From Myxococcales bacterium (GTDB lineage: Bacteria > Myxococcota_A > Polyangia > Polyangiales > Polyangiaceae), in contig JACPVJ010000184.1 in NCBI GenBank assembly GCA_016191785.1, positions 248,001 to 312,000 of the forward strand: a stretch of DNA of 64,000 nucleotides. The letters run 5' to 3'. Within the stretch, counting starts at the first letter, position 1, and each line of letters starts with the position of its first letter. Under the pieces are notes generated by a model. The model made no database searches. It saw only the letters and a list, made by a program, of their open reading frames with translations, and was not told the DNA's origin. The position numbers were made by a program, and so were the translations under genes. Of the stretch, positions 1-64,000 are shown piece by piece.

Positions 1-311
1 GCGCCCAGCGCTCCGTTGCCCCCTTGCATGGCAAGCTCCTTGGCGCGCACGAACACGTCGCTGGCGGCCGCGAGGGACGACTCCGAGAGCTCGAGATCGT
101 TCACGGAAGACCGCAGTGTCGCGCGATGGGCGTCGACCTTGCTGGCGGCGTGCCGCAGTCGCACCAGCTCGGCGGCCGCGAGCGGGTCGTCCGACGGACG
201 CGTGACCCGCTCGCCGGTGGCGGCTTCGCGCGAAGCCTTGGCGTGCTCCGACGCGAGGCGCCCGAGCACGGCGTTCACGTTCTTGTAGCGATCCGCGTCG
301 CTGACCCTCAT
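1..311 (-). CDS. flgL: FlgL, hook-filament junction protein (N-terminal part)
   Basis: The visible part is the first ~103 residues; the C-terminus lies beyond the window edge. The start MRVSDADRYKNVNAVL and the heptad-rich helix that follows are typical of the flagellin-like N-terminal coiled coil of FlgL (HAP3), which links hook and filament outside the cell. The ATG at 311-309 overlaps the flgK stop as ATGA, so translation is probably coupled. The flgM-flgN-flgK-flgL order is the usual one and supports the call more strongly than the partial sequence alone. Flagellin itself is an alternative but less likely in this position. Confidence 0.85.
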   Translation of the reverse strand, partial: MRVSDADRYKNVNAVLGRLASEHAKASREAATGERVTRPSDDPLAAAELVRLRHAASKVDAHRATLRSSVNDLELSESSLAAASDVFVRAKELAMQGGNGALG

Positions 312-1687
312 CGGCCGACCTTGTCCAGGAGCTCACGCAACAGCTCGTCCACGGTGGCCAGCACCTTGGCGGCCGCGTCGTAGGCGTGTTGGTACTTGGT
401 GAGCGAGACCATCTCTTCGTCCAGCGACACGCCGCTCAGGCTCTCGCGCAGCGAGTCGACCTGCGCCTGCACGCTCTGACGCAGCTCGGTCTCTTCGCGG
501 GCGCGCGCCACGCGGCTGCCGACGTCGCCCACCAGGTCGCTCCACGCGCCGCTGGCAGTGCGGGCGTTTCCCGTGAAGAGCTTCTGCGCCGAGAGGCCGG
601 CGAGGGCCACCGCGTTGTCCGAGCCCCCCGGCAGCGTGGTCGCGAGGCTCGAGGCGGCGAGCCGCTCGGGGTGACCGATCATCAGGCTATCGAGCGCGAT
701 GGAGCGCGCGGCGCCGGCGGGTGTGGCAGAGATCGAGAAGAGTACCCGCCCACCCACGCCGTCGAGGCCGAAGCCAGCGGAGTGCTGCGCGTTGACCGCC
801 GCGGCCAGGTCCCACGCGAACTGGTCCAGCTGGCTCGCCACGCTGCCCAGATCGGAGTCTCGAACTTCCTTGATCGCGGCCAGGCTGCCGCCCGACAGCG
901 ACGCCGTCACGTCCATCGCCGGCGGTCCCGGCTGCGCCACCGAGAGCCGCAGGCTTCCGTCACCGGCGAGGTCGACCTCGAAGGCCTGGGCGACGTCACC
1001 TTCGATCAAGGTCGTTCCCGCCGCCCGCACCACCAACCCGCCCTGACCGTCGACGAAGGTGGTGATGTCGACCTCCGACGCGAGGCCCAACAGGAGCTTG
1101 TCACGCTGGTCGCGCAGGCTGCTGGCGTCGTCGCCCTGGGCCTCGGCCAGCGCGATCTTACGGTTCAGGTCCGCGACCTGCGCGGCCTTTCCGTTGATCT
1201 CGGTGACGACGCTCTGGGCGCGCGAGAGCAGCTCTTCGCGCTGCGAAGCGATGCTGTCGGCGTTCTCGCGCAGGCGGGCGGCGAGGGCGTCGGCCCGTTC
1301 GAGCAAGGCTTGCCGAGTCGTCGTGTCCGACGGGCTCGCCCCGAGCGCCGAGAACCCCGAGAAGAGCTGGTCGAGCGCGGTGCCCACGCCGCTGCCCCCG
1401 ACGTCGTCGAACAGCGGCTCGACGCGGCTGAGCAAGGCCTCGCGCTCCGACGCGCTGGCGCCGAGGCTCGAGGCGGCGAGCCAGCGCCGGTCGACGAACT
1501 GATCGGCGACGCGGCGCACGCCCACGGCGACCACCCCGCCGGTGGCGCGGTTCTCGAGCAGAGCCTCGCGCCTCACGTAGGCCGGCGTGGTCGAGCTGGT
1601 GATGTTCTGCCCCGTGACGCCCAGCGCGTACGACTGCGCGCTGAGCGCGTCGCGAGCCGTCAAGAGCATCTGGGTCAGGGACGCCAT
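308..1687 (-). CDS. flgK: FlgK, hook-filament junction protein 1
   Basis: A 459-residue protein, within the usual FlgK range. The N-terminus has the axial-protein pattern (LTQMLLTARDALSAQSYALG followed by GQNITSSTTPAYVRRE). The C-terminus has the matching heptad helix (SLDEEMVSLTKYQHAYDAAA). Both termini form the D0 coiled coil that polymerises at the hook tip. The ATG at 1687-1685 was chosen because the axial motif begins there; a longer frame upstream reads antisense to the FlgN-like gene and is out of family. It is secreted by the flagellar export apparatus and is probably served by the FlgN-like chaperone encoded immediately upstream. Confidence 0.95.
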   Translation of the reverse strand: MASLTQMLLTARDALSAQSYALGVTGQNITSSTTPAYVRREALLENRATGGVVAVGVRRVADQFVDRRWLAASSLGASASEREALLSRVEPLFDDVGGSGVGTALDQLFSGFSALGASPSDTTTRQALLERADALAARLRENADSIASQREELLSRAQSVVTEINGKAAQVADLNRKIALAEAQGDDASSLRDQRDKLLLGLASEVDITTFVDGQGGLVVRAAGTTLIEGDVAQAFEVDLAGDGSLRLSVAQPGPPAMDVTASLSGGSLAAIKEVRDSDLGSVASQLDQFAWDLAAAVNAQHSAGFGLDGVGGRVLFSISATPAGAARSIALDSLMIGHPERLAASSLATTLPGGSDNAVALAGLSAQKLFTGNARTASGAWSDLVGDVGSRVARAREETELRQSVQAQVDSLRESLSGVSLDEEMVSLTKYQHAYDAAAKVLATVDELLRELLDKVGR

Positions 1688-1689
1688 CG

Positions 1690-2052
1690 TCAACCCGTGG
1701 TGTCGAGGCCGCCGCTCGCGCCGAGGTGGCGCGCGCCGTGGGGGCCGTAGGTGGCCCCCGCGGCCCCGGTGAGGATGCCCAGCACGCCACGCACCGCGTC
1801 CCTGGCGTGAACCAGGAGGAGCTGGTTGTGGACGAGCGCAGAGCGCACGCGCTGGAGTCGAGCCGGGTCCGGGGCGCTCTCGCTCTCGCATATCGCCTGG
1901 GTGAGCTGCTCCGCCAGGTCGAGCTTCTGGCGCGCCGCGTCCTCGACCGCGTCGTGGTCCAGCGTTCTGAGCGCGCGCCGCTCATCGCACAGCGCGAGCT
2001 CGAGGCGGTTCAGGATGGCGTCGACGTTCGAATCTCGAGTTGGCGAGGACAT
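1690..2052 (-). CDS. flgN: FlgN-like flagellar export chaperone
   Basis: A 120-residue, mostly helical, acidic protein starting MSSPTRDSNVDAILNRLELA. It has the FlgN pattern of a long N-terminal helical region followed by a low-complexity tail rich in Gly, Ala and His. FlgN chaperones keep FlgK and FlgL export-competent in the cytoplasm. Primary sequence similarity in this family is weak, so the assignment relies on length, helical content and position: it lies two bases before flgK and downstream of flgM on the same strand. The inner ATG at 2052 is preferred to an upstream one at 2082 because the first ten residues of the longer form look non-coding. Confidence 0.65.
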   Translation of the reverse strand: MSSPTRDSNVDAILNRLELALCDERRALRTLDHDAVEDAARQKLDLAEQLTQAICESESAPDPARLQRVRSALVHNQLLLVHARDAVRGVLGILTGAAGATYGPHGARHLGASGGLDTTG

Positions 2053-2092
2053 GGGGGTGGGCTTCCCTCCCGTGCACCCCACCGGGGCGCAC

Positions 2093-2380
2093 TCAACCCA
2101 GGACGTCCAGCATGCGGCGTGCCACCGCTGCGCTGTCCACCTGGAACGAGCCGTCGGAGATCCGGCTCTTCAGCTCTTCGACTTTCTTCTGATCGACCGC
2201 TTCGCCGGCCTTGGCCAGCTCCCGCGCGGCGTCCGAGATCGCGACCTTGGCGGCCTCTTTGCTGCCTGTCGCCTCGCCGACGGGTTGCTCACCCTGGGCG
2301 ACGGGCCTGGCGGCGTTGACCCCCGAAATCGCCATCCGCTGATAGGCGTCGAGCGCGGGGTTTCCAGTGACCGACTTCAT
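2093..2380 (-). CDS. flgM: FlgM, anti-sigma-28 factor
   Basis: A 95-residue protein whose C-terminal half reads EAVDQKKVEELKSRISDGSF followed by QVDSAAVARRMLD. This is the conserved FlgM motif that wraps around sigma-28 (VRxEKVxxLKxxIxxGxYxvD in the family). FlgM holds FliA (encoded at 26350) inactive until the hook is complete and FlgM is exported. The N-terminal half is poorly conserved and probably disordered, as in other FlgM proteins. The start codon follows a 97-base gap after flgJ in which no convincing sigma-28 or sigma-54 promoter could be seen. Confidence 0.9.
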   Translation of the reverse strand: MKSVTGNPALDAYQRMAISGVNAARPVAQGEQPVGEATGSKEAAKVAISDAARELAKAGEAVDQKKVEELKSRISDGSFQVDSAAVARRMLDVLG

Positions 2381-2477
2381 GGCGTCCTCCGAACCGATTG
2401 CATCGCTCGGCTGAACGACCCCTTCTGAAAAGGCTTGAGCCCAATTCCGTAACCTTTCGGAGTCCCATGAGTTTTGG

Positions 2478-2795
2478 TCATCGGGTGCCGCCCCCTGACC
2501 GAACGGCCATGCCCTGCTCGACCTGCCCGGCGAGCCCGAGGCTCCCGGCTCGCGAAATCGCGTCGGACATCGCCTCGACCAGCATGCTGCCGTACTGGCT
2601 GCCCCCGCCGAGGGCCGGATTCTTTCCCACCTGGGTGGTTCGCTCGAGACACTTGAGCACCCGCCCGAGCAGCATGGCCTCGAACTGCTGCGACGCTTCG
2701 TGCAGGCGCTGCTGCTGCTGCGGGCTGACGCCAGCACGGTAGCCCGCTGCGGGCCTCGACGCGGTCAGGGCTGGGTCGGCGACGGGTGGGATCAT
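2478..2795 (-). CDS. flgJ: FlgJ-type rod-binding protein, single domain
   Basis: A 105-residue protein corresponding only to the N-terminal rod-binding domain of FlgJ (RLHEASQQFEAMLLGRVLKC, then GSQYGSMLVEAMSDAISRAG). The peptidoglycan hydrolase domain found in enteric FlgJ is absent, as in many deltaproteobacterial and spirochaete homologues, so another muramidase must open the wall for the rod. The ATG at 2795 overlaps the flgI stop as ATGA. It acts in the periplasm as a cap for rod assembly. Confidence 0.88.
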   Translation of the reverse strand: MIPPVADPALTASRPAAGYRAGVSPQQQQRLHEASQQFEAMLLGRVLKCLERTTQVGKNPALGGGSQYGSMLVEAMSDAISRAGSLGLAGQVEQGMAVRSGGGTR

Positions 2796-3883
2796 TGGAC
2801 GATGATCTCCCCATGCAAGGCGCCGGCCGCCTTCAGCGCCTGCAGCAGCGAGGCCAGCTCGCGCGGAGCCACGCCGAGCACGGACAGCGACCGCGCCACG
2901 TCCGCCAGCGTGGTCGCGCCCTTGACGTACGAGAGCGTCGGCGGGCGCTGCTCGTTGGCCTGCACGTCCGTCTCTTTCACCACCTGAGTCGTGCCCTGGG
3001 AGAGGGGGCCGGGCTGGCTGACGACCGGCGTCTCGGTCACGCTGATGGTGATGCCGCCCTGGGCGATCGCCACCGGCGAAAGGCGGATGTCGCCGCCGGC
3101 GACGATCGTCCCGGTGCGCTCGTTGATCACGATCTTGGCGGAGCTTGGCAGGTCGACGTCCAGATCGTTGACCTTGGCGAGCAGCGCCACCGACGAGCCC
3201 GAGGCCTTCACCTCGACCGCGCCGGCGTCGAGGGCCTTGGCCGAGCCCTGACCCAGCGCCTTGTTGATGGCCTGGCTCACGCGATCGGCGGTGGTGAAGT
3301 CGGGCGTGCGGAGTGAGAGCGTGATCTTGCCCTTGATCGTGACGTCGGTCTTGATCTCGCGCTCGACCAGCGCGCCGCCCGGGACGCGCGCGGTGTTGGT
3401 CGAGTTCTCTTGGATCGAGCTGCCGCCGCCGCTGGCCGAAAACCCGCCGACGATCAGCGCGCCTTGTCCCACCGCGTAGGTCCTGCGATCCGCGCCCCGC
3501 AGCGGGGTCTGCACGAGCACGCCGCCGCGGAGCGAACGCGCGTTGCCGATCGACGTGACCGTGACGTCGAGCTTGCCGCCCTGCCGGACGAAGGCGGGGA
3601 TGTTGGTCGTGACGATCACCGCCGCCACGTTGCGCAGGCGCACCTGACGCTGATCGATCTGCACACCGAGACGTCGCAAGAGCGCCCGCAGCGACTGGGC
3701 TGCGAAGGGCGCCGAGACGTCGTCCCCCGTGCCGTTCAGACCCGTGACCACGCCGTACCCGACCAGCTGGTTGTCGCGGGCGCCCACCACGTCGCACAGG
3801 TCGCGGATCTTGCCGGCGTGGGCGTCGCGCGAGGCGAGCGAGAGCAGCAGGCAGGCAGCAGCGAAGGCGATCAGCTTTTTCAT
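2792..3883 (-). CDS. flgI: FlgI, flagellar P-ring protein
   Basis: A 363-residue protein with a cleavable signal peptide (MKKLIAFAAACLLLSLASRDAHA). It carries the family core: KIRDLCDVVGARDNQLVGYG, then GLNGTGD, then the region with VVVTTNIPAF-like and SLRGGVLVQTPL segments. P-ring subunits form the periplasmic bushing around the rod in the peptidoglycan layer. It lies between flgH and flgJ and overlaps flgJ. Presence of P- and L-rings indicates a cell envelope with an outer membrane. Start chosen at the ATG that gives the signal peptide. Confidence 0.96.
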   Translation of the reverse strand: MKKLIAFAAACLLLSLASRDAHAGKIRDLCDVVGARDNQLVGYGVVTGLNGTGDDVSAPFAAQSLRALLRRLGVQIDQRQVRLRNVAAVIVTTNIPAFVRQGGKLDVTVTSIGNARSLRGGVLVQTPLRGADRRTYAVGQGALIVGGFSASGGGSSIQENSTNTARVPGGALVEREIKTDVTIKGKITLSLRTPDFTTADRVSQAINKALGQGSAKALDAGAVEVKASGSSVALLAKVNDLDVDLPSSAKIVINERTGTIVAGGDIRLSPVAIAQGGITISVTETPVVSQPGPLSQGTTQVVKETDVQANEQRPPTLSYVKGATTLADVARSLSVLGVAPRELASLLQALKAAGALHGEIIVQ

Positions 3884-3885
3884 GG

Positions 3886-4581
3886 TCAGAAGGGGTTGAT
3901 GAAGTCCAGGGCCTTGGTCAGCCAGCCACGCTCGACCTGGTCGGCGATGTCGCCGCGACCGGTGAACTCGACGCGGGCGTCGGCGATCAGGGACGAGTCG
4001 ACCGAGTTGTCTCCCTCGATGTCGGCGGGGCGGATCACCCCCGACACGTAGAGGTGGTACTCCTCGTGGTTGATCATCACGACCTTGGTGCCCTCGACGA
4101 ACAGGTCGCCGTTCGGCAGCTCTTTCTTGACCCGAACGCCCATCGTCCCTTTCAACTTGCCGGCTCGCTGGGTCTTGCCCTCGCCGTTGAAGTCGAAGCT
4201 CGAGGCGAGCTTCACCAGCTCGGCCGGGTCGATGTTGGGGTAGGCCTTCTTGATGGCCGGCACCAGGCCGAGCAATGAATCGACGCTCGCGTCGCGCCCG
4301 GTGTCCTTCTTGAGGTTCGTCTTGGCGCCGCCCTGGGCGTCGGCCTGCTCGTTGATCCGGATCAGCATGATGTCGCCGACCCGCAGCGCGCGCGTGTCCT
4401 CCAGGTAGCCGGCCTGGGCCTCGGAGTAGATCGAGCCCGGTGCCGGCGCGTAGCCCTTCTCGGTCGCAGCGTAGGCGCCCACGTCGTACTTGCGCTCCCG
4501 CGCCGTGAACGGCCGGATGTGCGGCGGCCCGCACGCCGAGAGCGCGACGACGAAACCGATGCCGATCAACCCGCGCTTCAT
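3886..4581 (-). CDS. flgH: FlgH, flagellar L-ring lipoprotein
   Basis: A 231-residue lipoprotein precursor: MKRGLIGIGFVVALSACGPP has a lipobox with Cys17 as the lipidation site. The body matches FlgH: GSIYSEAQAGYLEDTRALRV, GDIMLIRINEQADA, a long linker, then NGDLFVEG, then the C-terminal VSGVIRPADIEGDNSVDSSL. L-rings sit in the outer membrane around the rod. The gene ends two bases before the flgI start and its start overlaps the flgA stop as ATGA. Confidence 0.96.
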   Translation of the reverse strand: MKRGLIGIGFVVALSACGPPHIRPFTARERKYDVGAYAATEKGYAPAPGSIYSEAQAGYLEDTRALRVGDIMLIRINEQADAQGGAKTNLKKDTGRDASVDSLLGLVPAIKKAYPNIDPAELVKLASSFDFNGEGKTQRAGKLKGTMGVRVKKELPNGDLFVEGTKVVMINHEEYHLYVSGVIRPADIEGDNSVDSSLIADARVEFTGRGDIADQVERGWLTKALDFINPF

Positions 4582-5312
4582 TGCACCACCATCGCCCGGT
4601 TCGCCGCGAGCACGCGCCCGCGGACGACCTTCTTCGTGGCCTCGACCTTGAACGTCGTCACCTCGCCGACGTCGGCGTCGCCCAGGGCGATGGCCGACGC
4701 GCCCACTCGCACCGCCCCTTGCTCGATCAACAAGTCGAGCCGAGCCCCGCGCTGCACCGCCGGCTTCGCGGCGTTTTCGTCGAGCGTGATCACCGCGCGC
4801 AGCGGCAGCCGGTGGGAGATCGTGCCTTGCTCGCCGAGCTCGGCGGTGAGGGTGAGGGTGTGCTGCCCCACGCGCCGCGGCAGCTTCGGGATGCGGATGC
4901 CCGTCACCTCGACGTTCTTTGCCACCGTGGCGCCCTTGCTGGCCGTGAGCGACACCACACGGGCGCCGTTCGGCAGTCGGGCCGCCAAGACTGGCGCTGC
5001 GCGCTTCACCAGGTCGCCCGCCGAGAGGTGGCGCGCCGACCGCGTGACACGGATGGCTGACGGGAGCTTGACGGTCTTCGCGTCGACCCCGCCCTCGGTG
5101 AGGCGCCGAGTGAGCTCGTCCTTCGACAAGAGGCGGCTCTGTCCGGGCGCGGGCGCTGCGCCGAGCTCGAAGTCGTACAGCTCGGCCGGCACCTCGACGA
5201 GGTCGCCGAGCTTCAGGCTCGGCCCGTCGACGGTCTTCTGCGGCTCGGCCGGCGCGGGCGAGGCGGCGCCCAGGCCCAGCACCAGCGTCGCGAGGAAGGG
5301 CCAGCGTCGCAT
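4578..5312 (-). CDS. flgA: FlgA, P-ring assembly chaperone
   Basis: A 244-residue exported protein with an N-terminal signal peptide (MRRWPFLATLVLGLGAASPAPA). The C-terminal half contains the SAF-like FlgA domain with the closing motif DVGEVTTFKVEATKKVVRGR followed by VLAANRAMVVQ. FlgA helps FlgI polymerise into the P-ring in the periplasm. It lies directly between flgG and flgH and its stop overlaps the flgH start. The middle part (residues 40-120) is not obviously conserved. Confidence 0.88.
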   Translation of the reverse strand: MRRWPFLATLVLGLGAASPAPAEPQKTVDGPSLKLGDLVEVPAELYDFELGAAPAPGQSRLLSKDELTRRLTEGGVDAKTVKLPSAIRVTRSARHLSAGDLVKRAAPVLAARLPNGARVVSLTASKGATVAKNVEVTGIRIPKLPRRVGQHTLTLTAELGEQGTISHRLPLRAVITLDENAAKPAVQRGARLDLLIEQGAVRVGASAIALGDADVGEVTTFKVEATKKVVRGRVLAANRAMVVQ

Positions 5313-5313
5313 C

Positions 5314-6099
5314 TCACCTCATCTGGGTCGCCGCGCGCAGCATCTCGTCTGCGGCGGTGATCACCTTGGAGTTCACTTCGTAGCCGCGTTGAGCGCTGAT
5401 GAGGCCGATCATCTCTTCCACGATGTCGACGTTCGCGCGCTCGAGGGAGCCTTGCAGCAGCGCGCCGCGTCCGTCCTGTCCGGCCTCGCCCACCTGGGGC
5501 TCGCCGCTGGCGGCGCTGGGGATGAACAGGTTGTGTCCGAGGGCGCGCAGCCCGGCGGGGTTCACGAAGGTTGCGACGCTGATCTGCCCCAGATCGACCG
5601 GCGCTTTCTCCCCCGCCATGATCGCCGACACAGTCCCGTTCGCCGAGATCGACACGCCGGCCGCGCCCGGGGGCACGGTGATGGGCGGATCGAGCGGGAG
5701 GCCTTCGGAGGTGACCAATCGGCCGTCGCCGTCGGTCTTCAAGTTGCCGGCTCGGGTGTATGCCGGGTTTCCGTCGGCCTGCTGCACGACGAAGAAGCCG
5801 TTGCCTTCGATCGCGACGTCCAGGGGGCCCTGGGTGTTGTAGAGCGTGCCTTGCTCGAAGGTGCGGGAAGTCCCGACGACGCGCACGCCGGTGCCGAGCT
5901 GGAGCCCGGTCGGGGACATGGTGGTGGGGCCCGTGGGCGCTCCGGGCGCGCGGACGGTCTGGTAGAGCAGATCTTGGAAGTCAGTGCGCTGGCGCTTGAA
6001 GCCGACGGTGTTCGCGTTGGCGATGTTGTGCGCGATCCCGTCCAGCTGCGTCTGCTGCGCGCTCATTCCGGTGGCGGCGATGTTGAGGGAGCGAAACAT
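5314..6099 (-). CDS. flgG: FlgG, distal rod protein
   Basis: A 261-residue axial protein. It has the N-terminal rod motif (MFRSLNIAATGMSAQQTQLD, then IAHNIANANTVGFKR), the LGTGVRV and EGNGFFVV segments of the FlgG/FlgE/FlgF family, and the C-terminal helix (EMIGLISAQRGYEVNSKVIT, then AADEMLRAATQ). Length matches FlgG (about 260) rather than FlgF or FlgE. It forms the distal rod. It is the first gene of a minus-strand operon behind a near-perfect sigma-54 promoter. No separate flgF gene was found in the window. Confidence 0.96.
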   Translation of the reverse strand: MFRSLNIAATGMSAQQTQLDGIAHNIANANTVGFKRQRTDFQDLLYQTVRAPGAPTGPTTMSPTGLQLGTGVRVVGTSRTFEQGTLYNTQGPLDVAIEGNGFFVVQQADGNPAYTRAGNLKTDGDGRLVTSEGLPLDPPITVPPGAAGVSISANGTVSAIMAGEKAPVDLGQISVATFVNPAGLRALGHNLFIPSAASGEPQVGEAGQDGRGALLQGSLERANVDIVEEMIGLISAQRGYEVNSKVITAADEMLRAATQMR

Positions 6100-6120
6100 G
6101 GGGCCTCGCCTTCACTCCCC

Positions 6121-6136
6121 TGCAACTCGGGTGCCA
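6121..6136 (-). promoter_or_regulatory. Sigma-54 promoter of the flgG-flgL operon
   Basis: The minus strand reads TGGCACCCGAGTTGCA, an exact match to the -24/-12 consensus TGGCAC-N5-TTGCA with the required GG-N10-GC spacing. The -12 C is 23 bases before the flgG start, which predicts a leader of about 11 nucleotides. It begins only two bases after the stop codon of the upstream lipoprotein gene, so flgG can be transcribed independently of it. Confidence 0.88.
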
Positions 6137-6138
6137 GA

Positions 6139-6570
6139 TCAGCCCGAGGCGTCGGCGTCACTCGCGTCCGAAGCGTCGGCGTCGCTCGCGTCGCCTGCGT
6201 CGGCCGCGTCGCTCGAGGTCGCGTCGCTGCTCGCGTCGGCCGCATCGGCGCCGTCGGCGGCATCCAGGGCGTCGGCCGCATCCGGGGCGTCCGAGCTGTC
6301 GGCCGCGTCGTTGCTCGAGTCGTGGGCGTCCGAGCTGTCCGCCGCAGCGTCCGGCGTCGCGGCCTCGACGTCGCTCGTCGCGTCCCCGGCCTCGAGCGCC
6401 GCGTCCCCCTCCGGGGCCGGAACGTGGCAGCGGCCATCACTGCAGGCTTGTCCATTCGGGCAATCGGTGTTGCGCAGGCAAGCGTCCGAATCGACGCAGC
6501 CGCTGGGGAGGGTCAGCCCCGAGAGCGCGAGCAGCGCGAGCGGCACCAGCGAGCGCACGCTAGAGCCCAA
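6139..6570 (-). CDS. Lipoprotein with Asp/Ala/Ser-rich tail
   Basis: A 143-residue predicted lipoprotein: a signal peptide ends in the lipobox LPSGC at about residues 21-25. It is followed by a small Cys-rich segment (SDACLRNTDCPNGQACSDGR) with at least four Cys and then a ~90-residue tail made almost only of Asp, Ala and Ser. Such Cys-rich CxxxxDCPxGxxC segments and low-complexity tails are common in secreted proteins of Polyangia. The start overlaps the end of the upstream outer-membrane gene by 11 bases, so the two are likely cotranscribed. Function is unknown; placement beside flgG and behind a sigma-54 site suggests a flagellum-associated envelope role (inference). Confidence 0.7.
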   Translation of the reverse strand: MGSSVRSLVPLALLALSGLTLPSGCVDSDACLRNTDCPNGQACSDGRCHVPAPEGDAALEAGDATSDVEAATPDAAADSSDAHDSSNDAADSSDAPDAADALDAADGADAADASSDATSSDAADAGDASDADASDASDADASG

Positions 6571-7096
6571 GACGAACCCCGGCCGACAGAAGTGCCCAGT
6601 AGAGCGGCGTGTCGCCGGGCAAATCGCTGCCCAGTGGCAGCACGCTGAAGCTCGGCTCGACGTAGAGCCCGGCCCGCTTCCCGAGCGGTATCAAGTATCG
6701 CCCGCCGAACACCCCGCCGAACAGGGTTTCGGGAGTAACCGTCCCCGTCGCGCCCGCGAACACACCCAGCTTGTTGGAAGGCCACAGCGCGTAGCGCAAC
6801 TCTGCTCCGACGCTCCCGCGCTTCTCGATCTCGGCGAACGCGCGGAAGTGGTAGCCCTGATCTGCGTCCTCGTCACTGCGCATCTCGACCCCGGCGCTGA
6901 CTCGCGTGCGAGCTCGCCGCCACTCGATCTCTCCCGCCCCGTCGTCGCCCCCTTCGAGCCCGGTCGAGAGCCCGAGCTCGCCGTCGATCAACCAACCTTC
7001 GGCGTTTGCGGTCGGAGCCAGCAGAGTGGCACCAAGCAGCGTCGAGACCGTGACGCAACGTCTGAGAGCGGCGGCGGAAGAGCGAATGGAGGTCAC
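6560..7096 (-). CDS. Putative outer-membrane beta-barrel-type protein
   Basis: A 178-residue exported protein starting at GTG 7096. The N-terminus has basic residues, a hydrophobic core (VTVSTLLGATLLAP) and an ANA cleavage site. The mature part is rich in alternating amphipathic strands (RTRVSAGVEMRSDED, YHFRAFAEIEKRGSVGAELR, GLYVEPSFSVLPLG) and ends SAGVRLGL; the pattern is of a small outer-membrane barrel. No family was recognised. An upstream ATG at 7210 was rejected because that reading runs through an inverted repeat. A sigma-54 site lies just upstream and a lipoprotein gene overlaps downstream. Confidence 0.6.
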   Translation of the reverse strand: MTSIRSSAAALRRCVTVSTLLGATLLAPTANAEGWLIDGELGLSTGLEGGDDGAGEIEWRRARTRVSAGVEMRSDEDADQGYHFRAFAEIEKRGSVGAELRYALWPSNKLGVFAGATGTVTPETLFGGVFGGRYLIPLGKRAGLYVEPSFSVLPLGSDLPGDTPLYWALLSAGVRLGL

Positions 7097-7110
7097 CTCT
7101 GGTCTTGCTT

Positions 7111-7126
7111 CGCAAACCTCGTGCCC
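7111..7126 (-). promoter_or_regulatory. Candidate sigma-54 promoter of the outer-membrane/lipoprotein pair
   Basis: The minus strand reads GGGCACGAGGTTTGCG. It keeps GG-N10-GC spacing and the GGCAC and TTGC cores; the first and last consensus bases differ. The predicted transcription start is only about four bases before the GTG at 7096, similar to the flgB and flhA arrangement. Confidence 0.55.
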
Positions 7127-7157
7127 GAGAGCATCAACCTCGCTTTGGCATTTGAAA

Positions 7158-7339
7158 AACCGCCAAGCCGCCAAGGACGCCAAGTATCGCCAAGCGGATG
7201 AAGCGGGCAACCGAACGCCGGCCCGGCTTGCTCATCACCGTGAGCGTCGAGCTTTCCGAGAGTGGCGCTCGTCGCGTCGTCCATGCCGCCGAGGAGAAAT
7301 CGCTCGGCGCCCCTTGGCGATCTTGGCGGCTTGGCGGTT
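7158..7339. repeat. 182-bp element bounded by 27-bp inverted repeats
   Basis: Positions 7158-7184 and the reverse complement of 7313-7339 agree at 25 of 27 bases; the core is AACCGCCAAGCCGCCAAG followed by CGCCAAG. The 128-bp interior shows no coding pattern. The element fills most of the 273-bp gap between the activator gene stop and the outer-membrane gene start. The arms are themselves made of a CGCCAAG short repeat. It may be a MITE- or REP-like intergenic element, or the source of a long stem in RNA. Confidence 0.75.
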
Positions 7340-7369
7340 GAGAAATAGAGCGAGCGCGCGGCAGGTCGC

Positions 7370-8467
<1,098 letters not shown>

Positions 8468-8504
8468 TTTTTGCTCCTGCCGCCGCTCGGCGCAGCGGAC
8501 CCAC

Positions 8505-8520
8505 AGCAAGAGCTAGGCCA
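8505..8520 (-). promoter_or_regulatory. Candidate sigma-54 promoter of the activator gene
   Basis: The minus strand reads TGGCCTAGCTCTTGCT, with GG-N10-GC spacing and a full TTGC -12 box; the -24 box differs at two positions. The predicted start is ~27 bases before the ATG at 8467, leaving room for the AGGAG. It implies that the activator may control its own gene. Confidence 0.55.
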
Positions 8521-8640
8521 GGCACGATCCAGCTGAATTTCCCTGTGTGGGCACGCGGAGCACAAGTTCGTTCGACTGTCCGCCGCCCCCACCGTCGGAT
8601 GGAAACGGCGACAAACTGCCGACCCGGTCACAACGACCCT

Positions 8641-8690
8641 CGGCGGTCAAACTGACTCTGCCTCGAGATCGAACGGACGCGGCGGTCAGA
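8641..8690 (+). promoter_or_regulatory. Repeated CGGCGGTCA motif, possible enhancer sites
   Basis: CGGCGGTCAAA at 8641 and CGGCGGTCAGA at 8680 are 10/11 identical and 39 bp apart in the 259-bp divergent gap between the activator gene and flgB. Sigma-54 activators usually bind paired upstream sites. The copies lie unusually close to the flgB promoter, and this is only a candidate. Confidence 0.25.
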
Positions 8691-8698
8691 ACTTGAGC

Positions 8699-8714
8699 TG
8701 GCACGCGGCGTGCT
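8699..8714 (+). promoter_or_regulatory. Sigma-54 promoter of the flgB operon
   Basis: TGGCACGCGGCGTGCT has a perfect -24 box and a -12 box with one change (GTGC for TTGC), with correct GG-N10-GC spacing. The -12 C is 14 bases before the flgB GTG, so the predicted transcript starts at or within about two bases of the start codon. Confidence 0.75.
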
Positions 8715-8726
8715 GATGTCCTGGTC

Positions 8727-9122
8727 GTGTTCGAGACCGTCACGCCGTTGCAAGGGGCCCTCGACTACCACCTCGAGCGCCACAACGTCCTGTCGTCGAA
8801 CGTCGCGCACGTCGACACTCCCGGGTATCGCCCGGTGGATCTCGAGCGCGTCGAGGACGCGGGGTTCGCCGGGACGTTGGCGGTGGCGCTGGCCCGGACG
8901 AGCGCGGCCCACATCCCCGGCGGCGCGGCCGGCGCCACGCCGGTGACTGGCAGAGTGATGACGGATTTGACGGCAGGAGCTGGAAGCGACGGAAACTACG
9001 TTTCCCTCGACCGCGAGGCGGCCAAGGTCGCTGCGAACCACCTCCGGTACGACGTGGTCTCGGCCGTGGTCCAGTCCGAGCTCCGGCAGCTGCGGTTTGC
9101 GGTGAGTGACGCCAAGGGTTGA
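8727..9122 (+). CDS. flgB: FlgB, proximal rod protein
   Basis: A 131-residue rod protein. It has the N-terminal SxNVAHVDTPGYR motif (family: ANNIANADTPGYK) and the C-terminal helix LRYDVVSAVVQSELRQLRFA. Size is typical of FlgB. It forms the first rod segment above the MS-ring. The GTG start is the only initiation codon upstream of the conserved motif; no Shine-Dalgarno sequence is visible before it. First gene of a long plus-strand operon; flgC follows after 17 bases. Confidence 0.93.
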   Translation: MFETVTPLQGALDYHLERHNVLSSNVAHVDTPGYRPVDLERVEDAGFAGTLAVALARTSAAHIPGGAAGATPVTGRVMTDLTAGAGSDGNYVSLDREAAKVAANHLRYDVVSAVVQSELRQLRFAVSDAKG

Positions 9123-9139
9123 CGAAAGGCGAGTGAAAC

Positions 9140-9571
9140 ATGCTGGGAGTCTTCAGTGCCATGGAAGTCGCAGCCTCGGGCCTCGGCGCCGAGCGCGTTC
9201 GCATGAACACCATCGCCGCGAACCTCGCCAACGCCCGGACGACGCGCACCGAGCAAGGCGGCGCCTATCGGCGCATCGACCCCCTGTTCGAGGCCGTGGG
9301 CCTCGATCGGTCGCGCCCGTCCGTCGGTCGGACCGGCGTGTCGCTGGTCCAGGTAGCCCGGATCGTCCAGGACGAGCGCCCCGGGCAGATGGTCTACGAG
9401 CCGGGACACCCCGACGCCAACCGGGAAGGGTACGTGGAGTACCCGAACGTCAACGCCGTCGAGGAAATGGTGAACATGATCACCGCGTCCCGAGCGTATG
9501 AGGCCGGCGTCACCTCGATCGACACCATCAAGCACATGGCGCGCTCCGCCATCGACCTCGGGCGAGGCTGA
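9140..9571 (+). CDS. flgC: FlgC, proximal rod protein
   Basis: A 143-residue protein with the FlgC N-terminus (FSAMEVAASGLGAERVRMNT, then IAANLANARTTRT). It also has the family VxxDxxPGxxVYEPGHPDANREGYV segment and the C-terminal VEEMVNMITASRAYEAGV helix. It stacks with FlgB and FliE at the rod base. A GGCGAG-type ribosome site precedes the ATG. Confidence 0.95.
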   Translation: MLGVFSAMEVAASGLGAERVRMNTIAANLANARTTRTEQGGAYRRIDPLFEAVGLDRSRPSVGRTGVSLVQVARIVQDERPGQMVYEPGHPDANREGYVEYPNVNAVEEMVNMITASRAYEAGVTSIDTIKHMARSAIDLGRG

Positions 9572-9573
9572 AA

Positions 9574-9888
9574 TTGAGCGCGATCGACGCCTCGACGCTG
9601 CAGTTGCTTCGGCCACATCAGGCCATCGGGCCAGAGGTCAAGCCGCTCCGCGAAGCGCCGGAGCCGGAAGGGACGTTCGGCCCGCTGCTCGACGGGGCGA
9701 TTCGTCGGGTCAACGACGCGGGTCATGCCGGATCGCGAGCCGGCGAGGCCTTTGCCGCGGGCGCGGTGGACGACATCCACGGCACCATGCTCGCGCTGAG
9801 CAAGGCCGACATCGAGCTCCGCTACGCCGGGGCGGTTAGAAACAAGGTCATCGACGCCTTCTACGAGCTCTGGCGGATGCAGATCTGA
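9574..9888 (+). CDS. fliE: FliE, MS-ring/rod junction protein
   Basis: A 104-residue protein with a disordered N-terminus and the FliE C-terminal signature (VDDIHGTMLALSKADIELRY, then RNKVIDAFYELWRMQI). FliE joins the MS-ring to the rod and is the first export substrate. The start is TTG at 9574, six bases after a GAGG; no ATG is available. Confidence 0.93.
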   Translation: MSAIDASTLQLLRPHQAIGPEVKPLREAPEPEGTFGPLLDGAIRRVNDAGHAGSRAGEAFAAGAVDDIHGTMLALSKADIELRYAGAVRNKVIDAFYELWRMQI

Positions 9889-9899
9889 GGACTCGAGCC

Positions 9900-11549
9900 A
9901 TGCCCGAACGGATCAAGACCGTCCTGTCGCAGCTGGTTACCCTGTGGAAATCGCTGTCCACGGCCAAGCGCTTGGCGTTGATCTTCGTGACGACCAGCGT
10001 GCTCCTGGGCGCCCTCGCCTTGGCCTTCGTCGGATCGCGACAGAACTTCGCCATTCTCTACGCCGACCTGCCCCAGGAAGACGCCGGCAAGATTGTCGAG
10101 AAGCTCGACGCCCTGAAGGTGCCGTATCGAGTCGAGCGCGGCGGCAGCGCGGTGCTCGTGCCCGAAGAGAAGGTCCATCAGCTCCGGCTCGAGCTGGCGA
10201 AGTCCGGGTTGCCCCGAGGGGGCGGCGTCGGTTTCGAGTTGTTCGACAAATCTCAGATCGGCTCGACCGAGTTCGAACAGCGCGTCAACCTGCGGCGCGC
10301 GCTCGAGGGCGAGCTCGCGCGCTCGATCGCCACCGTCGAGGGCGTGTCCCAGGCGCGCGTGCACCTCGTCCTGCCCGAGCGCCGGCTCTTCGCCGCGGAC
10401 AGCGAGAAGGCGTCCGCGTCGGTCGTGCTCAAGCTGCAAAACCCTGGGAATTTCGGGAAGCGCGAGGTGGCCGGCATCGTCCATCTGGTCTCTGCCGCAG
10501 TGCCTGGGCTGGCGCGCGACCGTGTGTCCGTGGTCAGTACCGAAGGCTTGACGCTCCACCGCCCGGTCTCTGACACGGGGCCGAAGGCGATGGAGGCCGC
10601 CGACCTCCACGGGGAGCAGTCCCGCGAGGTCGCCAGCACCCTCGAGCAGCGCGTGAAAGAGCAGCTCGAGCGTGTGGTGGGGCACGGCAATGCCGACGTG
10701 CGGATCCACGTGGCGCTCGATCCTGCCACCCGCGAGCGGACCGAAGAGCACTACGACCAGGCCAAGACTGCGCTCCGCAGCGAGCACAAGGTCGAGGAGC
10801 TGGCCGGGGGCGAGGCCGCTGGCGTAGCGGGCGTGCCGGGGGCCCGGACCAACCTCCCGGACGCCGTCCCGCCTGGGCAAGCGCCCGCCGAAGATCGGCT
10901 GGCCGAGGGGGCGCCCGGGGGCGGGGGAGCGCTGCGTCGCAGTCACACTCGCAACTGGGAAGTCGACCGCGTCACGGAGAAGACCATGCTCCCGCCGGGT
11001 GATCTCGAGCGGGTGAGCGTGGCGGTGTTGCTCAACGGGCGATACGAAGACCGGGGGGGCAAGCCCGCCTATGTGCCCCGGAGCGCCGAAGAGCTGAAGT
11101 CGCTCGAAGAGATCGTGAAACGCGCGGTGGGCTTCGACGAGAAGCGCGGGGACAGCATCAAGCTCGAAACCATGGAGTTTGCTCGGCTGGACGGCGACGC
11201 GCCCCGGCCCACCATCCCGCTGCCGCTGTGGCGGAAGTACCTGCCCCACGCCATCGGCGGCTTCGCCGCTCTCTTCGCGCTGGGCGTGTACGTGTTGGTC
11301 CGACGCAGTCGCAAGCGGGCCGCAGCCAAGGCCGCGCTCCGGGCCCCGGCCGTGAGGGTCGCTTTGACCGGGCTCGACGGACCGGCGGGCGAGCTCACGG
11401 CGACCGACCTGCCCCGCTTGGACGCCGCCGCGTCCGCCGAAGCGAAGGAAACTGCGCTCGAAATCGCGGCCCGCGACCCGGCCACGGCGGCGGTGGTGCT
11501 GCGCAAGTGGCTAGGCTCGGCGGGCGCCGCGCCTGCGGCACGCCCTTAG
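9900..11549 (+). CDS. fliF: FliF, MS-ring protein
   Basis: A 549-residue protein with two membrane segments (residues ~24-46 and ~443-462) around the periplasmic ring-building domains. The NFAILYADLPQEDAGKIVEK and RVNLRRALEGELARSIATVE segments are diagnostic. A Gly/Pro-rich loop of ~50 residues near position 310 separates the ring-building domains, as in other FliF proteins. The cytoplasmic C-terminus should bind FliG, encoded 15 bases downstream. Confidence 0.96.
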   Translation: MPERIKTVLSQLVTLWKSLSTAKRLALIFVTTSVLLGALALAFVGSRQNFAILYADLPQEDAGKIVEKLDALKVPYRVERGGSAVLVPEEKVHQLRLELAKSGLPRGGGVGFELFDKSQIGSTEFEQRVNLRRALEGELARSIATVEGVSQARVHLVLPERRLFAADSEKASASVVLKLQNPGNFGKREVAGIVHLVSAAVPGLARDRVSVVSTEGLTLHRPVSDTGPKAMEAADLHGEQSREVASTLEQRVKEQLERVVGHGNADVRIHVALDPATRERTEEHYDQAKTALRSEHKVEELAGGEAAGVAGVPGARTNLPDAVPPGQAPAEDRLAEGAPGGGGALRRSHTRNWEVDRVTEKTMLPPGDLERVSVAVLLNGRYEDRGGKPAYVPRSAEELKSLEEIVKRAVGFDEKRGDSIKLETMEFARLDGDAPRPTIPLPLWRKYLPHAIGGFAALFALGVYVLVRRSRKRAAAKAALRAPAVRVALTGLDGPAGELTATDLPRLDAAASAEAKETALEIAARDPATAAVVLRKWLGSAGAAPAARP

Positions 11550-11564
11550 CATGAGCGCGCGGGC

Positions 11565-12548
11565 ATGGAGCTCACCGGTCCAGAGAAAGCCGTGCTCATG
11601 CTGCTTTCCCTCGACGAGGCGACGGCGACCCCGATCCTCTCCGAGCTGGACGGGGACGAGGTTCGAAAGCTGCGCGAGGTCGCCTCGCTGATGCGGGCCG
11701 TCCCGACCACAGCGCTCGATTCCGTGTATACGGAATTCGTCGAGCGCTCGCGGGAGGCCATCGCGGTGCCCCGGGGCGGTGTCCGCTACCTCCGACGGCT
11801 GGCGACCCGCGCGCTGGGAGAGGCCCGCGCCCAGGAGATCTTCGTGGACGCGCCGCAGTCCTCGATGGAGCGCTTGCTCTCTGCCGATCCGGGAACCCTC
11901 GGGGTGGTGCTCGAGAACGAGCACCCGCAGATCACTGCGGCAATCATCTCGCAGATGGACCCCGACCGGGCGGCGGCCGTGCTCGACGCCATGCCGGAAG
12001 AGGTTCGACCGATCGTGCTCGAGCGTCTCGCGACCCTGAAGGAGGTCCCGGCGGGGTTGCTCGAAGAGGTGGCCACCGCCCTCGCTGCCGAGCTCCCGCC
12101 CGAAGAGGCCGAGGCTTCGATGTCGGTGGATGGCATCAGCCGCTCGGCTGCGCTCGTCCGCCGCCTGCCCCGCGAGACCGGAGAGGCATTGCTCAGTCGG
12201 CTGGGGGACGGCGACTCGGACCTGGCCACCCAGATCCGCCGCAGCATGTACAGCTTCGACGACCTGATGGCCCTCGACGCCCGGGCGCTGCGCTCGGTGC
12301 TCGAGGCGGTGCCTGCCGACCGATTGGTGTTGGCGCTGAAGGCCGCGAGCGCCGAGATGCGCGAGCACATCTTCAAGGGAATGAGCAAACGCGCCTCGGA
12401 TCGCATCCGCGACGACATGGAGCTGCTGGGCGCGGTGCGGCTCGCCGACGTGGAGGCCGCGCAGGCAGAAATCGTCGAGATTGCGCTGCGCCTCGAGTCC
12501 GAAGGTGCCATCTCGCTCGACTCGAACAAGGCAGGAACCATTGTCTGA
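11565..12548 (+). CDS. fliG: FliG, motor switch protein
   Basis: A 327-residue protein with the three FliG regions: the N-terminal FliF-binding part, the middle armadillo with HPQITAAIISQMDPDRAAAV (family EHPQ motif) and the C-terminal torque domain. The torque helix reads TQIRRSMYSFDDLMALDARA and keeps charged residues that contact MotA. It sits on the cytoplasmic face of the MS-ring. Its last codons overlap the fliH start. Confidence 0.95.
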   Translation: MELTGPEKAVLMLLSLDEATATPILSELDGDEVRKLREVASLMRAVPTTALDSVYTEFVERSREAIAVPRGGVRYLRRLATRALGEARAQEIFVDAPQSSMERLLSADPGTLGVVLENEHPQITAAIISQMDPDRAAAVLDAMPEEVRPIVLERLATLKEVPAGLLEEVATALAAELPPEEAEASMSVDGISRSAALVRRLPRETGEALLSRLGDGDSDLATQIRRSMYSFDDLMALDARALRSVLEAVPADRLVLALKAASAEMREHIFKGMSKRASDRIRDDMELLGAVRLADVEAAQAEIVEIALRLESEGAISLDSNKAGTIV

Positions 12549-13278
12549 CCGTGCCACTCGCGCCGTTGCGTTCCTGAACGTCACCCCCGAGCGGCGTCGG
12601 CAGCCGTCGTGGATCGCCAAGCAGCGCGGCGACATGCCGGCGGTGGTGGTGGCGGGGCCGCCGCGCCTTCCCCGGGAGATGGTCGCGGCGTTTCAGCAAG
12701 AGCTGAACATGTTCCCCGAGTCGGTGCTGCCGCCGGCGGCGGTGGACGAGCCGCCGGTCGAGAGCATGGTCTCGGAGGCGGAACCCGCGCGTGACTTCGA
12801 GCCCGCCGAAGAGCTCACCGACGAGCCGCATCTGCACGAGCCGGCGTTGCCCGATCCCGATCTGCTCGCCGGGCTGATCGAGGCCGTCGAGCACCTCGCG
12901 CGCACCCGCAGCGAGGTGCTGGACGCCACCGCGGGGCAGCTGGCCGAGCTCGCGACCCTGATCGCTCGGCGTGTGATCGCACACGAGCTGAGCGTGAGCC
13001 CCGACGTCGTCGAAGGGTTGGTGCGCGAGGGACTCGACGCGCTCGGCGAGCACGACCGGGTGTCGATCCGAGTCGGGTCGGGCTTTGGAGGGGCGATCGA
13101 GCCGATGAAGCAGCGCCTGAGCTCCAACGGGCAGAACGTCGTGGTGCGCGTCGACGCCGCGCTAGCCGACTTCGCGTGTGTCGTCGAGACCGAGCTTGGC
13201 GTGGTCGATGAGTCCATCGAGGCGCGCCTCGCTTCGCTGCTCCAGGCCCTCAAACCCGACAGCGCCCCACCGGTCTGA
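12541..13278 (+). CDS. fliH: FliH, export ATPase regulator
   Basis: A 245-residue protein. The first ~110 residues are Pro/Glu-rich. The C-terminal half is FliH/YscL-like: an amphipathic helix VEHLARTRSEVLDATAGQLA, then ELATLIARRVIAHELSV, then a domain ending VETELGVVDESIEARLASLL. FliH dimers hold FliI in the cytoplasm and dock it at the export gate. The TTG start at 12541 sits inside the fliG stop region (ATTGTCTGA) behind AGGAA, so the two genes are probably translationally coupled. Confidence 0.88.
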   Translation: MSDRATRAVAFLNVTPERRRQPSWIAKQRGDMPAVVVAGPPRLPREMVAAFQQELNMFPESVLPPAAVDEPPVESMVSEAEPARDFEPAEELTDEPHLHEPALPDPDLLAGLIEAVEHLARTRSEVLDATAGQLAELATLIARRVIAHELSVSPDVVEGLVREGLDALGEHDRVSIRVGSGFGGAIEPMKQRLSSNGQNVVVRVDAALADFACVVETELGVVDESIEARLASLLQALKPDSAPPV

Positions 13279-13283
13279 GCAGG

Positions 13284-14606
13284 ATGCGCATGCTCGACCG
13301 TCTCATCGAGAAGACCAAGACCGCCCCGGTCCACGACCCGCGCGGCGTGGTGCTCGACGTCGTGGGGCTGATCGTCGAAGTCGGAGGGCTGCGCGCCGCC
13401 GTGGGCGACACCCTCGCGGTGGACTCGGCGCGTGGGCTCGAGCTCGAGGTCGTCGGGTTCCGCGGCGGGCGCTTGCTCGCGACGCCGCTCGGTCCCCTGG
13501 CAGGAGTCCGACCCGGCGCCCGGGTCTTCCGCACCCATCGCGGCGCGAGCGTGCCCGCCTCGAAGGGCCTCCTGGGTCGAGTGATCGACTCGTTCGGGCG
13601 TCCGCTGGACGGCGAGCCTGCTCCGGAGCTGGATCGTATGGTGCCGGTGCACGCGCCGCCGCCGCCGCCCTTCGCACGCCGGCCCATCGATCGGCCGTTC
13701 GCCACCGGCGTGCGCGCCGTCGACGCGCTGTTGCCGCTGGGCATCGGGCAGCGCATGGGCATCTTCGCCGGTGCGGGCGTCGGAAAGAGCACGCTCCTCG
13801 GGATGATCTGCCGGTCGTCCCAGGCCGACGTGAACGTGGTGGGGCTGATCGGCGAGCGTGGTCGCGAGCTCAACGATTTCATCCGCCAGAGCCTGGGCGC
13901 CGAGGGCCTGTCACGCACGGTGGTGGTTGCCGCGACCAGCGACCAACCGCCGCTGGTGCGCGCGCGGGGCGCCGAATCGGCCACGGCCTTGGCCGAGTAC
14001 TTCCGGAACCAGGGGCTCTCGGTGCTCTTGGTGATGGACTCGGTCACGCGCTACGCCATGGCGTTGCGCGAGGCCGCGCTTGCGGCGGGGGAGCCGCCCG
14101 CGACCAAGGGCTATCCGCCCAGCGTGTTCGCCGCGCTCCCCCGGCTGCTCGAGCGCGCCGGGACCGGCGGCGGAAGCGGCGTGATCACAGCCCTCTACAC
14201 CGTGTTGGTCGAGGGCGACGACATGTCGGACCCGATCGCCGACTCGGTGCGCAGCATCCTGGACGGCCACTTGGTGCTCTCGCGAGAGCTGGCCGAAAAG
14301 GGACATTTCCCGGCGATCGACGTGTTGCAAAGCGTGTCCCGCCTCGCGCCCGAGATCGCGCACCCCGACGACCTGCGCGCCGGAGCGCTTTTGCGCGATC
14401 TCTTGTCGGTGTACCGCGAGGTCGCCGACCTGATCCAGGTCGGCGCGTACGTCACGGGCAGCGACCCGCGGGTGGAAGCCGCCCGCGCCGCGATGCCGCA
14501 CCTCGAGGCCTTCTTGAAGCAAGGCATGAGCGAGCGCATCAGCGCTGACGAGGCGCGCGCGCGCCTGCACGTGCTGGCACGTCAGGCGGTCGGGAGATCC
14601 GGGTGA
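13284..14606 (+). CDS. fliI: FliI, flagellar export ATPase
   Basis: A 440-residue F1-beta-like ATPase with Walker A GAGVGKST at 163-170, the GLIGERGRELNDFI motif and Walker B VLLVMDSVTRYAMA. It also has the FliI-type insertion GGEPPATKGYPPSVFA-like segment. It hydrolyses ATP to help load substrates at the export gate. Order fliH-fliI-fliJ is conserved. It ends in a GTGA overlap with fliJ. Confidence 0.96.
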   Translation: MRMLDRLIEKTKTAPVHDPRGVVLDVVGLIVEVGGLRAAVGDTLAVDSARGLELEVVGFRGGRLLATPLGPLAGVRPGARVFRTHRGASVPASKGLLGRVIDSFGRPLDGEPAPELDRMVPVHAPPPPPFARRPIDRPFATGVRAVDALLPLGIGQRMGIFAGAGVGKSTLLGMICRSSQADVNVVGLIGERGRELNDFIRQSLGAEGLSRTVVVAATSDQPPLVRARGAESATALAEYFRNQGLSVLLVMDSVTRYAMALREAALAAGEPPATKGYPPSVFAALPRLLERAGTGGGSGVITALYTVLVEGDDMSDPIADSVRSILDGHLVLSRELAEKGHFPAIDVLQSVSRLAPEIAHPDDLRAGALLRDLLSVYREVADLIQVGAYVTGSDPRVEAARAAMPHLEAFLKQGMSERISADEARARLHVLARQAVGRSG

Positions 14607-15055
14607 AGAGCCGGCTCTCGCGGCTCGCGAAGCTGACCGAGCTTCGCAAGAAAGAGCTCGATGATCGAGCCGCGCGGCTCGCGGCGGCCCACCAGGCGAT
14701 GGAAGAAGCCCGGCAGCGACTGACGCTCGAAGCGGCCGCGCATCGACAGGCCGAGCTCGACCGATCGGCCCTGGCCCAATCCGGGCTTCTGCCCGAGACC
14801 TGGCGCACGGCGAACGAGTGGCTCGAGCTGCGGGAGCACTACCGCGAGGCTGCGCGTCGCCGGGTCGCGATGGCCGAGGTCGCGGCGCTTCGCGCGCAAG
14901 AGCAGGTGCTGGCGGCACGGGCCGCGCTCCGCCGCCTCGAGGTCCTGGAAGAGCGCCTGAAGCGGGCCCTTGCCAAGACCGAAGAGCGCAAGGAGAGCAA
15001 GGCCCACGACGAGATCGCGGCCAGTCGCTCGGCAGCCCGCGCGAGGACGCACTGA
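14603..15055 (+). CDS. fliJ: FliJ, export apparatus stalk protein
   Basis: A 150-residue, highly charged, almost entirely helical protein (two long antiparallel coiled-coil segments), as expected for FliJ, which acts as the central stalk of the FliI hexamer. Primary sequence similarity within FliJ is low, so position after fliI, size and coiled-coil pattern carry the call. GTG start overlapping the fliI stop. Confidence 0.85.
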   Translation: MKSRLSRLAKLTELRKKELDDRAARLAAAHQAMEEARQRLTLEAAAHRQAELDRSALAQSGLLPETWRTANEWLELREHYREAARRRVAMAEVAALRAQEQVLAARAALRRLEVLEERLKRALAKTEERKESKAHDEIAASRSAARARTH

Positions 15056-15058
15056 GCC

Positions 15059-15643
15059 ATGGATTCGACCAAACTCGGTCTCGACCTCTCGACCCCTGCG
15101 AGCGACGAGCTCGGGGCGGAGCGCCGCCGGCGACAAGAAGCCGAGAAGTGGGCGCACACACTGGCCGCGAGCGTGGCGAGCGCGTGGCCCGACGCCACCG
15201 ACTGTCCGGCCGAGACCGGGACGCCGGTGCATTGGCGTCCGAGCGACGGCGAGCTGACGCCCGGGGCGGGGCCGCTGGCTCGCGCCGCGGGCGCGCCCTC
15301 CGAAGACGCCAACTCCGAGTCACCCGTCCGGGTCAGCGTCAACGCGGGCGATCTCGGTGAGGTCGACATCGTGGTCGATCGATCGGCGCAAGGCGTCCGG
15401 GTGATCATCGGCCTGGCGGACCCGAACGCGGATACCGCGATGATTCCGGAGCTCTCGGCGCTGCAGCGGGCGCTCGAGGCCAGCGGCATCCGTGTCGCCT
15501 CGGTCCGCGCCGTGGCGCAGAACCGCGTCGGCACCGTTCTTGCTCAGTCCAAGTTCCGTGTCGCCAAGGGTCACGAGCCCCTGGCCGACGGAGAGCACGA
15601 GAGCAGAAGGCGCTCGTCAAAGCGTTTGAACCTGATCGGTTGA
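15059..15643 (+). CDS. fliK: FliK-like hook-length control protein, short form
   Basis: A 194-residue protein. Residues ~98-165 match the FliK C-terminal hook domain pattern: VRVSVNAGDLGEVDIVVDRS, then VRVIIGL, then LSALQRALEASGIRVASVRA. The N-terminal ruler part is only ~90 residues, much shorter than usual (FliK is commonly 350-600). That would predict a short hook if the ruler model applies, or a second ruler elsewhere. Position between fliJ and flgD fits FliK. Basic C-terminal tail RRRSSKRLNLIG. Confidence 0.65.
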   Translation: MDSTKLGLDLSTPASDELGAERRRRQEAEKWAHTLAASVASAWPDATDCPAETGTPVHWRPSDGELTPGAGPLARAAGAPSEDANSESPVRVSVNAGDLGEVDIVVDRSAQGVRVIIGLADPNADTAMIPELSALQRALEASGIRVASVRAVAQNRVGTVLAQSKFRVAKGHEPLADGEHESRRRSSKRLNLIG

Positions 15644-15646
15644 GCC

Positions 15647-16342
15647 ATGGTGGATTCAGTCAACGGCAATCAAGCAGCGTCCGGTGCGACCGGCAGCGGA
15701 ATGAGCGGCGCGCTGACTGGCGGCAACACCATGGGCAAGGACTCGTTCCTGAAGCTGCTCGTGGCCCAGCTCAGGCACCAGGACCCGCTGAAGCCCCAAG
15801 ACGGCTCCGAGTTCGTGGCCGAGCTCGCTCAGTTCTCGTCCCTCGAGCAGACCATGGCCATCAACGACCGCCTGGACATGCTGGCGCTGCAGAACCGTGG
15901 CTTGGCCAACACCCAGGTGGCTGGGCTGGTCGGACAGGTCGCCACCGTGCGAGGCACGATGGTGACCAGCGACGGAACCGGCGTGGGCTCGCCCGTCAAC
16001 TTCACGTTGGGGGGCGCCGCCGAGAAGGTGACGGTGAAGATCACCAACCAGAACGGCGAAGTGGTGCGCACCATCGAGGTGGGCGCGAAAGCCGCGGGTG
16101 TGGCCAAGGTGATGTGGGACGGTCGCAACGACTCCGGTGTGATTCAGCCCGCCGGCGCGTACCAGGTCTCGGTCGTCGCCAAAGATGCGAGCGACGCGCC
16201 GGTCAGCGTCGAGCAGGAGACCAGTGGCACCGTGACCGGGGTGTCGTTCGACAAGGGTTACCCGGTGCTGCATCTCGACACCGGCGTCAGCGTGCCCGTC
16301 TCGGATCTGCTGAAGATCGAGCCGGCCAAGAGCAAGCCATGA
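15647..16342 (+). CDS. flgD: FlgD, hook cap
   Basis: A 231-residue protein. It has the N-terminal FlgD motif (DSFLKLLVAQLRHQDPLKPQ, then DGSEFVAELAQFSSLEQTMA). The C-terminal part has the FlgD immunoglobulin/tudor-like region (GAAEKVTVKITNQNGEVVRT, then WDGRNDSGVIQPAGAYQVSV). It caps the growing hook outside the cell. ATG three bases after the fliK stop. Confidence 0.96.
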   Translation: MVDSVNGNQAASGATGSGMSGALTGGNTMGKDSFLKLLVAQLRHQDPLKPQDGSEFVAELAQFSSLEQTMAINDRLDMLALQNRGLANTQVAGLVGQVATVRGTMVTSDGTGVGSPVNFTLGGAAEKVTVKITNQNGEVVRTIEVGAKAAGVAKVMWDGRNDSGVIQPAGAYQVSVVAKDASDAPVSVEQETSGTVTGVSFDKGYPVLHLDTGVSVPVSDLLKIEPAKSKP

Positions 16343-16407
16343 TCATGACCGGACCAGTGCCGGTTCTGCCGTTACAAGGGAAACGAAAGGAAAGTCAGGA
16401 GGCCTAA

Positions 16408-17700
16408 ATGGTATTGCGGGCAATGTACTCGGGGGTTTCCGGTCTACGGGCCGAAGGAGAGGCGCTCGGGGTCGTCGGCGACAACATCGCCAACGTCAAC
16501 ACCGTGGGCTTCAAGGGCCAGCGCGTGATCTTTCACGACGTGCTCGGCCACTCCATCCTCGCCGGGTCGTCCTCGGCGATGCCGGGGTCTGGTGTGCGCG
16601 TCGGTGGGATCCAGCAGCTCTTCACTCAAGGGTCGCTGGCGAACACGGGCGTGTCGACGGACCTCGCGCTCAACGGCGACGGCTTCTTCGTCGTCCAGGG
16701 CACGGTCGCTGGTGTGCAAGGCAACTTCTACACGCGCGCTGGCCAGTTCGTGATCGACAACCAGGGCTACCTCACGGACTCTGGCGGGCTGCAGGTGCAG
16801 GGCTACGCGGCCAATCCCGACGGAACGTTCCAAGCGTCGGTGTCCTCGATCAAGGCACCCACCTCGTCGATTCAGCCGAATGCCACCGCGTTGATGGAGA
16901 TCACGGCGAACCTCGACTCGAACTCGACCACGCCGACCCTGCCCTGGGACGCCCAGAATCCGGCGAACACGTCGAACTTCTCGACGTCGATGACGGTCTA
17001 CGACTCGCTGGGGAACTCCCACCAGGTCGAGGTGTACTTCCGCAAGACGGCGGCCAACACCTGGGACTATCACGCCCTTGCCCAGGGTAGCGAGCTCAAC
17101 CCGCCCGTCGCGGGCAACGCCGAGATCGGCACGGGCTCCCTGGCCTTCACCACCAACGGTGCGCTCAACACCGTGACCACCACCACCGCCATCAGCGTCA
17201 ACTTCGCCGGCGCAACCGCCGCCCAGGCCATCGCGCTGGACTTCGGTACGCCCATCTCGGGCGGCGGTACGGGTCTCGACGGAACGACCCAGTTCGGATC
17301 GCCGTCCAACGTCTCGAGCCAGTCGCAGGACGGTTACTCGTCCGGCGATTTCGCCGGGGTCGCGGTGGACGGTCAGGGCGTGGTGATGGGGCTCTACACC
17401 AACGGCCAGAAGCTCGCGATCGGCCAGCTGGCGGTGGCGAAGTTCCGAGCCAACGAGGGCCTCGGCCGGGCCGGTCAGAACCTCTGGATCGAGACGCGGG
17501 ACAGCGGTACCGCGGCGCTCGGCACCGCCGGCAGCGGCGGGCGTGGAGCGGTCTCGGCCGGAGCGCTCGAGAGCTCGAACGTCGACCTGGCGGAAGAGTT
17601 CGTGGGTCTCATCCAGCACCAGCGGTCGTTCTCGGCGAACTCCAAGACGATCACGACGGCGGACGAGATGCTTCAAGAGCTGATCAACATCAAGCGGTAG
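16408..17700 (+). CDS. flgE: FlgE, hook protein
   Basis: A 430-residue hook subunit. N-terminus MVLRAMYSGVSGLRAEGEAL, then DNIANVNTVGFKGQRVIF, the LNGDGFFVV segment, a variable outer domain, and the C-terminal helix EEFVGLIQHQRSFSANSKTI, then TTADEMLQELINIKR. Length fits hook protein. It is preceded by a strong AGGAGG at 16396 and a 65-bp gap after flgD, and followed by two GC hairpins, so expression is probably high and separately tuned. Confidence 0.96.
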   Translation: MVLRAMYSGVSGLRAEGEALGVVGDNIANVNTVGFKGQRVIFHDVLGHSILAGSSSAMPGSGVRVGGIQQLFTQGSLANTGVSTDLALNGDGFFVVQGTVAGVQGNFYTRAGQFVIDNQGYLTDSGGLQVQGYAANPDGTFQASVSSIKAPTSSIQPNATALMEITANLDSNSTTPTLPWDAQNPANTSNFSTSMTVYDSLGNSHQVEVYFRKTAANTWDYHALAQGSELNPPVAGNAEIGTGSLAFTTNGALNTVTTTTAISVNFAGATAAQAIALDFGTPISGGGTGLDGTTQFGSPSNVSSQSQDGYSSGDFAGVAVDGQGVVMGLYTNGQKLAIGQLAVAKFRANEGLGRAGQNLWIETRDSGTAALGTAGSGGRGAVSAGALESSNVDLAEEFVGLIQHQRSFSANSKTITTADEMLQELINIKR

Positions 17701-17706
17701 TCGTGA

Positions 17707-17728
17707 CGCGGGCTCGCTCGAGCCCGCG
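17707..17728 (+). terminator. GC hairpin after flgE
   Basis: A 9-bp perfect stem (CGCGGGCTC / GAGCCCGCG) with a 4-base loop, seven bases after the flgE stop. There is no run of T after it, so it may be an mRNA-stabilising 3' structure rather than an intrinsic terminator. Confidence 0.45.
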
Positions 17729-17768
17729 CGCCGCCTCCACGTTTCCTAGTTGGCAGAACCCCCCCTTG

Positions 17769-17803
17769 GAAGGCCGGTCGCGTCCCCTGCGCGGCCGGCC
17801 TTC
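17769..17803 (+). promoter_or_regulatory. 14-bp hairpin upstream of fliL
   Basis: GAAGGCCGGTCGCG pairs with the downstream arm ending CCGGCCTTC through 14 base pairs, one of them G-U, leaving a 7-base loop. It ends 17 bases before the fliL ATG and just before its GAGG. It could attenuate read-through from flgE into the fliL operon or shape fliL translation. No T-tract follows. Confidence 0.5.
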
Positions 17804-17820
17804 GCTACGAGGACGTCGAC

Positions 17821-18333
17821 ATGAGCGAAGACGCCGATGAAGGCACGGTCAGCCCGGCGCCGGCACCCAAGAAGAAGAGCAGCCTCGGCATCATCATCGG
17901 TGTCGTGGTGGCCGCGGCGGCCGCTGGCGGCGGCGCGTTCTTCGGTCCGCGGTTTCTCTCGCCGGGGGCGGCACCGAAGCACGGTGCGGAGGCAGAGGAA
18001 GAAGAGGAGACGTCCGGCGGCGGACATGGCGCGGCCAGCACCGTCGCCTTCCAGCCCATCGTCGTCGACGTGCGTGGTGGGGACGACGTGCATCACCTCA
18101 AGGTGGTGCTCACCTTCGAGCTGGCAGCAGGCACGAAGCCCGAGGACTTCGAGAAGTTCTCGCCTCGTGGTCGCGAGGCCGCCATCGTCTACCTGCGGAG
18201 CAAGAGCTTCGACGACGTCACCAGCCCCGAGAAGTTCCCTGAGCTCTCGGCCGAGCTGACCGAGAAGGTGCTCCTGGCCGTCGGTAAGAAGCGCGTCAAG
18301 CGCATGATGATCACCGACTTCGTGACGCAATGA
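17821..18333 (+). CDS. fliL: FliL, stator-associated membrane protein
   Basis: A 170-residue protein: short cytoplasmic N-terminus, one membrane segment (SLGIIIGVVVAAAAAGGGAF), a Glu-rich linker and the FliL periplasmic domain (VDVRGGDDVHHLKVVLTFEL, then REAAIVYLRSKSFDDV). FliL rings surround the stator and support torque. Starts the fliLMNOPQR-flhB run; its stop overlaps fliM as ATGA. Confidence 0.92.
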   Translation: MSEDADEGTVSPAPAPKKKSSLGIIIGVVVAAAAAGGGAFFGPRFLSPGAAPKHGAEAEEEEETSGGGHGAASTVAFQPIVVDVRGGDDVHHLKVVLTFELAAGTKPEDFEKFSPRGREAAIVYLRSKSFDDVTSPEKFPELSAELTEKVLLAVGKKRVKRMMITDFVTQ

Positions 18334-19253
18334 CTGCCGCGGCGCGCGCTTCCATCGATGCCATTGCCATGGCCCCCGCGCGTCGAAGCGAGCGCAGCAG
18401 CCTGCGGCCTCTGGATCTGACTGGACGCGAGCGCCACTTGCGCGGCGCTATGCAGGCCATGTCGCGTGTGGCCACGCGCTTTGCGCGCGCCGCCCGCCGA
18501 ACACTGCCCTTCTTGGTGCGCCGCCGCGCCCACCTGGAGCCCGGCCCGGTGTCGCTGCCGGCGGCGGGGCCCGATCGCGCCGCGGAGACCGGCCCGCGCT
18601 TCTTCGTGCGGCTCGAGGCGCCCGACGGCCCGGCCTGGGGCTTGCTCACCCTCAACTCCGAGGCGCTCTCGCTCTTGCTCGAGTCCGCGCTCGGCGGCGG
18701 GGACGGACAAGCGGCGCCCCTGGGGGCCGAGCTGTCGCTGGCCCAGTCTGCGCTGACCGCGCGCATCGCCCGCTCGTTGGCCCAAGACTTCGCGACGGCG
18801 GTCAGCGCCGAGACTGGACTTCGCCTCCAGGTGGTGGCAGCGCAGGCGGTGGCCTCTGGCGAGGGAGCCGACGCGGTCCAGGTCGACGGCCTCGCGGTCG
18901 AATGTGGATTCGCCGGGCTCAGCGAGAGCGCCGTGGTGATCGTCGCAGTCAGCGCCGAGGCGCTGGAGGCCGCAGCCCGCGAGCAGGCGGTGGAAGATGC
19001 TCCCGCTGCGGCCGACCCCCGGATGGCCGAGGCCATCCACGAAGTGCCGGTCACCTTGGTGGCCGAGCTCGGAGTGGTGACCCTCGACCTCCGGCAGGTG
19101 CTCTCGTTCACTGTCGGGCAGGTCATCCGCCTCCCGACCGCCGTCGACGACCCGGTCACGCTCCGCGTCGCCGGCCTGGAGAAGTTCACGGCGGCCCCGG
19201 TGGTCTCCCGAGGGCAGCTGGCAGTCCAGATCCGCGGTCGGCACGAAGAATGA
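18330..19253 (+). CDS. fliM: FliM, motor switch protein, with a divergent N-terminus
   Basis: A 307-residue protein. The middle domain (residues ~90-215, with LLLESALGGGDGQAAPLGAE) is CheC/FliM-like. The C-terminus is a SpoA/FliN-like domain (EVPVTLVAELGVVTLDLRQV). The usual N-terminal CheY-P binding peptide (LSQxEIDALL) is not present; the nearest resemblance is ASIDAIAMA at residues 7-15. An Arg-rich segment ~60-75 follows. Gene order fliL-fliM-fliN makes the identity secure; the switch-input peptide is what is unusual. Confidence 0.85.
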   Translation: MTAAARASIDAIAMAPARRSERSSLRPLDLTGRERHLRGAMQAMSRVATRFARAARRTLPFLVRRRAHLEPGPVSLPAAGPDRAAETGPRFFVRLEAPDGPAWGLLTLNSEALSLLLESALGGGDGQAAPLGAELSLAQSALTARIARSLAQDFATAVSAETGLRLQVVAAQAVASGEGADAVQVDGLAVECGFAGLSESAVVIVAVSAEALEAAAREQAVEDAPAAADPRMAEAIHEVPVTLVAELGVVTLDLRQVLSFTVGQVIRLPTAVDDPVTLRVAGLEKFTAAPVVSRGQLAVQIRGRHEE

Positions 19254-19266
19254 ATGGGAGCGGTAC

Positions 19267-19653
19267 ATGAGCGAAGCGCAGAAGTCCCATGCCCCCGGAT
19301 TCGCGACCGTCGGGGGCGACTCGCCGCCCGCCGTCACCCCCCTCTCGGCGCCCCCCGTGAGCCCGGCGCCGGCCCCTCCGGTCTCGAGCCTCGACTCCAT
19401 CGGCTTCGTGATGGACGTTCCCGTCGAGGTCACGGTCGAGCTCGGCCGCCGCAGCACGAAGATCGGCGAGATCTTGCGGCTGGGTCCCGGCTCCGTGCTC
19501 GAGCTCGACAAGGTCAACGGCGAGCCCTTGGACATCTACGTCAACAACCGACTGATCGCCCAGGGCGAGGCGGTGGTGGTGGGTGAGCGCTACGGTGTTC
19601 GGCTGACCGAGGTGCTGGTCGGCGACGAGACGCGGAGAGGCGGTGGCGGGTGA
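19267..19653 (+). CDS. fliN: FliN, motor switch protein
   Basis: A 128-residue protein. A Pro/Ala-rich N-terminus precedes a complete FliN/SpoA domain: FVMDVPVEVTVELGRRSTKI, then GEILRLGPGSVLELDKV, then EPLDIYVNNRLIAQGEAVVV. It forms the base of the C-ring and a docking site for FliH. Its stop overlaps the fliO GTG. Confidence 0.96.
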   Translation: MSEAQKSHAPGFATVGGDSPPAVTPLSAPPVSPAPAPPVSSLDSIGFVMDVPVEVTVELGRRSTKIGEILRLGPGSVLELDKVNGEPLDIYVNNRLIAQGEAVVVGERYGVRLTEVLVGDETRRGGGG

Positions 19654-20306
19654 AGGCCTGGGTGGTGGTCGCGGCGCTCTTGCTCGCCCTGCCGTCCCCC
19701 GCGGCCGCCCAGGCCGCCGACGCGCCGGACGCCTCGGAAGCGCCGCGTGCTTGGCTGTCGCAACGCGGCCAGGCGCCCCTCGGTAGCGATCGCGCAGGGG
19801 GCTCGCCGAGCGGGGCCCGCGCCCTCTTCGGGCTGGTCGCGATGGCGGCGCTGGCCGGCGGTGTGATGTTCTGGCGCAAGAAGCGCGACCGGGCAGTGAA
19901 GACCCAGCAAGCGGGGCTGATGCTCGAGGTGCTGGCGTCCACGCGGCTCGGCCCCAAGGCCCAGGCCGTGGTCGCGCGGGTGGGCAAGAAGGTCGTGCTC
20001 CTAGGGGTGACCGAGCAGAGCGTGCAGAAGCTCGCGTGGCTCGACGGTCGCAAGCTGGCCCCGGCTCCCAGCGTCGCGGTCGCACTCGCCCCGCAGGTCG
20101 AGCCCGAGCCCGCTCAACCGGGCTTTGCCCAGGTGATTCGTGACGTGCTCGGCCGCACGCCGCCGGCCCGTCCCCCGGCCGACCCGGCGGTGGTGCTCGC
20201 CGAGGAGACCCGCGACGTCTACCAGCCGAGCGCCGAGCGCCGGCCGGCGCGCATCGAGACCCAGGCGGCGGGCCTGATCGCCCGGCTGCGGGAGCTCGAG
20301 CGATGA
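19650..20306 (+). CDS. fliO: FliO, export gate assembly protein
   Basis: A 218-residue protein with an N-terminal signal/anchor and a membrane segment at residues ~58-75 (ALFGLVAMAALAGGVMFWRK) followed by the short FliO domain (GLMLEVLASTRLGPKAQAVV, then VGKKVVLLGVTEQSVQKL). The last ~90 residues are Pro-rich. FliO helps build the FliPQR core in the inner membrane. GTG start overlapping fliN. Confidence 0.88.
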   Translation: MKAWVVVAALLLALPSPAAAQAADAPDASEAPRAWLSQRGQAPLGSDRAGGSPSGARALFGLVAMAALAGGVMFWRKKRDRAVKTQQAGLMLEVLASTRLGPKAQAVVARVGKKVVLLGVTEQSVQKLAWLDGRKLAPAPSVAVALAPQVEPEPAQPGFAQVIRDVLGRTPPARPPADPAVVLAEETRDVYQPSAERRPARIETQAAGLIARLRELER

Positions 20307-20968
20307 ACCCGACGGCCGTCGTCGATCAGACCTTCGGCAACGGCTCGCTCACGCCGTCGCTGAAGGTCCTGCTCGTTCTCACCGTGCTGGCGCTCTTGCC
20401 AGCCATCATCCTGACCATGACCAGCTTCGTCAGGACCGTCGTGGTCCTGTCGTTCGTGCGTCAAGGCGTCGGCACTCAGGTGCCCCCCAACCAGGTGGTG
20501 ATCGGCCTAGCCCTGTTCCTCACGCTGTTCACCATGGCGCCGGTCGTCGACAGCATGAAGGTCGCTGCCTACGACCCCTACATGCGGGGCGAGGTCACCG
20601 ACATGCAGGCCCTCGAGCTGGCCTCGGTGCCGCTGAAGAAGTTCATGCTCCGGGAGACCCGCGAGGCCGACCTGCGCATGTTCTACTCGGTGACCAAGAC
20701 GCCCCTGCCGGCCACCCCCGAAGACGTGCCGATGCGCCTCGCGGCCCCGGCGTTCGTGGTCTCGGAGCTGACCACGGCGTTCCAGATGGGCGTGATCATC
20801 CTCTTGCCGTTCCTGGTGGTGGACCTCGCGGTGGCGTCGCTCTTGATGAGCATGGGTATGATGATGGTCCCGCCGACCACCCTCAGCTTGCCCATCAAGC
20901 TCTTGCTGTTCGTCCTGGTCGATGGGTGGAGCCTGGTGGCAGGCTCTCTGATGAGGAGCTTCTGGTGA
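20303..20968 (+). CDS. fliP: FliP, export gate core
   Basis: A 221-residue inner-membrane protein with four membrane segments and family motifs LLVLTVLALLPAIILTMTSF, RTVVVLSFVRQGVGTQ, PPNQVVIGLALFLTLF and MGMMMVPPTTLSLPIKLLLF. It lacks the long cleavable signal of enteric FliP. Five copies form the export pore with FliQ and FliR. Confidence 0.97.
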   Translation: MNPTAVVDQTFGNGSLTPSLKVLLVLTVLALLPAIILTMTSFVRTVVVLSFVRQGVGTQVPPNQVVIGLALFLTLFTMAPVVDSMKVAAYDPYMRGEVTDMQALELASVPLKKFMLRETREADLRMFYSVTKTPLPATPEDVPMRLAAPAFVVSELTTAFQMGVIILLPFLVVDLAVASLLMSMGMMMVPPTTLSLPIKLLLFVLVDGWSLVAGSLMRSFW

Positions 20969-21234
20969 CCACGGACGGCGCGGTCGAGCTCTTGCGTAAC
21001 GCACTGATCGTGGCGGCTCTGGTGGTCGGGCCGATGCTCGCGGTCGCGCTCTTCGTCGGCTTGATCGTCGGCATCTTGCAGGCCGCGACCCAGGTGAACG
21101 AAGCCAGCATCAGCTTCGTGACCAAGCTGATCGCCATCGTGGCAACCTTCGTGGTCCTGGGCTCGTGGACGCTGCGCCAGCTCGTGGACTACTCGACGCG
21201 GACCATCTCTTCCATCGCGGACGTCACGAAGTGA
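20965..21234 (+). CDS. fliQ: FliQ, export gate core
   Basis: An 89-residue protein with two membrane helices; GLIVGILQAATQVNEASISF is the FliQ signature. The GTG at 20965 overlapping the fliP stop is preferred to an ATG at 20926 because it gives the normal 89-residue length and family N-terminus. Confidence 0.95.
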   Translation: MTTDGAVELLRNALIVAALVVGPMLAVALFVGLIVGILQAATQVNEASISFVTKLIAIVATFVVLGSWTLRQLVDYSTRTISSIADVTK

Positions 21235-22010
21235 ATGCCCTCGAGGCGCTGATCCGAGCCGAAGCCGTCTCCTACCTCCTGGAGATTTCGCGCATCTCGG
21301 GCCTGGTGGTGGTCGCCCCGCTCGCCTGGCAGCCGGCGCCGGCGCGCATCCGGGTGGGCCTGGTGCTGGCGCTCGCGGCGGTGGCCCACGGCGTCGGCGC
21401 CGGCAGCGTCCGGGCCGAGCCGTTGCCCGTCGCGCTTGGCGTCGCCTGGGAGCTCGGCGTGGGGATGGCCATGGGCTTCGTCGTCCGGCTCGCCGTCTCG
21501 GTGGCCGAGATGGCCGCGGAGATCATCGCCCCGATGATGGGGCTCGGCGCGGCCCACTTGTTCGACCCCCACGCCGGCAGCGGCACGGTATTGACCTCGC
21601 TCTTCCGCCACTTCGCTATCTTCGTGGCGCTGGTGGTGGGCGTGCACCGGGTGGTGCTGGGCGCGCTGATCGAGAGCTTCCGGGTCCTGCCGGTGGGGAC
21701 CAGCGAGAACGTCGCGCTGGCGACGCCGGTCCTCTTGCGCCTGAGCGCCGACGCGCTGTCCGCCGGCGTGCGCATCGCCATTCCGGTCGTGGTCATCTTG
21801 TTCATGGTCCAGATCGCGCTGGCCTTCATCTCGCGCGCAGCGCCCGCGCTCCAGATCTTCTCGCTGGGTTTCGCCGTCACCCTGGGGGTCGGGTGGCTGT
21901 CGTTGATCATCGTCTCGCCGGACTTGACCATGCGGATCATCGCCGAGCTCAGCCACGTGGGTGAGGGGCTCGAAGGCGTGGTGGCCTCGCTGTCGCCGAG
22001 GGCCCCATGA
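21231..22010 (+). CDS. fliR: FliR, export gate core
   Basis: A 259-residue polytopic protein with about six membrane segments; the RISGLVVVAPLAWQPAPARI start and late ALAFISRAAPALQIFSLGFA segment fit FliR. It completes the FliP5Q4R1 pore. The GTG at 21231 overlapping the fliQ stop is chosen; its stop overlaps flhB as ATGA. Confidence 0.94.
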   Translation: MNALEALIRAEAVSYLLEISRISGLVVVAPLAWQPAPARIRVGLVLALAAVAHGVGAGSVRAEPLPVALGVAWELGVGMAMGFVVRLAVSVAEMAAEIIAPMMGLGAAHLFDPHAGSGTVLTSLFRHFAIFVALVVGVHRVVLGALIESFRVLPVGTSENVALATPVLLRLSADALSAGVRIAIPVVVILFMVQIALAFISRAAPALQIFSLGFAVTLGVGWLSLIIVSPDLTMRIIAELSHVGEGLEGVVASLSPRAP

Positions 22011-23068
22011 GCGAGAGCGAAAACGACAGCGAAAAGACCGAGGAGGCCACACCAGAACGAAGACGGCAGGCGCGCGAAGAAGGCCAATTCCCGCGCGCCC
22101 GAGACACCGGGGCGATGGCCGCGTCGACCGCCGTGCTGGCCCTCTTGGCGCTCACGGGCGTCGAAGTCGCGACCCGCCTGAGGGACCTCGCGACCCACTG
22201 CTTCAGCGAGGTTCACAACCTGCACCAGAACGGCGCGGCCTACGCGGGCGGCTTTGCGGCGCGCACGCTGCTCTGGGTCACGGCGCCTGCGATGCTGGTG
22301 GCGATGGTGGCCGCGACCGCGGCCGGTTTAGCCGAAGCGGGGTGGCACCCGAAGTTCGAGCTGAAGTGGGAGCGATTGGAACCGCTCTCGAAGCTGCAGC
22401 AGCTGGTGTCACCCAAGGCGGCCGCCGCGAACACCGTGCTGGCCCTCGGCCGCGTGGCGGTGGTGGGCGTGGTGGCCTACATGGTCGTCGAAGAGGCCTT
22501 GCCGGGGCTCCTGCAGCTGACGCGCGCGCCGCTGATCGGCGCCGTGGGCAAGCTGGGCGCGGTCGTTTCGCGCCTGGCGATCTGGGCCACCGTGGCCCTC
22601 GCCGCGCTCACCGCTGCCGACTACGGCTACTCGTGGTGGAAACACGAGCGGGATCTCCGGATGTCGCGGGAGGAGATCAAGCAAGAAATGAAGGGTCAGG
22701 AGGGCGATCCGAAGGTCAAGGCCCGGCAGCGCGCTCGGGCTCGCGAGATGCTCCGCCGCGGCATCCGCAAAGAGGTGAAGACCGCCGATGTGATCGTGAC
22801 CAATCCCACGCACGTCGCCGTCGCCATCCGCTACCGGGCCAATGAGGGGGCGCCGGTCGTCGCCGCCAAGGGCTACGACGACGTGGCGATGTTCATCCGC
22901 TCTCTGGCCAAAGAGCACGGGATCCCCATCATCGAGAACAAGCCGCTGGCTCGAGCCCTGGCCGAACAGGTCAAGGCCGGTCGGGCCATCCCGGTCGAGC
23001 TGTACGCAGCGGTGGCCGAGGTGCTGGCCTTCGTCTACCGGCTCCGGAACCGCGGTCTCCGGGCGTAG
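22007..23068 (+). CDS. flhB: FlhB, export specificity switch
   Basis: A 353-residue protein: cytoplasmic start with the EKTEEATPERRRQAREEGQF motif, four membrane segments, and a cytoplasmic domain with the autocleavage motif NPTH at 266-269. FlhB cleavage switches export from rod/hook to filament substrates. The following KGYDDVAMFIRSLAKEHGIP segment is also typical. A sigma-54 promoter for flhA begins six bases after its stop. Confidence 0.97.
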   Translation: MSESENDSEKTEEATPERRRQAREEGQFPRARDTGAMAASTAVLALLALTGVEVATRLRDLATHCFSEVHNLHQNGAAYAGGFAARTLLWVTAPAMLVAMVAATAAGLAEAGWHPKFELKWERLEPLSKLQQLVSPKAAAANTVLALGRVAVVGVVAYMVVEEALPGLLQLTRAPLIGAVGKLGAVVSRLAIWATVALAALTAADYGYSWWKHERDLRMSREEIKQEMKGQEGDPKVKARQRARAREMLRRGIRKEVKTADVIVTNPTHVAVAIRYRANEGAPVVAAKGYDDVAMFIRSLAKEHGIPIIENKPLARALAEQVKAGRAIPVELYAAVAEVLAFVYRLRNRGLRA

Positions 23069-23073
23069 CGTGC

Positions 23074-23089
23074 TGGCACGACTCTCGCA
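23074..23089 (+). promoter_or_regulatory. Sigma-54 promoter of flhA
   Basis: TGGCACGACTCTCGCA has a perfect -24 box, GG-N10-GC spacing and one change in the -12 box. The -12 C is 14 bases before the flhA GTG, the same distance as at flgB. It separates flhA-flhF-fliA from the fliL-flhB run. Confidence 0.75.
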
Positions 23090-23101
23090 CGCCTGTTCAG
23101 C

Positions 23102-25195
23102 GTGACGACCGCCGCCACTGCCGCCGAGACCAAGGGCAGCGCCAGCGAATTGGCACTCCCGCTCGCCATCGTCGGAATCGTCATGATGCTGGTGGTGCCC
23201 GTTCCGCCGGTGGTGGTGGACCTCTTGCTGGCGCTCAGCCTGGCGATATCCATCGGGGTCTTCCTGATCGGGCTGTTCATGGAGCACCCCCTCCAGTTCA
23301 GCTCGTTTCCCGCGGTGGTTCTGGTCGCGACCCTGCTCAGGCTGAGCCTGAACGTGGCCACGACCCGGTTGATCTTGCTCCACGGAAAGGACGGCCACAG
23401 CGCCGCCGGACGGGTGGTCGAGGCCTTCGGGCGAGTGGTGGTGGGGGGTAACGTCGTCGTCGGCCTGATCGTCTTCGTGATCTTGGTGATCATCAACTTC
23501 ATCGTGATCACCAAGGGCGCCGGCCGAGTCGCCGAGGTCGCGGCCCGCTTCGCCCTCGATGGGATGCCCGGCAAGCAGATGGCCATCGACGCCGACATGA
23601 ACGCCGGCGTCATTTCCCCGGAGATCGCCCGGGCTCGTCGTAGAGACATCGAGCGCGAGGCCGACTTCTTCGGCGCCATGGACGGCGCCAGCAAGTTCGT
23701 GAAGGGTGACGCCATCGCGGCCATCCTGATCACGGCCGTCAACCTGATTGGTGGCCTGATGCTCGGGGTGGCCGGTGGCATGTCGCTGGGCGACGCCGCC
23801 GAGACCTTCAGCATCCTGAGCGTCGGCGACGCGCTGGTCTCGCAGGTGCCCGCGCTCCTGATCTCCACCGCGGCGGGCGTGGTCGTCACGCGCTCGCCGA
23901 CCGGCGACCAGCTCGGGCGCATCGTGCAGTCGCAGCTGCTCGGCAGTCGACGGGCCGTTGGCGCCACCGCCGGGATCTTGGCGCTCTTCGCGCTCTTGCC
24001 GGGGATGCCGGCCCTGCCGTTCCTGGCCCTGGCCGGTGGCCTCTACTGGGTCATGAAGCGGCAAGACAAGGCCAAGGCGGCCGCCCGTCCGGAGCCCGGC
24101 CAGACCCCCGAAGGCGCAGCGGGCGCGCCCAAGCCGTCCCCCGGGGAGGACATCGACGCGGCGCTGCCGGTCGACGTGCTCGCCCTCGAGGTGGGCTACG
24201 AGCTGGTCCCGGTCGTCGACCCCAAGATGGGCGGAACGCTGGTGGAGCGGATCTCGGCGCTGCGCAAGCAGCTCGCGCTCGACCTGGGCATCGTCATCCC
24301 GCCCGTGCACATCCGCGACAACCTCGAGCTCTTGCCGGGGGGGTACCGCATCCTCTTGCTCGGGACCGCCGTGGCCACCGGAACGTGCCGCGCCGGCAAG
24401 CTCCTGGCGATGGATCCCAGCGGGTCCGCCGCCGACGTCGACGGCGAGGCCACCACCGACCCGGCGTTCGGGACGCCGGCGCGCTGGATCGCCGCCCGCG
24501 ACCGCGAGCTGGCCGAGGCGCTGGGTTGGACGGTCGTCGACCACACGACCGTCATCGCAACCCACTTTGCAGAGACAGCCCGCCGACACGCCCAAGAGAT
24601 CCTGGGTCGGGCGGAGCTTGCGCACCTCTTCGAGGTCTTCTCGAAGACCACGCCGAAGCTGGTCGAGGACCTGGTACCGAACTTGCTCACGTTCGGGGAA
24701 GTGCAGAAGGTCTTGCGGAATCTGTTGAAGGAGAGCGTCTCGATCCGGGACCTCCGGAGCGTGCTCGAAGCCCTGCACGACCTCGCGCCGGGCACCCGCG
24801 ACACCGAGCAGCTCACCGAGCTCACCCGGCAGCGCCTGTCGCGGCAGATCACCGCGGCCTTCACCGGCCCCGATCGCACGCTCCACACCTTGGTGCTCGA
24901 CAGCAAGGTCGAGGACGTCTTCCGGCGCTCGCTGCGCGAGATCGCCGCCGGCACGGGCGGGGCCCTCGACCCCGAGCAGGCCCGGCAGCTCGGTCTGGCG
25001 CTCGAGGCCGCGACCCAGCGCATGCTGGCGGCCGGCAAGCCCGCGTGCGTGGTCACCAGCCCCGACGTGCGGCGCTACCTGCGCGCCTTCGCCGAGCGAC
25101 GCTGCCCGAGCCTGGCGGTGCTCAGCTTCCGCGAGATCGAGGCCGACGCGACTCTCAAACCGTTCGAAATCGTCAACCTGTCGACCGCAGCATGA
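23102..25195 (+). CDS. flhA: FlhA, export gate ring
   Basis: A 697-residue protein. It has eight predicted membrane segments in the first ~330 residues (LALPLAIVGIVMMLVVPVPP onward), with the conserved FHIPEP-family loop region RAVEVAARFALDGMPGKQMA-like and ARARRRDIEREADFFGAMDG. A cytoplasmic ring domain for substrate and chaperone binding follows (VDVLALEVGYELVPVVDPKM, then VVIATHFAETARRHAQEIL-like). The GTG start has no Shine-Dalgarno and lies just after a sigma-54 promoter; no later start would keep the first helix. Confidence 0.96.
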   Translation: MTTAATAAETKGSASELALPLAIVGIVMMLVVPVPPVVVDLLLALSLAISIGVFLIGLFMEHPLQFSSFPAVVLVATLLRLSLNVATTRLILLHGKDGHSAAGRVVEAFGRVVVGGNVVVGLIVFVILVIINFIVITKGAGRVAEVAARFALDGMPGKQMAIDADMNAGVISPEIARARRRDIEREADFFGAMDGASKFVKGDAIAAILITAVNLIGGLMLGVAGGMSLGDAAETFSILSVGDALVSQVPALLISTAAGVVVTRSPTGDQLGRIVQSQLLGSRRAVGATAGILALFALLPGMPALPFLALAGGLYWVMKRQDKAKAAARPEPGQTPEGAAGAPKPSPGEDIDAALPVDVLALEVGYELVPVVDPKMGGTLVERISALRKQLALDLGIVIPPVHIRDNLELLPGGYRILLLGTAVATGTCRAGKLLAMDPSGSAADVDGEATTDPAFGTPARWIAARDRELAEALGWTVVDHTTVIATHFAETARRHAQEILGRAELAHLFEVFSKTTPKLVEDLVPNLLTFGEVQKVLRNLLKESVSIRDLRSVLEALHDLAPGTRDTEQLTELTRQRLSRQITAAFTGPDRTLHTLVLDSKVEDVFRRSLREIAAGTGGALDPEQARQLGLALEAATQRMLAAGKPACVVTSPDVRRYLRAFAERRCPSLAVLSFREIEADATLKPFEIVNLSTAA

Positions 25196-25207
25196 TGGAG
25201 GCCTGAC

Positions 25208-26359
25208 GTGCAGTCCCAGAGCTTTCGTGGAGCCGACGTGAAGGAAGCGCTCTCGCGCGTGCGGGCGTCGCTCGGTCCAGACGCGCTCATCCAGTCGACT
25301 CGTCAGGTCACGAATGGCCGCGGGGGTGCCCTCGGGCACGCCTGGGTCGAGGTCACGGCGACCGCCCCCGCCGGACGTCACAGCTGGCAGTTCGAGCCGA
25401 ACGGCAAGCCGACCGTCGTCTCGCCGCCTCGGTTCTCCAGCCTGAGGAGCCCGCCCACCGAGCGCGCGCCGCGTCCCGGCATGAGCCGGATGGGCCGAAC
25501 GCCGACCCTGGGGCTCGACGCCTCCGAGCTCGAGCGCGAGCTCTTGACGCTGCGGGCCATGCTCGACGAGCTCAACCAGAGTCGCCCGCCCCGCGAGCGG
25601 GTGATGTCGCTGCTCGCTGCGTTCGGCGTCGAAGGCGCGCTGGCTCGGCAGCTGGCCACCGGCGCCGGGCGCGTGGCGCGGCGCGGCTCCGACGCCTTGC
25701 AGTCCTGGCTCGTCCAGCGGATCGCCGAGCGGGTCACGCTGGCGCCCGACCCGCTCGTCGCGCCCGGCCAGCAGATCATCGTCGCGGTCGGAAACACCGG
25801 CGTCGGCAAGACCACCACCTTGGCCAAGCTGGCCGCACGAGCCCGGCTGGATCTGGGCCGATCGGTCTGTGTGTTCTCGTTCGACACGTACCGGGTCGGG
25901 GCGGTGGAGCAGTGGCAGCGCTACGCCTCGCTGATGGGCATCCCGTTCCATGCGCTCTCGAGCCCCGACGAGCTCAGCCGCAGGCTCTCGGAGCGCAGCG
26001 CCGACATCGTGCTCGTCGACACCACGGGCAAGACCGCCAGCTCGCCGCCCGAAGACTGGCCGCTTGCCGAGAGCCTGGACTCGCTCGCGGGCAGGAACCT
26101 CCACACCCTGCTGGTGATGCCGGCGTGGATGCGCGGCCGCGACGCCGAGCGCACGTGCACGCTCTACCGTGACGCGCGACCGACCGGCGTGGTGGTCAGC
26201 AAGCTCGACGAGACGTGTCAGCCCGGCGGAGTCCTCCACGCGGCCATCCCCAACGCGCTGCCCCTGACGTACTTCTGCAACGGCCCTCGGGTTCCCGAGG
26301 ACATTCACCTCGCGAGCATCGAAGCGCTCGTGAGCGGTAACCCACTGGGATGCTCGTGA
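25208..26359 (+). CDS. flhF: FlhF, SRP-type GTPase
   Basis: A 383-residue protein with an N-terminal region of ~90 residues starting QSFRGADVKEALSRVRASLG, a helical N domain and an NG GTPase domain. P-loop GNTGVGKTTT is at 195-204, then FDTYRVGAVEQWQRYASLMG, DTTGK (usually DTAGR) and SKLDET. FlhF sets flagellum position and number at the pole in other bacteria. Its usual partner FlhG (MinD-like) is not next to it or elsewhere in the window. Overlaps the fliA start. Confidence 0.92.
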   Translation: MQSQSFRGADVKEALSRVRASLGPDALIQSTRQVTNGRGGALGHAWVEVTATAPAGRHSWQFEPNGKPTVVSPPRFSSLRSPPTERAPRPGMSRMGRTPTLGLDASELERELLTLRAMLDELNQSRPPRERVMSLLAAFGVEGALARQLATGAGRVARRGSDALQSWLVQRIAERVTLAPDPLVAPGQQIIVAVGNTGVGKTTTLAKLAARARLDLGRSVCVFSFDTYRVGAVEQWQRYASLMGIPFHALSSPDELSRRLSERSADIVLVDTTGKTASSPPEDWPLAESLDSLAGRNLHTLLVMPAWMRGRDAERTCTLYRDARPTGVVVSKLDETCQPGGVLHAAIPNALPLTYFCNGPRVPEDIHLASIEALVSGNPLGCS

Positions 26360-27081
26360 GCCTCGTCGAGCCCGAATCCAGCCCCAGCAGCGCAGGCGCC
26401 GCGGCGGTGGCTCACGCGGGCGAAGACGTCGTGCGGCGGTACTCCCCGCTGGTCCGCCGGATCGCGATGCGCACGGTGCGCAACCTCCCCGCCCACATCT
26501 CCATCGACGACATCCTCTCCGCCGGGTGGCTCGGGCTGGTCGAGGCGCTCCGGCGTCGCCAGGCCAAGATGCCCGAGCACGAGTTCGAGGCCTACGCCTC
26601 GCACCGCGTGCGCGGAGCCATCCTCGACTACTTGCGCGACCTCGATCCGCTGTCGCGCAAGCTGCGGCAGGCCTCGCGTCGGATCAGCGAGGCCGCGAGC
26701 GAGCTCGTCGGCCGGATGGGGCGATACCCGACCGAAGAGGAGATGGCCGCCGAGCTCGGTCTCGACGTCGACGGCTATCACTCGCTGCTCACCGACATCT
26801 CCCACTCGGGTCACGCTCGCCTCGAGCTCTCGGGGGAAGAGCGCTCGCCGGACCCGTCCCCCGAGGCACGAGCAGCGCAGCACGAGCTCGCAGATCTGGT
26901 GACCGAGGCGATCGACGCCTTGCCCGAGCGTCTCCGACTGGTGGTCGGGCTCTACTATCAAGAGAACTGCAACTTGCGTGAGATCGGGGAAATCCTGGGG
27001 GTGACCGAGTCTCGGGTGTGCCAGCTCCACAGCGAGGCGATCCATCTGGTGCGGGGGCATCTCGGGCTCAAGCGGCGCTGA
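26350..27081 (+). CDS. fliA: FliA, flagellar sigma-28 factor
   Basis: A 243-residue sigma factor with regions 2 (VRRYSPLVRRIAMRTVRNLP, then DDILSAGWLGLVEALRR), 3 (LSRKLRQASRRISEAASELV) and 4 (ALPERLRLVVGLYYQENCNL, then REIGEILGVTESRVCQLHSE). The region-4 ending is diagnostic of FliA/WhiG. It should transcribe late genes such as flagellin and chemotaxis genes and is held by FlgM (2093-2380). Confidence 0.95.
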   Translation: MLVSLVEPESSPSSAGAAAVAHAGEDVVRRYSPLVRRIAMRTVRNLPAHISIDDILSAGWLGLVEALRRRQAKMPEHEFEAYASHRVRGAILDYLRDLDPLSRKLRQASRRISEAASELVGRMGRYPTEEEMAAELGLDVDGYHSLLTDISHSGHARLELSGEERSPDPSPEARAAQHELADLVTEAIDALPERLRLVVGLYYQENCNLREIGEILGVTESRVCQLHSEAIHLVRGHLGLKRR

Positions 27082-27136
27082 ACGGACGCCTACCGACCGT
27101 TTCCGGCTCAAGGACCCGGTTCGTGCTCCGTTCAGC
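27077..27136 (+). promoter_or_regulatory. 10-bp inverted repeat spanning the end of fliA
   Basis: GCTGAACGGA at 27077-27086 and TCCGTTCAGC at 27127-27136 are perfect complements with a 40-base spacer. The first arm includes the fliA stop codon; the second ends 17 bases before the GTG of the kinase gene. Could be a 3' structure of fliA mRNA or an operator for the kinase gene. Confidence 0.4.
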
Positions 27137-27153
27137 GGCGCATAGGGTTCGAA

Positions 27154-27888
27154 GTGCGCTTGCCACAGACCAGCCTCGACGCCGGTGCGTTCACCAGCGG
27201 AGTCTTTCGCGTCGAAGAGCGCGAAGATCTCGTGGCCGAGATGGCCTACGCCCTCCACGACGCGAAGAACATGGCCTGCGCCCTCCAGGCCGGTCTCGAG
27301 TGGCTCGAGGCCGCGCATGCGACCCGCACCGACACCGAGGTCGCCGGCGCGATCGACGAGCTCGGGCAGGTGGTCGGACAGCTTTCTCGCATCCTGGTGG
27401 AAGCGCTGAACGCCGCGCGCTCGGGCTCCAGCCGCCTGGACGTGGTGCTCGAGCGAGTCGAGCTCGGGGCCCTCGCCCAGACGGCGCTCCATCGCTGCCG
27501 CCATCGGGCTGACATCGCCGGTGTCAGACTCGTCGCCGAGCCCAGCCGCGAGATCTGGTGCGAAATCGACCGCGATCTCGTGCTGCGAGTGCTCGACAAC
27601 CTGCTCGACAACGCGCTCAAGGTCTCGATGCGAGGGGCCACCATCACCATCGCGTGCGGGCGCCACGCCGAGCGCGTGGCGATCAGCGTGGCCGACGAGG
27701 GCCCCGGCATCAGCCAGGAAGATCAGGCCAAGATCTTCCAGCTGTTCGTGGCGAGCGGCGCCCAGGGCACGGGCGTCGGCCTGGCCTTTTGCCAGCGAGT
27801 CGCCGAGGCCCACGGCGGGCGCCTGGGCGTGGTGAGCAGCCAAGGCCAGGGCTCGACCTTCGTCCTGAGCATCCCCTCGGCGCCCTGA
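27154..27888 (+). CDS. Soluble histidine kinase with atypical H-box
   Basis: A 244-residue protein with no membrane segment and no recognisable sensor domain. The helical dimerisation region contains MAYALHDAKNMACALQAGLE; the His is followed by DAKN rather than the usual E[LI]RTP or EINTP. The ATPase domain is intact: N-box RVLDNLLDNALKVSMRG, G1 ADEGPGIS, G2 GTGVGLAFCQRVAEAHGGRL. It lies between fliA and fliW in the flagellar run, so it may feed the flagellar regulatory cascade, as cytoplasmic FlgS does in Helicobacter and Campylobacter (analogy only). GTG start with AGGG eight bases before it. Confidence 0.8.
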   Translation: MRLPQTSLDAGAFTSGVFRVEEREDLVAEMAYALHDAKNMACALQAGLEWLEAAHATRTDTEVAGAIDELGQVVGQLSRILVEALNAARSGSSRLDVVLERVELGALAQTALHRCRHRADIAGVRLVAEPSREIWCEIDRDLVLRVLDNLLDNALKVSMRGATITIACGRHAERVAISVADEGPGISQEDQAKIFQLFVASGAQGTGVGLAFCQRVAEAHGGRLGVVSSQGQGSTFVLSIPSAP

Positions 27889-27892
27889 GCGT

Positions 27893-27908
27893 TGGCATCG
27901 CCGTTGCT
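27893..27908 (+). promoter_or_regulatory. Sigma-54 promoter of fliW
   Basis: TGGCATCGCCGTTGCT keeps GG-N10-GC and the TTGC -12 box. The predicted start near 27918 leaves a ~16-base leader carrying AGGAG at 27921-27925 before the fliW ATG, so this site is both well formed and well placed. Confidence 0.7.
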
Positions 27909-27933
27909 AGAGCACCCCAGAGGAGCACCCGAC

Positions 27934-28440
27934 ATGACCACGACCGTCACCAGCGATCGATTCGGAACCATCGAAGCGGATCCCGCCGATATCATCGATT
28001 TCCCGTCGGGCATCATCGGGTTTCCGAACGAGCGGCGGTTCATCCTGGTCCGGCACGGGCGCTCCGACGCCGTCGCCTGGCTTCAGTCCACCGATACCCC
28101 GGCCCTCGCGTTCCCGGTGGTGTCCGCCCACGGGTTCCGCGGCACCTACCCGGACGTGCCGGTCGAAGCGGTGGCCAGTGCCCACGGGATCGAAGCGTCG
28201 GCGGACGAGCTCGCGGTGATGGCGGTGCTCTCCGCGCCGCCCTCCGGTCCAGCGACCGTGAACCTCATGGCTCCGATCCTGGTCAACGCAGCCGAGCGCA
28301 AGGGCGTCCAGGTGTTCCTCGAGGGAACGCGGTTCTCGACCCGCGAGCTGTACTTCCTGCCGCGCGAGCGCGAGTGCGAGACCGAGCCGGCGCCGCCCCT
28401 GGCGGACGACGACGCCGAGATGCAGATGAGCGCCGAGTGA
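27934..28440 (+). CDS. fliW: FliW, flagellar assembly factor / CsrA antagonist
   Basis: A 168-residue protein with the FliW pattern: IDFPSGIIGFPNERRFILVR, then WLQSTDTPALAFPVVSAHGF, then the ATVNLMAPILVNAAERKGVQ segment. In other bacteria FliW binds flagellin or CsrA, linking flagellin export to CsrA-controlled translation. No csrA gene follows here. The C-terminal ~20 residues are acidic. ATG 27934 is chosen over an upstream ATG at 27892 because it follows AGGAG and starts at the conserved region. Confidence 0.9.
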   Translation: MTTTVTSDRFGTIEADPADIIDFPSGIIGFPNERRFILVRHGRSDAVAWLQSTDTPALAFPVVSAHGFRGTYPDVPVEAVASAHGIEASADELAVMAVLSAPPSGPATVNLMAPILVNAAERKGVQVFLEGTRFSTRELYFLPRERECETEPAPPLADDDAEMQMSAE

Positions 28441-28477
28441 CGCTCAAGCTCCGCTCCGAGCGCCCGTTCATGGGTGC

Positions 28478-28738
28478 GTGGCTGGCATCGGTGATCTGAC
28501 GAAAGTCGCGCTCGGCGGCCTCGCAACGAGCGTTCGGCGGTTCGAACGAGCCGCCGAGACCATCGCGCAGCCCACCCCGATGGTTGCCGACAAGGTCGAG
28601 CTCGGCAACTCGCCGTTGCCCGACAAGGTCGGCGCGACCGTCGACCTGCGCATCCAGAAGTATGCGGCCATCGCCAACCTGCGGGTGCTGTCCACGGCGA
28701 TGGAGCTCGAGCGCGAGGTCACCAAGCTGGGCAAGTGA
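28478..28738 (+). CDS. Small protein of unknown function, end of flagellar run
   Basis: An 86-residue protein from GTG 28478. The N-terminal half is basic and polar; residues ~52-86 form one predicted amphipathic helix (VDLRIQKYAAIANLRVLSTA, then MELEREVTKLGK), resembling the terminal helices of axial or rod-associated proteins. No family recognised. It follows fliW by 37 bases on the same strand and is the last gene before the strand changes, so it probably belongs to the flagellar operon. The ribosome site is weak. Confidence 0.55.
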   Translation: MAGIGDLTKVALGGLATSVRRFERAAETIAQPTPMVADKVELGNSPLPDKVGATVDLRIQKYAAIANLRVLSTAMELEREVTKLGK

Positions 28739-28748
28739 CGTCGCGCGG

Positions 28749-29693
28749 TCAGACGCGCCAGCGTCGGGCCAAGTGAACCCGCAAGAGCTCGCGGTACGCC
28801 CCGAACTGGGCGCAGTGGTCGGCGGGCCCGTTTCCGGCGTAGCCGCGCACGTGGAAGCCGCCCTTCACGAACCACGAGATGAGGTCCAGGCCGAACGGGT
28901 CGGTGCCGCGCGGCTTGGTCGCCCGGGGCTTGCCGCCCACCTCGGCGATCAAGTAGTTCGCCGTCTCGGTGGTCGAGGAATACCCGGGCGGGATGATGGA
29001 CGAGTGGGTCACGTACATCAGCTTCTTGCGGGCTGCCGCCTCGCGCGCGAACTCCGAGAACGGAGCCAGCTGCATGGCGTTCAGCGTCCCGCCGCCCGGG
29101 TCGTACCCCGAGTGCAGGCCGTCGAGCAGCACGACGGTGTCCACGCTGCGCTTCTGCGCCAAGATGCGACCGACGGCGCCGTAGCCGGCGCTCCAAGCGC
29201 TCAGGCCAATCCGGCGCGCCTTCGCGCTCGGCAGCCCCGCCCGGCTAGCCACCACCCGCTCGGTCGCGGCCAAGAGCTCGCGAAACGCGTCCGGGGAGGA
29301 GAAGTACTGGTCGTACGCGCCGGACCCCGTGCCCAAGTCGATGCCGACGAACACCGGCCCGTCCATCACGCGCACCCACTCTTTGCGCGCGGCTTCGTGC
29401 CCGTGGAAGTGAAAGACCACGTCGAAGGCGCCGGTCTTCTTCGCGCCCCGCGGCACCATCACCTGGCCCGTGGGCAGTCCCTTTCGCCAGGGCTCATAAG
29501 CGCCGAAGCCGGGGTCATCGGTGAGGCACGGGTTGATGCCGCCGCGCTCCTTCGGGGTCTTCTGGACCTGCGTCTCGGGTCCCGGTTTGGCGAGGACCCA
29601 GGCGTTCTTGGGCTCTGCCCCTGCGTTGGAGGTTTGACACAGCCCCAGCGCCAAGGCGGCGGACACTTGGCGTGTGCGTGTGAAGATCGACAT
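28749..29693 (-). CDS. Secreted alpha/beta-hydrolase-like protein
   Basis: A 314-residue exported protein (signal peptide MSIFTRTRQVSAALALGL, cleavage after NAG or NAGA). It has FDVVFHFHGHEAARKEW near residue 95, a nucleophile-elbow-like SAWSAGYGAVG with Ser in the x-S-x-G position, LLDGLHSGY as the possible acid and a late PADHCAQF as a possible catalytic His. This fits an alpha/beta-hydrolase acting outside the cytoplasm; the substrate cannot be told. Converges with the flagellar run and shares a 63-bp divergent gap with the large HDOD gene. Confidence 0.75.
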   Translation of the reverse strand: MSIFTRTRQVSAALALGLCQTSNAGAEPKNAWVLAKPGPETQVQKTPKERGGINPCLTDDPGFGAYEPWRKGLPTGQVMVPRGAKKTGAFDVVFHFHGHEAARKEWVRVMDGPVFVGIDLGTGSGAYDQYFSSPDAFRELLAATERVVASRAGLPSAKARRIGLSAWSAGYGAVGRILAQKRSVDTVVLLDGLHSGYDPGGGTLNAMQLAPFSEFAREAAARKKLMYVTHSSIIPPGYSSTTETANYLIAEVGGKPRATKPRGTDPFGLDLISWFVKGGFHVRGYAGNGPADHCAQFGAYRELLRVHLARRWRV

Positions 29694-29702
29694 GGCGTAG
29701 CC

Positions 29703-29748
29703 GTGCCAAGCAAGAGCCGCGCCTCCCGGCCCGCGATTTGCTTGGCAC
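29703..29748. promoter_or_regulatory. 11-bp inverted repeat in the hydrolase/HDOD divergent gap
   Basis: GTGCCAAGCAA at 29703-29713 and TTGCTTGGCAC at 29738-29748 are perfect complements with a 24-base spacer. They occupy most of the 62-base space between the two divergent start codons. The geometry fits either an operator acting on both genes or a hairpin in the HDOD gene leader. Confidence 0.5.
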
Positions 29749-29755
29749 CGTCGGC

Positions 29756-32002
29756 ATGACACGCGTGAGCAACCGCCCGCACCGGTCGCTGAGCGGTCGA
29801 CCCTTCGGCCATCGAGAAGCTCAGCGTCCCGTCTCATTGGCCAGTCTCCCGCCCTCGGCCCCGGTCGACGTCGCCGTCCAAGAGGATCTTTGGTTCGGTA
29901 GCACTCAGGACGACCGCGCCGAAGAACGTGCGGCCCAGAGCATGGCCGCCAAGGTGGGACGCATCGTGGGCGCCAAGCCGTTCCCGGAGGCTGCTCGTCG
30001 CCTGGACGAGCTGACGCGCGGGGTGTCGTGCAAGATCGGCGACGTCGTTCGCGTGCTCGAGCAGGACCCAGCGCTGTCGGCTCGCCTGCTCCGCCTGGTC
30101 AACTCGTCGGGCTACGCGCTGCGCATGCGCTGCTCGTCGGTGCACCACGCGGCCGTGCTGGTGGGGACGCGCCGCCTCAATCAGCTCGCCACCACGGCGG
30201 CCGTGCTCGACATGTTCGAGTCGAGCACCCGGTTCGCGTCCCGGATCGTCGAGCACGCGGCGGTCGTCGGTTCCCTGTGTCGCTACCTGGCCGCCCACTT
30301 CGGGCTTCCCAGCGACGAGCTCGCCACGTCCGGGTTCTTGCACGACATCGGCAAGCTGGTCCTCTTGGACACCGAGGGGACCGACTACGCGAACCTGCTC
30401 GAGACCCACAGCGACGGTCCCGACCACGCTTCCCGGGCCGAGCGCGAGCAGTTCGGCTTCGATCACGCCGTGCTCGGCGCCCACGTGCTCTCAGCCTGGC
30501 ACATCCCCGAGCCGGTGCCGAAGGTCGTCGCCTGGCACCACCATCCGGCCAGAGCGCTCCAAGCCGGAGGCATGGTGGCGGCCATGGTGCAGGCGCTTCG
30601 CATGGCGGACGCCATCGCCCACTTCTTGGTCGCCACCCCGAAGGCAGAAGCCATCGAGAGCCTCTCGCGGAGCGAGATGGCGAGCTACCTGGAGATCGGC
30701 GAGGCGCAGCTCGCCGCCATGTGGTCCGACTTCGAGGGACTCTATTTCCACGCTCGAGCACGCGGGCGTGATGCAGACCCCGAGATCGTCCCCCGACGCA
30801 TCAGCGTGGAACCGAAGTCCAAGGCACCCAAGGCGACCAAGGTCCCCAAGCAGTTTCCGTGTGTGTGTTGCGGCGCTGCCAGCTTCGGTTCCACCTGCGA
30901 GGCTTGCCATGGCTACGTCTGTTCGGACCACTGGCACGACCGCGAGCAGTGGTGCGCGCACTGCGTCGCAAGCTACCGGGCGCTCGAACGCGAGTCGTCC
31001 GTCCCGGTGGGGATCAGCGCTACGGCAGCCGCCACGGTGGCCGCTGCTGCGGGGGCAGGGGCCTTCGCTTCGGGCTCCGGCGCGGGCGCTGCGGGGCTGG
31101 TCGCGGTCGGCGCGGGGGCGATCGCCGCGGCAGTGGTCGTGATCTTGCACCGCGCGTCGCGCCGCATGCGCTTCCTCCGCCAGCAGGCCGAGAGCGGATC
31201 GGACCGGAGGTCGCAGACCGACCTGCTTCACATCGAGGTCCCGAGTCTGCCGGCGGTGCCAGGGATCGACATTGCCAGCATCATGCCGAGCGCGCCGACG
31301 ATCACCGAGCTCTCGGACGCTGGCCTGCCGCCGGCAGCCTCGGAGTCGACCGAAGCGGTGATGCGGGCTTCCCGGACGGCCGTGACCGAGCCGCCGGATC
31401 CGATGATCGAGGCGATGACGGCGCCGCCGCCGGCGCTGAGCGAGGCGCCGGATCCGAAGATCGAGGCGATGACGGCGCCGCCGCCGGCGCTGAGCGAGGC
31501 GCCGGATCCGATGATCGAGGCGATGACGGCGCCGCCACCGGCGCTGAGCGAGGCGCCAGATCCGATGATCGAGGCGATGACGGCGCCGCCGCCGGCGCTG
31601 ACCGAAGCGCCGGATCCGATGATCGAGGCGATGGCGGCGCCGCCGCCGACGCTGAGCGAGGCGCCAGATCCGATGATCGAGGCGATGACGGCGCCGCCGC
31701 CGGCGCTGAGCGAGGCGCCTCCAGGCGTCGACCGCGAGGATCCAGCGGCGTTCCTGCCCACCGAGCTCGGCACGTTCTCCGCGGTGGCGGCCGAACCCGA
31801 GCCGGGCGTCGCGCGGAGCGAACCCCAGACGAACTCGCCGCTCAACGCGGGGGTGCGCTGCTCGCCCGCGCCCAAGCTCCACCGCTGCCTCGCCGGCCCG
31901 AGCCGCCCGGCAGATGTGGGGACGGCTCCCACCGAGCCGCCGCCCGCATGGTCCGCCGTCACGCGCAGCTCGACGCCGCCCGAGCACCTCGCGCTGGCGT
32001 GA
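29756..32002 (+). CDS. HDOD-domain membrane protein with Cys-rich cluster and tandem repeats
   Basis: A 748-residue protein. Residues ~70-270 are an HDOD domain (LEQDPALSARLLRLVNSSGY, then GFLHDIGKLVLLD, then AWHHHPARAL). Residues ~368-403 hold a Cys/His cluster with at least seven Cys (FPCVCCGAASFGSTCEACHG, then CSDHWHDREQWCAHC), likely zinc-binding. Residues ~422-464 are a Gly/Ala-rich hydrophobic stretch, probably membrane-inserted. Then come six 18-residue repeats (PDPMIEAMTAPPPALSEA) and a Pro-rich tail. HDOD proteins are signalling scaffolds, not proven phosphohydrolases. Start ATG 29756 is chosen; a TTG at 29738 falls inside the inverted repeat. Confidence 0.82.
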   Translation: MTRVSNRPHRSLSGRPFGHREAQRPVSLASLPPSAPVDVAVQEDLWFGSTQDDRAEERAAQSMAAKVGRIVGAKPFPEAARRLDELTRGVSCKIGDVVRVLEQDPALSARLLRLVNSSGYALRMRCSSVHHAAVLVGTRRLNQLATTAAVLDMFESSTRFASRIVEHAAVVGSLCRYLAAHFGLPSDELATSGFLHDIGKLVLLDTEGTDYANLLETHSDGPDHASRAEREQFGFDHAVLGAHVLSAWHIPEPVPKVVAWHHHPARALQAGGMVAAMVQALRMADAIAHFLVATPKAEAIESLSRSEMASYLEIGEAQLAAMWSDFEGLYFHARARGRDADPEIVPRRISVEPKSKAPKATKVPKQFPCVCCGAASFGSTCEACHGYVCSDHWHDREQWCAHCVASYRALERESSVPVGISATAAATVAAAAGAGAFASGSGAGAAGLVAVGAGAIAAAVVVILHRASRRMRFLRQQAESGSDRRSQTDLLHIEVPSLPAVPGIDIASIMPSAPTITELSDAGLPPAASESTEAVMRASRTAVTEPPDPMIEAMTAPPPALSEAPDPKIEAMTAPPPALSEAPDPMIEAMTAPPPALSEAPDPMIEAMTAPPPALTEAPDPMIEAMAAPPPTLSEAPDPMIEAMTAPPPALSEAPPGVDREDPAAFLPTELGTFSAVAAEPEPGVARSEPQTNSPLNAGVRCSPAPKLHRCLAGPSRPADVGTAPTEPPPAWSAVTRSSTPPEHLALA
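31397..31720 (+). repeat. Six tandem 54-bp coding repeats
   Basis: Six in-frame copies of a 54-bp unit beginning GATCCGATGATCGAGGCGAT, differing at only a few positions (for example AAG for ATG in copy 2, ACC for AGC near the end of copy 4, GCG for ACG in copy 5). They encode an 18-residue acidic/Pro-rich repeat. Copies this alike suggest recent expansion and possible copy-number variation. Confidence 0.95.
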
Positions 32003-32066
32003 ATCGCTCAGGGTTTTCCGAGAGCTGCCGTTCCCAAGACCGAACTCCGTTCCTGCCGAATCAGTC

Positions 32067-33101
32067 ATGTTTGAGCCGCGGGTTTCCAGTGCGCCGCCCA
32101 TTTCCGAACGGGCGTCGCGAATTTTGGTGGTGAGCCCGGACCCGGCCCACCAGGCCGAGCTCGTGAGCCTGCTCGACCAGGACGGCTACGAAGCGCTGAA
32201 GCTCTCCGACGTGGACGAGCTGATCCGGGTCGTCGCGGAGTTCGAGCCCGATCTGGTGCTGCTCGACGCGGCTCAGGTGACCACCAGCAGCGCGGAGCTC
32301 TGCGGAGAGCTGTCGGCGCTCGACCCCAAGCGCCACCTGCCTCTGGTGGTCGTGGGCTGGCAGGCCGCGGAAGAGGGCGAAGTGGTCGCCCACCTGCTGT
32401 CCGGCGCGGACGACTTCGTTCGCGACCCGGGAGCCGTGGGCGAGCTCTCTGCTCGGATCCGCGCGCGCCTCCGCGTCAAGCGGCTGGTCGACGCGTTGCA
32501 CCGGGTCCGCAACGAACGGGACCTGTTGCGTCGTGACGCCGAGAGTGACGCGCTCACCGGCTTGATGAATCGCCGTGCGCTCGAGCGCGCGGCCCAGTCG
32601 CGCGTCGACAAGCGCGAGCGATTCGGAGTGCTCTTCGTCGATGGCGACCGATTCAAGCAGATCAACGACGGCTACGGCCACCTGGTCGGCGACCGAGTGC
32701 TCGTCTCGATCGCCGAGATGCTCCGGGCAGGGCTACGCCCCGGCGACGCCGTGGGTCGCTACGGCGGCGAGGAGTTCGTGGCCATCGTCGCGGGCGCCGG
32801 TCCCGAGTCAGCGAGGCTCGTCGCCGAGCGCCTCAGGCGGAGCATCGAGGCACTTCCGCCGCTGAAGCCGGGCCCAGAGCGCGTCACCGTGAGCATCGGC
32901 ACCGCGGTGTTCGATCCGCGGAGCCCCGAGGACGTGCAATCGGTCTTCCGCCGGGCAGATCTGGCGCTCTACGCTGCCAAACGCGCGGGCCGCAACCGCG
33001 TGGTGATGCACACCGCCGAGTGCGAAGAGGCGCTGTCCCCCGCTCAGTCGTCGGCGCGACCTTCGTCGCCCTTGCCGCGGGTCCCGGAGGTCGGGGGATG
33101 A
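32067..33101 (+). CDS. Receiver-GGDEF diguanylate cyclase
   Basis: A 344-residue protein: receiver-like domain at ~18-135 (ASRILVVSPDPAHQAELVSL, with a possible phospho-Asp in LVLLDAAQ but the usual acidic pair reduced to SPD), then a GGDEF domain with LTGLMNRRALE, FVDGDRFKQINDGYGH and active-site GGEEF. RPGD lies five residues before GGEEF, the canonical RxxD inhibitory site, so an active, product-inhibited c-di-GMP synthase is predicted. ATG 32067; stop overlaps the next HDOD gene as ATGA. Confidence 0.9.
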   Translation: MFEPRVSSAPPISERASRILVVSPDPAHQAELVSLLDQDGYEALKLSDVDELIRVVAEFEPDLVLLDAAQVTTSSAELCGELSALDPKRHLPLVVVGWQAAEEGEVVAHLLSGADDFVRDPGAVGELSARIRARLRVKRLVDALHRVRNERDLLRRDAESDALTGLMNRRALERAAQSRVDKRERFGVLFVDGDRFKQINDGYGHLVGDRVLVSIAEMLRAGLRPGDAVGRYGGEEFVAIVAGAGPESARLVAERLRRSIEALPPLKPGPERVTVSIGTAVFDPRSPEDVQSVFRRADLALYAAKRAGRNRVVMHTAECEEALSPAQSSARPSSPLPRVPEVGG

Positions 33102-33943
33102 ACGAGCAGAAGCTCGCCAGCATCGCCCCGGCGCCCGACCCGGACGGCGGACTCGAGCGCGAGCTCTTGAAGCGCCTCAACACCGGCCGTGCGGGGTTGC
33201 CCGTCTTGCCTCAGGTCGCCGGACTGGCGCTCCGCCTCGCCGGCGACCGCAACGCGAATGTCGCCGAGCTCGCCCGCCTGGTCGAGACCGATCCGCCGAT
33301 CGCCGCGAGATTCCTCTCGGTCGCGAACAGCGCGCTCTACTTCCGGGGCTTCGTCATCGGCTCGACTCAGGCCGCCATCGTGCGCCTGGGCTTGGCCCGA
33401 ACCCGCGACCTCTTGTTCCAGGTGGTCTACTCGAACACGACCGTCGGCCTCAAGCGCTTTCAATCCGAGGTGCGCGTCTCGTTCGAGCGGAGCGTCAGCT
33501 GCGCCATTGCGACGCGGGTGGCGTCGCAAGTGCTGGGGATGCCGCTCGAGCTCTCGTACATGTGCGGGCTGCTCCACGACATCGGCGAGGCGCGTGTCTA
33601 CCGCGTGTTCGAGCACATCCCCGCGGCCACGCCCGGCAGCCCCGAGGTGGAGCGGCTGGTACGAAAGCATCACACCCGCGCAGGCGCCGAAATCGCGATG
33701 GCCTGGCATTTGCCTTCCGAGATCGTCGATGCCTGCGCTGCACACCACGATCTGGGCGCCTCCGATTCGGTGGCTGTGAGACTCGTCATGCTCGCCGATC
33801 TGGTCACCGAAGCTGTCGAACCGGATTCCGACCGGCTCTTCACCCTCGGGATCAACGACGCGCAGTGGCGGCGTTTCAAAGAAGCCTATGTGCGTGAGAG
33901 CGCGACCTCGCGCCAGCGCGCTGCGCAACTGACATCCGCTTGA
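33098..33943 (+). CDS. HDOD-domain protein
   Basis: A 281-residue protein that is essentially one HDOD domain: LPVLPQVAGLALRLAGDRNA, LVETDPPIAARFLSVANSAL, YMCGLLHDIGEARVYRVFEH, and AWHLPSEIVDACAAHHDLGA. The HD pair is kept, but HDOD proteins generally lack proven hydrolase activity. Translational overlap with the diguanylate cyclase gene suggests the two work together, perhaps the HDOD protein as an effector or scaffold for c-di-GMP signalling (inference). Confidence 0.9.
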   Translation: MNEQKLASIAPAPDPDGGLERELLKRLNTGRAGLPVLPQVAGLALRLAGDRNANVAELARLVETDPPIAARFLSVANSALYFRGFVIGSTQAAIVRLGLARTRDLLFQVVYSNTTVGLKRFQSEVRVSFERSVSCAIATRVASQVLGMPLELSYMCGLLHDIGEARVYRVFEHIPAATPGSPEVERLVRKHHTRAGAEIAMAWHLPSEIVDACAAHHDLGASDSVAVRLVMLADLVTEAVEPDSDRLFTLGINDAQWRRFKEAYVRESATSRQRAAQLTSA

Positions 33944-33949
33944 CGAACC

Positions 33950-34867
33950 ATGTCGAACTCCGGACACCTCTCTCGGTCGCTCATCCTCGCTTGGCTGACG
34001 CTCGCGTGCTCGGGAGAAGAGTTTGCCTCCGAAGCGCAGGGTAGCGGCGGCGCCGTCTCTGACGCGGGCAGCTCGGGGGGCGCCGCGGGGACCGCCAGCG
34101 GTGGCGCGGCGGGCTCGAGCGGCGCGGCGGGCTCACCCGCGGGCGGCGGTGCCGCGGGCTCACCCGCGGGCGGCGGTGCGGCGGGCGCAGCAGGGGCAGG
34201 GGGCGGCGGTGGCAGCGGCGGAGAGCCGCTCGCGCCGTGCGGACCCTTCCCGGAGAAATCACCGAAATTCTACACGACCCTCGACGGATCCACGGCGATC
34301 CTCAAACCCAGCTCCGGGGTCGGTCCCGGTGCGGGGAACGGCACGTTCACGGCGGGCAAGTGCGCGTCCGCGCTGAGCGTGAAGGACCCGGGCCACTACC
34401 TGCAGTTCCCTGCGCTCGGCAATCTGGACACCGATCGGGGCACCCTCGACTTCTGGATGCTCCCCGATCACTCGCCGAAAGACGGCAAGGCGCACACCTT
34501 CTTGTACGTGGCCGGACGCTTCAACGTCGCGAAGGGCGACACCGGTTCGTTCTCGGTGGGCGTCAACGACACCACCGGCGGTACTCAGGTCACGCACGTG
34601 AAGGTCGACTACGTTCCCTACGTGGCTGGCGCGTGGGTCAGGGTCACGGTCACCTGGGACTTCAGCCGGAAGGACCAGCACGTGCGCGTCTATTTCGATC
34701 AGGTCGAAGTTCCGAAGTACCTGGCCGCCAGCGCCGGCCCCCACACCATGGAGCCGGTCACCGGCGCCGACTCGCTGGCGATTGGCGCGCGAAGCAGCAC
34801 GAGCGCGGAGGTCGCCGGGGCGGTGCTCGACGACGTGAAGCTCTACGACACAGTCGTTTTCCCATGA
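33950..34867 (+). CDS. Lipoprotein with LamG/concanavalin-like domain
   Basis: A 305-residue predicted lipoprotein: signal peptide ending LTLACS (Cys20 as lipidation site), a ~70-residue Gly/Ala/Ser linker with repeats GSPAGGGAA, then a beta-rich domain (~110-305). The GTLDFWMLPDHS, FSVGVNDTTGG, AWVRVTVTWDFSRKDQHVRV and late VLDDVKLYD segments are the LamG/jelly-roll pattern often used for carbohydrate binding. Low-complexity linkers like this are common in Polyangia surface lipoproteins. Seven bases after the HDOD stop. Confidence 0.75.
   Translation: MSNSGHLSRSLILAWLTLACSGEEFASEAQGSGGAVSDAGSSGGAAGTASGGAAGSSGAAGSPAGGGAAGSPAGGGAAGAAGAGGGGGSGGEPLAPCGPFPEKSPKFYTTLDGSTAILKPSSGVGPGAGNGTFTAGKCASALSVKDPGHYLQFPALGNLDTDRGTLDFWMLPDHSPKDGKAHTFLYVAGRFNVAKGDTGSFSVGVNDTTGGTQVTHVKVDYVPYVAGAWVRVTVTWDFSRKDQHVRVYFDQVEVPKYLAASAGPHTMEPVTGADSLAIGARSSTSAEVAGAVLDDVKLYDTVVFP
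34131..34184 (+). repeat. Two tandem 27-bp coding repeats
   Basis: Two adjacent 27-bp units beginning GCTCACCCGCGGGCGGCGGT differ at one base and encode the Gly/Ala linker of the lipoprotein. Confidence 0.85.
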
Positions 34868-34877
34868 CGGAGGACCG

Positions 34878-36233
34878 ATGACCATCCAGGCCCAGCTGCG
34901 AGATTCAGACAACGGCGCTCAGTCCCGCGGGCCGCTCTCGATCGACATGCGGTCGCGCATCGATGGCCGCTATGCGATCAAGCGCTTGCTGGCGAGCGGC
35001 GGAATCGCGGACGTGTACGCTGCAGAGCACTGCTACACCCGCCGCGCCGTGGCGCTCAAGTTGCCCCGAGCCGCCGGTCCTCAGGAAAAGGCCCGCCTGA
35101 TGCGCGAAATGGATGCTCTGGCGCGGGTTCGCGGGCCGGGAATCGTGGAGCTCTGGGACGGCGGCGAGTTCAACGGCGTCCCCTACTTGGTCTTCGAGCT
35201 GCTCGAGGGACGCACGGTCGAGGGCCTGATCACCGCCCGCGGCCGGCTGGGCGTCGGCGAGTCGGTGCGCATCGCCCTCGAGACTGCGCGCGCCCTCGAG
35301 CGCTGCCACGCGGCGGGCGTCGTGCACCGCGACGTGAAGCCAGCCAACCTGTTCGTCACCCCCGGCGCCGAGCCGCAGACTCGGCTGCTCGACTTCGGCA
35401 TCGCAAAGCTCGCGGGCGACGCGGGCGACGTCCACGACCCGGCACTCGGCGGCAAGCTGACCCGCGAGCATGCGCTCCTCGGGACGCCGGAGTACATGGC
35501 GCCGGAGGCGCTGCTCGCCCAGGGCGAGCTCGACGGCCGTGCCGACGTGTACGGCGTCGGGGTGGTGCTGTACGAGTGTCTCACCGGCACGGTTCCGTTC
35601 GAAGGAACCTACGCCGAGGTCCTGCTCAAGATCTCGACCACGACGCCAAAGCCGATCCAAGAGTTGCGACCCGACGTGCCCGCCGACCTGGCGGGGGTGG
35701 TGACCCGGGCGCTGGCGCGTGCTGCCGCCGAGCGCTTTGCCTCGATGACCGAGCTGGTCGCGGCGCTCGAAAGCGCCGTGCCCAAGCTGCCCCGTATCGA
35801 TCTGTTCGGCCGAGTCACCGCGCCCCCGGCGGTCGGAGCCCCGAGCCCGACACGCACCATGGCCGACAGTCCGACCGCGCTGCAGCAAAGCGCGCCGGTC
35901 GACTGGCGATCTCGTCGCAAGCAGCCGCGGGCGCCCTACATCACCCTCGCTCGCCTCACACGGCCCAACGGCGAGCGCGTCGACGGTCGGCTGGAAGAGG
36001 TGTCCGAGGGCGGGCTGCAGTTCGTCGGCGACTCGGCCATCCCGCTGGGCGAGGCGGTGAAGGTGCGATTCGCACTCCCCGCCACTGGACAGATGACCGA
36101 GGTCACGGCCACTGCCCGCTGGAATCGCACGGTTCGCGGCTCGAACGCCACCGGCGTCCAGTTCGACGAGATCTCCGAGGTCGCCCGGCAAGAGATCGGG
36201 AAATACGTGGCCATCGTCTCTCCACCCGACTGA
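34878..36233 (+). CDS. Ser/Thr protein kinase fused to a PilZ domain
   Basis: A 451-residue protein with no membrane segment. Residues ~30-300 are a Hanks-type kinase: glycine loop LLASGGIADVYAAEH, catalytic Lys in AVALKLPRA, HRDVKPAN with Asp152, LLDFGIAKL and GTPEYMAPEAL. Residues ~345-450 are PilZ-like: RRKQPRAPYITLARLTRPNG gives the RxxxR motif and LEEVSEGGLQFVGDS gives the second motif with Glu in place of Asp/Asn, ending RGSNATGVQFDEISEVARQE. c-di-GMP binding to PilZ would give second-messenger control of phosphorylation. It lies between cyclase and phosphodiesterase genes. Confidence 0.9.
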   Translation: MTIQAQLRDSDNGAQSRGPLSIDMRSRIDGRYAIKRLLASGGIADVYAAEHCYTRRAVALKLPRAAGPQEKARLMREMDALARVRGPGIVELWDGGEFNGVPYLVFELLEGRTVEGLITARGRLGVGESVRIALETARALERCHAAGVVHRDVKPANLFVTPGAEPQTRLLDFGIAKLAGDAGDVHDPALGGKLTREHALLGTPEYMAPEALLAQGELDGRADVYGVGVVLYECLTGTVPFEGTYAEVLLKISTTTPKPIQELRPDVPADLAGVVTRALARAAAERFASMTELVAALESAVPKLPRIDLFGRVTAPPAVGAPSPTRTMADSPTALQQSAPVDWRSRRKQPRAPYITLARLTRPNGERVDGRLEEVSEGGLQFVGDSAIPLGEAVKVRFALPATGQMTEVTATARWNRTVRGSNATGVQFDEISEVARQEIGKYVAIVSPPD

Positions 36234-36261
36234 GCTTCAGGGATCTGCTCGACGACCGTCC

Positions 36262-37503
36262 ATGGTCGTCATGAGCGTGCGAGCCGAGCTAGTCCCATCC
36301 ATCGAGCCCGCCAGCGGGGCCCCTTCGTCAGCGCGAGACTCCGGCGAAGTGGCTCGCGCCACCCCGGCGACCGTGCTCTTGGTCGACGACGACGAGCTCC
36401 TGGTCAAGTCCCTGGCCCGCGTCCTGAAGTCCAAGGGCTTCTCGGTCAAGACCGCGACCAATGGCGAGGCGGCGACCCGCTGCATCGCCGAAGAGCGGTT
36501 CGACGTCGTGCTGAGCGACATCTCGATGCCGGGGATGACCGGCATCCAGCTCTTGCGGCAGCTGCGGCAGACGGACCTCTTGGTGCCGTTCGTCCTGATG
36601 ACCGGGGATCCGGCGGTCTCGACCGCCATCGAGGCCATGCAGTTCGGTGCGTTTCGCTACCTGACCAAGCCCGTGGCCCACGACTCCCTGGTCGAGGTGA
36701 TCGAGAGCGCAGCCCACTGCCACCGCATGGCCCGGGTGAAGGCCCGGGCTGCCGAGATCCTCGGGGTGAACGCCGGCCCCGGCGATCGAGCTGGTCTCGA
36801 GGCCAGCTTCCGTCGTGCGCTGGACACGCTCTGGATCGCCTACCACCCCATCGTCAACCCGCGGACCCGGACGGTGTTCGGACACGAGGCGCTGCTCCGC
36901 AGCCGGGAACAGAGCCTGCCCCACCCCGGGGCGGTGCTGGACGCGGCCGAGCGCCTGGACGCCCTCGACGTGCTGGGCCGAGCGATTCGCGCGCGGGCCG
37001 CCGAGCCGGTGGCGGACTCCAGCGAATGCGGGCTCTTGTTCGTCAACCTCCACGTGCGGGACTTGATGGACCCGACGCTCACCTCGGACGACGCCCCGCT
37101 GTCTCGCATCGCCGACCGCGTGGTGCTCGAGATCACCGAGCGGGCGGCGCTCGACGAGGTCGGCGATGTGCGCGCCAAGATCTCTCGCCTGCGCGAGATG
37201 GGCTACCGCATCGCCGTCGACGACCTGGGAGCAGGCTACGCCGGGTTGACCTCGTTCGCCCAGCTCGAGCCCGAGGTGGTGAAGCTCGACATGAGCTTGA
37301 TCCGCGGCATCGACCAGAGCCCGACCAAGCAGAAGGTGGTGCGCAGCATGACCTCGCTCAGCCGCGACATGGGCATGCTGGTGGTCGCCGAGGGCGTCGA
37401 GACGGTCCGCGAGTGCGAGACACTCCTCGAGATCGGGTGCGATCTCTTGCAAGGCTTCTTGTTCGCACGGCCGTCGCCGCCGTTCCCGGCGATCGGCTGG
37501 TAG
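36262..37503 (+). CDS. Receiver-EAL phosphodiesterase
   Basis: A 413-residue response regulator. Receiver at ~37-160: LLVDDDELLVKSLARVLKSK, phospho-Asp in VVLSDISMPGMTG, and YLTKPVAH. EAL domain from ~180: FGHEALLRS with Glu209, FVNLHVRDL, LEITERAAL, VDDLGAGYAGLTSFAQLEPE, VKLDMSLIRGID and VAEGVET. All main metal and catalytic residues appear present, so c-di-GMP breakdown controlled by phosphorylation is likely. The start may be ATG 36262 or 36271; neither has a clear ribosome site. Confidence 0.92.
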   Translation: MVVMSVRAELVPSIEPASGAPSSARDSGEVARATPATVLLVDDDELLVKSLARVLKSKGFSVKTATNGEAATRCIAEERFDVVLSDISMPGMTGIQLLRQLRQTDLLVPFVLMTGDPAVSTAIEAMQFGAFRYLTKPVAHDSLVEVIESAAHCHRMARVKARAAEILGVNAGPGDRAGLEASFRRALDTLWIAYHPIVNPRTRTVFGHEALLRSREQSLPHPGAVLDAAERLDALDVLGRAIRARAAEPVADSSECGLLFVNLHVRDLMDPTLTSDDAPLSRIADRVVLEITERAALDEVGDVRAKISRLREMGYRIAVDDLGAGYAGLTSFAQLEPEVVKLDMSLIRGIDQSPTKQKVVRSMTSLSRDMGMLVVAEGVETVRECETLLEIGCDLLQGFLFARPSPPFPAIGW

Positions 37504-37561
37504 GCGCGTTCAAGGATCCCCGGCCGGATCCGTTCGAAGGCATCGCAACCAGGAGACAGCG

Positions 37562-37981
37562 ATGAGCAAGACCAAGATGTTTCGCGACCAGCACGACGAC
37601 CTGCTCAAGGCCGCGGCCAAGCTCAAGGCAGAGCTGAACGCGGACAAGATCGGCAAGGACGCCGTGCCCGCGAAGAGCGCGCTGTCGCAGCTGCTCGGCA
37701 AGTTGAGTGTGCACCTGGCGATGGAAGACAAGTCACTCTACCCGCAGCTTCTCAAGCACTCCGACCAGAAGGTCAAGACGACTGCGAGCCGTTTCGTCAG
37801 CGAGATGGGCGCCATTGGGAAGGTGCTCGCGGACTACCAGAAGGCCTGGCCGTCGGACGTCGCGCTGAAGCAGAACCCCCGCGGCTTCGTCCAGCAGACG
37901 ACCACGATCCTCGATGCGCTCGCCAAGCGGATCGAAAAAGAGAACGGCGAACTCTACAAGATGGTCGACACCTTGGCCTGA
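37562..37981 (+). CDS. Hemerythrin-like four-helix protein with reduced ligand set
   Basis: A 139-residue helical protein. The first half resembles HHE/hemerythrin: KMFRDQHDDLLKAAAKLKAE, then VHLAMEDKSLYPQLLKHS. The second half, where HxxxE ligands should recur, reads LAKRIEKENGELYKMVDTLA with Arg at the His position. Only three His (about residues 11, 51 and 66) are present in total, so a full di-iron site is doubtful. It may be a scaffold, mononuclear metal or regulatory variant. Good GGAGA ribosome site. Confidence 0.75.
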   Translation: MSKTKMFRDQHDDLLKAAAKLKAELNADKIGKDAVPAKSALSQLLGKLSVHLAMEDKSLYPQLLKHSDQKVKTTASRFVSEMGAIGKVLADYQKAWPSDVALKQNPRGFVQQTTTILDALAKRIEKENGELYKMVDTLA

Positions 37982-38005
37982 GCCCGCGCGTCCGGTCAAC
38001 CGGCT

Positions 38006-38038
38006 CGCCCCTGCCCGTCCGCGCGTCGGGCGGGGGCG
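38006..38038 (+). terminator. 12-bp hairpin after the hemerythrin-like gene
   Basis: CGCCCCTGCCCG pairs with CGGGCGGGGGCG through 12 pairs (one G-U) with a 9-base loop, 24 bases after the stop codon and followed by only two T. It is the strongest structure in the 255-bp gap before the next gene; nothing else was recognised in that gap. Confidence 0.5.
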
Positions 38039-38236
38039 TTGCGCCGTCTGCAGCGACGCGCACGGTCGCCGAGTTGCCCCGTGGCCGCGCAGGCGTTGGG
38101 CCCGCAGCGTCGACAGCGCCGTCCGCGCTCGAGTGCTCGGCTGCCGCCGCTGCAACGAGCGAGCCCCGCCTTGCGCACCGCTCTGCCGAGCTGGCGCCCT
38201 TCTCAAGCTGGTCCGCGGCGGGCCGTTGAGGTGAGC

Positions 38237-38893
38237 ATGAGGGTACTGGTGGTGGACGACGAGCTCACGAGTCGCAAGGCGCTTGCTGCCATCGTCGCGC
38301 AGTTGGGGCACGCGGTCGTGGTGGCGCACGACGGCCGTGCGGCGTGGGAGCAGCACTGCCGCTCTCCGTTTCCCGTGGTGTTGACGGACTGGATGATGCC
38401 GGAGATGTCCGGGTTGGAGTTGACCCAACGCGTCCGGTCGGCAGCGCTCGAGGGCACGACCAAGCCCGCCGAAGGCTACACATTCGTCCTGGTAGTGACC
38501 GCGCTGTCCGAGCGAGAGCGTGCCCTCGAGGCATTCGAAGCAGGCGTCGACGAGTTGGTCACGAAGCCCATCGACGCCGAGCGGATCCGGGCGGGCGTGG
38601 GAGTTGCTGCTCGTATCGCCGGCGGGCTTGCATCGGCGAAAGAGGCGGGCATCCGAAGATCCGTGGGGGACTTGCAGGCAGCGGTCGGAGCGAATGACCC
38701 GCGACTGCTCGAGAGCCTCGACGCGCTCGTCGCTCTCTACCGTTCTCAAGATGCCCATGCGAAGGCGCGCGCTTTCCTGCGCCGCGAGGTCGCTATCGTT
38801 CGGCACGCCTTCGGCCCACACCACCCACGGCTGAAGAGCCTCTTGGCGCAGCTCGGTGAACTCACGGCGCTGGGGAGTGCGAACCCATCCTGA
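38237..38893 (+). CDS. Response regulator with helical C-terminal domain
   Basis: A 218-residue protein. Receiver ~1-120: MRVLVVDDELTSRKALAAIV, phospho-Asp in VVLTDWMMPEMSGLEL, and LVTKPIDAERI. The C-terminal ~90 residues are helical, with the TPR-like segment LVALYRSQDAHAKARAFLRR followed by EVAIVRHAFGPHHPRLKSLL. No DNA-binding or enzyme domain is seen, so output is probably protein-protein contact. It is 16 bases upstream of a hybrid kinase on the same strand and is a likely partner. ATG 38237 follows GAGG. Confidence 0.85.
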   Translation: MRVLVVDDELTSRKALAAIVAQLGHAVVVAHDGRAAWEQHCRSPFPVVLTDWMMPEMSGLELTQRVRSAALEGTTKPAEGYTFVLVVTALSERERALEAFEAGVDELVTKPIDAERIRAGVGVAARIAGGLASAKEAGIRRSVGDLQAAVGANDPRLLESLDALVALYRSQDAHAKARAFLRREVAIVRHAFGPHHPRLKSLLAQLGELTALGSANPS

Positions 38894-38909
38894 ACCAGGC
38901 GGAGGGGTG

Positions 38910-41471
38910 ATGAGACTCGATCGGCCTCGCTTCGAGGATGCGCTGCGACTTGGCGTGAGCGTCCGCCGAGCTTGTGCGAGCGCGCAGAGCTTCGAAGACG
39001 TCGCGGAGAGACTGGCCGACTCGTTGCACCGTGGCCTCGTGCGGGACGACGGTGGTGAGCCGGCCACGGCGCTGGTGCATCTCTACGCGACCAAGCGGAG
39101 CGCGGTGGATGACTCGGCGCTCGTGCTAGCTGGCTGCGCGGGCCTCGAGCACGGGCTCCGCAGCCCGGTGACCACGGAGCGGCGTGTGCTCGCGCTCGGA
39201 CGTCTGCCTAGCCTTCTGGAGGCGGCGCTGCCCGGTGGCTCGGATGCGGACGACACGCGAGACTGCTCGGGTGGGCTGCACCTGCACGTGATCAGGAATT
39301 GTCGCGAGGCGACCTTGATCGAGGACCAAGCGTTCGTCGACGCAGCTGAGGTGCGGTCGGTCGTGACTATGGTCTTCGATCTCCCGCCCGACGATCGCGC
39401 GGTGCTCCTCTTGTATGCCCGGGTCGACGTGAGCCCCAGCCCATCCAGACAGCTTCGGCTTCTGGCGCTCGAGATCTGGCGCGCCCTCTTGCGCGTGTGC
39501 GGTCATTGGCGCTCTGGCGGGGCATCTCTCGACCCCTCGAGCGGCGGCTCGCTGGCTGTCACTTGTCGCCTTCGAAGCCAAGTTGCGGCTCTCCGCGACC
39601 TGTTGCGACTGCACTACGAGCACGTGGACGAGAGCGCCGCCGCGGTAGCCCACCAGCGTGCCTTGGCCGACGCTGGGGACCGGCGGATCAGCGCCGTCCT
39701 GCAGGCGCTGCCAGATCCCATCTTCTCGTTCCGCTCTGACGGAAGCTCGTTCGCATTGGGCCACGCACCCGGCGCGGCTCCAGCGACTGGCGGCCTCCCG
39801 GACGAGCTGAAGGTTCTTGCTCGAGCTGCGATCTCCACTGGGCAGTCGCAACGTCTCATCGTCGACGATGGCGCTGCTCGCCGCGAATTCCGAGTCGTCC
39901 GAGTAGACCAGGACGAAGCGATTTGTCTTGCGCGGGACATCTCGGAGATCGCGCGGGCAGAGTGTGAGGCCGCCGAGGCACGCAGCAAGGCCGAGTTCAT
40001 GGCGACGATGAGCCATGAGATCAGGACGCCGCTCAACGGCGTCATCGGCTTGCTCGAGCTGTTGAAGCACACGCCTTTGGTCGGCGAGCAAGTCGAGTTC
40101 GTCTCCACGGCTGAGAGAGCCGCACACCATCTGCTGGATCTGGTCAGCAACCTGTTGGACCTCTCTCGAGTCGAGAGCGGGGCAGCGGAGCTCGAGGCGG
40201 CGCCCGTCGCCGTCCGGGGACTGCTGGAAGAGACCCTCTTGCTGAACGACGTCCGCGCGCGAGGCAAGGGCCTCGCCCTCGAGTGCAGCGTGGGTGAGGG
40301 CGTGCCGCCCCACGTGCTCGGGGACGCGCTGCGCCTCCGCCAGGTGCTTCTGAACCTGGTCAGCAACGCCATCAAGTTCTCTTCCGCGGGAACGATTCGC
40401 GTCGCGGTTTCGGTGGCAGCTCCGCAGGTCTTGAGATTTGCCGTCTCCGATCAGGGAGTGGGTGTCCCGGCGCATGCGCGCCAGCGCGTCTTCGAGGCGT
40501 TCCGCCAGGCTGACGACGCAACTTCGCGAAAGTACGGCGGCTCTGGCTTGGGGCTCGCGCTGTGCACGAGGTACGTCGCAATGATGGGGGGCTCGATGGA
40601 GCTCGAGTCCGACGACGGGCGCGGGTCGACGTTCTCTTTCACGGCCGTGCTGCCACCGGTCGAGGAAGGCGCGGTGGTACCGGAGGTGGTTCGCCCGGAA
40701 TCGGTAGCGCCCTTGCCGTTGAGCGTGCTGGTCGCGGAAGACGATGCAACCAATCGGTTGGTCATCACCCGTGTCTTGCAGAACCTCGGTCATGCGGTCC
40801 ATGTCGTGGAGGACGGTCGCGCTGCGGTCGAGGCGGCGCGGCTAGGGGTTCACGATCTGATCTTGATGGACCTCGAGATGCCCGTGCTCGACGGACTCGG
40901 AGCGACCCGGCAGATCATTGCGCACGGCGGGCTCGAAGCTCCGCGGGTGGTAGCGCTCACGGCCCATGTCACGCCGGAGCACCGTGCGCGTTGTCGCGAG
41001 GCGGGAGTGGCCGACTTTCTCGCGAAGCCGATCGACGTGCGGAAGCTCGAGCCTCTGCTGGCTTCGGTCGGGCGCTCGAAGGCCCGCGCCCGACTGGTGC
41101 ACCCGGACGCTTCTGCCGGTGAGGGTCGTGAACCCCTCCTCGACCGCGACGAGTCGGTCAAGCGGCTGGGCGGCGACGAGTCGCTGTGGGCCGAGCTGGT
41201 CGAAGCCATGCGAAGCGAGATGCCTACGCTGCTGGCCGACCTCGGCGGAGCCCTGGACGCGCGCCGGTTGGACGCCGCGTGTCGCACTGCGCATTCGATG
41301 AGAGGAGCCCTCCTCAACATTGGCGCGCGCAGCTCGGCGGCCGAAGCCGCCCGCGTCGAGCGCTTTGCGGCGGGTCGGCGCTGGGACCTCGCTCGCACAT
41401 CGGCTACGCGGCTCGAGCTCGAGCTCAGCAGGTTGGCGGCGGAGCTTCGGCGTGCGTCCGCCGCCAGCTGA
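38910..41471 (+). CDS. Hybrid histidine kinase with receiver and Hpt domains
   Basis: An 853-residue soluble kinase. Residues 1-~270 resemble a divergent GAF-like sensor. A PAS-like region follows (~275-350, ISAVLQALPDPIFSFRSDGS). Then come HisKA with His369 in MSHEIRTPLNGVIGLLELLK, the ATPase domain (VLLNLVSNAIKFSSAGTIRV, SGLGLALCTRYVAMMGGSM), a receiver with Asp654 in LILMDLEMPVLDG, and an Hpt domain with His795 in CRTAHSMRGALLNIGARSS. This is the BarA/TorS type multistep phosphorelay order. No membrane segment, so the signal is cytoplasmic. GGAGG immediately before the ATG. Confidence 0.92.
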   Translation: MRLDRPRFEDALRLGVSVRRACASAQSFEDVAERLADSLHRGLVRDDGGEPATALVHLYATKRSAVDDSALVLAGCAGLEHGLRSPVTTERRVLALGRLPSLLEAALPGGSDADDTRDCSGGLHLHVIRNCREATLIEDQAFVDAAEVRSVVTMVFDLPPDDRAVLLLYARVDVSPSPSRQLRLLALEIWRALLRVCGHWRSGGASLDPSSGGSLAVTCRLRSQVAALRDLLRLHYEHVDESAAAVAHQRALADAGDRRISAVLQALPDPIFSFRSDGSSFALGHAPGAAPATGGLPDELKVLARAAISTGQSQRLIVDDGAARREFRVVRVDQDEAICLARDISEIARAECEAAEARSKAEFMATMSHEIRTPLNGVIGLLELLKHTPLVGEQVEFVSTAERAAHHLLDLVSNLLDLSRVESGAAELEAAPVAVRGLLEETLLLNDVRARGKGLALECSVGEGVPPHVLGDALRLRQVLLNLVSNAIKFSSAGTIRVAVSVAAPQVLRFAVSDQGVGVPAHARQRVFEAFRQADDATSRKYGGSGLGLALCTRYVAMMGGSMELESDDGRGSTFSFTAVLPPVEEGAVVPEVVRPESVAPLPLSVLVAEDDATNRLVITRVLQNLGHAVHVVEDGRAAVEAARLGVHDLILMDLEMPVLDGLGATRQIIAHGGLEAPRVVALTAHVTPEHRARCREAGVADFLAKPIDVRKLEPLLASVGRSKARARLVHPDASAGEGREPLLDRDESVKRLGGDESLWAELVEAMRSEMPTLLADLGGALDARRLDAACRTAHSMRGALLNIGARSSAAEAARVERFAAGRRWDLARTSATRLELELSRLAAELRRASAAS

Positions 41472-41498
41472 CCGAACACGGTACCAGCGGCGCCCGCC

Positions 41499-41963
41499 TC
41501 ACGCGGAAAGCAGCGCCAGCTTCCCCGCGCCGTACCCCGGGACGTCCACCGTGAAGTCGACCCGGGCCGCGGGCTTCTTCATGATGGCTTGAGCTTCGGG
41601 CGACGCGGCGCTCGGCGCGACGACGGCGACCAGCTTGACGTGCTTGCCGGTCGCGACATTGACCACACCTGCCAGGATGTTGACGATCTCCTCGAAGTTC
41701 TCCCGCAGGCTGTCTTCCAGCCGCTTCCGCTGGACGTTCTCCAAGGCGACGGCGGCGGGGATCATGGCGAGCGCGGCACCCACATGGGCGCTGAATGGAA
41801 GATCCACGGCGGCCACGACCTGGGGAGCGCCGGCGTCGTCGGCGTAGACCGCGACGTACGCCGCGGTCGCTACGGCGAGCGCGGGACTGGGTTTTGCGGT
41901 GACCTGCTTGGCGAGCAGGTCTCTCAGGTTGCGAGCGACGGCATCGGCGTTCGGCAGTGGCAT
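41499..41963 (-). CDS. CheX-like protein in the chemotaxis cluster
   Basis: A 154-residue protein. The central part (VDLPFSAHVGAALAMIPAAV, then LRENFEEIVNILAGVVN) carries an E-x2-N motif, ExxN being the signature of the CheC/CheX/FliY phosphatase fold. The rest does not match known CheX closely, and the N-terminal part differs. It is third in a minus-strand run after cheX and cheY. A role in CheY-P turnover is plausible; a structural role is the alternative. Confidence 0.5.
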   Translation of the reverse strand: MPLPNADAVARNLRDLLAKQVTAKPSPALAVATAAYVAVYADDAGAPQVVAAVDLPFSAHVGAALAMIPAAVALENVQRKRLEDSLRENFEEIVNILAGVVNVATGKHVKLVAVVAPSAASPEAQAIMKKPAARVDFTVDVPGYGAGKLALLSA

Positions 41964-42003
41964 TCGACGTTTCCAACCGCGTCGGCGCGGATGCCGGCGC
42001 GCG

Positions 42004-42366
42004 TCAACCCAGGACCGGCTTCAGCGCTGCCTGGAATGACTCGACAGTAAACGGCTTGGCGATCAGGAACAAGGCTCCCTCTTGCCTGGCGCGCTCGCGC
42101 ATCTCGGTGGTGCCCTCCGAGGTGACGAAGCCGAACTTCACCTTCGGTCCGTCAGCGGTCAGCTTCGCCAATAGCTCGATCCCAGTCATTTCAGGCATGT
42201 TCCAGTCCGAGAGCACGAGATCCACCCCCGCGGTCTGCAGCAGGTCCAGAGCCTCTTTTCCGTTGGTGGCTTCGGCGACCTCCGCGCTGCCGTACCCCGC
42301 TTGCCTGAGTGTCTTGCGGACGATCATGCGCATGGCCTTGCTGTCGTCCACGATGAGAAGTTTCAT
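42004..42366 (-). CDS. cheY: CheY-type single-domain response regulator
   Basis: A 120-residue receiver only: MKLLIVDDSKAMRMIVRKTL, phospho-Asp in LVLSDWNMPEMTGIELLAKL, conserved Thr/Ser in FVTSEG and Lys in LIAKPFTVES. CheY-P would bind the motor switch. Start overlaps the cheX stop as ATGA, so CheY and its likely phosphatase are made together. Confidence 0.88.
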   Translation of the reverse strand: MKLLIVDDSKAMRMIVRKTLRQAGYGSAEVAEATNGKEALDLLQTAGVDLVLSDWNMPEMTGIELLAKLTADGPKVKFGFVTSEGTTEMRERARQEGALFLIAKPFTVESFQAALKPVLG

Positions 42367-42839
42367 TCGGGATGCTCCCTCGACTCGGTGGTTGTCGCTG
42401 CGCGCTGCAGCACTTGGACTCGCATTCGTTCCCCACCCCACTCGAAGGACTGGTTGACTAAAAGCTTGCACCCCGGCAGGACCAAGCCACTTTCGCGGAT
42501 GGTGACCGCCGGCAGCGATAGCTTCGAGGGTCCCGGCATCAAACCCTTGATGTTGCCGCCGATCATGTTGGCCAGCTCACCGATGGCGTCCGCCAACTCA
42601 TCCGTAGAAACCACGTCCGGCTCCACCTGAAACATGGCACCGGTGAGCTGACGCGCGAGCGAGCTGGAGCAGCCAACGGCGACGGCGCCGTCCCAGCCCC
42701 CGCTGACGGTCACGCACCCGGTCACCAGGGAGTCATCCGCCGCCCCAGGCTCGACGACAGTCAGAGAACCATCTGCTCCGAGCAAGGAGCGCCACACCTG
42801 GTTGGTGACTGTCTGTACGGCTTGCGCGTCAACGCTCAT
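42363..42839 (-). CDS. cheX: CheX, CheY-P phosphatase
   Basis: A 158-residue protein of the CheX fold: GWDGAVAVGCSSSLARQLTG, then DELADAIGELANMIGGNIKG with the catalytic ExxN motif, then LSLPAVTIRESG. CheX dimers dephosphorylate CheY-P. First gene of a minus-strand run, divergent from cheA across 114 bp in which no sigma-54 site was seen. Confidence 0.88.
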   Translation of the reverse strand: MSVDAQAVQTVTNQVWRSLLGADGSLTVVEPGAADDSLVTGCVTVSGGWDGAVAVGCSSSLARQLTGAMFQVEPDVVSTDELADAIGELANMIGGNIKGLMPGPSKLSLPAVTIRESGLVLPGCKLLVNQSFEWGGERMRVQVLQRAATTTESREHPE

Positions 42840-42953
42840 CTTTGCGTATCAACGGCTCCACGGAGCAGGACTTGAGGGGCGAGCTAGGCCCATCGGGCGG
42901 CGCCTCGGGGAAGCTCAGGTAATCGCCGGACCTGCCGTTTCGGTAGTCCGAGC

Positions 42954-45083
42954 ATGACCAAGGACGCTAGCCAAGACGCCATCTCGGCGGTGCTGGACGA
43001 CGTCGCCGCGACCCTTGCCTGTCTCGACGGGGACGACGCGGCGGCGATCTCCGATCTGGCCAATCGGCTGGCCCTCTTGACCGGCGAGATCGAAGCCCCC
43101 GCCCAGCGGGAGATGGTGGCCCGGGCCGGAAAGAAGTTGCGCAAGGTCGCCGATGGCACCGCCAAGGTCCCGAGCGAGAGTCTGGCCGCTGCGAGGCGAT
43201 TGGTGGCTGCGGCGACCGGGTGCCCGGCTCTGGAAGGTGAGGTCTCGGGGACCGTCGAGGCCGAGGTGGACGACGCTGGGGCGTGGGAGCCAAACCCAGG
43301 TTCGGCGACCGAGCCGGAGTCCTTCGATGGTGCCCCGAACAGCAGCACTTCGTCCGAGGCGCCTTCGGTCTCCACGACTGGTGACACCGCCGTCGTCGAA
43401 ACGCCGGCTGACGCGCTCGACAACGACCCGGAGCTGGTGCACGAGTTCGTGAGCGAAGCCCACGAATACCTGACCGCGGCCGAGCGCGCCTTGCTCGTGC
43501 TCGAAGCGACGCCGGACGATCGCCCGGCCATCGACACGGTGTTTCGGGCCTTCCACACGGTCAAGGGCGTGGCCGCCGTGCTCGGCTTCTCGCAGATTGC
43601 CGAGCTCGCCCACCGGGCCGAATCGCTGCTCATTCCCGTGCGAGAAGGAAAGGCGCGATTCGGAACCGGATACGCGAACCTCGCCCTCCGCGCGGTCGAC
43701 ATGATCCGGAGCCTGGTCGAGCGCGCGGGTGTGATGGCCCAGGGAGTGCCCCTCTCCATCCCCGGCGGGTACGCCCCGCTGATGGCTGCGCTGGACGCGC
43801 CGGTGGGCCCGGACGAGGCGCCCACTCCCGGCGCTCGGGTCGACCCGAACGAGCACGAGCCCGTCGAGAAGGCGCCCGCACCGGCCGACGCTCCCCCCGG
43901 CGCTGCCTCGACCGCAGAGACCTGGGTCCGCGTGCGCACCGATCGCCTCGACCAGCTCATGGACATCGTCGGCGAGTTGGTGATCGCGCAGGCAATGCTG
44001 TCGTCGGACGGCCTGCTGGCGAGCGAGCATGGCCGTGAGCTCAGCCGCAAGGTCGCGCTGGCGGGCAAGACCGTGCGCGAGCTGCACGACCTCAGCCTCG
44101 CTCTGCGCATGGTGCCTCTCCGCGGAACGTTCCAGAAGATGGCACGGGTGGTCCGCGACACCGCGCGCCGGGTGGGGCGCCATGTCGAGTTCACCACCGA
44201 TGGCGAAGAGACGGAGATTGACCGAAAACTGGTCGACGCGCTGGCCGACCCGTTGGTCCACATGGTGCGCAACGCCGTGGACCATGGCATCGAGCCCGCC
44301 GACGATCGGGTGGCTTCCGGAAAGCCGGCCGGTGGCACGGTCCGAATGCGCGCCTACCACGCGGGGGGCAACGTGATGGTCGAGCTCTCGGACGACGGCC
44401 GAGGGCTCGACAAGGACAAACTGGTCGCGCGTGCCATCGAAAAGGGCTTGGTCGAACCGGGCGCCACGCTCAGCGAACAAGAGGCGTTCCAGCTGATCTT
44501 CGAACCTGGGTTTTCGACAGCAAAGACGGTGACGGACGTCTCGGGGCGCGGGGTGGGCATGGACGTGGTGCGTCGCGCCATCGAGTCGCTGAGCGGTCGC
44601 GTCGACATTGCGTCGACACCGGGCCGAGGGACCACCTTCATGGTCCGGATCCCGCTGACTCTGGCCATCACGGACGGCATGCTGGTCCGGGTTGGTGCCG
44701 AGCGATACATCGTCCCGACCGCGAACATCCGCATCACGCTCCGACCCGACGCCTCGAGTCTCAAGACGGTCTCGGGGCGTGGCGAGTTGGTGGTGCTGCG
44801 CGGTGAGGCGATCCCCATGTTTCGCCTGGGCCGGGTGTTCGGCGTGCCCGGCGCGGTCGACGACCCGACCCAGGGCTTGGTGGTGATCGTGGGCGAAGAG
44901 CACTCGTGCTCCGCGCTCCTGGTCGACGACCTCCTCGGCAAACAACAGGTCGTGACCAAGTCGCTCGGCGGCTTCATCGGTAGGGTGCCCGGCGTGTCTG
45001 GCGGCGCGATTCTCGGAGACGGCCGCGTGGGGTTGATAGTCGACCCGGACGCGTTGATCGCATTGGCGAGGCAGGCGGCCTGA
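42954..45083 (+). CDS. cheA: CheA, chemotaxis histidine kinase
   Basis: A 709-residue kinase. The P1 Hpt domain with His201 (FRAFHTVKGVAAVLGFSQIA) is not at the start: ~150 residues precede it, including a helical part ~1-95 and an acidic linker. No clear P2 is seen. P3 dimerisation (VRTDRLDQLMDIVGELVIAQ), P4 ATPase (HMVRNAVDHGIE, SDDGRGLD, GRGVGMDVV) and the P5 CheW-like domain are complete. It phosphorylates CheY and CheB in the receptor array. cheW follows. Confidence 0.95.
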   Translation: MTKDASQDAISAVLDDVAATLACLDGDDAAAISDLANRLALLTGEIEAPAQREMVARAGKKLRKVADGTAKVPSESLAAARRLVAAATGCPALEGEVSGTVEAEVDDAGAWEPNPGSATEPESFDGAPNSSTSSEAPSVSTTGDTAVVETPADALDNDPELVHEFVSEAHEYLTAAERALLVLEATPDDRPAIDTVFRAFHTVKGVAAVLGFSQIAELAHRAESLLIPVREGKARFGTGYANLALRAVDMIRSLVERAGVMAQGVPLSIPGGYAPLMAALDAPVGPDEAPTPGARVDPNEHEPVEKAPAPADAPPGAASTAETWVRVRTDRLDQLMDIVGELVIAQAMLSSDGLLASEHGRELSRKVALAGKTVRELHDLSLALRMVPLRGTFQKMARVVRDTARRVGRHVEFTTDGEETEIDRKLVDALADPLVHMVRNAVDHGIEPADDRVASGKPAGGTVRMRAYHAGGNVMVELSDDGRGLDKDKLVARAIEKGLVEPGATLSEQEAFQLIFEPGFSTAKTVTDVSGRGVGMDVVRRAIESLSGRVDIASTPGRGTTFMVRIPLTLAITDGMLVRVGAERYIVPTANIRITLRPDASSLKTVSGRGELVVLRGEAIPMFRLGRVFGVPGAVDDPTQGLVVIVGEEHSCSALLVDDLLGKQQVVTKSLGGFIGRVPGVSGGAILGDGRVGLIVDPDALIALARQAA

Positions 45084-45100
45084 GCGCCCGGAGGATGGCA

Positions 45101-45595
45101 ATGAGCGACACCACGAGAGAGTCGAACGATCGGACGGGGCTGGGCGGCAAGTACCTGACCTTCAGCCTCGGCGCAGAGGACTACGCGATCTCGATTCTGA
45201 AGGTTCAAGAGATCATCGGCATGATGGACGTGACCATGGTGCCGAGCGTGCCCGCCTACGTGCGCGGCGTGATCAACCTGCGCGGGAAGATCGTTCCGGT
45301 CATCGACCTCCGGGCGCGCTTCGACATGGATCGGGCGGAGCTGACAGACGAGACCTGCATCATCGTGGTCGACGGCCCCGTCGGAGAAATCGGCGTGGTG
45401 GTCGATCGCGTGTCGGAAGTGCTCGACATTCTGGGGCGCGACATCGACCCCCCTCCCACCTTCGGCAGCTCGGTGACCACTGCTTACCTCTTGGGCATCG
45501 GGAAAGCCGGAGGGCGAGTTCAACTCGTGCTCGACATCGAGCGGGTGCTCGGCGGCGATTCCGCGGATCTGACCGGACTGGGAGGCGTGCTGTGA
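45101..45595 (+). CDS. cheW: CheW, receptor-kinase coupling protein
   Basis: A 164-residue SH3-like CheW: GGKYLTFSLGAEDYAISILK, then VQEIIGMMDVTMVPSVPAYV, then RGVINLRGKIVPVIDLRARF. It links MCPs to CheA. ATG 45101 is preferred to the ATG six bases earlier because GGAGG at 45090-45094 gives proper spacing only to the second. Confidence 0.95.
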   Translation: MSDTTRESNDRTGLGGKYLTFSLGAEDYAISILKVQEIIGMMDVTMVPSVPAYVRGVINLRGKIVPVIDLRARFDMDRAELTDETCIIVVDGPVGEIGVVVDRVSEVLDILGRDIDPPPTFGSSVTTAYLLGIGKAGGRVQLVLDIERVLGGDSADLTGLGGVL

Positions 45596-45604
45596 CCTCC
45601 GGCC

Positions 45605-45653
45605 GCCCGCGCGCGGCGGGCCGGGTCTGCTCGGAGTGGCCGGAGCCCCGGCC
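45605..45653 (+). terminator. Two GC hairpins between cheW and mcp
   Basis: GCCCGC/GCGGGC (45605-45621, 5-base loop) and GGCCGG/CCGGCC (45638-45653, 4-base loop) follow the cheW stop. No T-run is present. They may lower read-through so that the receptor gene is expressed separately. Confidence 0.35.
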
Positions 45654-45725
45654 CCTAGATTTCGCGCCGCGAGCCTTCGCCGAATTCCCACGGCGTGCGG
45701 CTTGGCAGCGCTCAGGAGACGAAAC

Positions 45726-48281
45726 ATGCGAGTGAAGTTCACGCTGACCAAGAAGTTGATTCTGCTGTTCTTGGGCTTCGGCCTCTTGCCGATGGTTGCG
45801 CTCGGGGCGATCTTCGCTCAGTCGACGGACGTCATCGTGGACCGCGCGGGCGACCGACTCGAGGGAGTGGCCTCTGGCGTCGTCGACAAGATCGACCGTT
45901 CGATGTTCGAACGCTACGGTGACGTCCAAGCGTTCGCGGCGAACCGGGCGAACCTCGAAACCAAAGAGTGGTATCGCGCCAACGAGCAGTCGCAGGTGGT
46001 TCGGGCGATGAATCACTACGTCGCGCTCTACGGGGTCTACTACCTCACGATCATGGTCGATCTCGAGGGCAAGGTGATCGCGGTAAATACCAAAGACGCC
46101 GCAGGGAAGAGCCTCGACACCGCGGCGTTCTGGGGTAAGTCGCACAAGGAGTCGCCCTGGTTCAAGGCGGTTGCCGCCGGGCAGTTCACCACGCGGCTGC
46201 CGCACTCCGCCCCGGGGAACGACGTAGCAACTGGCACGTTCGTGGAAGACGTCCACGTCGACCCCGACGTGAAGGCGGCATACCCGGGAGACGACGGTCT
46301 GACGTTGGGCTTCTCTGCTCCTGTCCGCGACGTGAACGGGAAGGTGATCGCGTACTGGTCCAACCGGGCCCGTTTCAGCATTGCCGAAGAAGTGGTCCGC
46401 TCCACCTATGCTGACATGAAGGTCCGCGGCTACCCGAATACCGAGATCAATCTGATGAACGCCGCTGGCCTCTTCATCATCGATCACGACCCCGGGACCC
46501 ACGGCAGCGACGCGATCCGGCGTGACTTCGACAAGACCCTGTTCAAGCTGAACCTGAGCGACAAGGTCGAGAGCGCGAAGCTCGCGCTGGAAGGCAAAGC
46601 CGGTCACGGGATCGCAAAGCACGTGCGAAAGAACACCGACACCTTGAACGGGTATTCGTACTCGCGGGGGGCGCTCGGGTACCCAGGGACGGGCTGGTCG
46701 GTCATGGTGCGAATTCCCGCGGACGAAGCCACACGAGAGCTGGTTGCGATTCGCCGCGAGCTGGTGATTTCGGCCGGTGTCGCCGCGCTGTTGATCGTGT
46801 TGATCGGGCTGTGGGTCGCCCGGCGTGTGACGCGCCCCATCGTGGCAATGACCAAAGCGGCGCAGAGCGTCGCGCTGGGCGACGTGGCGCAGAGCGTCGA
46901 CCACCGGGGCACTGACGAGGTCGGCGACTTGGCGGAGTCACTGCGCGGGGTCATCGACTACGTCGGGTCGACTGCCGCCGCTGCCGACGCCGTGGCGCGC
47001 GGGGACCTGAGCACCGAGGTCACCCTTCGCTCCGACAAGGACGCGCTCGGCAAGAGCTTCCAGCGCGCGACCACAGCCCAGCGCAGGCTGGTGCAGGAGG
47101 CGAGCACGTTGATCGAATCGGCTCGATCGGGGCACCTGGAGCGACGCGGGGACTCGACCGGGCTCGAAGGCGCGTACGGCGAGCTGGTCGACGGCATGAA
47201 TCAAATGCTGGCTGCCACAGCGGCCCCGCTGGACGAAGCGGGTGCGGTGCTGCAGCAACTGGCGGCGAGAAACCTGACCGCGCGCGTCAGGGGCTCGTAT
47301 CAAGGCGCCTATGCCGAGATCGCGACGGCGTTGAACCAAGCGGCAACCGATCTCGAGGCGGCGCTCTCCCAGGTTGGCTCGGCGGCGGATCAAGTCACTA
47401 CCGCCGCGGCAGAGATCACGTCCGGAAGCCAGAGCCTCGCCAGCTCGACGACCGAGCAGGCGAGCTCGCTCGAAGAGGTGACCGCCAGCCTGCAAGAGAT
47501 CACCAGCCGCGCACGGAGCGCCGCCGAGAGCGCCCGCGAGGCGCAGAGCCTGGTCGGCGAAGCGGGCGCCAGCGCCGAGCGCGGCGTGCAGGCCGTGACC
47601 CAGATGTCGGCTGCCATCGAACGCATCAAGGCCAGCGCCGACGAAACGGCGAAGATCGTGAAAACGATCGACGAAATCGCGTTCCAGACCAACCTCCTGG
47701 CGCTCAACGCCGCAGTCGAGGCCGCACGCGCCGGCGACGCGGGCCGGGGCTTTGCGGTCGTGGCCGAAGAAGTGCGAGCGCTGGCGATGCGCAGCGCAGA
47801 GGCCGCGAAGTCGACGGCCAAGTTGATCGGAGAGTCGGTCCACAACGCGGACGAGGGCGTCGAGCTCAACGAGGTCGTGACCAAGAACTTCGACGAGATC
47901 GCCGGCCAGGTGCGGGTCGCTCGCGACGTCGTCGGGAGCATCGCCGACGGCGCCGAACAACAGGCCGCAGGCGTGGAGCAGATCAACCTGGCGGTGGACC
48001 AGATGTCGCAGGTGACCCAGCAAAATGCCGCGACCAGTGAAGAGTCTGCCAGCGCTGCCGAAGAGCTCGCCTCTCAGGCGCGCGGATTGAGCGACATGGT
48101 GCGTCGGTTCCAGATCTCGGAACGATTGGGCGCTTCCGGAACGACGCGGGCCACGCCGCCGCCACTTCAGCTCGCGTCGTACCGCAAGGCGAGTAAGAAC
48201 GGTCAGAACGGTAAGAATGGTGGCAACGGCCGCTCGCTGATTCCGTTCGACGACGACGCGGCGTTGCTCGCGGAGTTCTGA
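45726..48281 (+). CDS. Methyl-accepting chemotaxis protein
   Basis: An 851-residue receptor. Membrane segment ~9-28 (LILLFLGFGLLPMVALGAIF), a ~310-residue periplasmic dCACHE-like sensor, second membrane segment ~344-367 (LVISAGVAALLIVLIGLWVA), then a HAMP (RRVTRPIVAMTKAAQSVALG) and further HAMP-like repeats to ~570, then the signalling hairpin with the invariant tip IDEIAFQTNLLALNAAVEAA and RGFAVVAEEVRALA. The C-terminus has an Asn/Gly/Lys tail and ends LLAEF, not the xWxxF pentapeptide. The ligand is unknown. Confidence 0.94.
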   Translation: MRVKFTLTKKLILLFLGFGLLPMVALGAIFAQSTDVIVDRAGDRLEGVASGVVDKIDRSMFERYGDVQAFAANRANLETKEWYRANEQSQVVRAMNHYVALYGVYYLTIMVDLEGKVIAVNTKDAAGKSLDTAAFWGKSHKESPWFKAVAAGQFTTRLPHSAPGNDVATGTFVEDVHVDPDVKAAYPGDDGLTLGFSAPVRDVNGKVIAYWSNRARFSIAEEVVRSTYADMKVRGYPNTEINLMNAAGLFIIDHDPGTHGSDAIRRDFDKTLFKLNLSDKVESAKLALEGKAGHGIAKHVRKNTDTLNGYSYSRGALGYPGTGWSVMVRIPADEATRELVAIRRELVISAGVAALLIVLIGLWVARRVTRPIVAMTKAAQSVALGDVAQSVDHRGTDEVGDLAESLRGVIDYVGSTAAAADAVARGDLSTEVTLRSDKDALGKSFQRATTAQRRLVQEASTLIESARSGHLERRGDSTGLEGAYGELVDGMNQMLAATAAPLDEAGAVLQQLAARNLTARVRGSYQGAYAEIATALNQAATDLEAALSQVGSAADQVTTAAAEITSGSQSLASSTTEQASSLEEVTASLQEITSRARSAAESAREAQSLVGEAGASAERGVQAVTQMSAAIERIKASADETAKIVKTIDEIAFQTNLLALNAAVEAARAGDAGRGFAVVAEEVRALAMRSAEAAKSTAKLIGESVHNADEGVELNEVVTKNFDEIAGQVRVARDVVGSIADGAEQQAAGVEQINLAVDQMSQVTQQNAATSEESASAAEELASQARGLSDMVRRFQISERLGASGTTRATPPPLQLASYRKASKNGQNGKNGGNGRSLIPFDDDAALLAEF

Positions 48282-49111
48282 TGCAGCGTCTGCTCGCAGC
48301 GCCGGCCGGGGGGAGCAGCGCCCTCTCCCCGATGGCCTTCGAGGCCATCCGCGACCTCCTCTACTCGATCAGCGGCATCACCCTGGGGCCGGCCAAGCAC
48401 GGTCTGGTTCAGGCGAGGCTCGGCAAGCGCCTGAGAGAGCTGGGCCTCGACTCGTTCGAGGCCTACGTCGCTCGCCTGGGTAGCGACCCCGCCGAAGTGC
48501 CGCGCATGGTCGACGCGATGACGACCAACAAGACGTCGTTCTTTCGCGAAGCAGTGCACTTCGACTTCTTGCTCGAGCGCGCTCTTCCGGTCTGGCGTCG
48601 GCCCGACCACCGACCCCGCGTCTGGAGCGCCGGCTGTTCCACCGGCGAAGAGCCCTACTCGCTGGCGATGCTGCTCGTCGAGTCGCTCTCCGAGCCGCGT
48701 CTCCGCGACGCATCGATCTTGGCGACTGACATTTCCGAGCGCGTGCTCGCTCGAGCTCGCTCGGGCGAGTATTCCGGCGGGGCTCTTGGCGACATCGCGC
48801 CGCGGCGCCGCGAGCGCTTCTTCGAGCCCAGCGAGACCGGCGGTCGAGTCCGCCCCGAAGTTCGGTCCTTGGTGCGATTCGCGCGCCTCAACCTGCTCGA
48901 ATCATGGCCGATGCGCGGGCCGTTCGACGCCATCTTCTGTCGAAACGTCATGATCTACTTCGACGAGCCGACGCGCGCCCGGCTCGCGCAGCGCTTTCGC
49001 GCGCTCTTGGCTCCCGGCGGGCTCTTGCTGATCGGCCATTCCGAGACCCTGGGCGCGTCGCACGAGGGGTTCACCTGTCTCAGGCCGTCGGTCTACGCGA
49101 GGGACCGATGA
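48281..49111 (+). CDS. cheR: CheR, receptor methyltransferase
   Basis: A 276-residue protein with the N-terminal helical CheR part (LYSISGITLGPAKHGLVQAR, then MTTNKTSFFREAVHFDFL) and the SAM-binding domain (RVWSAGCSTGEEPYSLAMLL, then DAIFCRNVMIYFD). It methylates MCP glutamates. The ATG overlaps the mcp stop (TGATG). Confidence 0.95.
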   Translation: MQRLLAAPAGGSSALSPMAFEAIRDLLYSISGITLGPAKHGLVQARLGKRLRELGLDSFEAYVARLGSDPAEVPRMVDAMTTNKTSFFREAVHFDFLLERALPVWRRPDHRPRVWSAGCSTGEEPYSLAMLLVESLSEPRLRDASILATDISERVLARARSGEYSGGALGDIAPRRRERFFEPSETGGRVRPEVRSLVRFARLNLLESWPMRGPFDAIFCRNVMIYFDEPTRARLAQRFRALLAPGGLLLIGHSETLGASHEGFTCLRPSVYARDR

Positions 49112-49635
49112 GCGCGAGCGCGGCTGTCGCCGGGCTGGGCGGCGTGGGCCTGCGACCGCTGGTGGTCGGCATCGGCGATCTGGCGGTAGGCACGGGCTCC
49201 GGGGCTTTGGTGACTTATGCCCTGGGCAGCTGTTTGGGGATCACGGTGTACGACCCCGAGGCGCGGGTCGGAGCCCTCTTGCACGTGATGATGCCGGCCT
49301 CGAACATCTCGCCCGAAAAGGCCTCCACCAACCCGTGCTTGTTCGTGGACACTGGCGTGCCCGTGATGTTTCGTCGGTCGTACGAGCTCGGCGCCCAGAA
49401 GCAGCGCATGATCGTCAAGGTCGCCGGCGGTGCCGCGCCAGCCAGCGCGGGGGGTGACCCCGACTATTTTCAGATCGGAAAGCGGAACCTGGTGCAGCTT
49501 CGAAAGCTGCTGTGGAAGAACGGTGTCTTGCTGAAGGGTGAAGACGTGGGGGGGACTACGTCGCGCACCTTGAGCTTGTCGCTGTCGACTGGCGAAGTGC
49601 TGGTCAAGTCCGGCGGAGTGGAACGTCCGCTCTGA
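49108..49635 (+). CDS. cheD: CheD, receptor glutamine deamidase
   Basis: A 175-residue protein: ALVTYALGSCLGITVYDPEA supplies the catalytic Cys, ALLHVMMPAS the His, and KVAGGAAPAS and FQIGKRNLVQL complete the family pattern. CheD deamidates MCPs and normally pairs with CheC; no CheC is seen here, but CheX proteins are. ATGA overlap with cheR. Confidence 0.92.
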   Translation: MSASAAVAGLGGVGLRPLVVGIGDLAVGTGSGALVTYALGSCLGITVYDPEARVGALLHVMMPASNISPEKASTNPCLFVDTGVPVMFRRSYELGAQKQRMIVKVAGGAAPASAGGDPDYFQIGKRNLVQLRKLLWKNGVLLKGEDVGGTTSRTLSLSLSTGEVLVKSGGVERPL

Positions 49636-49659
49636 AGCGGCCCTCAGGAGGTAGATGGG

Positions 49660-50049
49660 ATGGCACTGAACGTTCTGGTGGTCGATGACAGCGCAGTGAT
49701 GCGAAAGATGATCGTGCGGGCGCTTCACTTGAGCGGCCTGCCCGTCGCGAAGGTCTTCGAAGCGGGAACGGGCAAGGCAGGGCTGGTGTCCGCCCTGGAG
49801 CAGCCGGTCGATCTGGCGCTGCTCGACATCAACATGCCGGAAATGAACGGCATGGCGCTCTTGACCGAGCTGCGAAATCACCCCAAGACCGCGGCGCTGC
49901 CCATCGTGATGGTGTCCACCGAGGGCAGCGAGCAACGTATCGAGATGATTCGGAACAGCGGCGCGGGTTTCGTTCGCAAGCCTTTCACTCCCGAGGCGCT
50001 GGTGGCGGCCGTGGTCGGCGCGGTCGGAGGGTGCGACGATGACGAGTGA
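49660..50049 (+). CDS. CheY-type response regulator (second copy)
   Basis: A 129-residue receiver: MALNVLVVDDSAVMRKMIVR, phospho-Asp in LALLDINMPEMNGMALL, Ser/Thr in MVSTEG and Lys in FVRKPFTPEAL. Adjacent to and overlapping a CheX gene by 11 bases, as with the first CheY-CheX pair. Which CheY acts on the motor cannot be told. AGGAGG precedes the start. Confidence 0.9.
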   Translation: MALNVLVVDDSAVMRKMIVRALHLSGLPVAKVFEAGTGKAGLVSALEQPVDLALLDINMPEMNGMALLTELRNHPKTAALPIVMVSTEGSEQRIEMIRNSGAGFVRKPFTPEALVAAVVGAVGGCDDDE

Positions 50050-50497
50050 GTGGAGCGCGCCGCTTCAGCTTGCGCTGAAACGCACGCTGGAGGATCTGTG
50101 CTTCGTCGCGCCCGATCCGGATGCCGGTTCGACCGCCGAGCTCCCCCTCGAGGCGGCCGCGGTGGTGGCTTTCACGGGGCCACTGGTCGGTCGCCTGTTG
50201 GTGCGCGTGCGGGGTCAGGCCCTGGCGGCGATCACCATGGACATGCTGGGCACCGAAGCCATTCCGGCGCCCGGGGAGCAAGAGGACTGCCTGGCAGAGA
50301 TCGCGAACGTCGCCTGCGGCACGACCTTGCCCATGTTGGGGGACCCCCGAGCGGTCTTCGACGTAGCGCCGCCTGTCGTCAGGTGGCGCGGGGAACCGGA
50401 GCCGACGGGCCAGCGGGTGGCCGAGGCGAAGCTGAGCTTCGAATCGGGGGCTGCGGAGCTGGTGCTCTTCATCGAGGCCGCTGGGGGCGCGCCATGA
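50039..50497 (+). CDS. CheX-like CheY-P phosphatase (second copy)
   Basis: A 152-residue protein of the CheC/CheX type: VVAFTGPLVGRLLVRVRGQA, then EQEDCLAEIANVACGTTLPM with ExxN motif (EIAN), then the closing strands. Overlaps the second cheY at its start and cheB at its end. The pairing of each CheY with its own CheX suggests two separate phosphorylation branches. Confidence 0.78.
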   Translation: MTSEWSAPLQLALKRTLEDLCFVAPDPDAGSTAELPLEAAAVVAFTGPLVGRLLVRVRGQALAAITMDMLGTEAIPAPGEQEDCLAEIANVACGTTLPMLGDPRAVFDVAPPVVRWRGEPEPTGQRVAEAKLSFESGAAELVLFIEAAGGAP

Positions 50498-51570
50498 GGC
50501 GGGTGCTCGTCGTCGACGACTCGGCGGTCTATCGCAAGCTCATCACTCGCATGCTGTCCGCCGATCCCGACAACGAGATCGTCGGCTATGCGGCTGACCC
50601 ATACCAAGCTCGCGATCGAATCGCGGAGCTCCGCCCCGACGTCGTCACCCTCGACGTCGAGATGCCGAAAATGGACGGGCTGGCGTTTCTCGAGAAGCTG
50701 ATGGCAAGCTTCCCGCTTCCCGTGGTGCTGCTGAGCACGCTGGGAATCAAGGGCGGTGAAGTGGCCGTGCGGGCCCTCGCGCTGGGCGCGGTGGAGGTGG
50801 TCGCGAAGCCGGGGCCCTCGGTGGCAACCGAGGAGACGGCGCGAGCACTGCTCGATGCAGTTCGCGTCGCCAGCTCGGCGCGGATCGATCGCGGCGCGTC
50901 GCGGGTGGCACCGATTCCGAGCGCGGCAGCGCGCCCGGGCCGTGCATCTGTGCTGCCTGGTGGACCTGCTGCCAACGGCCGCGTCGTCGTGATCGGAGCC
51001 TCGACGGGCGGCACCCGCGCGATTGAGCACGTCCTGAGGTCGCTACCGGCGAACTTGCCGCCGATCGTGGTCGTGATCCACATGCCGCCGGGCTTCACGG
51101 CGGCGTTCGCTGGACGTCTGAAGGACATCACCCCGTTCGACGTGCACGAAGCTGACGACCAAGAAGTACTGACCCCCGGCGCGGTCTTGGTGGCACCCGC
51201 GGGCCGCCACGCGCGCCTGGTTCGTGGGGGCGGTCGATTCGCGATCCGAGTCTACGACGGCCCAGCCGTCAAACACCACCGACCGAACATCGACGTCTTC
51301 TTCCACTCCGTCGCCGAGCAGGCCGGCGCCCGAGCAATGGGCGTGCTGCTCACCGGCATGGGAGAGGACGGAGCCAGGGGGCTCCTGAACATGCGCTCGA
51401 ACGGCGCCTTCACCGTCGCAGAGGCGGAGGAGAGCTGCGTCGTCTACGGCATGCCGCGAGTGGCCGCTGAGCTGGGGGCGGTGGTCCGGGTTGCCCCGTT
51501 GTCCCTCATTCCGGGGGCGATCCTCGAAGGGCTGCGGTGCCGCGACGCCGCGGCCGCGAGCGTCGGCTGA
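50494..51570 (+). CDS. cheB: CheB, receptor methylesterase/deamidase
   Basis: A 358-residue protein: receiver with Asp54 (VTLDVEMPKMDGLAFLEKLM), linker, and the esterase domain with the catalytic triad Ser170 (VIGASTGGTRAI), His196 (VVIHMPPGFTAAFA) and Asp292 (LTGMGEDGARGL). It removes methyl groups from MCPs when phosphorylated by CheA. Last gene of the chemotaxis operon; converges with an HDOD gene. Confidence 0.96.
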   Translation: MRRVLVVDDSAVYRKLITRMLSADPDNEIVGYAADPYQARDRIAELRPDVVTLDVEMPKMDGLAFLEKLMASFPLPVVLLSTLGIKGGEVAVRALALGAVEVVAKPGPSVATEETARALLDAVRVASSARIDRGASRVAPIPSAAARPGRASVLPGGPAANGRVVVIGASTGGTRAIEHVLRSLPANLPPIVVVIHMPPGFTAAFAGRLKDITPFDVHEADDQEVLTPGAVLVAPAGRHARLVRGGGRFAIRVYDGPAVKHHRPNIDVFFHSVAEQAGARAMGVLLTGMGEDGARGLLNMRSNGAFTVAEAEESCVVYGMPRVAAELGAVVRVAPLSLIPGAILEGLRCRDAAAASVG

Positions 51571-51600
51571 CGGCGACCGGCCGACGGCGACAGGCCCGGG

Positions 51601-52488
51601 TCAGGCCGCGACGAGCGAGCTCAGCGCGTGAACCCGCGGAAGCGCCTCCGCGACGCATGCTTCCACCACCGCGCGGGTCAACCCCAGGGCCGCTCGTTCG
51701 GATTCTTGGGCACTTCGCGTCAGACCGAAGACGTCGGCACCGAAGCCGAACGCATGGGCGAGCGAGCTTGCCACGTGGACCAACCCGATCAGCTTCCGTA
51801 CCTCCGCTGGCGCCCCGGAAGGGTCGTGGTGCCAGCGCGCGGTGAGCGGATACTCTTTGGGCAGTCCCCACCGGTTCAGGAGCACCTCGCCGACCTCGGT
51901 GTGGTCGATTCCCAGCGTCTCGCGCTCGGCGACCACCAACGTCAGGCCTCTCTCTTCGATGGCCGCCACGATGTCCGAGTGGTGCCGTTCGAGGAGCACG
52001 CCGATCGCCAGCTTGCCGACGTCGTGCAGCATACCCGCGGTGAAGGCCACCCCCTGGCACTCTGGCGCGACTCGACGCGCGAGCTCTTCGGTCAGCGCCG
52101 CGGTTCCCACGTTGTGGTGCCACGCCCCGCGCGCGTCCATGCGGTAGCCGGCCAGCTGCGGCGGTACGCGAGAAGCCAAAGACGCACACAACGCGAGATC
52201 CCGGATCCGGTCGTTCCCGAGCAACGCGGTCGCGTGGGCGATCGACGCCACCTCGCGTCGGAGGCCGAATTGAGCCGAGTTCGCCAGTTCCAGGGTGCGA
52301 GCGGTGAGCGCCGCGTCGAGCCTGAGGATGGCTTCCACCGCTGGCGGCGAGGCACGGTCGGTGTTGAGCAGCTCCAGGAGCTTTGACAGCGCCGCAGGCA
52401 GGGGCGGCAAGGCATCGACTTGGGCGCACAAGAGCGCCAGGTCCCCGTCAGGGAGGGCGGCAGTTGCGAATGCCCGAGCCTTGGCCAT
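51601..52488 (-). CDS. HDOD-domain protein
   Basis: A 295-residue protein: LPPLPAALSKLLELLNTDRA, LRLDAALTARTLELANSAQF, FTAGMLHDVGKLAIGVLLER and LGIDHTEVGEVLLNRWGLPK give a complete HDOD domain with the HD pair retained. No other domain. It is divergent from the FIST gene across 92 bp and lies at the end of the chemotaxis operon. Confidence 0.9.
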   Translation of the reverse strand: MAKARAFATAALPDGDLALLCAQVDALPPLPAALSKLLELLNTDRASPPAVEAILRLDAALTARTLELANSAQFGLRREVASIAHATALLGNDRIRDLALCASLASRVPPQLAGYRMDARGAWHHNVGTAALTEELARRVAPECQGVAFTAGMLHDVGKLAIGVLLERHHSDIVAAIEERGLTLVVAERETLGIDHTEVGEVLLNRWGLPKEYPLTARWHHDPSGAPAEVRKLIGLVHVASSLAHAFGFGADVFGLTRSAQESERAALGLTRAVVEACVAEALPRVHALSSLVAA

Positions 52489-52580
52489 CGGAGATGAGTC
52501 GAAGAACGGTCGCGCGCGCGTTCGCTTGAGGGCGCGCGCGGCTGACTCAAGCGCCTAGCCACTGGGTCGTTCAACGGACC

Positions 52581-53693
52581 ATGAACCTCGCCGTTACCCG
52601 CGCGCACACCTCGGACCCGGACGCCGCCCGAGCCGTCGCCGAGCTCGCGCGCGTGCTGGGAGCGCCCAGCTCCGGCGTGCTCTTCTTCGCCTCCCCCAGC
52701 TACGACTCTGCCGCCCTGGCCGCCGGCCTCGAGGGTGTGTTCGCGTGCCCGGTGGTCGGCTGCACCTCGTCGGGCCAGCTCGGGCCGACCGGGTTTCAGC
52801 GCGGCGGGATCACCGCCGTCGGGCTCTCGCACCCCGAGCTGACCCTCACGCCGCACCTGGTGAGCCCGCTCTCGGCATCGAGCGAGCAAGCCTCCGAGAT
52901 CGCTCGGGCGGTCCAGCTGCGCCGTGCCGGGTCGGTGCGACGACCGTTCGGGCTGCTCCTGGTCGATGGGCTCTCGCTGATGGAAGAGCGACTGGTGGCG
53001 TCCCTCTACCAGGCGCTGGGCGACATGCCCATCATCGGCGGCTCGGCCGGAGACGACCTCGCGTTCGAGCGCACCGCTGTGTACCACGACGGGAAGTTCC
53101 TCTCGGACGCGGCGGTCTTCACCGTGTTCGAGACCTCGCTGCCGTTCGCGACCTTCAAGTTGCAGCACTTCGCGACCAGCGAGCGCAAGGTGGTGGTCAC
53201 CGCGGCCAATGCCCACGAGCGACGCGTGCTCGAGCTCAACGGTGAGCCCGCCGCCGACGTGTACGCCGAGGTGTTGGGTCTGCGGCGCGAGGAGCTCGGC
53301 GCTGGCGTGTTCTCCCGCCATCCGCTGGTCCTCCAGGTGGCGGGGGACGACTACGTGCGCTCGATCCAGAAGATGCACCCGGACGGCTCGTTCAGCCTGT
53401 TCTGCGCCATCGACGAGGGCGTGGTGCTCTCGGTGGGTGACAGCCTGGACGCGCTCGACGTCCTGCGCGGGGCATTCGACCGCGTGTCGAACGCGGTCCC
53501 CGAGCCCGCGCTGGTGCTGGGGTGCGACTGCATCTTGAGGCGCCTCGAGTTCGAGGAGAAGGGCATGGATCAACGGATCGGAGAGTTCCTGGCCGAGCGC
53601 TCGGTGCTCGGGTTCTCGACCTATGGCGAGCAGTACAACGGGCTGCACGTGAACCAGACCTTCACCGGCGTGGCGATCGGAGGCGGGGGCTGA
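52581..53693 (+). CDS. FIST-domain sensor protein (NosP-like)
   Basis: A 370-residue soluble protein with FIST N (FACPVVGCTSSGQLGPTGFQ, then GITAVGL) and FIST C (DYVRSIQKMHPDGSFSLFCA, then SVLGFSTYGEQYNGLHVNQT) domains. Some FIST proteins (NosP) bind haem and nitric oxide and control a neighbouring histidine kinase. Here the kinase gene overlaps directly (TGATG), which fits that arrangement. Haem binding cannot be judged from the sequence alone. Confidence 0.88.
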   Translation: MNLAVTRAHTSDPDAARAVAELARVLGAPSSGVLFFASPSYDSAALAAGLEGVFACPVVGCTSSGQLGPTGFQRGGITAVGLSHPELTLTPHLVSPLSASSEQASEIARAVQLRRAGSVRRPFGLLLVDGLSLMEERLVASLYQALGDMPIIGGSAGDDLAFERTAVYHDGKFLSDAAVFTVFETSLPFATFKLQHFATSERKVVVTAANAHERRVLELNGEPAADVYAEVLGLRREELGAGVFSRHPLVLQVAGDDYVRSIQKMHPDGSFSLFCAIDEGVVLSVGDSLDALDVLRGAFDRVSNAVPEPALVLGCDCILRRLEFEEKGMDQRIGEFLAERSVLGFSTYGEQYNGLHVNQTFTGVAIGGGG

Positions 53694-54751
53694 TGGCAGA
53701 CGCTGCCGACGTGCTCGAGCGAAAGCTGGCGGCGCGCGACAAGACCATCGCCGCGCTGATGCGGCGGGTGGAAGGCGCCACGGTCAGCAACAACAGCGCC
53801 TTTTCGACCTTCGAAGAGAACATCCGCCTCGAGCAGGTCGTCGCGCGCAAGACCGAAGAGCTGAAGGCGGCTCAGGAGCGCCTGCTCCGCGAGATGGAAG
53901 TGCAGCGAGCGCTGGAGGTAGAGCTGCGCCAGGCGCAGAAGCTCGAGGCCGTCGGTCGCCTGGCTGCGGGCGTGGCCCACGAGATCAACACTCCGGTTCA
54001 GTACGTCAGCGACAGCCTCAGCTTCGTGCGCGAAGCACTCGCCGACCTCTCGGGATACATCGCGAAGGCCCGGGAGCTCAGCGCTGCGGTCGTCGCCGAC
54101 GACCCCGCGAACGCCGCGGCGCAGAGCTGCGAGGCGCTCGCGGAGGAGAGCGATCTGGACTACCTGCTCGAGAACCTGGGCCCTGCCGTGGATCGCGCGC
54201 TTGGGGGACTCGAACGCGTCGCCAACATCGTCCGCGCGCTCAAGCGCTTCGCCCACCCCGGCTCGGCCCAGATGGCCCCGGCCGACCTCAACGAGGCGAT
54301 CGCCAGCACCTTGACCATCGCGGCGAACGAGTACAAGTACGTCGCCGAGCTGGTGACCGACTATGCGGAATTGCCCCTCGTGACCTGCCACCTGGGGGAC
54401 CTCAACCAGGCGGTGCTCAACCTGGTGGTCAACGCGGCGCACGCCATCGCCGACGTGGTGGCCGGCAGCGGCGCCCGTGGCACCATCTCGGTTCGCACGC
54501 GCCACGACGGCGACCACGTTCAAGTGGAGATCGCGGACACCGGAGGCGGGATCCCGGACGAGATCCGAGAGCGGATCTTCGAGCCGTTCTTCACCACCAA
54601 AGAGGTCGGCCGCGGCACGGGTCAGGGGCTCGCGATCGCGCGCAACGTGATCCACGACGACCACGGCGGCGAGCTCTCGTTCGTGAGCGAGCGGGGCGTG
54701 GGCACGACCTTCCGAATTCGCCTGCCCGTCACGCCGCTGCGGCCCCGCTGA
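53693..54751 (+). CDS. Soluble histidine kinase partnered with the FIST protein
   Basis: A 352-residue kinase: N-terminal coiled coil (~1-80), H-box His96 in [20 protein letters not shown], a ~110-residue helical insert, and an ATPase domain ([53 protein letters not shown]). No membrane segment, PAS or receiver, so input is probably the FIST protein. Its last 23 bases overlap the convergent receiver-HDOD gene. Close paralogue of the kinase at 61814-63253. Confidence 0.92.
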
Positions 54752-55931
54752 CGACCGCTCGGGCTGCTTGCCGCCAGTGCGACAGGCGTGGCGCAAGGCC
54801 GGTTCGCTCCAAGAGCTCGGCGTCGGGGCTCGCGGTCTCGAGGGCGTCGTCGAGCGACGGGGCATCCTCGATGGCCCGGGCGAAGACCGCCGCGGCGTGG
54901 ACCACGGCCAGGAGCGGGCTCGGGTGCTCGGCGCGGTGGGGCGTGTGGTGATACGCCGCGGCCTCGAGCACCGCGAAGGGCAGGCCCCAGGTGCCCAAGA
55001 GGTAGGCGCCGACCTCTGCGTGCGAGGCGCCCACCAGCTCGAGCTCGAGCTCGTACGTCGGCCGCGAATCGACCGCGTGCCGCCGCGCGACCTCGTGGGA
55101 GACCGCCGGCAGCGCGAGAGCGAGGACCAGCTCGCCGATGTCGTGCACGACCCCGGCGGTGAAGGCCGTCGCCTGGTCGGGGCCGGGCGCGAAGGCCCGG
55201 GCGAGGCGTGCCGTCAGCATCGAGTGCCGCTGCAGCTCCGAGAGCGAGCACGCGGCAACCTGGTCCCCATCGACCGTGGAGAAGATGTGGGCCGAGATCA
55301 CCAGCGTGCGGACGGTCTCGAAACCCAGGTACGCGACCGCGTCCCGAACGCTGCTGGTGGCGACCGGCAGGCCGAAGTAGCCCGAGTTGACCAGCTTCAA
55401 GAGCTGCGCGCACATCGCCGGGTCGGTCTCGACGACGGTCGCGACGTCGGCCACGTCCGCGTCATTGCTGCCGACCAGGCGCGCCAGCTCCCAGTACACG
55501 GCCGGCGCCGACGGGAGGCACTCGATCGCTCCGATCACGCCGCGGACCGACTCGGCGTGAAGGTAGCGGTTCAGCTCACAGGTCCGGTCGATCACCGTAC
55601 GCAGCTGCTCGGGCTCGCAGGGTTTGCTCAGGAACTGCTGGGCCACGGGCAGCGCCCGCAGCATGGCGCTCTGCTCGGCGTAGCCCGAGAGCACGATCCG
55701 AGCGGTGGAAGGGAAGGCCTCGCGGACCCGGCCGAGCAGGGCCGCGCCGTCCATGCCGGGCATGCGCATGTCCGACACGACCACGTCGAACGGCCCCCGC
55801 TCGAGCTCGGACAGCGCGGCCTTACCCCCCAGGGCGAAGACCATGTCCCACTTCTTGCGCTCGCGCCGCAAGATGTTCTTCAGTCCGTCGAGCACGTGCT
55901 GCTCGTCGTCGACAAAGAGGATGCGTTTCAT
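54729..55931 (-). CDS. Receiver-HDOD response regulator
   Basis: A 400-residue protein. Receiver ~1-118: MKRILFVDDEQHVLDGLKNI, phospho-Asp in [20 protein letters not shown], and FLSKPCEPEQL. HDOD ~130-350: CLPSAPAVYWELARLVGSND, TDPAMCAQLLKLVNSGYFGL, GVVHDIGELVLALALPAVSH. It is the probable target of the adjacent kinase, to which it is tail-to-tail and overlapping. Paralogue of the partial gene at 63250. Confidence 0.92.
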   Translation of the reverse strand: MKRILFVDDEQHVLDGLKNILRRERKKWDMVFALGGKAALSELERGPFDVVVSDMRMPGMDGAALLGRVREAFPSTARIVLSGYAEQSAMLRALPVAQQFLSKPCEPEQLRTVIDRTCELNRYLHAESVRGVIGAIECLPSAPAVYWELARLVGSNDADVADVATVVETDPAMCAQLLKLVNSGYFGLPVATSSVRDAVAYLGFETVRTLVISAHIFSTVDGDQVAACSLSELQRHSMLTARLARAFAPGPDQATAFTAGVVHDIGELVLALALPAVSHEVARRHAVDSRPTYELELELVGASHAEVGAYLLGTWGLPFAVLEAAAYHHTPHRAEHPSPLLAVVHAAAVFARAIEDAPSLDDALETASPDAELLERTGLAPRLSHWRQAARAVVSGAAAA

Positions 55932-56006
55932 GCTGGGACCCCTCTGGGGTGCTGAGCGGCACGCGGGCGACGAACTTGAGCCCGGGTTGTCGACGACACG
56001 GGCCGG

Positions 56007-56957
56007 TCAGGCCGCTCGCGCCACCGAAGCGGCATGTCGCAGCGTGTAGGCAACGCCCTCGTCGAACGAGAACCGGGGGCGCCACCCCAGCGCCGACAGG
56101 GCGCGCGGATCGAGCACGCTGCGCTCGAGGTCACCGGGCCGCGGCGGCGCGGGGTGGAGCTCGGGCTCGACCCCCAGCGCGCGGCCGAGCGCGACGGCCA
56201 CCGCCCGTGTGCTGAGACCGCGCCCGCTGCCCACGTTGAAGGTGCCCTCGGCGTGACCGTCGACGGCCAAGAGCGCGGCGCTCACGACGTCGGCTACGAA
56301 CACGTAGTCGCGAATGCAGCCGGCATCGCCCGCGCGGCGGCGGCCGAAGATCTGGAGCGGTAGCCCTGAGGCCAGGCGCGAGAGGAAGATCGCCACCACC
56401 CCCGCCTCGCCCGCCGGATCTTGCCGCGGGCCGTACACGTTGCCGAAGCGCAGCACCGTGGCGGGCAGGCCGAAGCACTGCCGGTAGACCCCGAGGTAGT
56501 GCTCGAACGCCGCCTTGGCCGCGGCGTACGGGCTCTTCGGCCCGAGGGGCCAGCCCTCGCGGGCGCGGGCGCCGCGCGGCACCTCGCCGTAGATCGCGCC
56601 GCCGGTGGACGCGAACACCACGCGGCGGACGCCGGACCGACGCGCCGCATCGAGGACGTTCAGGCCGCCCAGCACGTTCACGCCGGCGTCCTCGTCGGGC
56701 GCGTCCACCGAGCGCTTGACGCTGGCCTGGGCCGCCAGGTGGCACACGTGGGTCGGCGCGAAGCGCTGGAAGGTCGAGGCCACGTCGCCTCGCTGACGAA
56801 CGTCCACGTGATACAGCGGCACCTCGGGCGCGACGTTTTCTTGGGAGCCGCTCGACAGGTCGTCGAGCACGGCCACCGCGTCGCCGCGCGCGCGCAGCGC
56901 GTCGACCAGGTGGCTCCCGATGAAGCCCGCGCCCCCGGTGACCAGCACGCGCTTCAC
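56007..56957 (-). CDS. NAD-dependent sugar-nucleotide epimerase/dehydratase
   Basis: A 316-residue extended SDR: KRVLVTGGAGFIGSHLVDAL gives the Rossmann motif, VVFASTGGAIYG the Ser/Thr residue, and the YAAAK segment the catalytic Tyr and Lys. RFGNVYGPRQDP and the RDYVFVADVVSAAL segment match UDP-glucose 4-epimerase (GalE-like) proteins. Together with the UGM-like enzyme encoded next, conversion of UDP-glucose to UDP-galactose and then UDP-galactofuranose is plausible, but the substrate is not proven. ATGA overlap with the mutase gene. Confidence 0.88.
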   Translation of the reverse strand: MKRVLVTGGAGFIGSHLVDALRARGDAVAVLDDLSSGSQENVAPEVPLYHVDVRQRGDVASTFQRFAPTHVCHLAAQASVKRSVDAPDEDAGVNVLGGLNVLDAARRSGVRRVVFASTGGAIYGEVPRGARAREGWPLGPKSPYAAAKAAFEHYLGVYRQCFGLPATVLRFGNVYGPRQDPAGEAGVVAIFLSRLASGLPLQIFGRRRAGDAGCIRDYVFVADVVSAALLAVDGHAEGTFNVGSGRGLSTRAVAVALGRALGVEPELHPAPPRPGDLERSVLDPRALSALGWRPRFSFDEGVAYTLRHAASVARAA

Positions 56958-58189
56958 GACAGCTTCTCGCGCATCTTGTCGAGCACGCCTCGCTTGCGCC
57001 CGGGGTCACCCGACGTGAGGTCCGGAAGGCCGTCGGCCAGGGTGAGCGCCATGCGGATGCAGGTGTCCTTGGAGCAATAGGCGTGCACGCCGGAGCGCCC
57101 GATGGGGACCACCTTCGAGCGCGCGGCCAGAGCCAGCTGGTGCTCTACGCGGCTCAGGGTCTCGCGAGTGCTGACCGGGTAGATGCGCTCTTTGTTCCAT
57201 ACCCACTTCTCGACGATCTCTTTCTTCAGCACGTTGCGGCAGAACCAGCCGACCTCTTCGTGGAACTTCGCCTCGTCGCACTCGCCCACCCAGGGGAACT
57301 CGAAGTCGAGCAAGGCGTAGCGAGACTCGACCGCGTACTGCTGCTTGAAGTCCATCACTCGAACGAAGCTGTAGTGGTTCGGGAAGCTGGTGGCGTACGA
57401 GGGCATCACCTTCCCCTCGGCCTCGACCACGACGTAGACGATGTACGTGTTGATGAAGCCGAGCTGCTTCGACAGGGGCAGCGTGCTGACGATCAAGTCG
57501 GCCTCGAGCGGGTCGCCGTCCACGGTCACGCGTTGAAAGTCGTCGCTCACGTCGCACAGGCCGCTCGTGACCTGCACGCCCTCGGTCATGCCCGACCACA
57601 TCGGGTTGTAGTCGCCGGGGTGCCCCTGCCAGCGTCCGCGAAACATGTCGGGCTTTTCGCGCAGGGTCAGGGTGCGAAAGCGCGCCCACTCGGCGTCCAT
57701 GTCCCGCGGGTGGATCTTCCACTGCTTCAGGTTGTACTTCTCGACGTACGTCTCGTAGAGCGTGCGGCCCATGCGGCTGACGATGTACGCCTCGAAGTTC
57801 GAGAAGTCGGGCTCGCTCAGGTTCAACTGGTAGAGCTCGTAGATGACCTTCTCGGGGTTCGGCAGCTTCATCACGTTCTTGATCGTGATCGGGAAGTCGT
57901 GCGGGTCGTCGAGCGTGCCGTCGATGGACACCGCCGGGTGGTACTCGTGATCGTCGGTCGGAGGCGGCGTCTGCGTCAGCCACCTCTCGAAGACCGCGCG
58001 GAGCCGGTCTTCGTCGGTGTACATGATTTGCGGCCCGAACTCGTAGGGGATGCCCTCGTACTTCTGGGTTCGCGAGCAGCCGCCGAGGGCCTCTTTCTCG
58101 ATCACCGTGATGTCGTCGAGGCCTCGCGCGCGGAGCGCGTGGGCCGTGGCGCAACCCGCAGGGCCGCCGCCCAAGATCGCGACCTTCAT
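56954..58189 (-). CDS. UDP-galactopyranose mutase-like flavoprotein
   Basis: A 411-residue protein with an FAD Rossmann motif (VAILGGGPAGCATAHALRAR) and the mutase signature region EFGPQIMYTDEDRLRAVFE, then SRMGRTLYETYVEKYNLKQW, then GRWQGHPGDYNPMWSGMTEG, and the late VPIGRSGVHAYCSKDTCIRM. Order and spacing match Glf, with substitutions (FGPH to FGPQ). It would make UDP-galactofuranose for surface glycans; a related amine-oxidase-fold dehydrogenase is the alternative. Middle gene of a three-gene overlapping operon. Confidence 0.78.
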   Translation of the reverse strand: MKVAILGGGPAGCATAHALRARGLDDITVIEKEALGGCSRTQKYEGIPYEFGPQIMYTDEDRLRAVFERWLTQTPPPTDDHEYHPAVSIDGTLDDPHDFPITIKNVMKLPNPEKVIYELYQLNLSEPDFSNFEAYIVSRMGRTLYETYVEKYNLKQWKIHPRDMDAEWARFRTLTLREKPDMFRGRWQGHPGDYNPMWSGMTEGVQVTSGLCDVSDDFQRVTVDGDPLEADLIVSTLPLSKQLGFINTYIVYVVVEAEGKVMPSYATSFPNHYSFVRVMDFKQQYAVESRYALLDFEFPWVGECDEAKFHEEVGWFCRNVLKKEIVEKWVWNKERIYPVSTRETLSRVEHQLALAARSKVVPIGRSGVHAYCSKDTCIRMALTLADGLPDLTSGDPGRKRGVLDKMREKLS

Positions 58190-59157
58190 GCCCGCGTCTC
58201 CTTGCCGTGGCGGACCAAGAGCTGTGTAGTGACCTCGACCAGCTCGTCGAGCGAGTTGTCCTCGAGCCGCGTCAGGCCCGGGATCTCTCGCCAGCGGCGG
58301 CCTTCGAACAACTTCACCCCGACCTCGGCGGGCACCGCCTCACCGTGGACGAACAGACGCTTGTTGAGCACCGCGTGGCCGGGCTCCCACGGGAACCAGT
58401 GGCTCAGGGTGCCGAGCGCGGGCTGGCCATGGCACGAGTTGGAGAGCAGCGTGGGTGTGCCCAGGGCGACGCCGATCGGCCACACGCCCGAGTCGGTCGC
58501 GATCAACGCGTCCGAGAGGCCGATCAACACCAGGTCGTGGATCAGGCGCTTGCCCTGCCAATGGGCGGCATCGACGATCCTCGGGTGGCTGGGGAAGGGG
58601 GTGCACGACGGATCTCCGATGCGCACCACCTTGAAGCCGCGCTCGGCCCAGTACTCGGCGAGCCGCATGAACGGTTCGGGGCTGACGAAGCGCTCGGGCT
58701 CGTGTGCCGGCGTGTAGTACTTGTAGCCGGGCTCCCGCGCGTGAATGGTGATGATGCGGTCGCCCGGCGAGAGCCCTCGGGCTCCGAGTTGGACCAGCAC
58801 CTTCTCGGCGATGTGCTCGGGGATCTCGAGGCCCGCCGGCTCGGTGTTCTCGATCAAGTAGTTCCAGATCCGACCGAAGCTGGGCTCGGGTAGGGCGTTC
58901 GGATCTCCGCGGAAGTCGCCGACGGCGCAGGCCGCGTCCAAGTGCGGGTTGCACACCGCCAGGTCGGCATGAAAATCGATGGCCGGGTCGAACACCCACC
59001 CGATCTTCTGGCCAGTGCGCTGCTTGTACTTCGCCATGCAGACGTGGTCGGCGACGCAGTTTCCCAGGGCCTTGGGGACCAGCGGGCGAAACCAGCGGAT
59101 GGGCTCGACGGTCGGCGTCGTCTTGGTGGCGGGCGTGGGGGAATGATGCGCGAGCAC
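58186..59157 (-). CDS. Glycosyltransferase-like protein (GT9 or TIGR04372 type)
   Basis: About 323 residues from a GTG at 59157; the start is uncertain (in-frame TTG at 59253 possible). DRIITIHAREPGYKYYTPAH, FMRLAEYWAERGFKVVRIGD and LIGLSDALIATDSGVWPIGV, then LGTPTLLSNS, give the GT-B pattern with the D-S-G nucleotide-site motif used by heptosyltransferase-like and TIGR04372 proteins. It probably transfers a sugar made by the two enzymes downstream into a surface polysaccharide. ATGA overlap with the mutase. Confidence 0.7.
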   Translation of the reverse strand: MLAHHSPTPATKTTPTVEPIRWFRPLVPKALGNCVADHVCMAKYKQRTGQKIGWVFDPAIDFHADLAVCNPHLDAACAVGDFRGDPNALPEPSFGRIWNYLIENTEPAGLEIPEHIAEKVLVQLGARGLSPGDRIITIHAREPGYKYYTPAHEPERFVSPEPFMRLAEYWAERGFKVVRIGDPSCTPFPSHPRIVDAAHWQGKRLIHDLVLIGLSDALIATDSGVWPIGVALGTPTLLSNSCHGQPALGTLSHWFPWEPGHAVLNKRLFVHGEAVPAEVGVKLFEGRRWREIPGLTRLEDNSLDELVEVTTQLLVRHGKETRA

Positions 59158-59285
59158 GTCGCGGTCATTTGCAAGGGCAGTACCAGCCCGCGATGCCGCC
59201 TGCACGCGCCCGTCTGGGCGGCGCTGCTCGACCGCTGGCGCTCTGCGCGTCAAGCGCGTGACACCGGCCTGCGCAGAGTAACCAC

Positions 59286-59630
59286 ATGGTCAGCGGATCG
59301 GGTGGAACGGAACTCGCATCCCGAAGTCGCGCGATGGCAGGCTCCGATCCGACTCGCGTGGGGCCGGAGCACCTGGCGCTCACCGGACGCATCTTCGCGC
59401 TCTTGCGCGCCCTCGACGACCCGCTGGTGGGAACCACCCAGCTCGAACAGTTGGTCGCCGCCATCCCCGTGCTCGAGGCGCGCTGCATCCGGAAGGCCAG
59501 CCGCGCCCGGATGCCCCTGGGATCGGCACTCGCTCGGATCGGAAACCGCGGTCTCGAGGCAGTGCTCTTGCAGCTCCTCGAAGACCTGACGATCTGCAAG
59601 GCGGATGCGGAAGAAAGCGAGAAGGCCTGA
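59286..59630 (+). CDS. Truncated HDOD-like protein
   Basis: A 114-residue frame (98 from the alternative ATG at 59334). Residues ~40-105 align in pattern with the N-terminal part of HDOD domains: DPLVGTTQLEQLVAAIPVLE, then ARCIRKASRARMPLGSALAR, then IGNRGLEAVLLQLLEDL. Everything after this, including the HD segment, is missing. It may be a remnant or a small regulator. It converges with the broken PilZ gene. Confidence 0.5.
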   Translation: MVSGSGGTELASRSRAMAGSDPTRVGPEHLALTGRIFALLRALDDPLVGTTQLEQLVAAIPVLEARCIRKASRARMPLGSALARIGNRGLEAVLLQLLEDLTICKADAEESEKA

Positions 59631-59638
59631 CCGCTTGC

Positions 59639-59946
59639 TCAGGCCGCGATCACCCTCAGCTTGCGGAGCTCGGTGATCACGGCGTCGACGATCAGATCCT
59701 CGATGTGAGATGCAGACCGGCAGAACTCGAGCCCGAGGCCCAGCCCCCGACTCGACGTCGCACATCGACGGGCTCGCCGATCGGCGGCGGCAGCGACTGG
59801 CCCGTGACGTAGGCGCCGCCCGCGGACAGGTTTTCCACCCGGAAGTCGCCGATCCGCGCGCCGTCCCGGGAGAGCACCGCCAGCGCGTCGAAGGCCACCC
59901 GTGGGTCGGTGCGTTGCTCGGAGGTCAAGAGCGTCGTGTCTGACAT
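59639..59946 (-). pseudogene. PilZ-domain gene disrupted by deletion and frameshift
   Basis: From ATG 59946 the frame reads RTDPRVAFDALAVLSRDGAR, then FRVENLSAGGAYVTGQSLPP, then IGEPVDV, a normal PilZ start with both c-di-GMP motifs, but it stops at 59692. A second frame, open until 59639, reads RGLGLGLEFCRSASHIEDLI, then VDAVITELRKLRVIAA, the expected PilZ C-terminus. Joining them leaves about six residues where the family usually has about 30, so an internal deletion with frame shift is likely. Gene death or a sequencing/assembly error cannot be separated. Confidence 0.75.
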
Positions 59947-60016
59947 GCCCGGCGGGAACGGGTCTTGCTCAGTGGACTTGAGGGGAGGTCAAGCCCCCGC
60001 GCCTTCGACCGTTCAG

Positions 60017-61159
60017 ATGTCCGTGAAGCCGAAAGTGATGTGCGTCGACGACGAGCCCCAGGTCCTGGCGGGTCTCGAGCTCCACGTGCGCCGGCGGCAC
60101 CAGATGCTCGCGGCGGGCTCGGGGCCGGAAGCGCTCGAGCTCGCGGCGGCCCACCCGGACATCGCCGTGGTCGTCTCGGACATGCGCATGCCGAAGATGT
60201 CCGGCGCCGAGCTCCTCGCCAAGCTGCGGGTCGCCTTGCCCGACGCGACTCGCATCTTGCTCACCGGCCAAGCCGACATGGAGAGCGCCATTTCGGCTGT
60301 GAACGAGGGGCACATCTTCCGGTTTCTGACCAAACCTTGCCCGCCCGAAACGCTGGGCCAGGCCCTGGCCGCGGCGGTCGAGCAGAACCGCCTGGTCACC
60401 TCCGAGCGGGTGCTCCTCGAGCAGACCCTGCGGGGGGCGATCCGCGCCCTGGCCGACGTCTTGGCGCTCACCAATCCCGTCGCATTTGGAACGGCAAAAC
60501 GGCTCGAGAGCTTGGCTGCGTCGATCGCCCGCGAGGTCGCCTTCGAGCCGCTGTGGCAAGTCGAGGTGGCGGCGGTGTTGTCGCAGCTCGGCGTCGTGAC
60601 CTTGCCCCAAGACATACTGGAAAAGCTCCGGGTCGGCGCGGCCCTGGACGCCCACGAGCAAGAGATGGTGGCGCGCGCGCCGGCCGCGGCCGAGAAGCTC
60701 GTCTCGGGCATCCCCCGGCTCGAGCCCGTGCTCCAGATGATGGCGGCGGTGGGCAGCCCGGCCCGTCGTGTCGACTCCCCCGAGGTCGCCCGTGGCGCCG
60801 CCATCCTGCGGCTCGCCATCGCCTTCGACCGACTCGACACCCGCGGCGTCAGCGCGGCCGAGGTCATCGATCGCCTCCGGACCCAAGAGCCGAAGCACGA
60901 TCCCGGGCTGATGGACGCGCTGACCCGCCTGCGGTGCGGTGCCGACGAGATCCACCGCATGGCGTTGCGCTCGCTCGCGCCCGGGATGGTGCTGGCAGAA
61001 GACCTGCTCTTGGCCAGCGGTGCGCTGCTGGTCCCTCGTGGCTACGAAGTCACCGTCAGCTTCGTCGAGCGCATCAAGAACTTCGCACCCGGGGCCTTGC
61101 GCGAGCCCGCCCTAGTGTTGATCAAGGGGACCCCCGCCCACGCCACGAGGGTGGCATGA
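60017..61159 (+). CDS. Receiver fused to a degenerate HD-GYP domain
   Basis: A 380-residue protein. Receiver ~5-125: VMCVDDEPQVLAGLELHVRR, phospho-Asp in VVVSDMRMPKMSGAELLAKL, and FLTKPCPPETL. The C-terminal part aligns with HD-GYP domains but AAVLSQLGVVTLPQDILEKL stands where LxHDIGKIxIPDxIL is expected, so both metal-binding His and Asp are lost, and the GYP motif is absent. It should not hydrolyse c-di-GMP but may bind partners. No clear ribosome site before ATG 60017. First of four signalling genes. Confidence 0.85.
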   Translation: MSVKPKVMCVDDEPQVLAGLELHVRRRHQMLAAGSGPEALELAAAHPDIAVVVSDMRMPKMSGAELLAKLRVALPDATRILLTGQADMESAISAVNEGHIFRFLTKPCPPETLGQALAAAVEQNRLVTSERVLLEQTLRGAIRALADVLALTNPVAFGTAKRLESLAASIAREVAFEPLWQVEVAAVLSQLGVVTLPQDILEKLRVGAALDAHEQEMVARAPAAAEKLVSGIPRLEPVLQMMAAVGSPARRVDSPEVARGAAILRLAIAFDRLDTRGVSAAEVIDRLRTQEPKHDPGLMDALTRLRCGADEIHRMALRSLAPGMVLAEDLLLASGALLVPRGYEVTVSFVERIKNFAPGALREPALVLIKGTPAHATRVA

Positions 61160-61758
61160 TGACGGTCCCCGAGCCGCGTGGACGCCCGGAGATCGCGGGG
61201 GTGGAGGTGCAGGCGGCCAGCATCCGCAGCCGCGAGGCCTTCGTGCGCGAGCGCTTCGGAGCCGACGGCGTGCGGCGCCTCCGCGAGTGCGCCTCGCGCG
61301 AGCTGGTTCAGATCTTCGACGGCAAGAGCTCGGGCGGCGGTTGGGCGCCCTTTGCCAGGCAGGTCGAGGCCACCGAGCTGATCGATCGCCTGTTCGGCGC
61401 GGGGGATCTGGCGCTGGCGGCCGAGCTCGGCGCGTTCGTGGCCACCCACGACGCGGGCGTGTGGAAATCCCTGTTCATGCGGGCCGTGCCGCCCAGTCTG
61501 ATGGCCCGCGTCGTCCCGAGCCTGTGGTCGCACTACTATCGCAACGGCGGCGCGCTGCGCATGCAGATCACGGGGGCGACCGCCATGGCGATTCGCGTCG
61601 AGGGGTTCCCGTCGCCGCACCGCGCGCACTGCTTGGCGATGGCAGGTTGGGCCCGGGCCACGCTCGAGCAGGGGCCGCGAACCGGTGTGCAGGTGAGCGA
61701 GCAGTCGTGTCGAACCAGAGGGGAAGAGGCATGCGAATTCCACGTGACCTGGCGGTGA
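61156..61758 (+). CDS. Myxobacterial TIGR02265/DUF2378-type protein, V4R-like
   Basis: A 200-residue protein. [20 protein letters not shown] starts a helical region ([20 protein letters not shown], then [20 protein letters not shown]) and the C-terminus ends [19 protein letters not shown]. The pattern, including paired Cys before a terminal strand, matches TIGR02265 proteins and the V4R/haem-NO-binding superfamily, as far as can be recalled without a search. It overlaps the receiver-HD gene as ATGA and precedes the kinase by 55 bases, the place held by the FIST protein in the paralogous module, so it may be the sensor. Confidence 0.6.
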
Positions 61759-61813
61759 GCTCACTCGAGGCTGGCCTCGTGCGGTCGTTTCTCCGGAGCA
61801 GGGAGCCGGTCCG

Positions 61814-63253
61814 TTGAGCTCGGCATCGTCCCCCGCACCCTCGCACACCCGCGTGCTCGTCATCGACGACAACGAGGGGATCCACGCCACGCTGCGCGCG
61901 CTCTTGCGCGGCCGAGGCGGCCAGGTGCACGCCGAGGCCAGTGGCGTCGAGCGTGAGCTGTTCGGGTCCGCCGCCGGGGCCGCCAAGCCGTTCGAGATCG
62001 CCGGCGCCCAGTGCGGGGAAGAGGGCCTCGCGAAGACCGAACAGGCGGTGAACGAAGGCCAGCGCTTCGCCATTGCCTTCGTCGACCTGTGCATGCCGGG
62101 CTGGGACGGCATCGAGACGACCGAGAAGCTCTGGGCGACCGACCCCGACCTGCAGGTCGTGCTGGTGACCGGCAGCTCCGACGTGCCCTGGGCCGAGATC
62201 CGCCAGCGGGTCGGGTTTCGCGACAACTTCTTGGTCTTGAAGAAGCCCTTCGAGCCGGTCGAGGTGAGGCAAATCGCGCAGGCGCTGGCGCGCAAGTGGG
62301 ACCTGAACGCCGCTGTCGCCGAGCGCATCCACGAGCTGGAAAACCGGCTCTTGGCCCGGAACGTGGAGCTCGAGCTGCTCGCCGAGCACCTTCAGCGCGA
62401 GGCCGCCGAGCGCGCTCGTATCGAGGTCGAGCTGCGCCTGGCGCAGAAGCTCGAGGCTGTGGGGCAGCTGGCCTCGGGGATCGCCCACGAGATCAACACT
62501 CCCATCCAGTACGTCAGCGACAGCTTGCACTTCCTGAAGAACGCGACATCCGACATGCGCAGCTTGATCGAAGCCTATCGGAACGAGCGGCCCGGGCTCG
62601 AGGCCGGGCCGACCGGGGCCGAGGCCCTCGAGCGGCTCGCCGAAGCCGAAGACGCCGCAGATCTCGAGTACCTCGACGAAGCCCTCCCCCAGGCGCTCCA
62701 GCGCGTGTTCGAGGGCGTCGGTCACGTGGCCAAGCTGGTCCGCTCGATGAAAGAGTTCGCCCACCCCGGGCAGCGCGAGCTGGCGCCGGCCGACCTGCGC
62801 CGGGGCATCGAGAACACCGTCACCGTGGCCCGGAACGAATACAAGTACGTCGCCGACGTGGTCCTCGAGCTCGACGAGATCCCCCTGGTGACGTGCAACG
62901 CGGGGGAGCTCAACCAGGTCTTCTTGAATCTGATCGTGAATGCCGCGCACGCCATCGCCGACCGCGGCGAGCCCGAGGCGCGAGGCACCATCACCATCCG
63001 CACGGCCCGCGACGGCGGCATGGTTCGGGTGTCGATCGGCGACACCGGCTGCGGCATCCCCGAGGCGGCCCAGCAGCGCATCTTCGAGCCGTTCTTCACC
63101 ACCAAAGAGGTCGGGCGCGGCACCGGCCAGGGGCTCGCCATCGCCCGGAGCATCGTCGATCAGCACGGGGGCAACATCGCCTTCGAGACTGAGCAGGGGC
63201 AGGGGACCACCTTCCACATCTGCCTGCCGGTGAGCGGGCCGGAGACGCCATGA
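61814..63253 (+). CDS. Receiver-histidine kinase
   Basis: A 479-residue soluble protein. Receiver ~12-165 with an insertion of ~25 residues after the first helix ([20 protein letters not shown]) and phospho-Asp in [20 protein letters not shown]. Then come a coiled coil, H-box His225 in [20 protein letters not shown], a helical insert and the ATPase domain ([53 protein letters not shown]). The start is TTG 61814. From His225 onward it parallels the FIST-linked kinase closely. Overlaps the next gene as ATGA. Confidence 0.9.
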
Positions 63254-64000
63254 AACGAGTCGTTTTCGTCGACGACGAGCAGCGCGTGCTCGACGGCCTG
63301 CGCGACATGCTGCGCAAGCACCGCAAGAAGTGGGACATGCACTTCGCGCTCGGGGGTCAAGAGGGCATTCGTCTGCTCGACGCCGGAGGGGTGGACGTGC
63401 TGGTCAGCGACATGCGGATGCCGGGCGTCGACGGCGTGAATCTGCTGCGCCATGCCCACCAACACCACCCAGCGGTGGTGCGCTTCATCCTCTCGGGCTT
63501 CGCCGAAGAGGCGGCCTGCATGCGAGCCGTCCCCGTGGCTCATCAGTTCTTGAGCAAGCCCTGCGATGCGGCGCAGCTCGAGAGCGCCATCGATCGCGCG
63601 CTGGCGCTCCGCGAGTCGCTCGACGACGAGGCGCTGCGCGCGTACCTGGGCACGGTCGACAAGCTGCCGAGCCAGCCCAAGCTCTATCACGAGCTGCAGA
63701 AGCTGATGGTCGACGCCAAGGCCGGCACCGAGAGCGTGGCCCGCCTGGTCGAGCGCGACATGGCGATGAGCGCCAAGCTGCTGCAGCTGGTCAACTCGGG
63801 TTTCTTCGGCGTGGCACGCCGCGTCTCGAGCATCGACCACGCGGTCTCGCTCCTGGGCATTCAGACCATCCAGAACCTGGTGCTCGCCGCCGAGGTGTTC
63901 GGTACCAGCACGACCAACGCCCGGTTGGCCGAGCTCCAAGCCCACGCCTTGCTCACTGCGCGGCTGGCCGCGCGCATCGCGCCGAACAAGTCGGTGGGCG
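63250..64000 (+). CDS. Receiver-HDOD response regulator (partial)
   Basis: At least 250 residues; the C-terminus is beyond the window. Receiver: [20 protein letters not shown], phospho-Asp in [20 protein letters not shown], and [55 protein letters not shown], then [20 protein letters not shown]. Nearly the same architecture as the gene at 54729-55931, including the [12 protein letters not shown] segment. The start overlaps the kinase stop as ATGA, which makes it the likely phosphorylation target. Confidence 0.9.

Follow-up and report, generated by a model that had tools for sequence, protein, structure and literature searches.

A probable NosP-type auxiliary-sensor module with HDOD and NosR-like outputs, and a paralogous module with a V4R-like protein, beside chemotaxis genes of a Myxococcales bacterium

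Described auxiliary-sensor circuits and the layout of the locus

The closest described system is the nitric-oxide system NosP-NosK-NosR of Burkholderia pseudomallei; according to the accessible part of the publication, it comprises a FIST auxiliary sensor, a kinase without a recognised sensor domain, and a regulator with REC and a degenerate HD-GYP, all in one operon (PMC12570481). The term HDOD, which is central to the locus described here, has no occurrence in the text of that paper (PMC12570481). In the NosP-NahK-NarR system of Legionella pneumophila, a FIST auxiliary sensor likewise controls a kinase, which in turn phosphorylates a receiver output, as far as the available sections of the source report it; NarR, however, is a GGDEF-EAL enzyme, whereas the outputs in the window (the whole stretch of 64,000 nucleotides that was analysed) are HDOD and degenerate HD-GYP proteins (PMC8846402). 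The same sections describe the HnoX-HnoK-HnoB-HnoD circuit of Shewanella oneidensis, with an auxiliary nitric-oxide sensor, a kinase, the c-di-GMP phosphodiesterase HnoB and its inhibitor HnoD (PMC8846402). The sensor of the Shewanella circuit has an HNOB domain, in contrast to the FIST of the window. HnoB is a REC-EAL protein and HnoD a degenerate HD-GYP protein, and we know of no HDOD regulator in this circuit. HDOD proteins are common and mostly have no assigned input.

An earlier note on this DNA proposed a duplicated sensor-kinase-HDOD module at 52581-55931 and 61156-64000, possibly forming an undescribed gas-sensing pathway. Pfam searches confirmed all the genes that it named; the features of interest are as follows.

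51601..52488, minus strand: HDOD protein without a receiver, between a cheB-like gene and the FIST gene (Pfam HDOD 2.8e-48)
52581..53693, plus strand: FIST/FIST_C protein, NosP-like, predicted auxiliary nitric-oxide (haem) sensor (FIST 1.9e-41, FIST_C 1e-20)
53693..54751, plus strand: kinase 1, NosK-like soluble histidine kinase, H96 (HATPase_c 6.3e-26, HisKA weak)
54729..55931, minus strand: REC-HDOD 1 response regulator (REC 1e-21, HDOD 1.9e-46)
60017..61159, plus strand: NosR-like regulator, REC and degenerate HD-GYP (HD_5 4.2e-17, REC 7e-17, from a search with the longer frame starting at 59909)
61156..61758, plus strand: V4R-like protein, predicted small-ligand sensor of module 2 (V4R 4.4e-6)
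61814..63253, plus strand: kinase 2, REC-histidine kinase, H225; start codon uncertain, 61814 or 61853 (REC 6.4e-12, HATPase_c 4.5e-27)
63250..64000, gene end at 64434, plus strand: REC-HDOD 2 response regulator, leaving the window; full gene L007:3250-4434 (in-window part: REC 1.2e-17, HDOD 3.5e-25)
36262..37503, plus strand: REC-EAL, predicted c-di-GMP phosphodiesterase and possible further output (EAL 1.2e-51, REC 3.3e-31)
59692..59946, minus strand: PilZ-like gene of the c-di-GMP receptor type (PilZ 3.8e-4; 21.2 bits, under the cut-off of 22.5)

Module 1 consists of the FIST gene, whose stop is overlapped by the ATG of kinase 1, then kinase 1 and REC-HDOD 1; the latter converges on kinase 1 with an overlap of 23 bp and so lies outside the kinase operon. 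Module 2 comprises the NosR-like gene (overlooked in the earlier note), the V4R-like gene, kinase 2 and REC-HDOD 2, all on the plus strand. The NosR-like gene starts about 6.3 kb after the end of the FIST gene, inside module 2, and its stop overlaps the start of the V4R-like gene. The PilZ-like gene, divergent from the NosR-like gene, is shorter than its 121-aa counterpart in G001 (PilZ 9.2e-12).

The modules do lie beside chemotaxis genes, as had been noticed: CheA and CheX were identified by Pfam (cheB, cheD, cheR, cheW, cheY and MCP being names given by reading), and this neighbourhood has a counterpart in another genus, at L127. L127 also holds a 48% homologue of the receiver-less HDOD protein, close to a kinase/REC-HDOD/NosR-like core and to genes related to the chemotaxis genes of the window. 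This protein resembles in sequence the HDOD response regulator MmoQ (3ljx, 3p3q). MmoQ is linked to methane oxidation genes and not to FIST. In L164 and L166, homologues of the REC-EAL protein (48-50%) adjoin the FIST module.

The best explanation overall, which we hold to be probable, is that module 1 represents an auxiliary-sensor system of the NosP type with HDOD and NosR-like outputs and that module 2 is its sensor-swapped paralogue. Module 1 is placed near the NosP-NosK-NosR systems because of its full-length NosP match and the NosR-like gene, both of which fall below the NCBI cut-offs. It is not itself the four-gene operon found in other genera (see below), because of the convergent orientation of REC-HDOD 1 and the placement of the NosR-like gene in the V4R operon of the other module.

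The ligand, direction of control, phosphotransfer, partners and phenotype are predicted, as follows. The FIST protein would bind haem and nitric oxide and, acting on the N-terminal region of the soluble kinase next to it, would govern how far that kinase autophosphorylates; kinase 1 would then pass phosphate to REC-HDOD and to the NosR-like REC protein with its dead HD-GYP. Among candidate partners, c-di-GMP proteins (the REC-EAL, for example) and the nearby flagellar/chemotaxis machinery are the nearest. In module 2, whose core is an ancient paralogue of that of module 1, the V4R-like protein and the kinase-borne REC would replace NosP, as if the core were a reusable unit with an exchanged sensor.

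Paralogous cores and the V4R-like protein of module 2

Kinases 1 and 2 are 54% identical over 305 aa, far beyond chance, and the likeness begins about 50 residues ahead of the H-box histidines (H96, H225), which bears out the claim that they are paralogous from the H-box on. The two HDOD regulators indeed share the REC-HDOD architecture, with 45% identity over 406 columns (E 3e-99) and 59% between their REC domains; the H-box regions of the modules are very similar. The modules are thus paralogous, as the idea of a duplication implied, but the copies are old: in two trees each, REC-HDOD 1 groups with L124 (89/81 and 100/97) and REC-HDOD 2 with L127 (100/100 and 100/99, entered only as the open part of a gene shortened by an in-frame stop). 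Since each thus pairs with a regulator from another genus, a recent local duplication of one module is ruled out. The same two large clades appear in the kinase and REC-HDOD trees, which differ in branching inside the six-member clade.

The receiver Asp (D54) and Lys (K103) of REC-HDOD 1 are present in 24/24 aligned core members. The HD dyad of the HDOD domain is not conserved across the family (H in 9/24 rows, D in 12/24), which rules out a uniformly catalytic family and makes it likely that REC-HDOD acts by binding partners; both window copies retain the dyad and may have enzyme activity. The NosR-like protein matches NCBIfam NosR (NF053512) at 9.4e-58 and 196 bits, short of the cut-off of 400; all 6 of the 6 NosR-like proteins scanned score below it. 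Its Pfam domains are REC and HD_5 with an altered catalytic motif, and an intact HD dyad was read from the alignment in 0/17 rows. This loss in 17/17 rules out an active HD-GYP, and the output looks non-catalytic.

The V4R-like protein scores 27.1 bits with Pfam V4R (PF02830), below the gathering cut-off of 31. Its profile (A2) matches MopR structures 7vqf (4.5e-4) and 5kbe (1.6e-3); the matched stretch, profile positions 126-179, is the C-terminal third. In V4R domains of the MopR type the zinc ligands are three Cys and one Glu, according to the part of the source available (PMC10715001). Compared with the MopR/CapR sensor domains (7vqf, 5kbe, 6iy8), C159, E182, C185 and C193 of the window protein align at the zinc-ligand spacing with MopR C155, E178, C181 and C189 (numbers counted from the profile alignment). 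Across the 23 aligned V4R sequences, C185 and C193 are invariant, C159 is kept in at least 90%, and the Glu, counted by reading, in 19. The alignment ends short of MopR His106 and Trp134, the residues by which phenol is anchored; if it continued ungapped, the Trp134 position would fall on Ile138.

The domain and profile searches run gave no match of this protein to a haem or HNOB family, and a search with the single sequence returned weak matches to unrelated proteins only (best E 0.35). The suggestion that the V4R copy, too, senses gas is therefore not supported: a haem or nitric-oxide sensor has no supporting match, and the closest solved relatives are phenol sensors. Because the protein keeps the four MopR zinc ligands, a small organic ligand seems likelier than a gas. 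MopR is a one-component transcription regulator, unlike the window protein.

Another possibility, less probable than not, is that the V4R-like protein is a bystander and that the true input of module 2 is the kinase-borne REC, fed by another kinase. A V4R gene was seen with the kinase/REC-HDOD/NosR-like core only in G000 and G001, of one genus, the other long V4R loci examined (L102-L112) hold no core gene, and the REC of kinase 2 retains the motifs expected in a functional receiver, all of which would suit a bystander. The V4R gene nevertheless lies inside the operon and overlaps the preceding gene; at L082, a second locus of this genome, another kinase of this family is likewise preceded by a V4R protein, though a different one, and in G033 (L075) a distant V4R gene adjoins receiver and kinase matches.

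The NosP-like protein and its kinase

The description of the FIST protein as NosP-like was well founded: residues 8-367 match NCBIfam NF041558 (NosP) over model positions 1-368 of 368, with an E-value of 2.6e-117. The score of 392 bits is below the curated cut-off of 450, as are those of relatives in L195 and L221 (385 and 390 bits; 3/3 scanned below). The protein, of 370 aa, contains Pfam FIST (33-222) and FIST_C (224-353) and no further domain. Two conserved histidines are candidate haem ligands, H196 in 80/81 sequences and H356 in 81/81, the latter count being partly built in, as H356 belongs to a scan pattern. No solved structure related to the protein by sequence was found.

One alternative, which we consider unlikely, is that free haem or another ligand, and not nitric oxide, is what the FIST protein detects, within an identically wired two-component system that responds to haem or redox state. 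V. cholerae CdpA, in the sections available, is said perhaps to detect haem via its FIST-FIST_C domains (PMC8846402), a Burkholderia thailandensis paper bears the words "NosP detection of heme" in its title, and the window protein is under the NosP cut-off. Against this stand its end-to-end match to the NosP model and its NosP-NosK-type arrangement.

Kinase 1, which adjoins and overlaps the FIST gene, has no sensor domain in Pfam, only HATPase_c and a weak HisKA. Its N-terminal region is common to other FIST-linked kinases: a profile of the N-termini of core FIST-linked kinases matches 13/24 others at E 4e-7 or better (within that set of 24), together with one kinase at a FIST-less locus (L084, E 1.2e-5), and does not match kinase 2 at E 0.1. 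Six sequences, of which two are near-copies, went into the profile, and the stretch is coiled-coil-like, so its weak matches may be inflated. In the FIST tree, the core-linked FISTs (seven rows, two being near-copies) are grouped, with 3 changes and 0/500 shuffles as low; they are not a single clade, one origin appearing in 0% of bootstrap trees.

Recurrence of the operon and exchange of its sensor

A survey of FIST-kinase-HDOD neighbourhoods, as the earlier note had advised, found them to be recurrent. They occur at 7 of 41 FIST matches in the class, and at 15 among the best 80 of at least 389 named FIST loci, a proportion biased upwards by a query alignment that held core-linked FISTs only. 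These 15 include five from Kosakonia; L190, L208 and L225 were taken as the same as contigs of G001, G175 and G213 in the class survey, which they match in length, and the NosR-like gene of L190 is that of module 2. Co-directional FIST-kinase-REC-HDOD-NosR-like order was found in three other genomes of the class (G028, G175, G286) and, among the same best 80 of at least 389, in 12 named Pseudomonadota loci; the genera are Kosakonia, Rouxiella, Dickeya, Phytobacter, Xanthomonas, Luteimonas and Azoarcus. Flanks mostly differ, with shared flanking frames among the 11 loci mapped only in L195/L202 and L207/L209. Gene callers miss or misread genes at some loci (few genes in L090 and L175, probable wrong frames in L207 and L209), so the counts rest on six-frame searches.

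The occurrence in other genera of such compact operons, built from these four families and mostly flanked differently, and the recurrence of the core without FIST make it very unlikely that REC-HDOD and the NosR-like protein take no input from the adjacent kinases and merely belong to a cluster of signalling genes around a flagellar/chemotaxis locus, despite the 7 of 10 HDOD matches of the genome lying within about 80 kb here, the many further regulators and kinases nearby and the opposite strand of REC-HDOD 1.

FIST genes also pair with other types of kinase, and 51 among the best 80 of at least 389 FIST loci, some on contigs ending near the FIST gene, have no kinase, REC-HDOD or NosR-like gene at the thresholds used. 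Conversely, the kinase/REC-HDOD/NosR-like core recurs without FIST, its kinase bearing PAS, GAF or REC regions, so that, judged from sequence, the core looks like an exchangeable-sensor unit. The REC-HDOD match of L113 and the NosR-like match of L129 barely exceed the receiver, and L113 was excluded as a full core. In G002, the third genome of the genus, neither module was found.

That the entire pathway is undescribed is not supported, since NosP-NosK-NosR has been published (PMC12570481). The novelty that survives concerns the HDOD arm, of which no description in NosP-type modules was found in the literature searched, subscription papers being mostly outside it. Within that literature, the combinations FIST domain and HDOD; HDOD, histidine kinase and H-NOX; and HDOD response regulator and Myxococcus gave no papers. 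Papers on HDOD and nitric oxide, in the parts available, do not treat a FIST-kinase-REC-HDOD operon, and the accessible part of a Dickeya HDOD paper does not mention FIST.

Taken jointly, these observations allow a wider reading, for and against which we are evenly divided: REC-HDOD would be a conserved second arm of NosP-type nitric-oxide signalling that has so far gone undescribed, carried in Myxococcota and Pseudomonadota by a self-contained four-gene operon (NosP-like, NosK-like, REC-HDOD, NosR-like), with a core portable across FIST, V4R, PAS, GAF and REC sensors. The two copies in this genus may share one NosR-like regulator, which would join nitric-oxide and small-ligand inputs. A second arm would turn NosP signalling from a pathway with one output into a branched one. 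A compact operon that joins REC-HDOD to a NosP-like sensor, a kinase and a NosR-like protein offers a testable signal for HDOD proteins, and its presence in named, cultured bacteria such as Kosakonia makes the question approachable in tractable organisms. No near match of the Kosakonia operon was found in E. coli genomes. NosP-like FISTs are present on 220 plasmid records, each with less than 60% identity to the Kosakonia protein.

Gene content of the two modules

All the genes that the earlier note had named in two kinase-HDOD modules, one with FIST and one with V4R, were confirmed by gene calls, domain matches and paralogue comparison in the source genome (G000; 8.3 Mb, 216 contigs; window, C169:248001-312000). 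Its list for the second module was incomplete, in that a gene encoding REC plus HD_5, directly 5' of the V4R gene, had been overlooked.

Genes of modules 1 and 2
52581-53693, FIST (module 1)
53693-54751, kinase (module 1)
54729-55931, minus strand, REC-HDOD 1 (module 1)
60017-61159, NosR-like REC-HD_5 (module 2)
61156-61758, V4R (module 2)
61814-63253, REC-kinase (module 2)
63250-64434, REC-HDOD 2 (module 2), ending outside the window

The FIST protein matches the NCBI NosP model from end to end with 392 bits, below the cut-off of 450, and its closest relative among the best 80 of at least 389 in named genomes belongs to a Polyangiaceae bacterium (Myxococcota; 88% identity). The kinase gene overlaps the FIST gene, and its product has no sensor domain recognised by Pfam; its N-terminal stretch is shared with other FIST-linked kinases, one profile match, L084, being in a locus without FIST. 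This arrangement resembles the NosP-NosK one of Burkholderia; according to an excerpt of PMC12570481, the product of the third gene there is NosR, which combines REC with a degenerate HD-GYP domain. In module 1 the third gene is a convergent REC-HDOD, whose match to the NosR model is best in the receiver (residues 4-123).

Module 2 runs in the order NosR-like REC-HD_5, V4R, REC-kinase and REC-HDOD. The NCBI NosR model gives its NosR-like protein 196 bits (cut-off 400), and by the NCBI cut-offs the window proteins fall outside both NosP and NosR. The V4R protein scores under the Pfam cut-off; a 23-sequence V4R profile searched against the PDB matched MopR (4.5e-4) over the C-terminal third of the profile, with the zinc ligands aligned. 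In these sensors, as excerpted from PMC10715001, zinc is bound by three Cys and one Glu, and phenol is anchored in MopR by Trp134 and His106. The combination of V4R with the core (kinase of the module family, REC-HDOD and NosR-like protein) is known from a single genus, in the two genomes G000 and G001; a search of its third genome, G002, found neither module.

A second V4R-kinase pair lies in G000 (L082:4977-8043, or G000:C169:204976-208042) and consists of a 393-aa V4R-match protein (1.7e-9), whose C-terminus looks like a second V4R without a Pfam match, a protein of 95 aa, and a PAS kinase belonging to the family of the module kinases. Another V4R-like frame (L181:8409-9023, genome G251; 36% to the window V4R) is separated from a FIST gene by about 4.6 kb.

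Recurrence and descent

The neighbourhood of FIST, kinase and HDOD is recurrent. In 317 genomes of the class, a FIST threshold of 1e-55 or better gave 41 matches in 39 genomes; the surroundings of all 41 were inspected, some on contigs of only 3-8 kb, and seven had a module-family kinase and REC-HDOD within a few kb (G000, G001, G028, G175, G286, G213 and G285). The order FIST, kinase, REC-HDOD, NosR-like is found on one strand in G028, G175 and G286; G213 has a divergent REC-HDOD, and G285 has a different kinase next after FIST, with the core adjoining. Two further FISTs (G116 and G123) each adjoin a different HDOD gene. If genes were placed evenly, which is not the case in G000, 10 HDOD matches in 8.3 Mb would give any one FIST gene an estimated chance of about 1.4% of having an HDOD gene no more than 6 kb away.

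Among the best 80 of at least 389 confirmed FIST loci in named genomes, 15 have kinase, REC-HDOD and NosR-like genes, three have kinase and NosR-like gene, 11 have the kinase alone and, at the thresholds used, 51 have none of these. Twelve of the 15 full sets come from Pseudomonadota and have the four genes in the same orientation (five Kosakonia, Rouxiella, Dickeya, Phytobacter, two Xanthomonas, Luteimonas and Azoarcus); the remaining three are taken to be contigs of the class survey. Flanking frames, mapped in 11 loci, are common to two pairs (Kosakonia sp. S29 with Phytobacter; the two Xanthomonas); outside the unit, the other mapped loci have no frames in common at the threshold applied.

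The core also occurs in the FIST-less loci L124, L128, L130, L132, L133 and L138, where its kinase carries PAS, GAF or REC regions and there are weaker MASE-like matches under the cut-off. In the FIST tree, the core-linked FISTs are grouped (3 changes, a number as low in none of 500 shuffles), yet they do not form one clade. The kinase and REC-HDOD trees have two large clades in common and disagree inside one of them. Modules 1 and 2 are old paralogues, because REC-HDOD 1 and REC-HDOD 2 each group with another genus.

Elsewhere, in another family of the class, a receiver-less HDOD protein adjoins the FIST gene beside another kinase type (L172:4974-6158 and L178:2981-4213), which is a second kind of FIST-HDOD neighbourhood. 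G000 has five FIST loci in all, the four further ones being on contigs C54, C75, C83 and C206.

Proposed output and genomic setting

We infer a pathway in which the NosP-like sensor would set kinase activity and the kinase would pass phosphate to both REC-HDOD and the NosR-like protein. The latter has lost its dyad, an intact HD dyad being absent from all 17 aligned rows. The dyad of HDOD varies across the family, its H being present in 9 and its D in 12 of 24 rows, although both window copies retain it; partner binding would therefore be the likelier mode of HDOD output, with enzyme activity possible. Identity between REC-HDOD 1 and 2 is 59% in the receivers and 44% in the remainder C-terminal to them, and the H-box regions of the two kinases are very similar; it is therefore possible that one NosR-like regulator is common to both modules. 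The phosphodiesterase HnoB of Shewanella receives its input from HnoK and is inhibited by HnoD (excerpt of PMC8846402), a parallel which suggests that the modules may control c-di-GMP and motility. Loci L164 and L166 each have, adjoining the FIST module, a REC-EAL gene with 48-50% identity to that of the window, which lies 15 kb from the FIST module. The PilZ-like gene at 59692-59946, divergent from the NosR-like gene, encodes 84 aa, against 121 aa in the sister genome G001, and is either shortened or an assembly error. In L127, the genes near the core include those for a hemerythrin and an HDOD protein, as well as relatives of the window cheB-, cheX-, cheY- and cheD-like genes.

The window has a hemerythrin-like protein (37562-37981; 6.4e-14) just 3' of the REC-EAL gene, and its 45% homologue lies between core and HDOD gene in L127. 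Between the modules (56007-59157) are an epimerase gene, a UDP-galactopyranose-mutase-like gene and one gene without a Pfam match; G001 has three genes of equal or nearly equal size there. Seven of the ten HDOD matches of G000 fall within about 80 kb (G000:C169:231979-312230) around the flagellar/chemotaxis region.

HDOD matches of this cluster in the window
29837-32002
33098-33943
51601-52488
54729-55931
63250-64434, running past the window end

Another HDOD pairing is seen at 32127-33943, where a REC-GGDEF gene overlaps the start of the HDOD gene.
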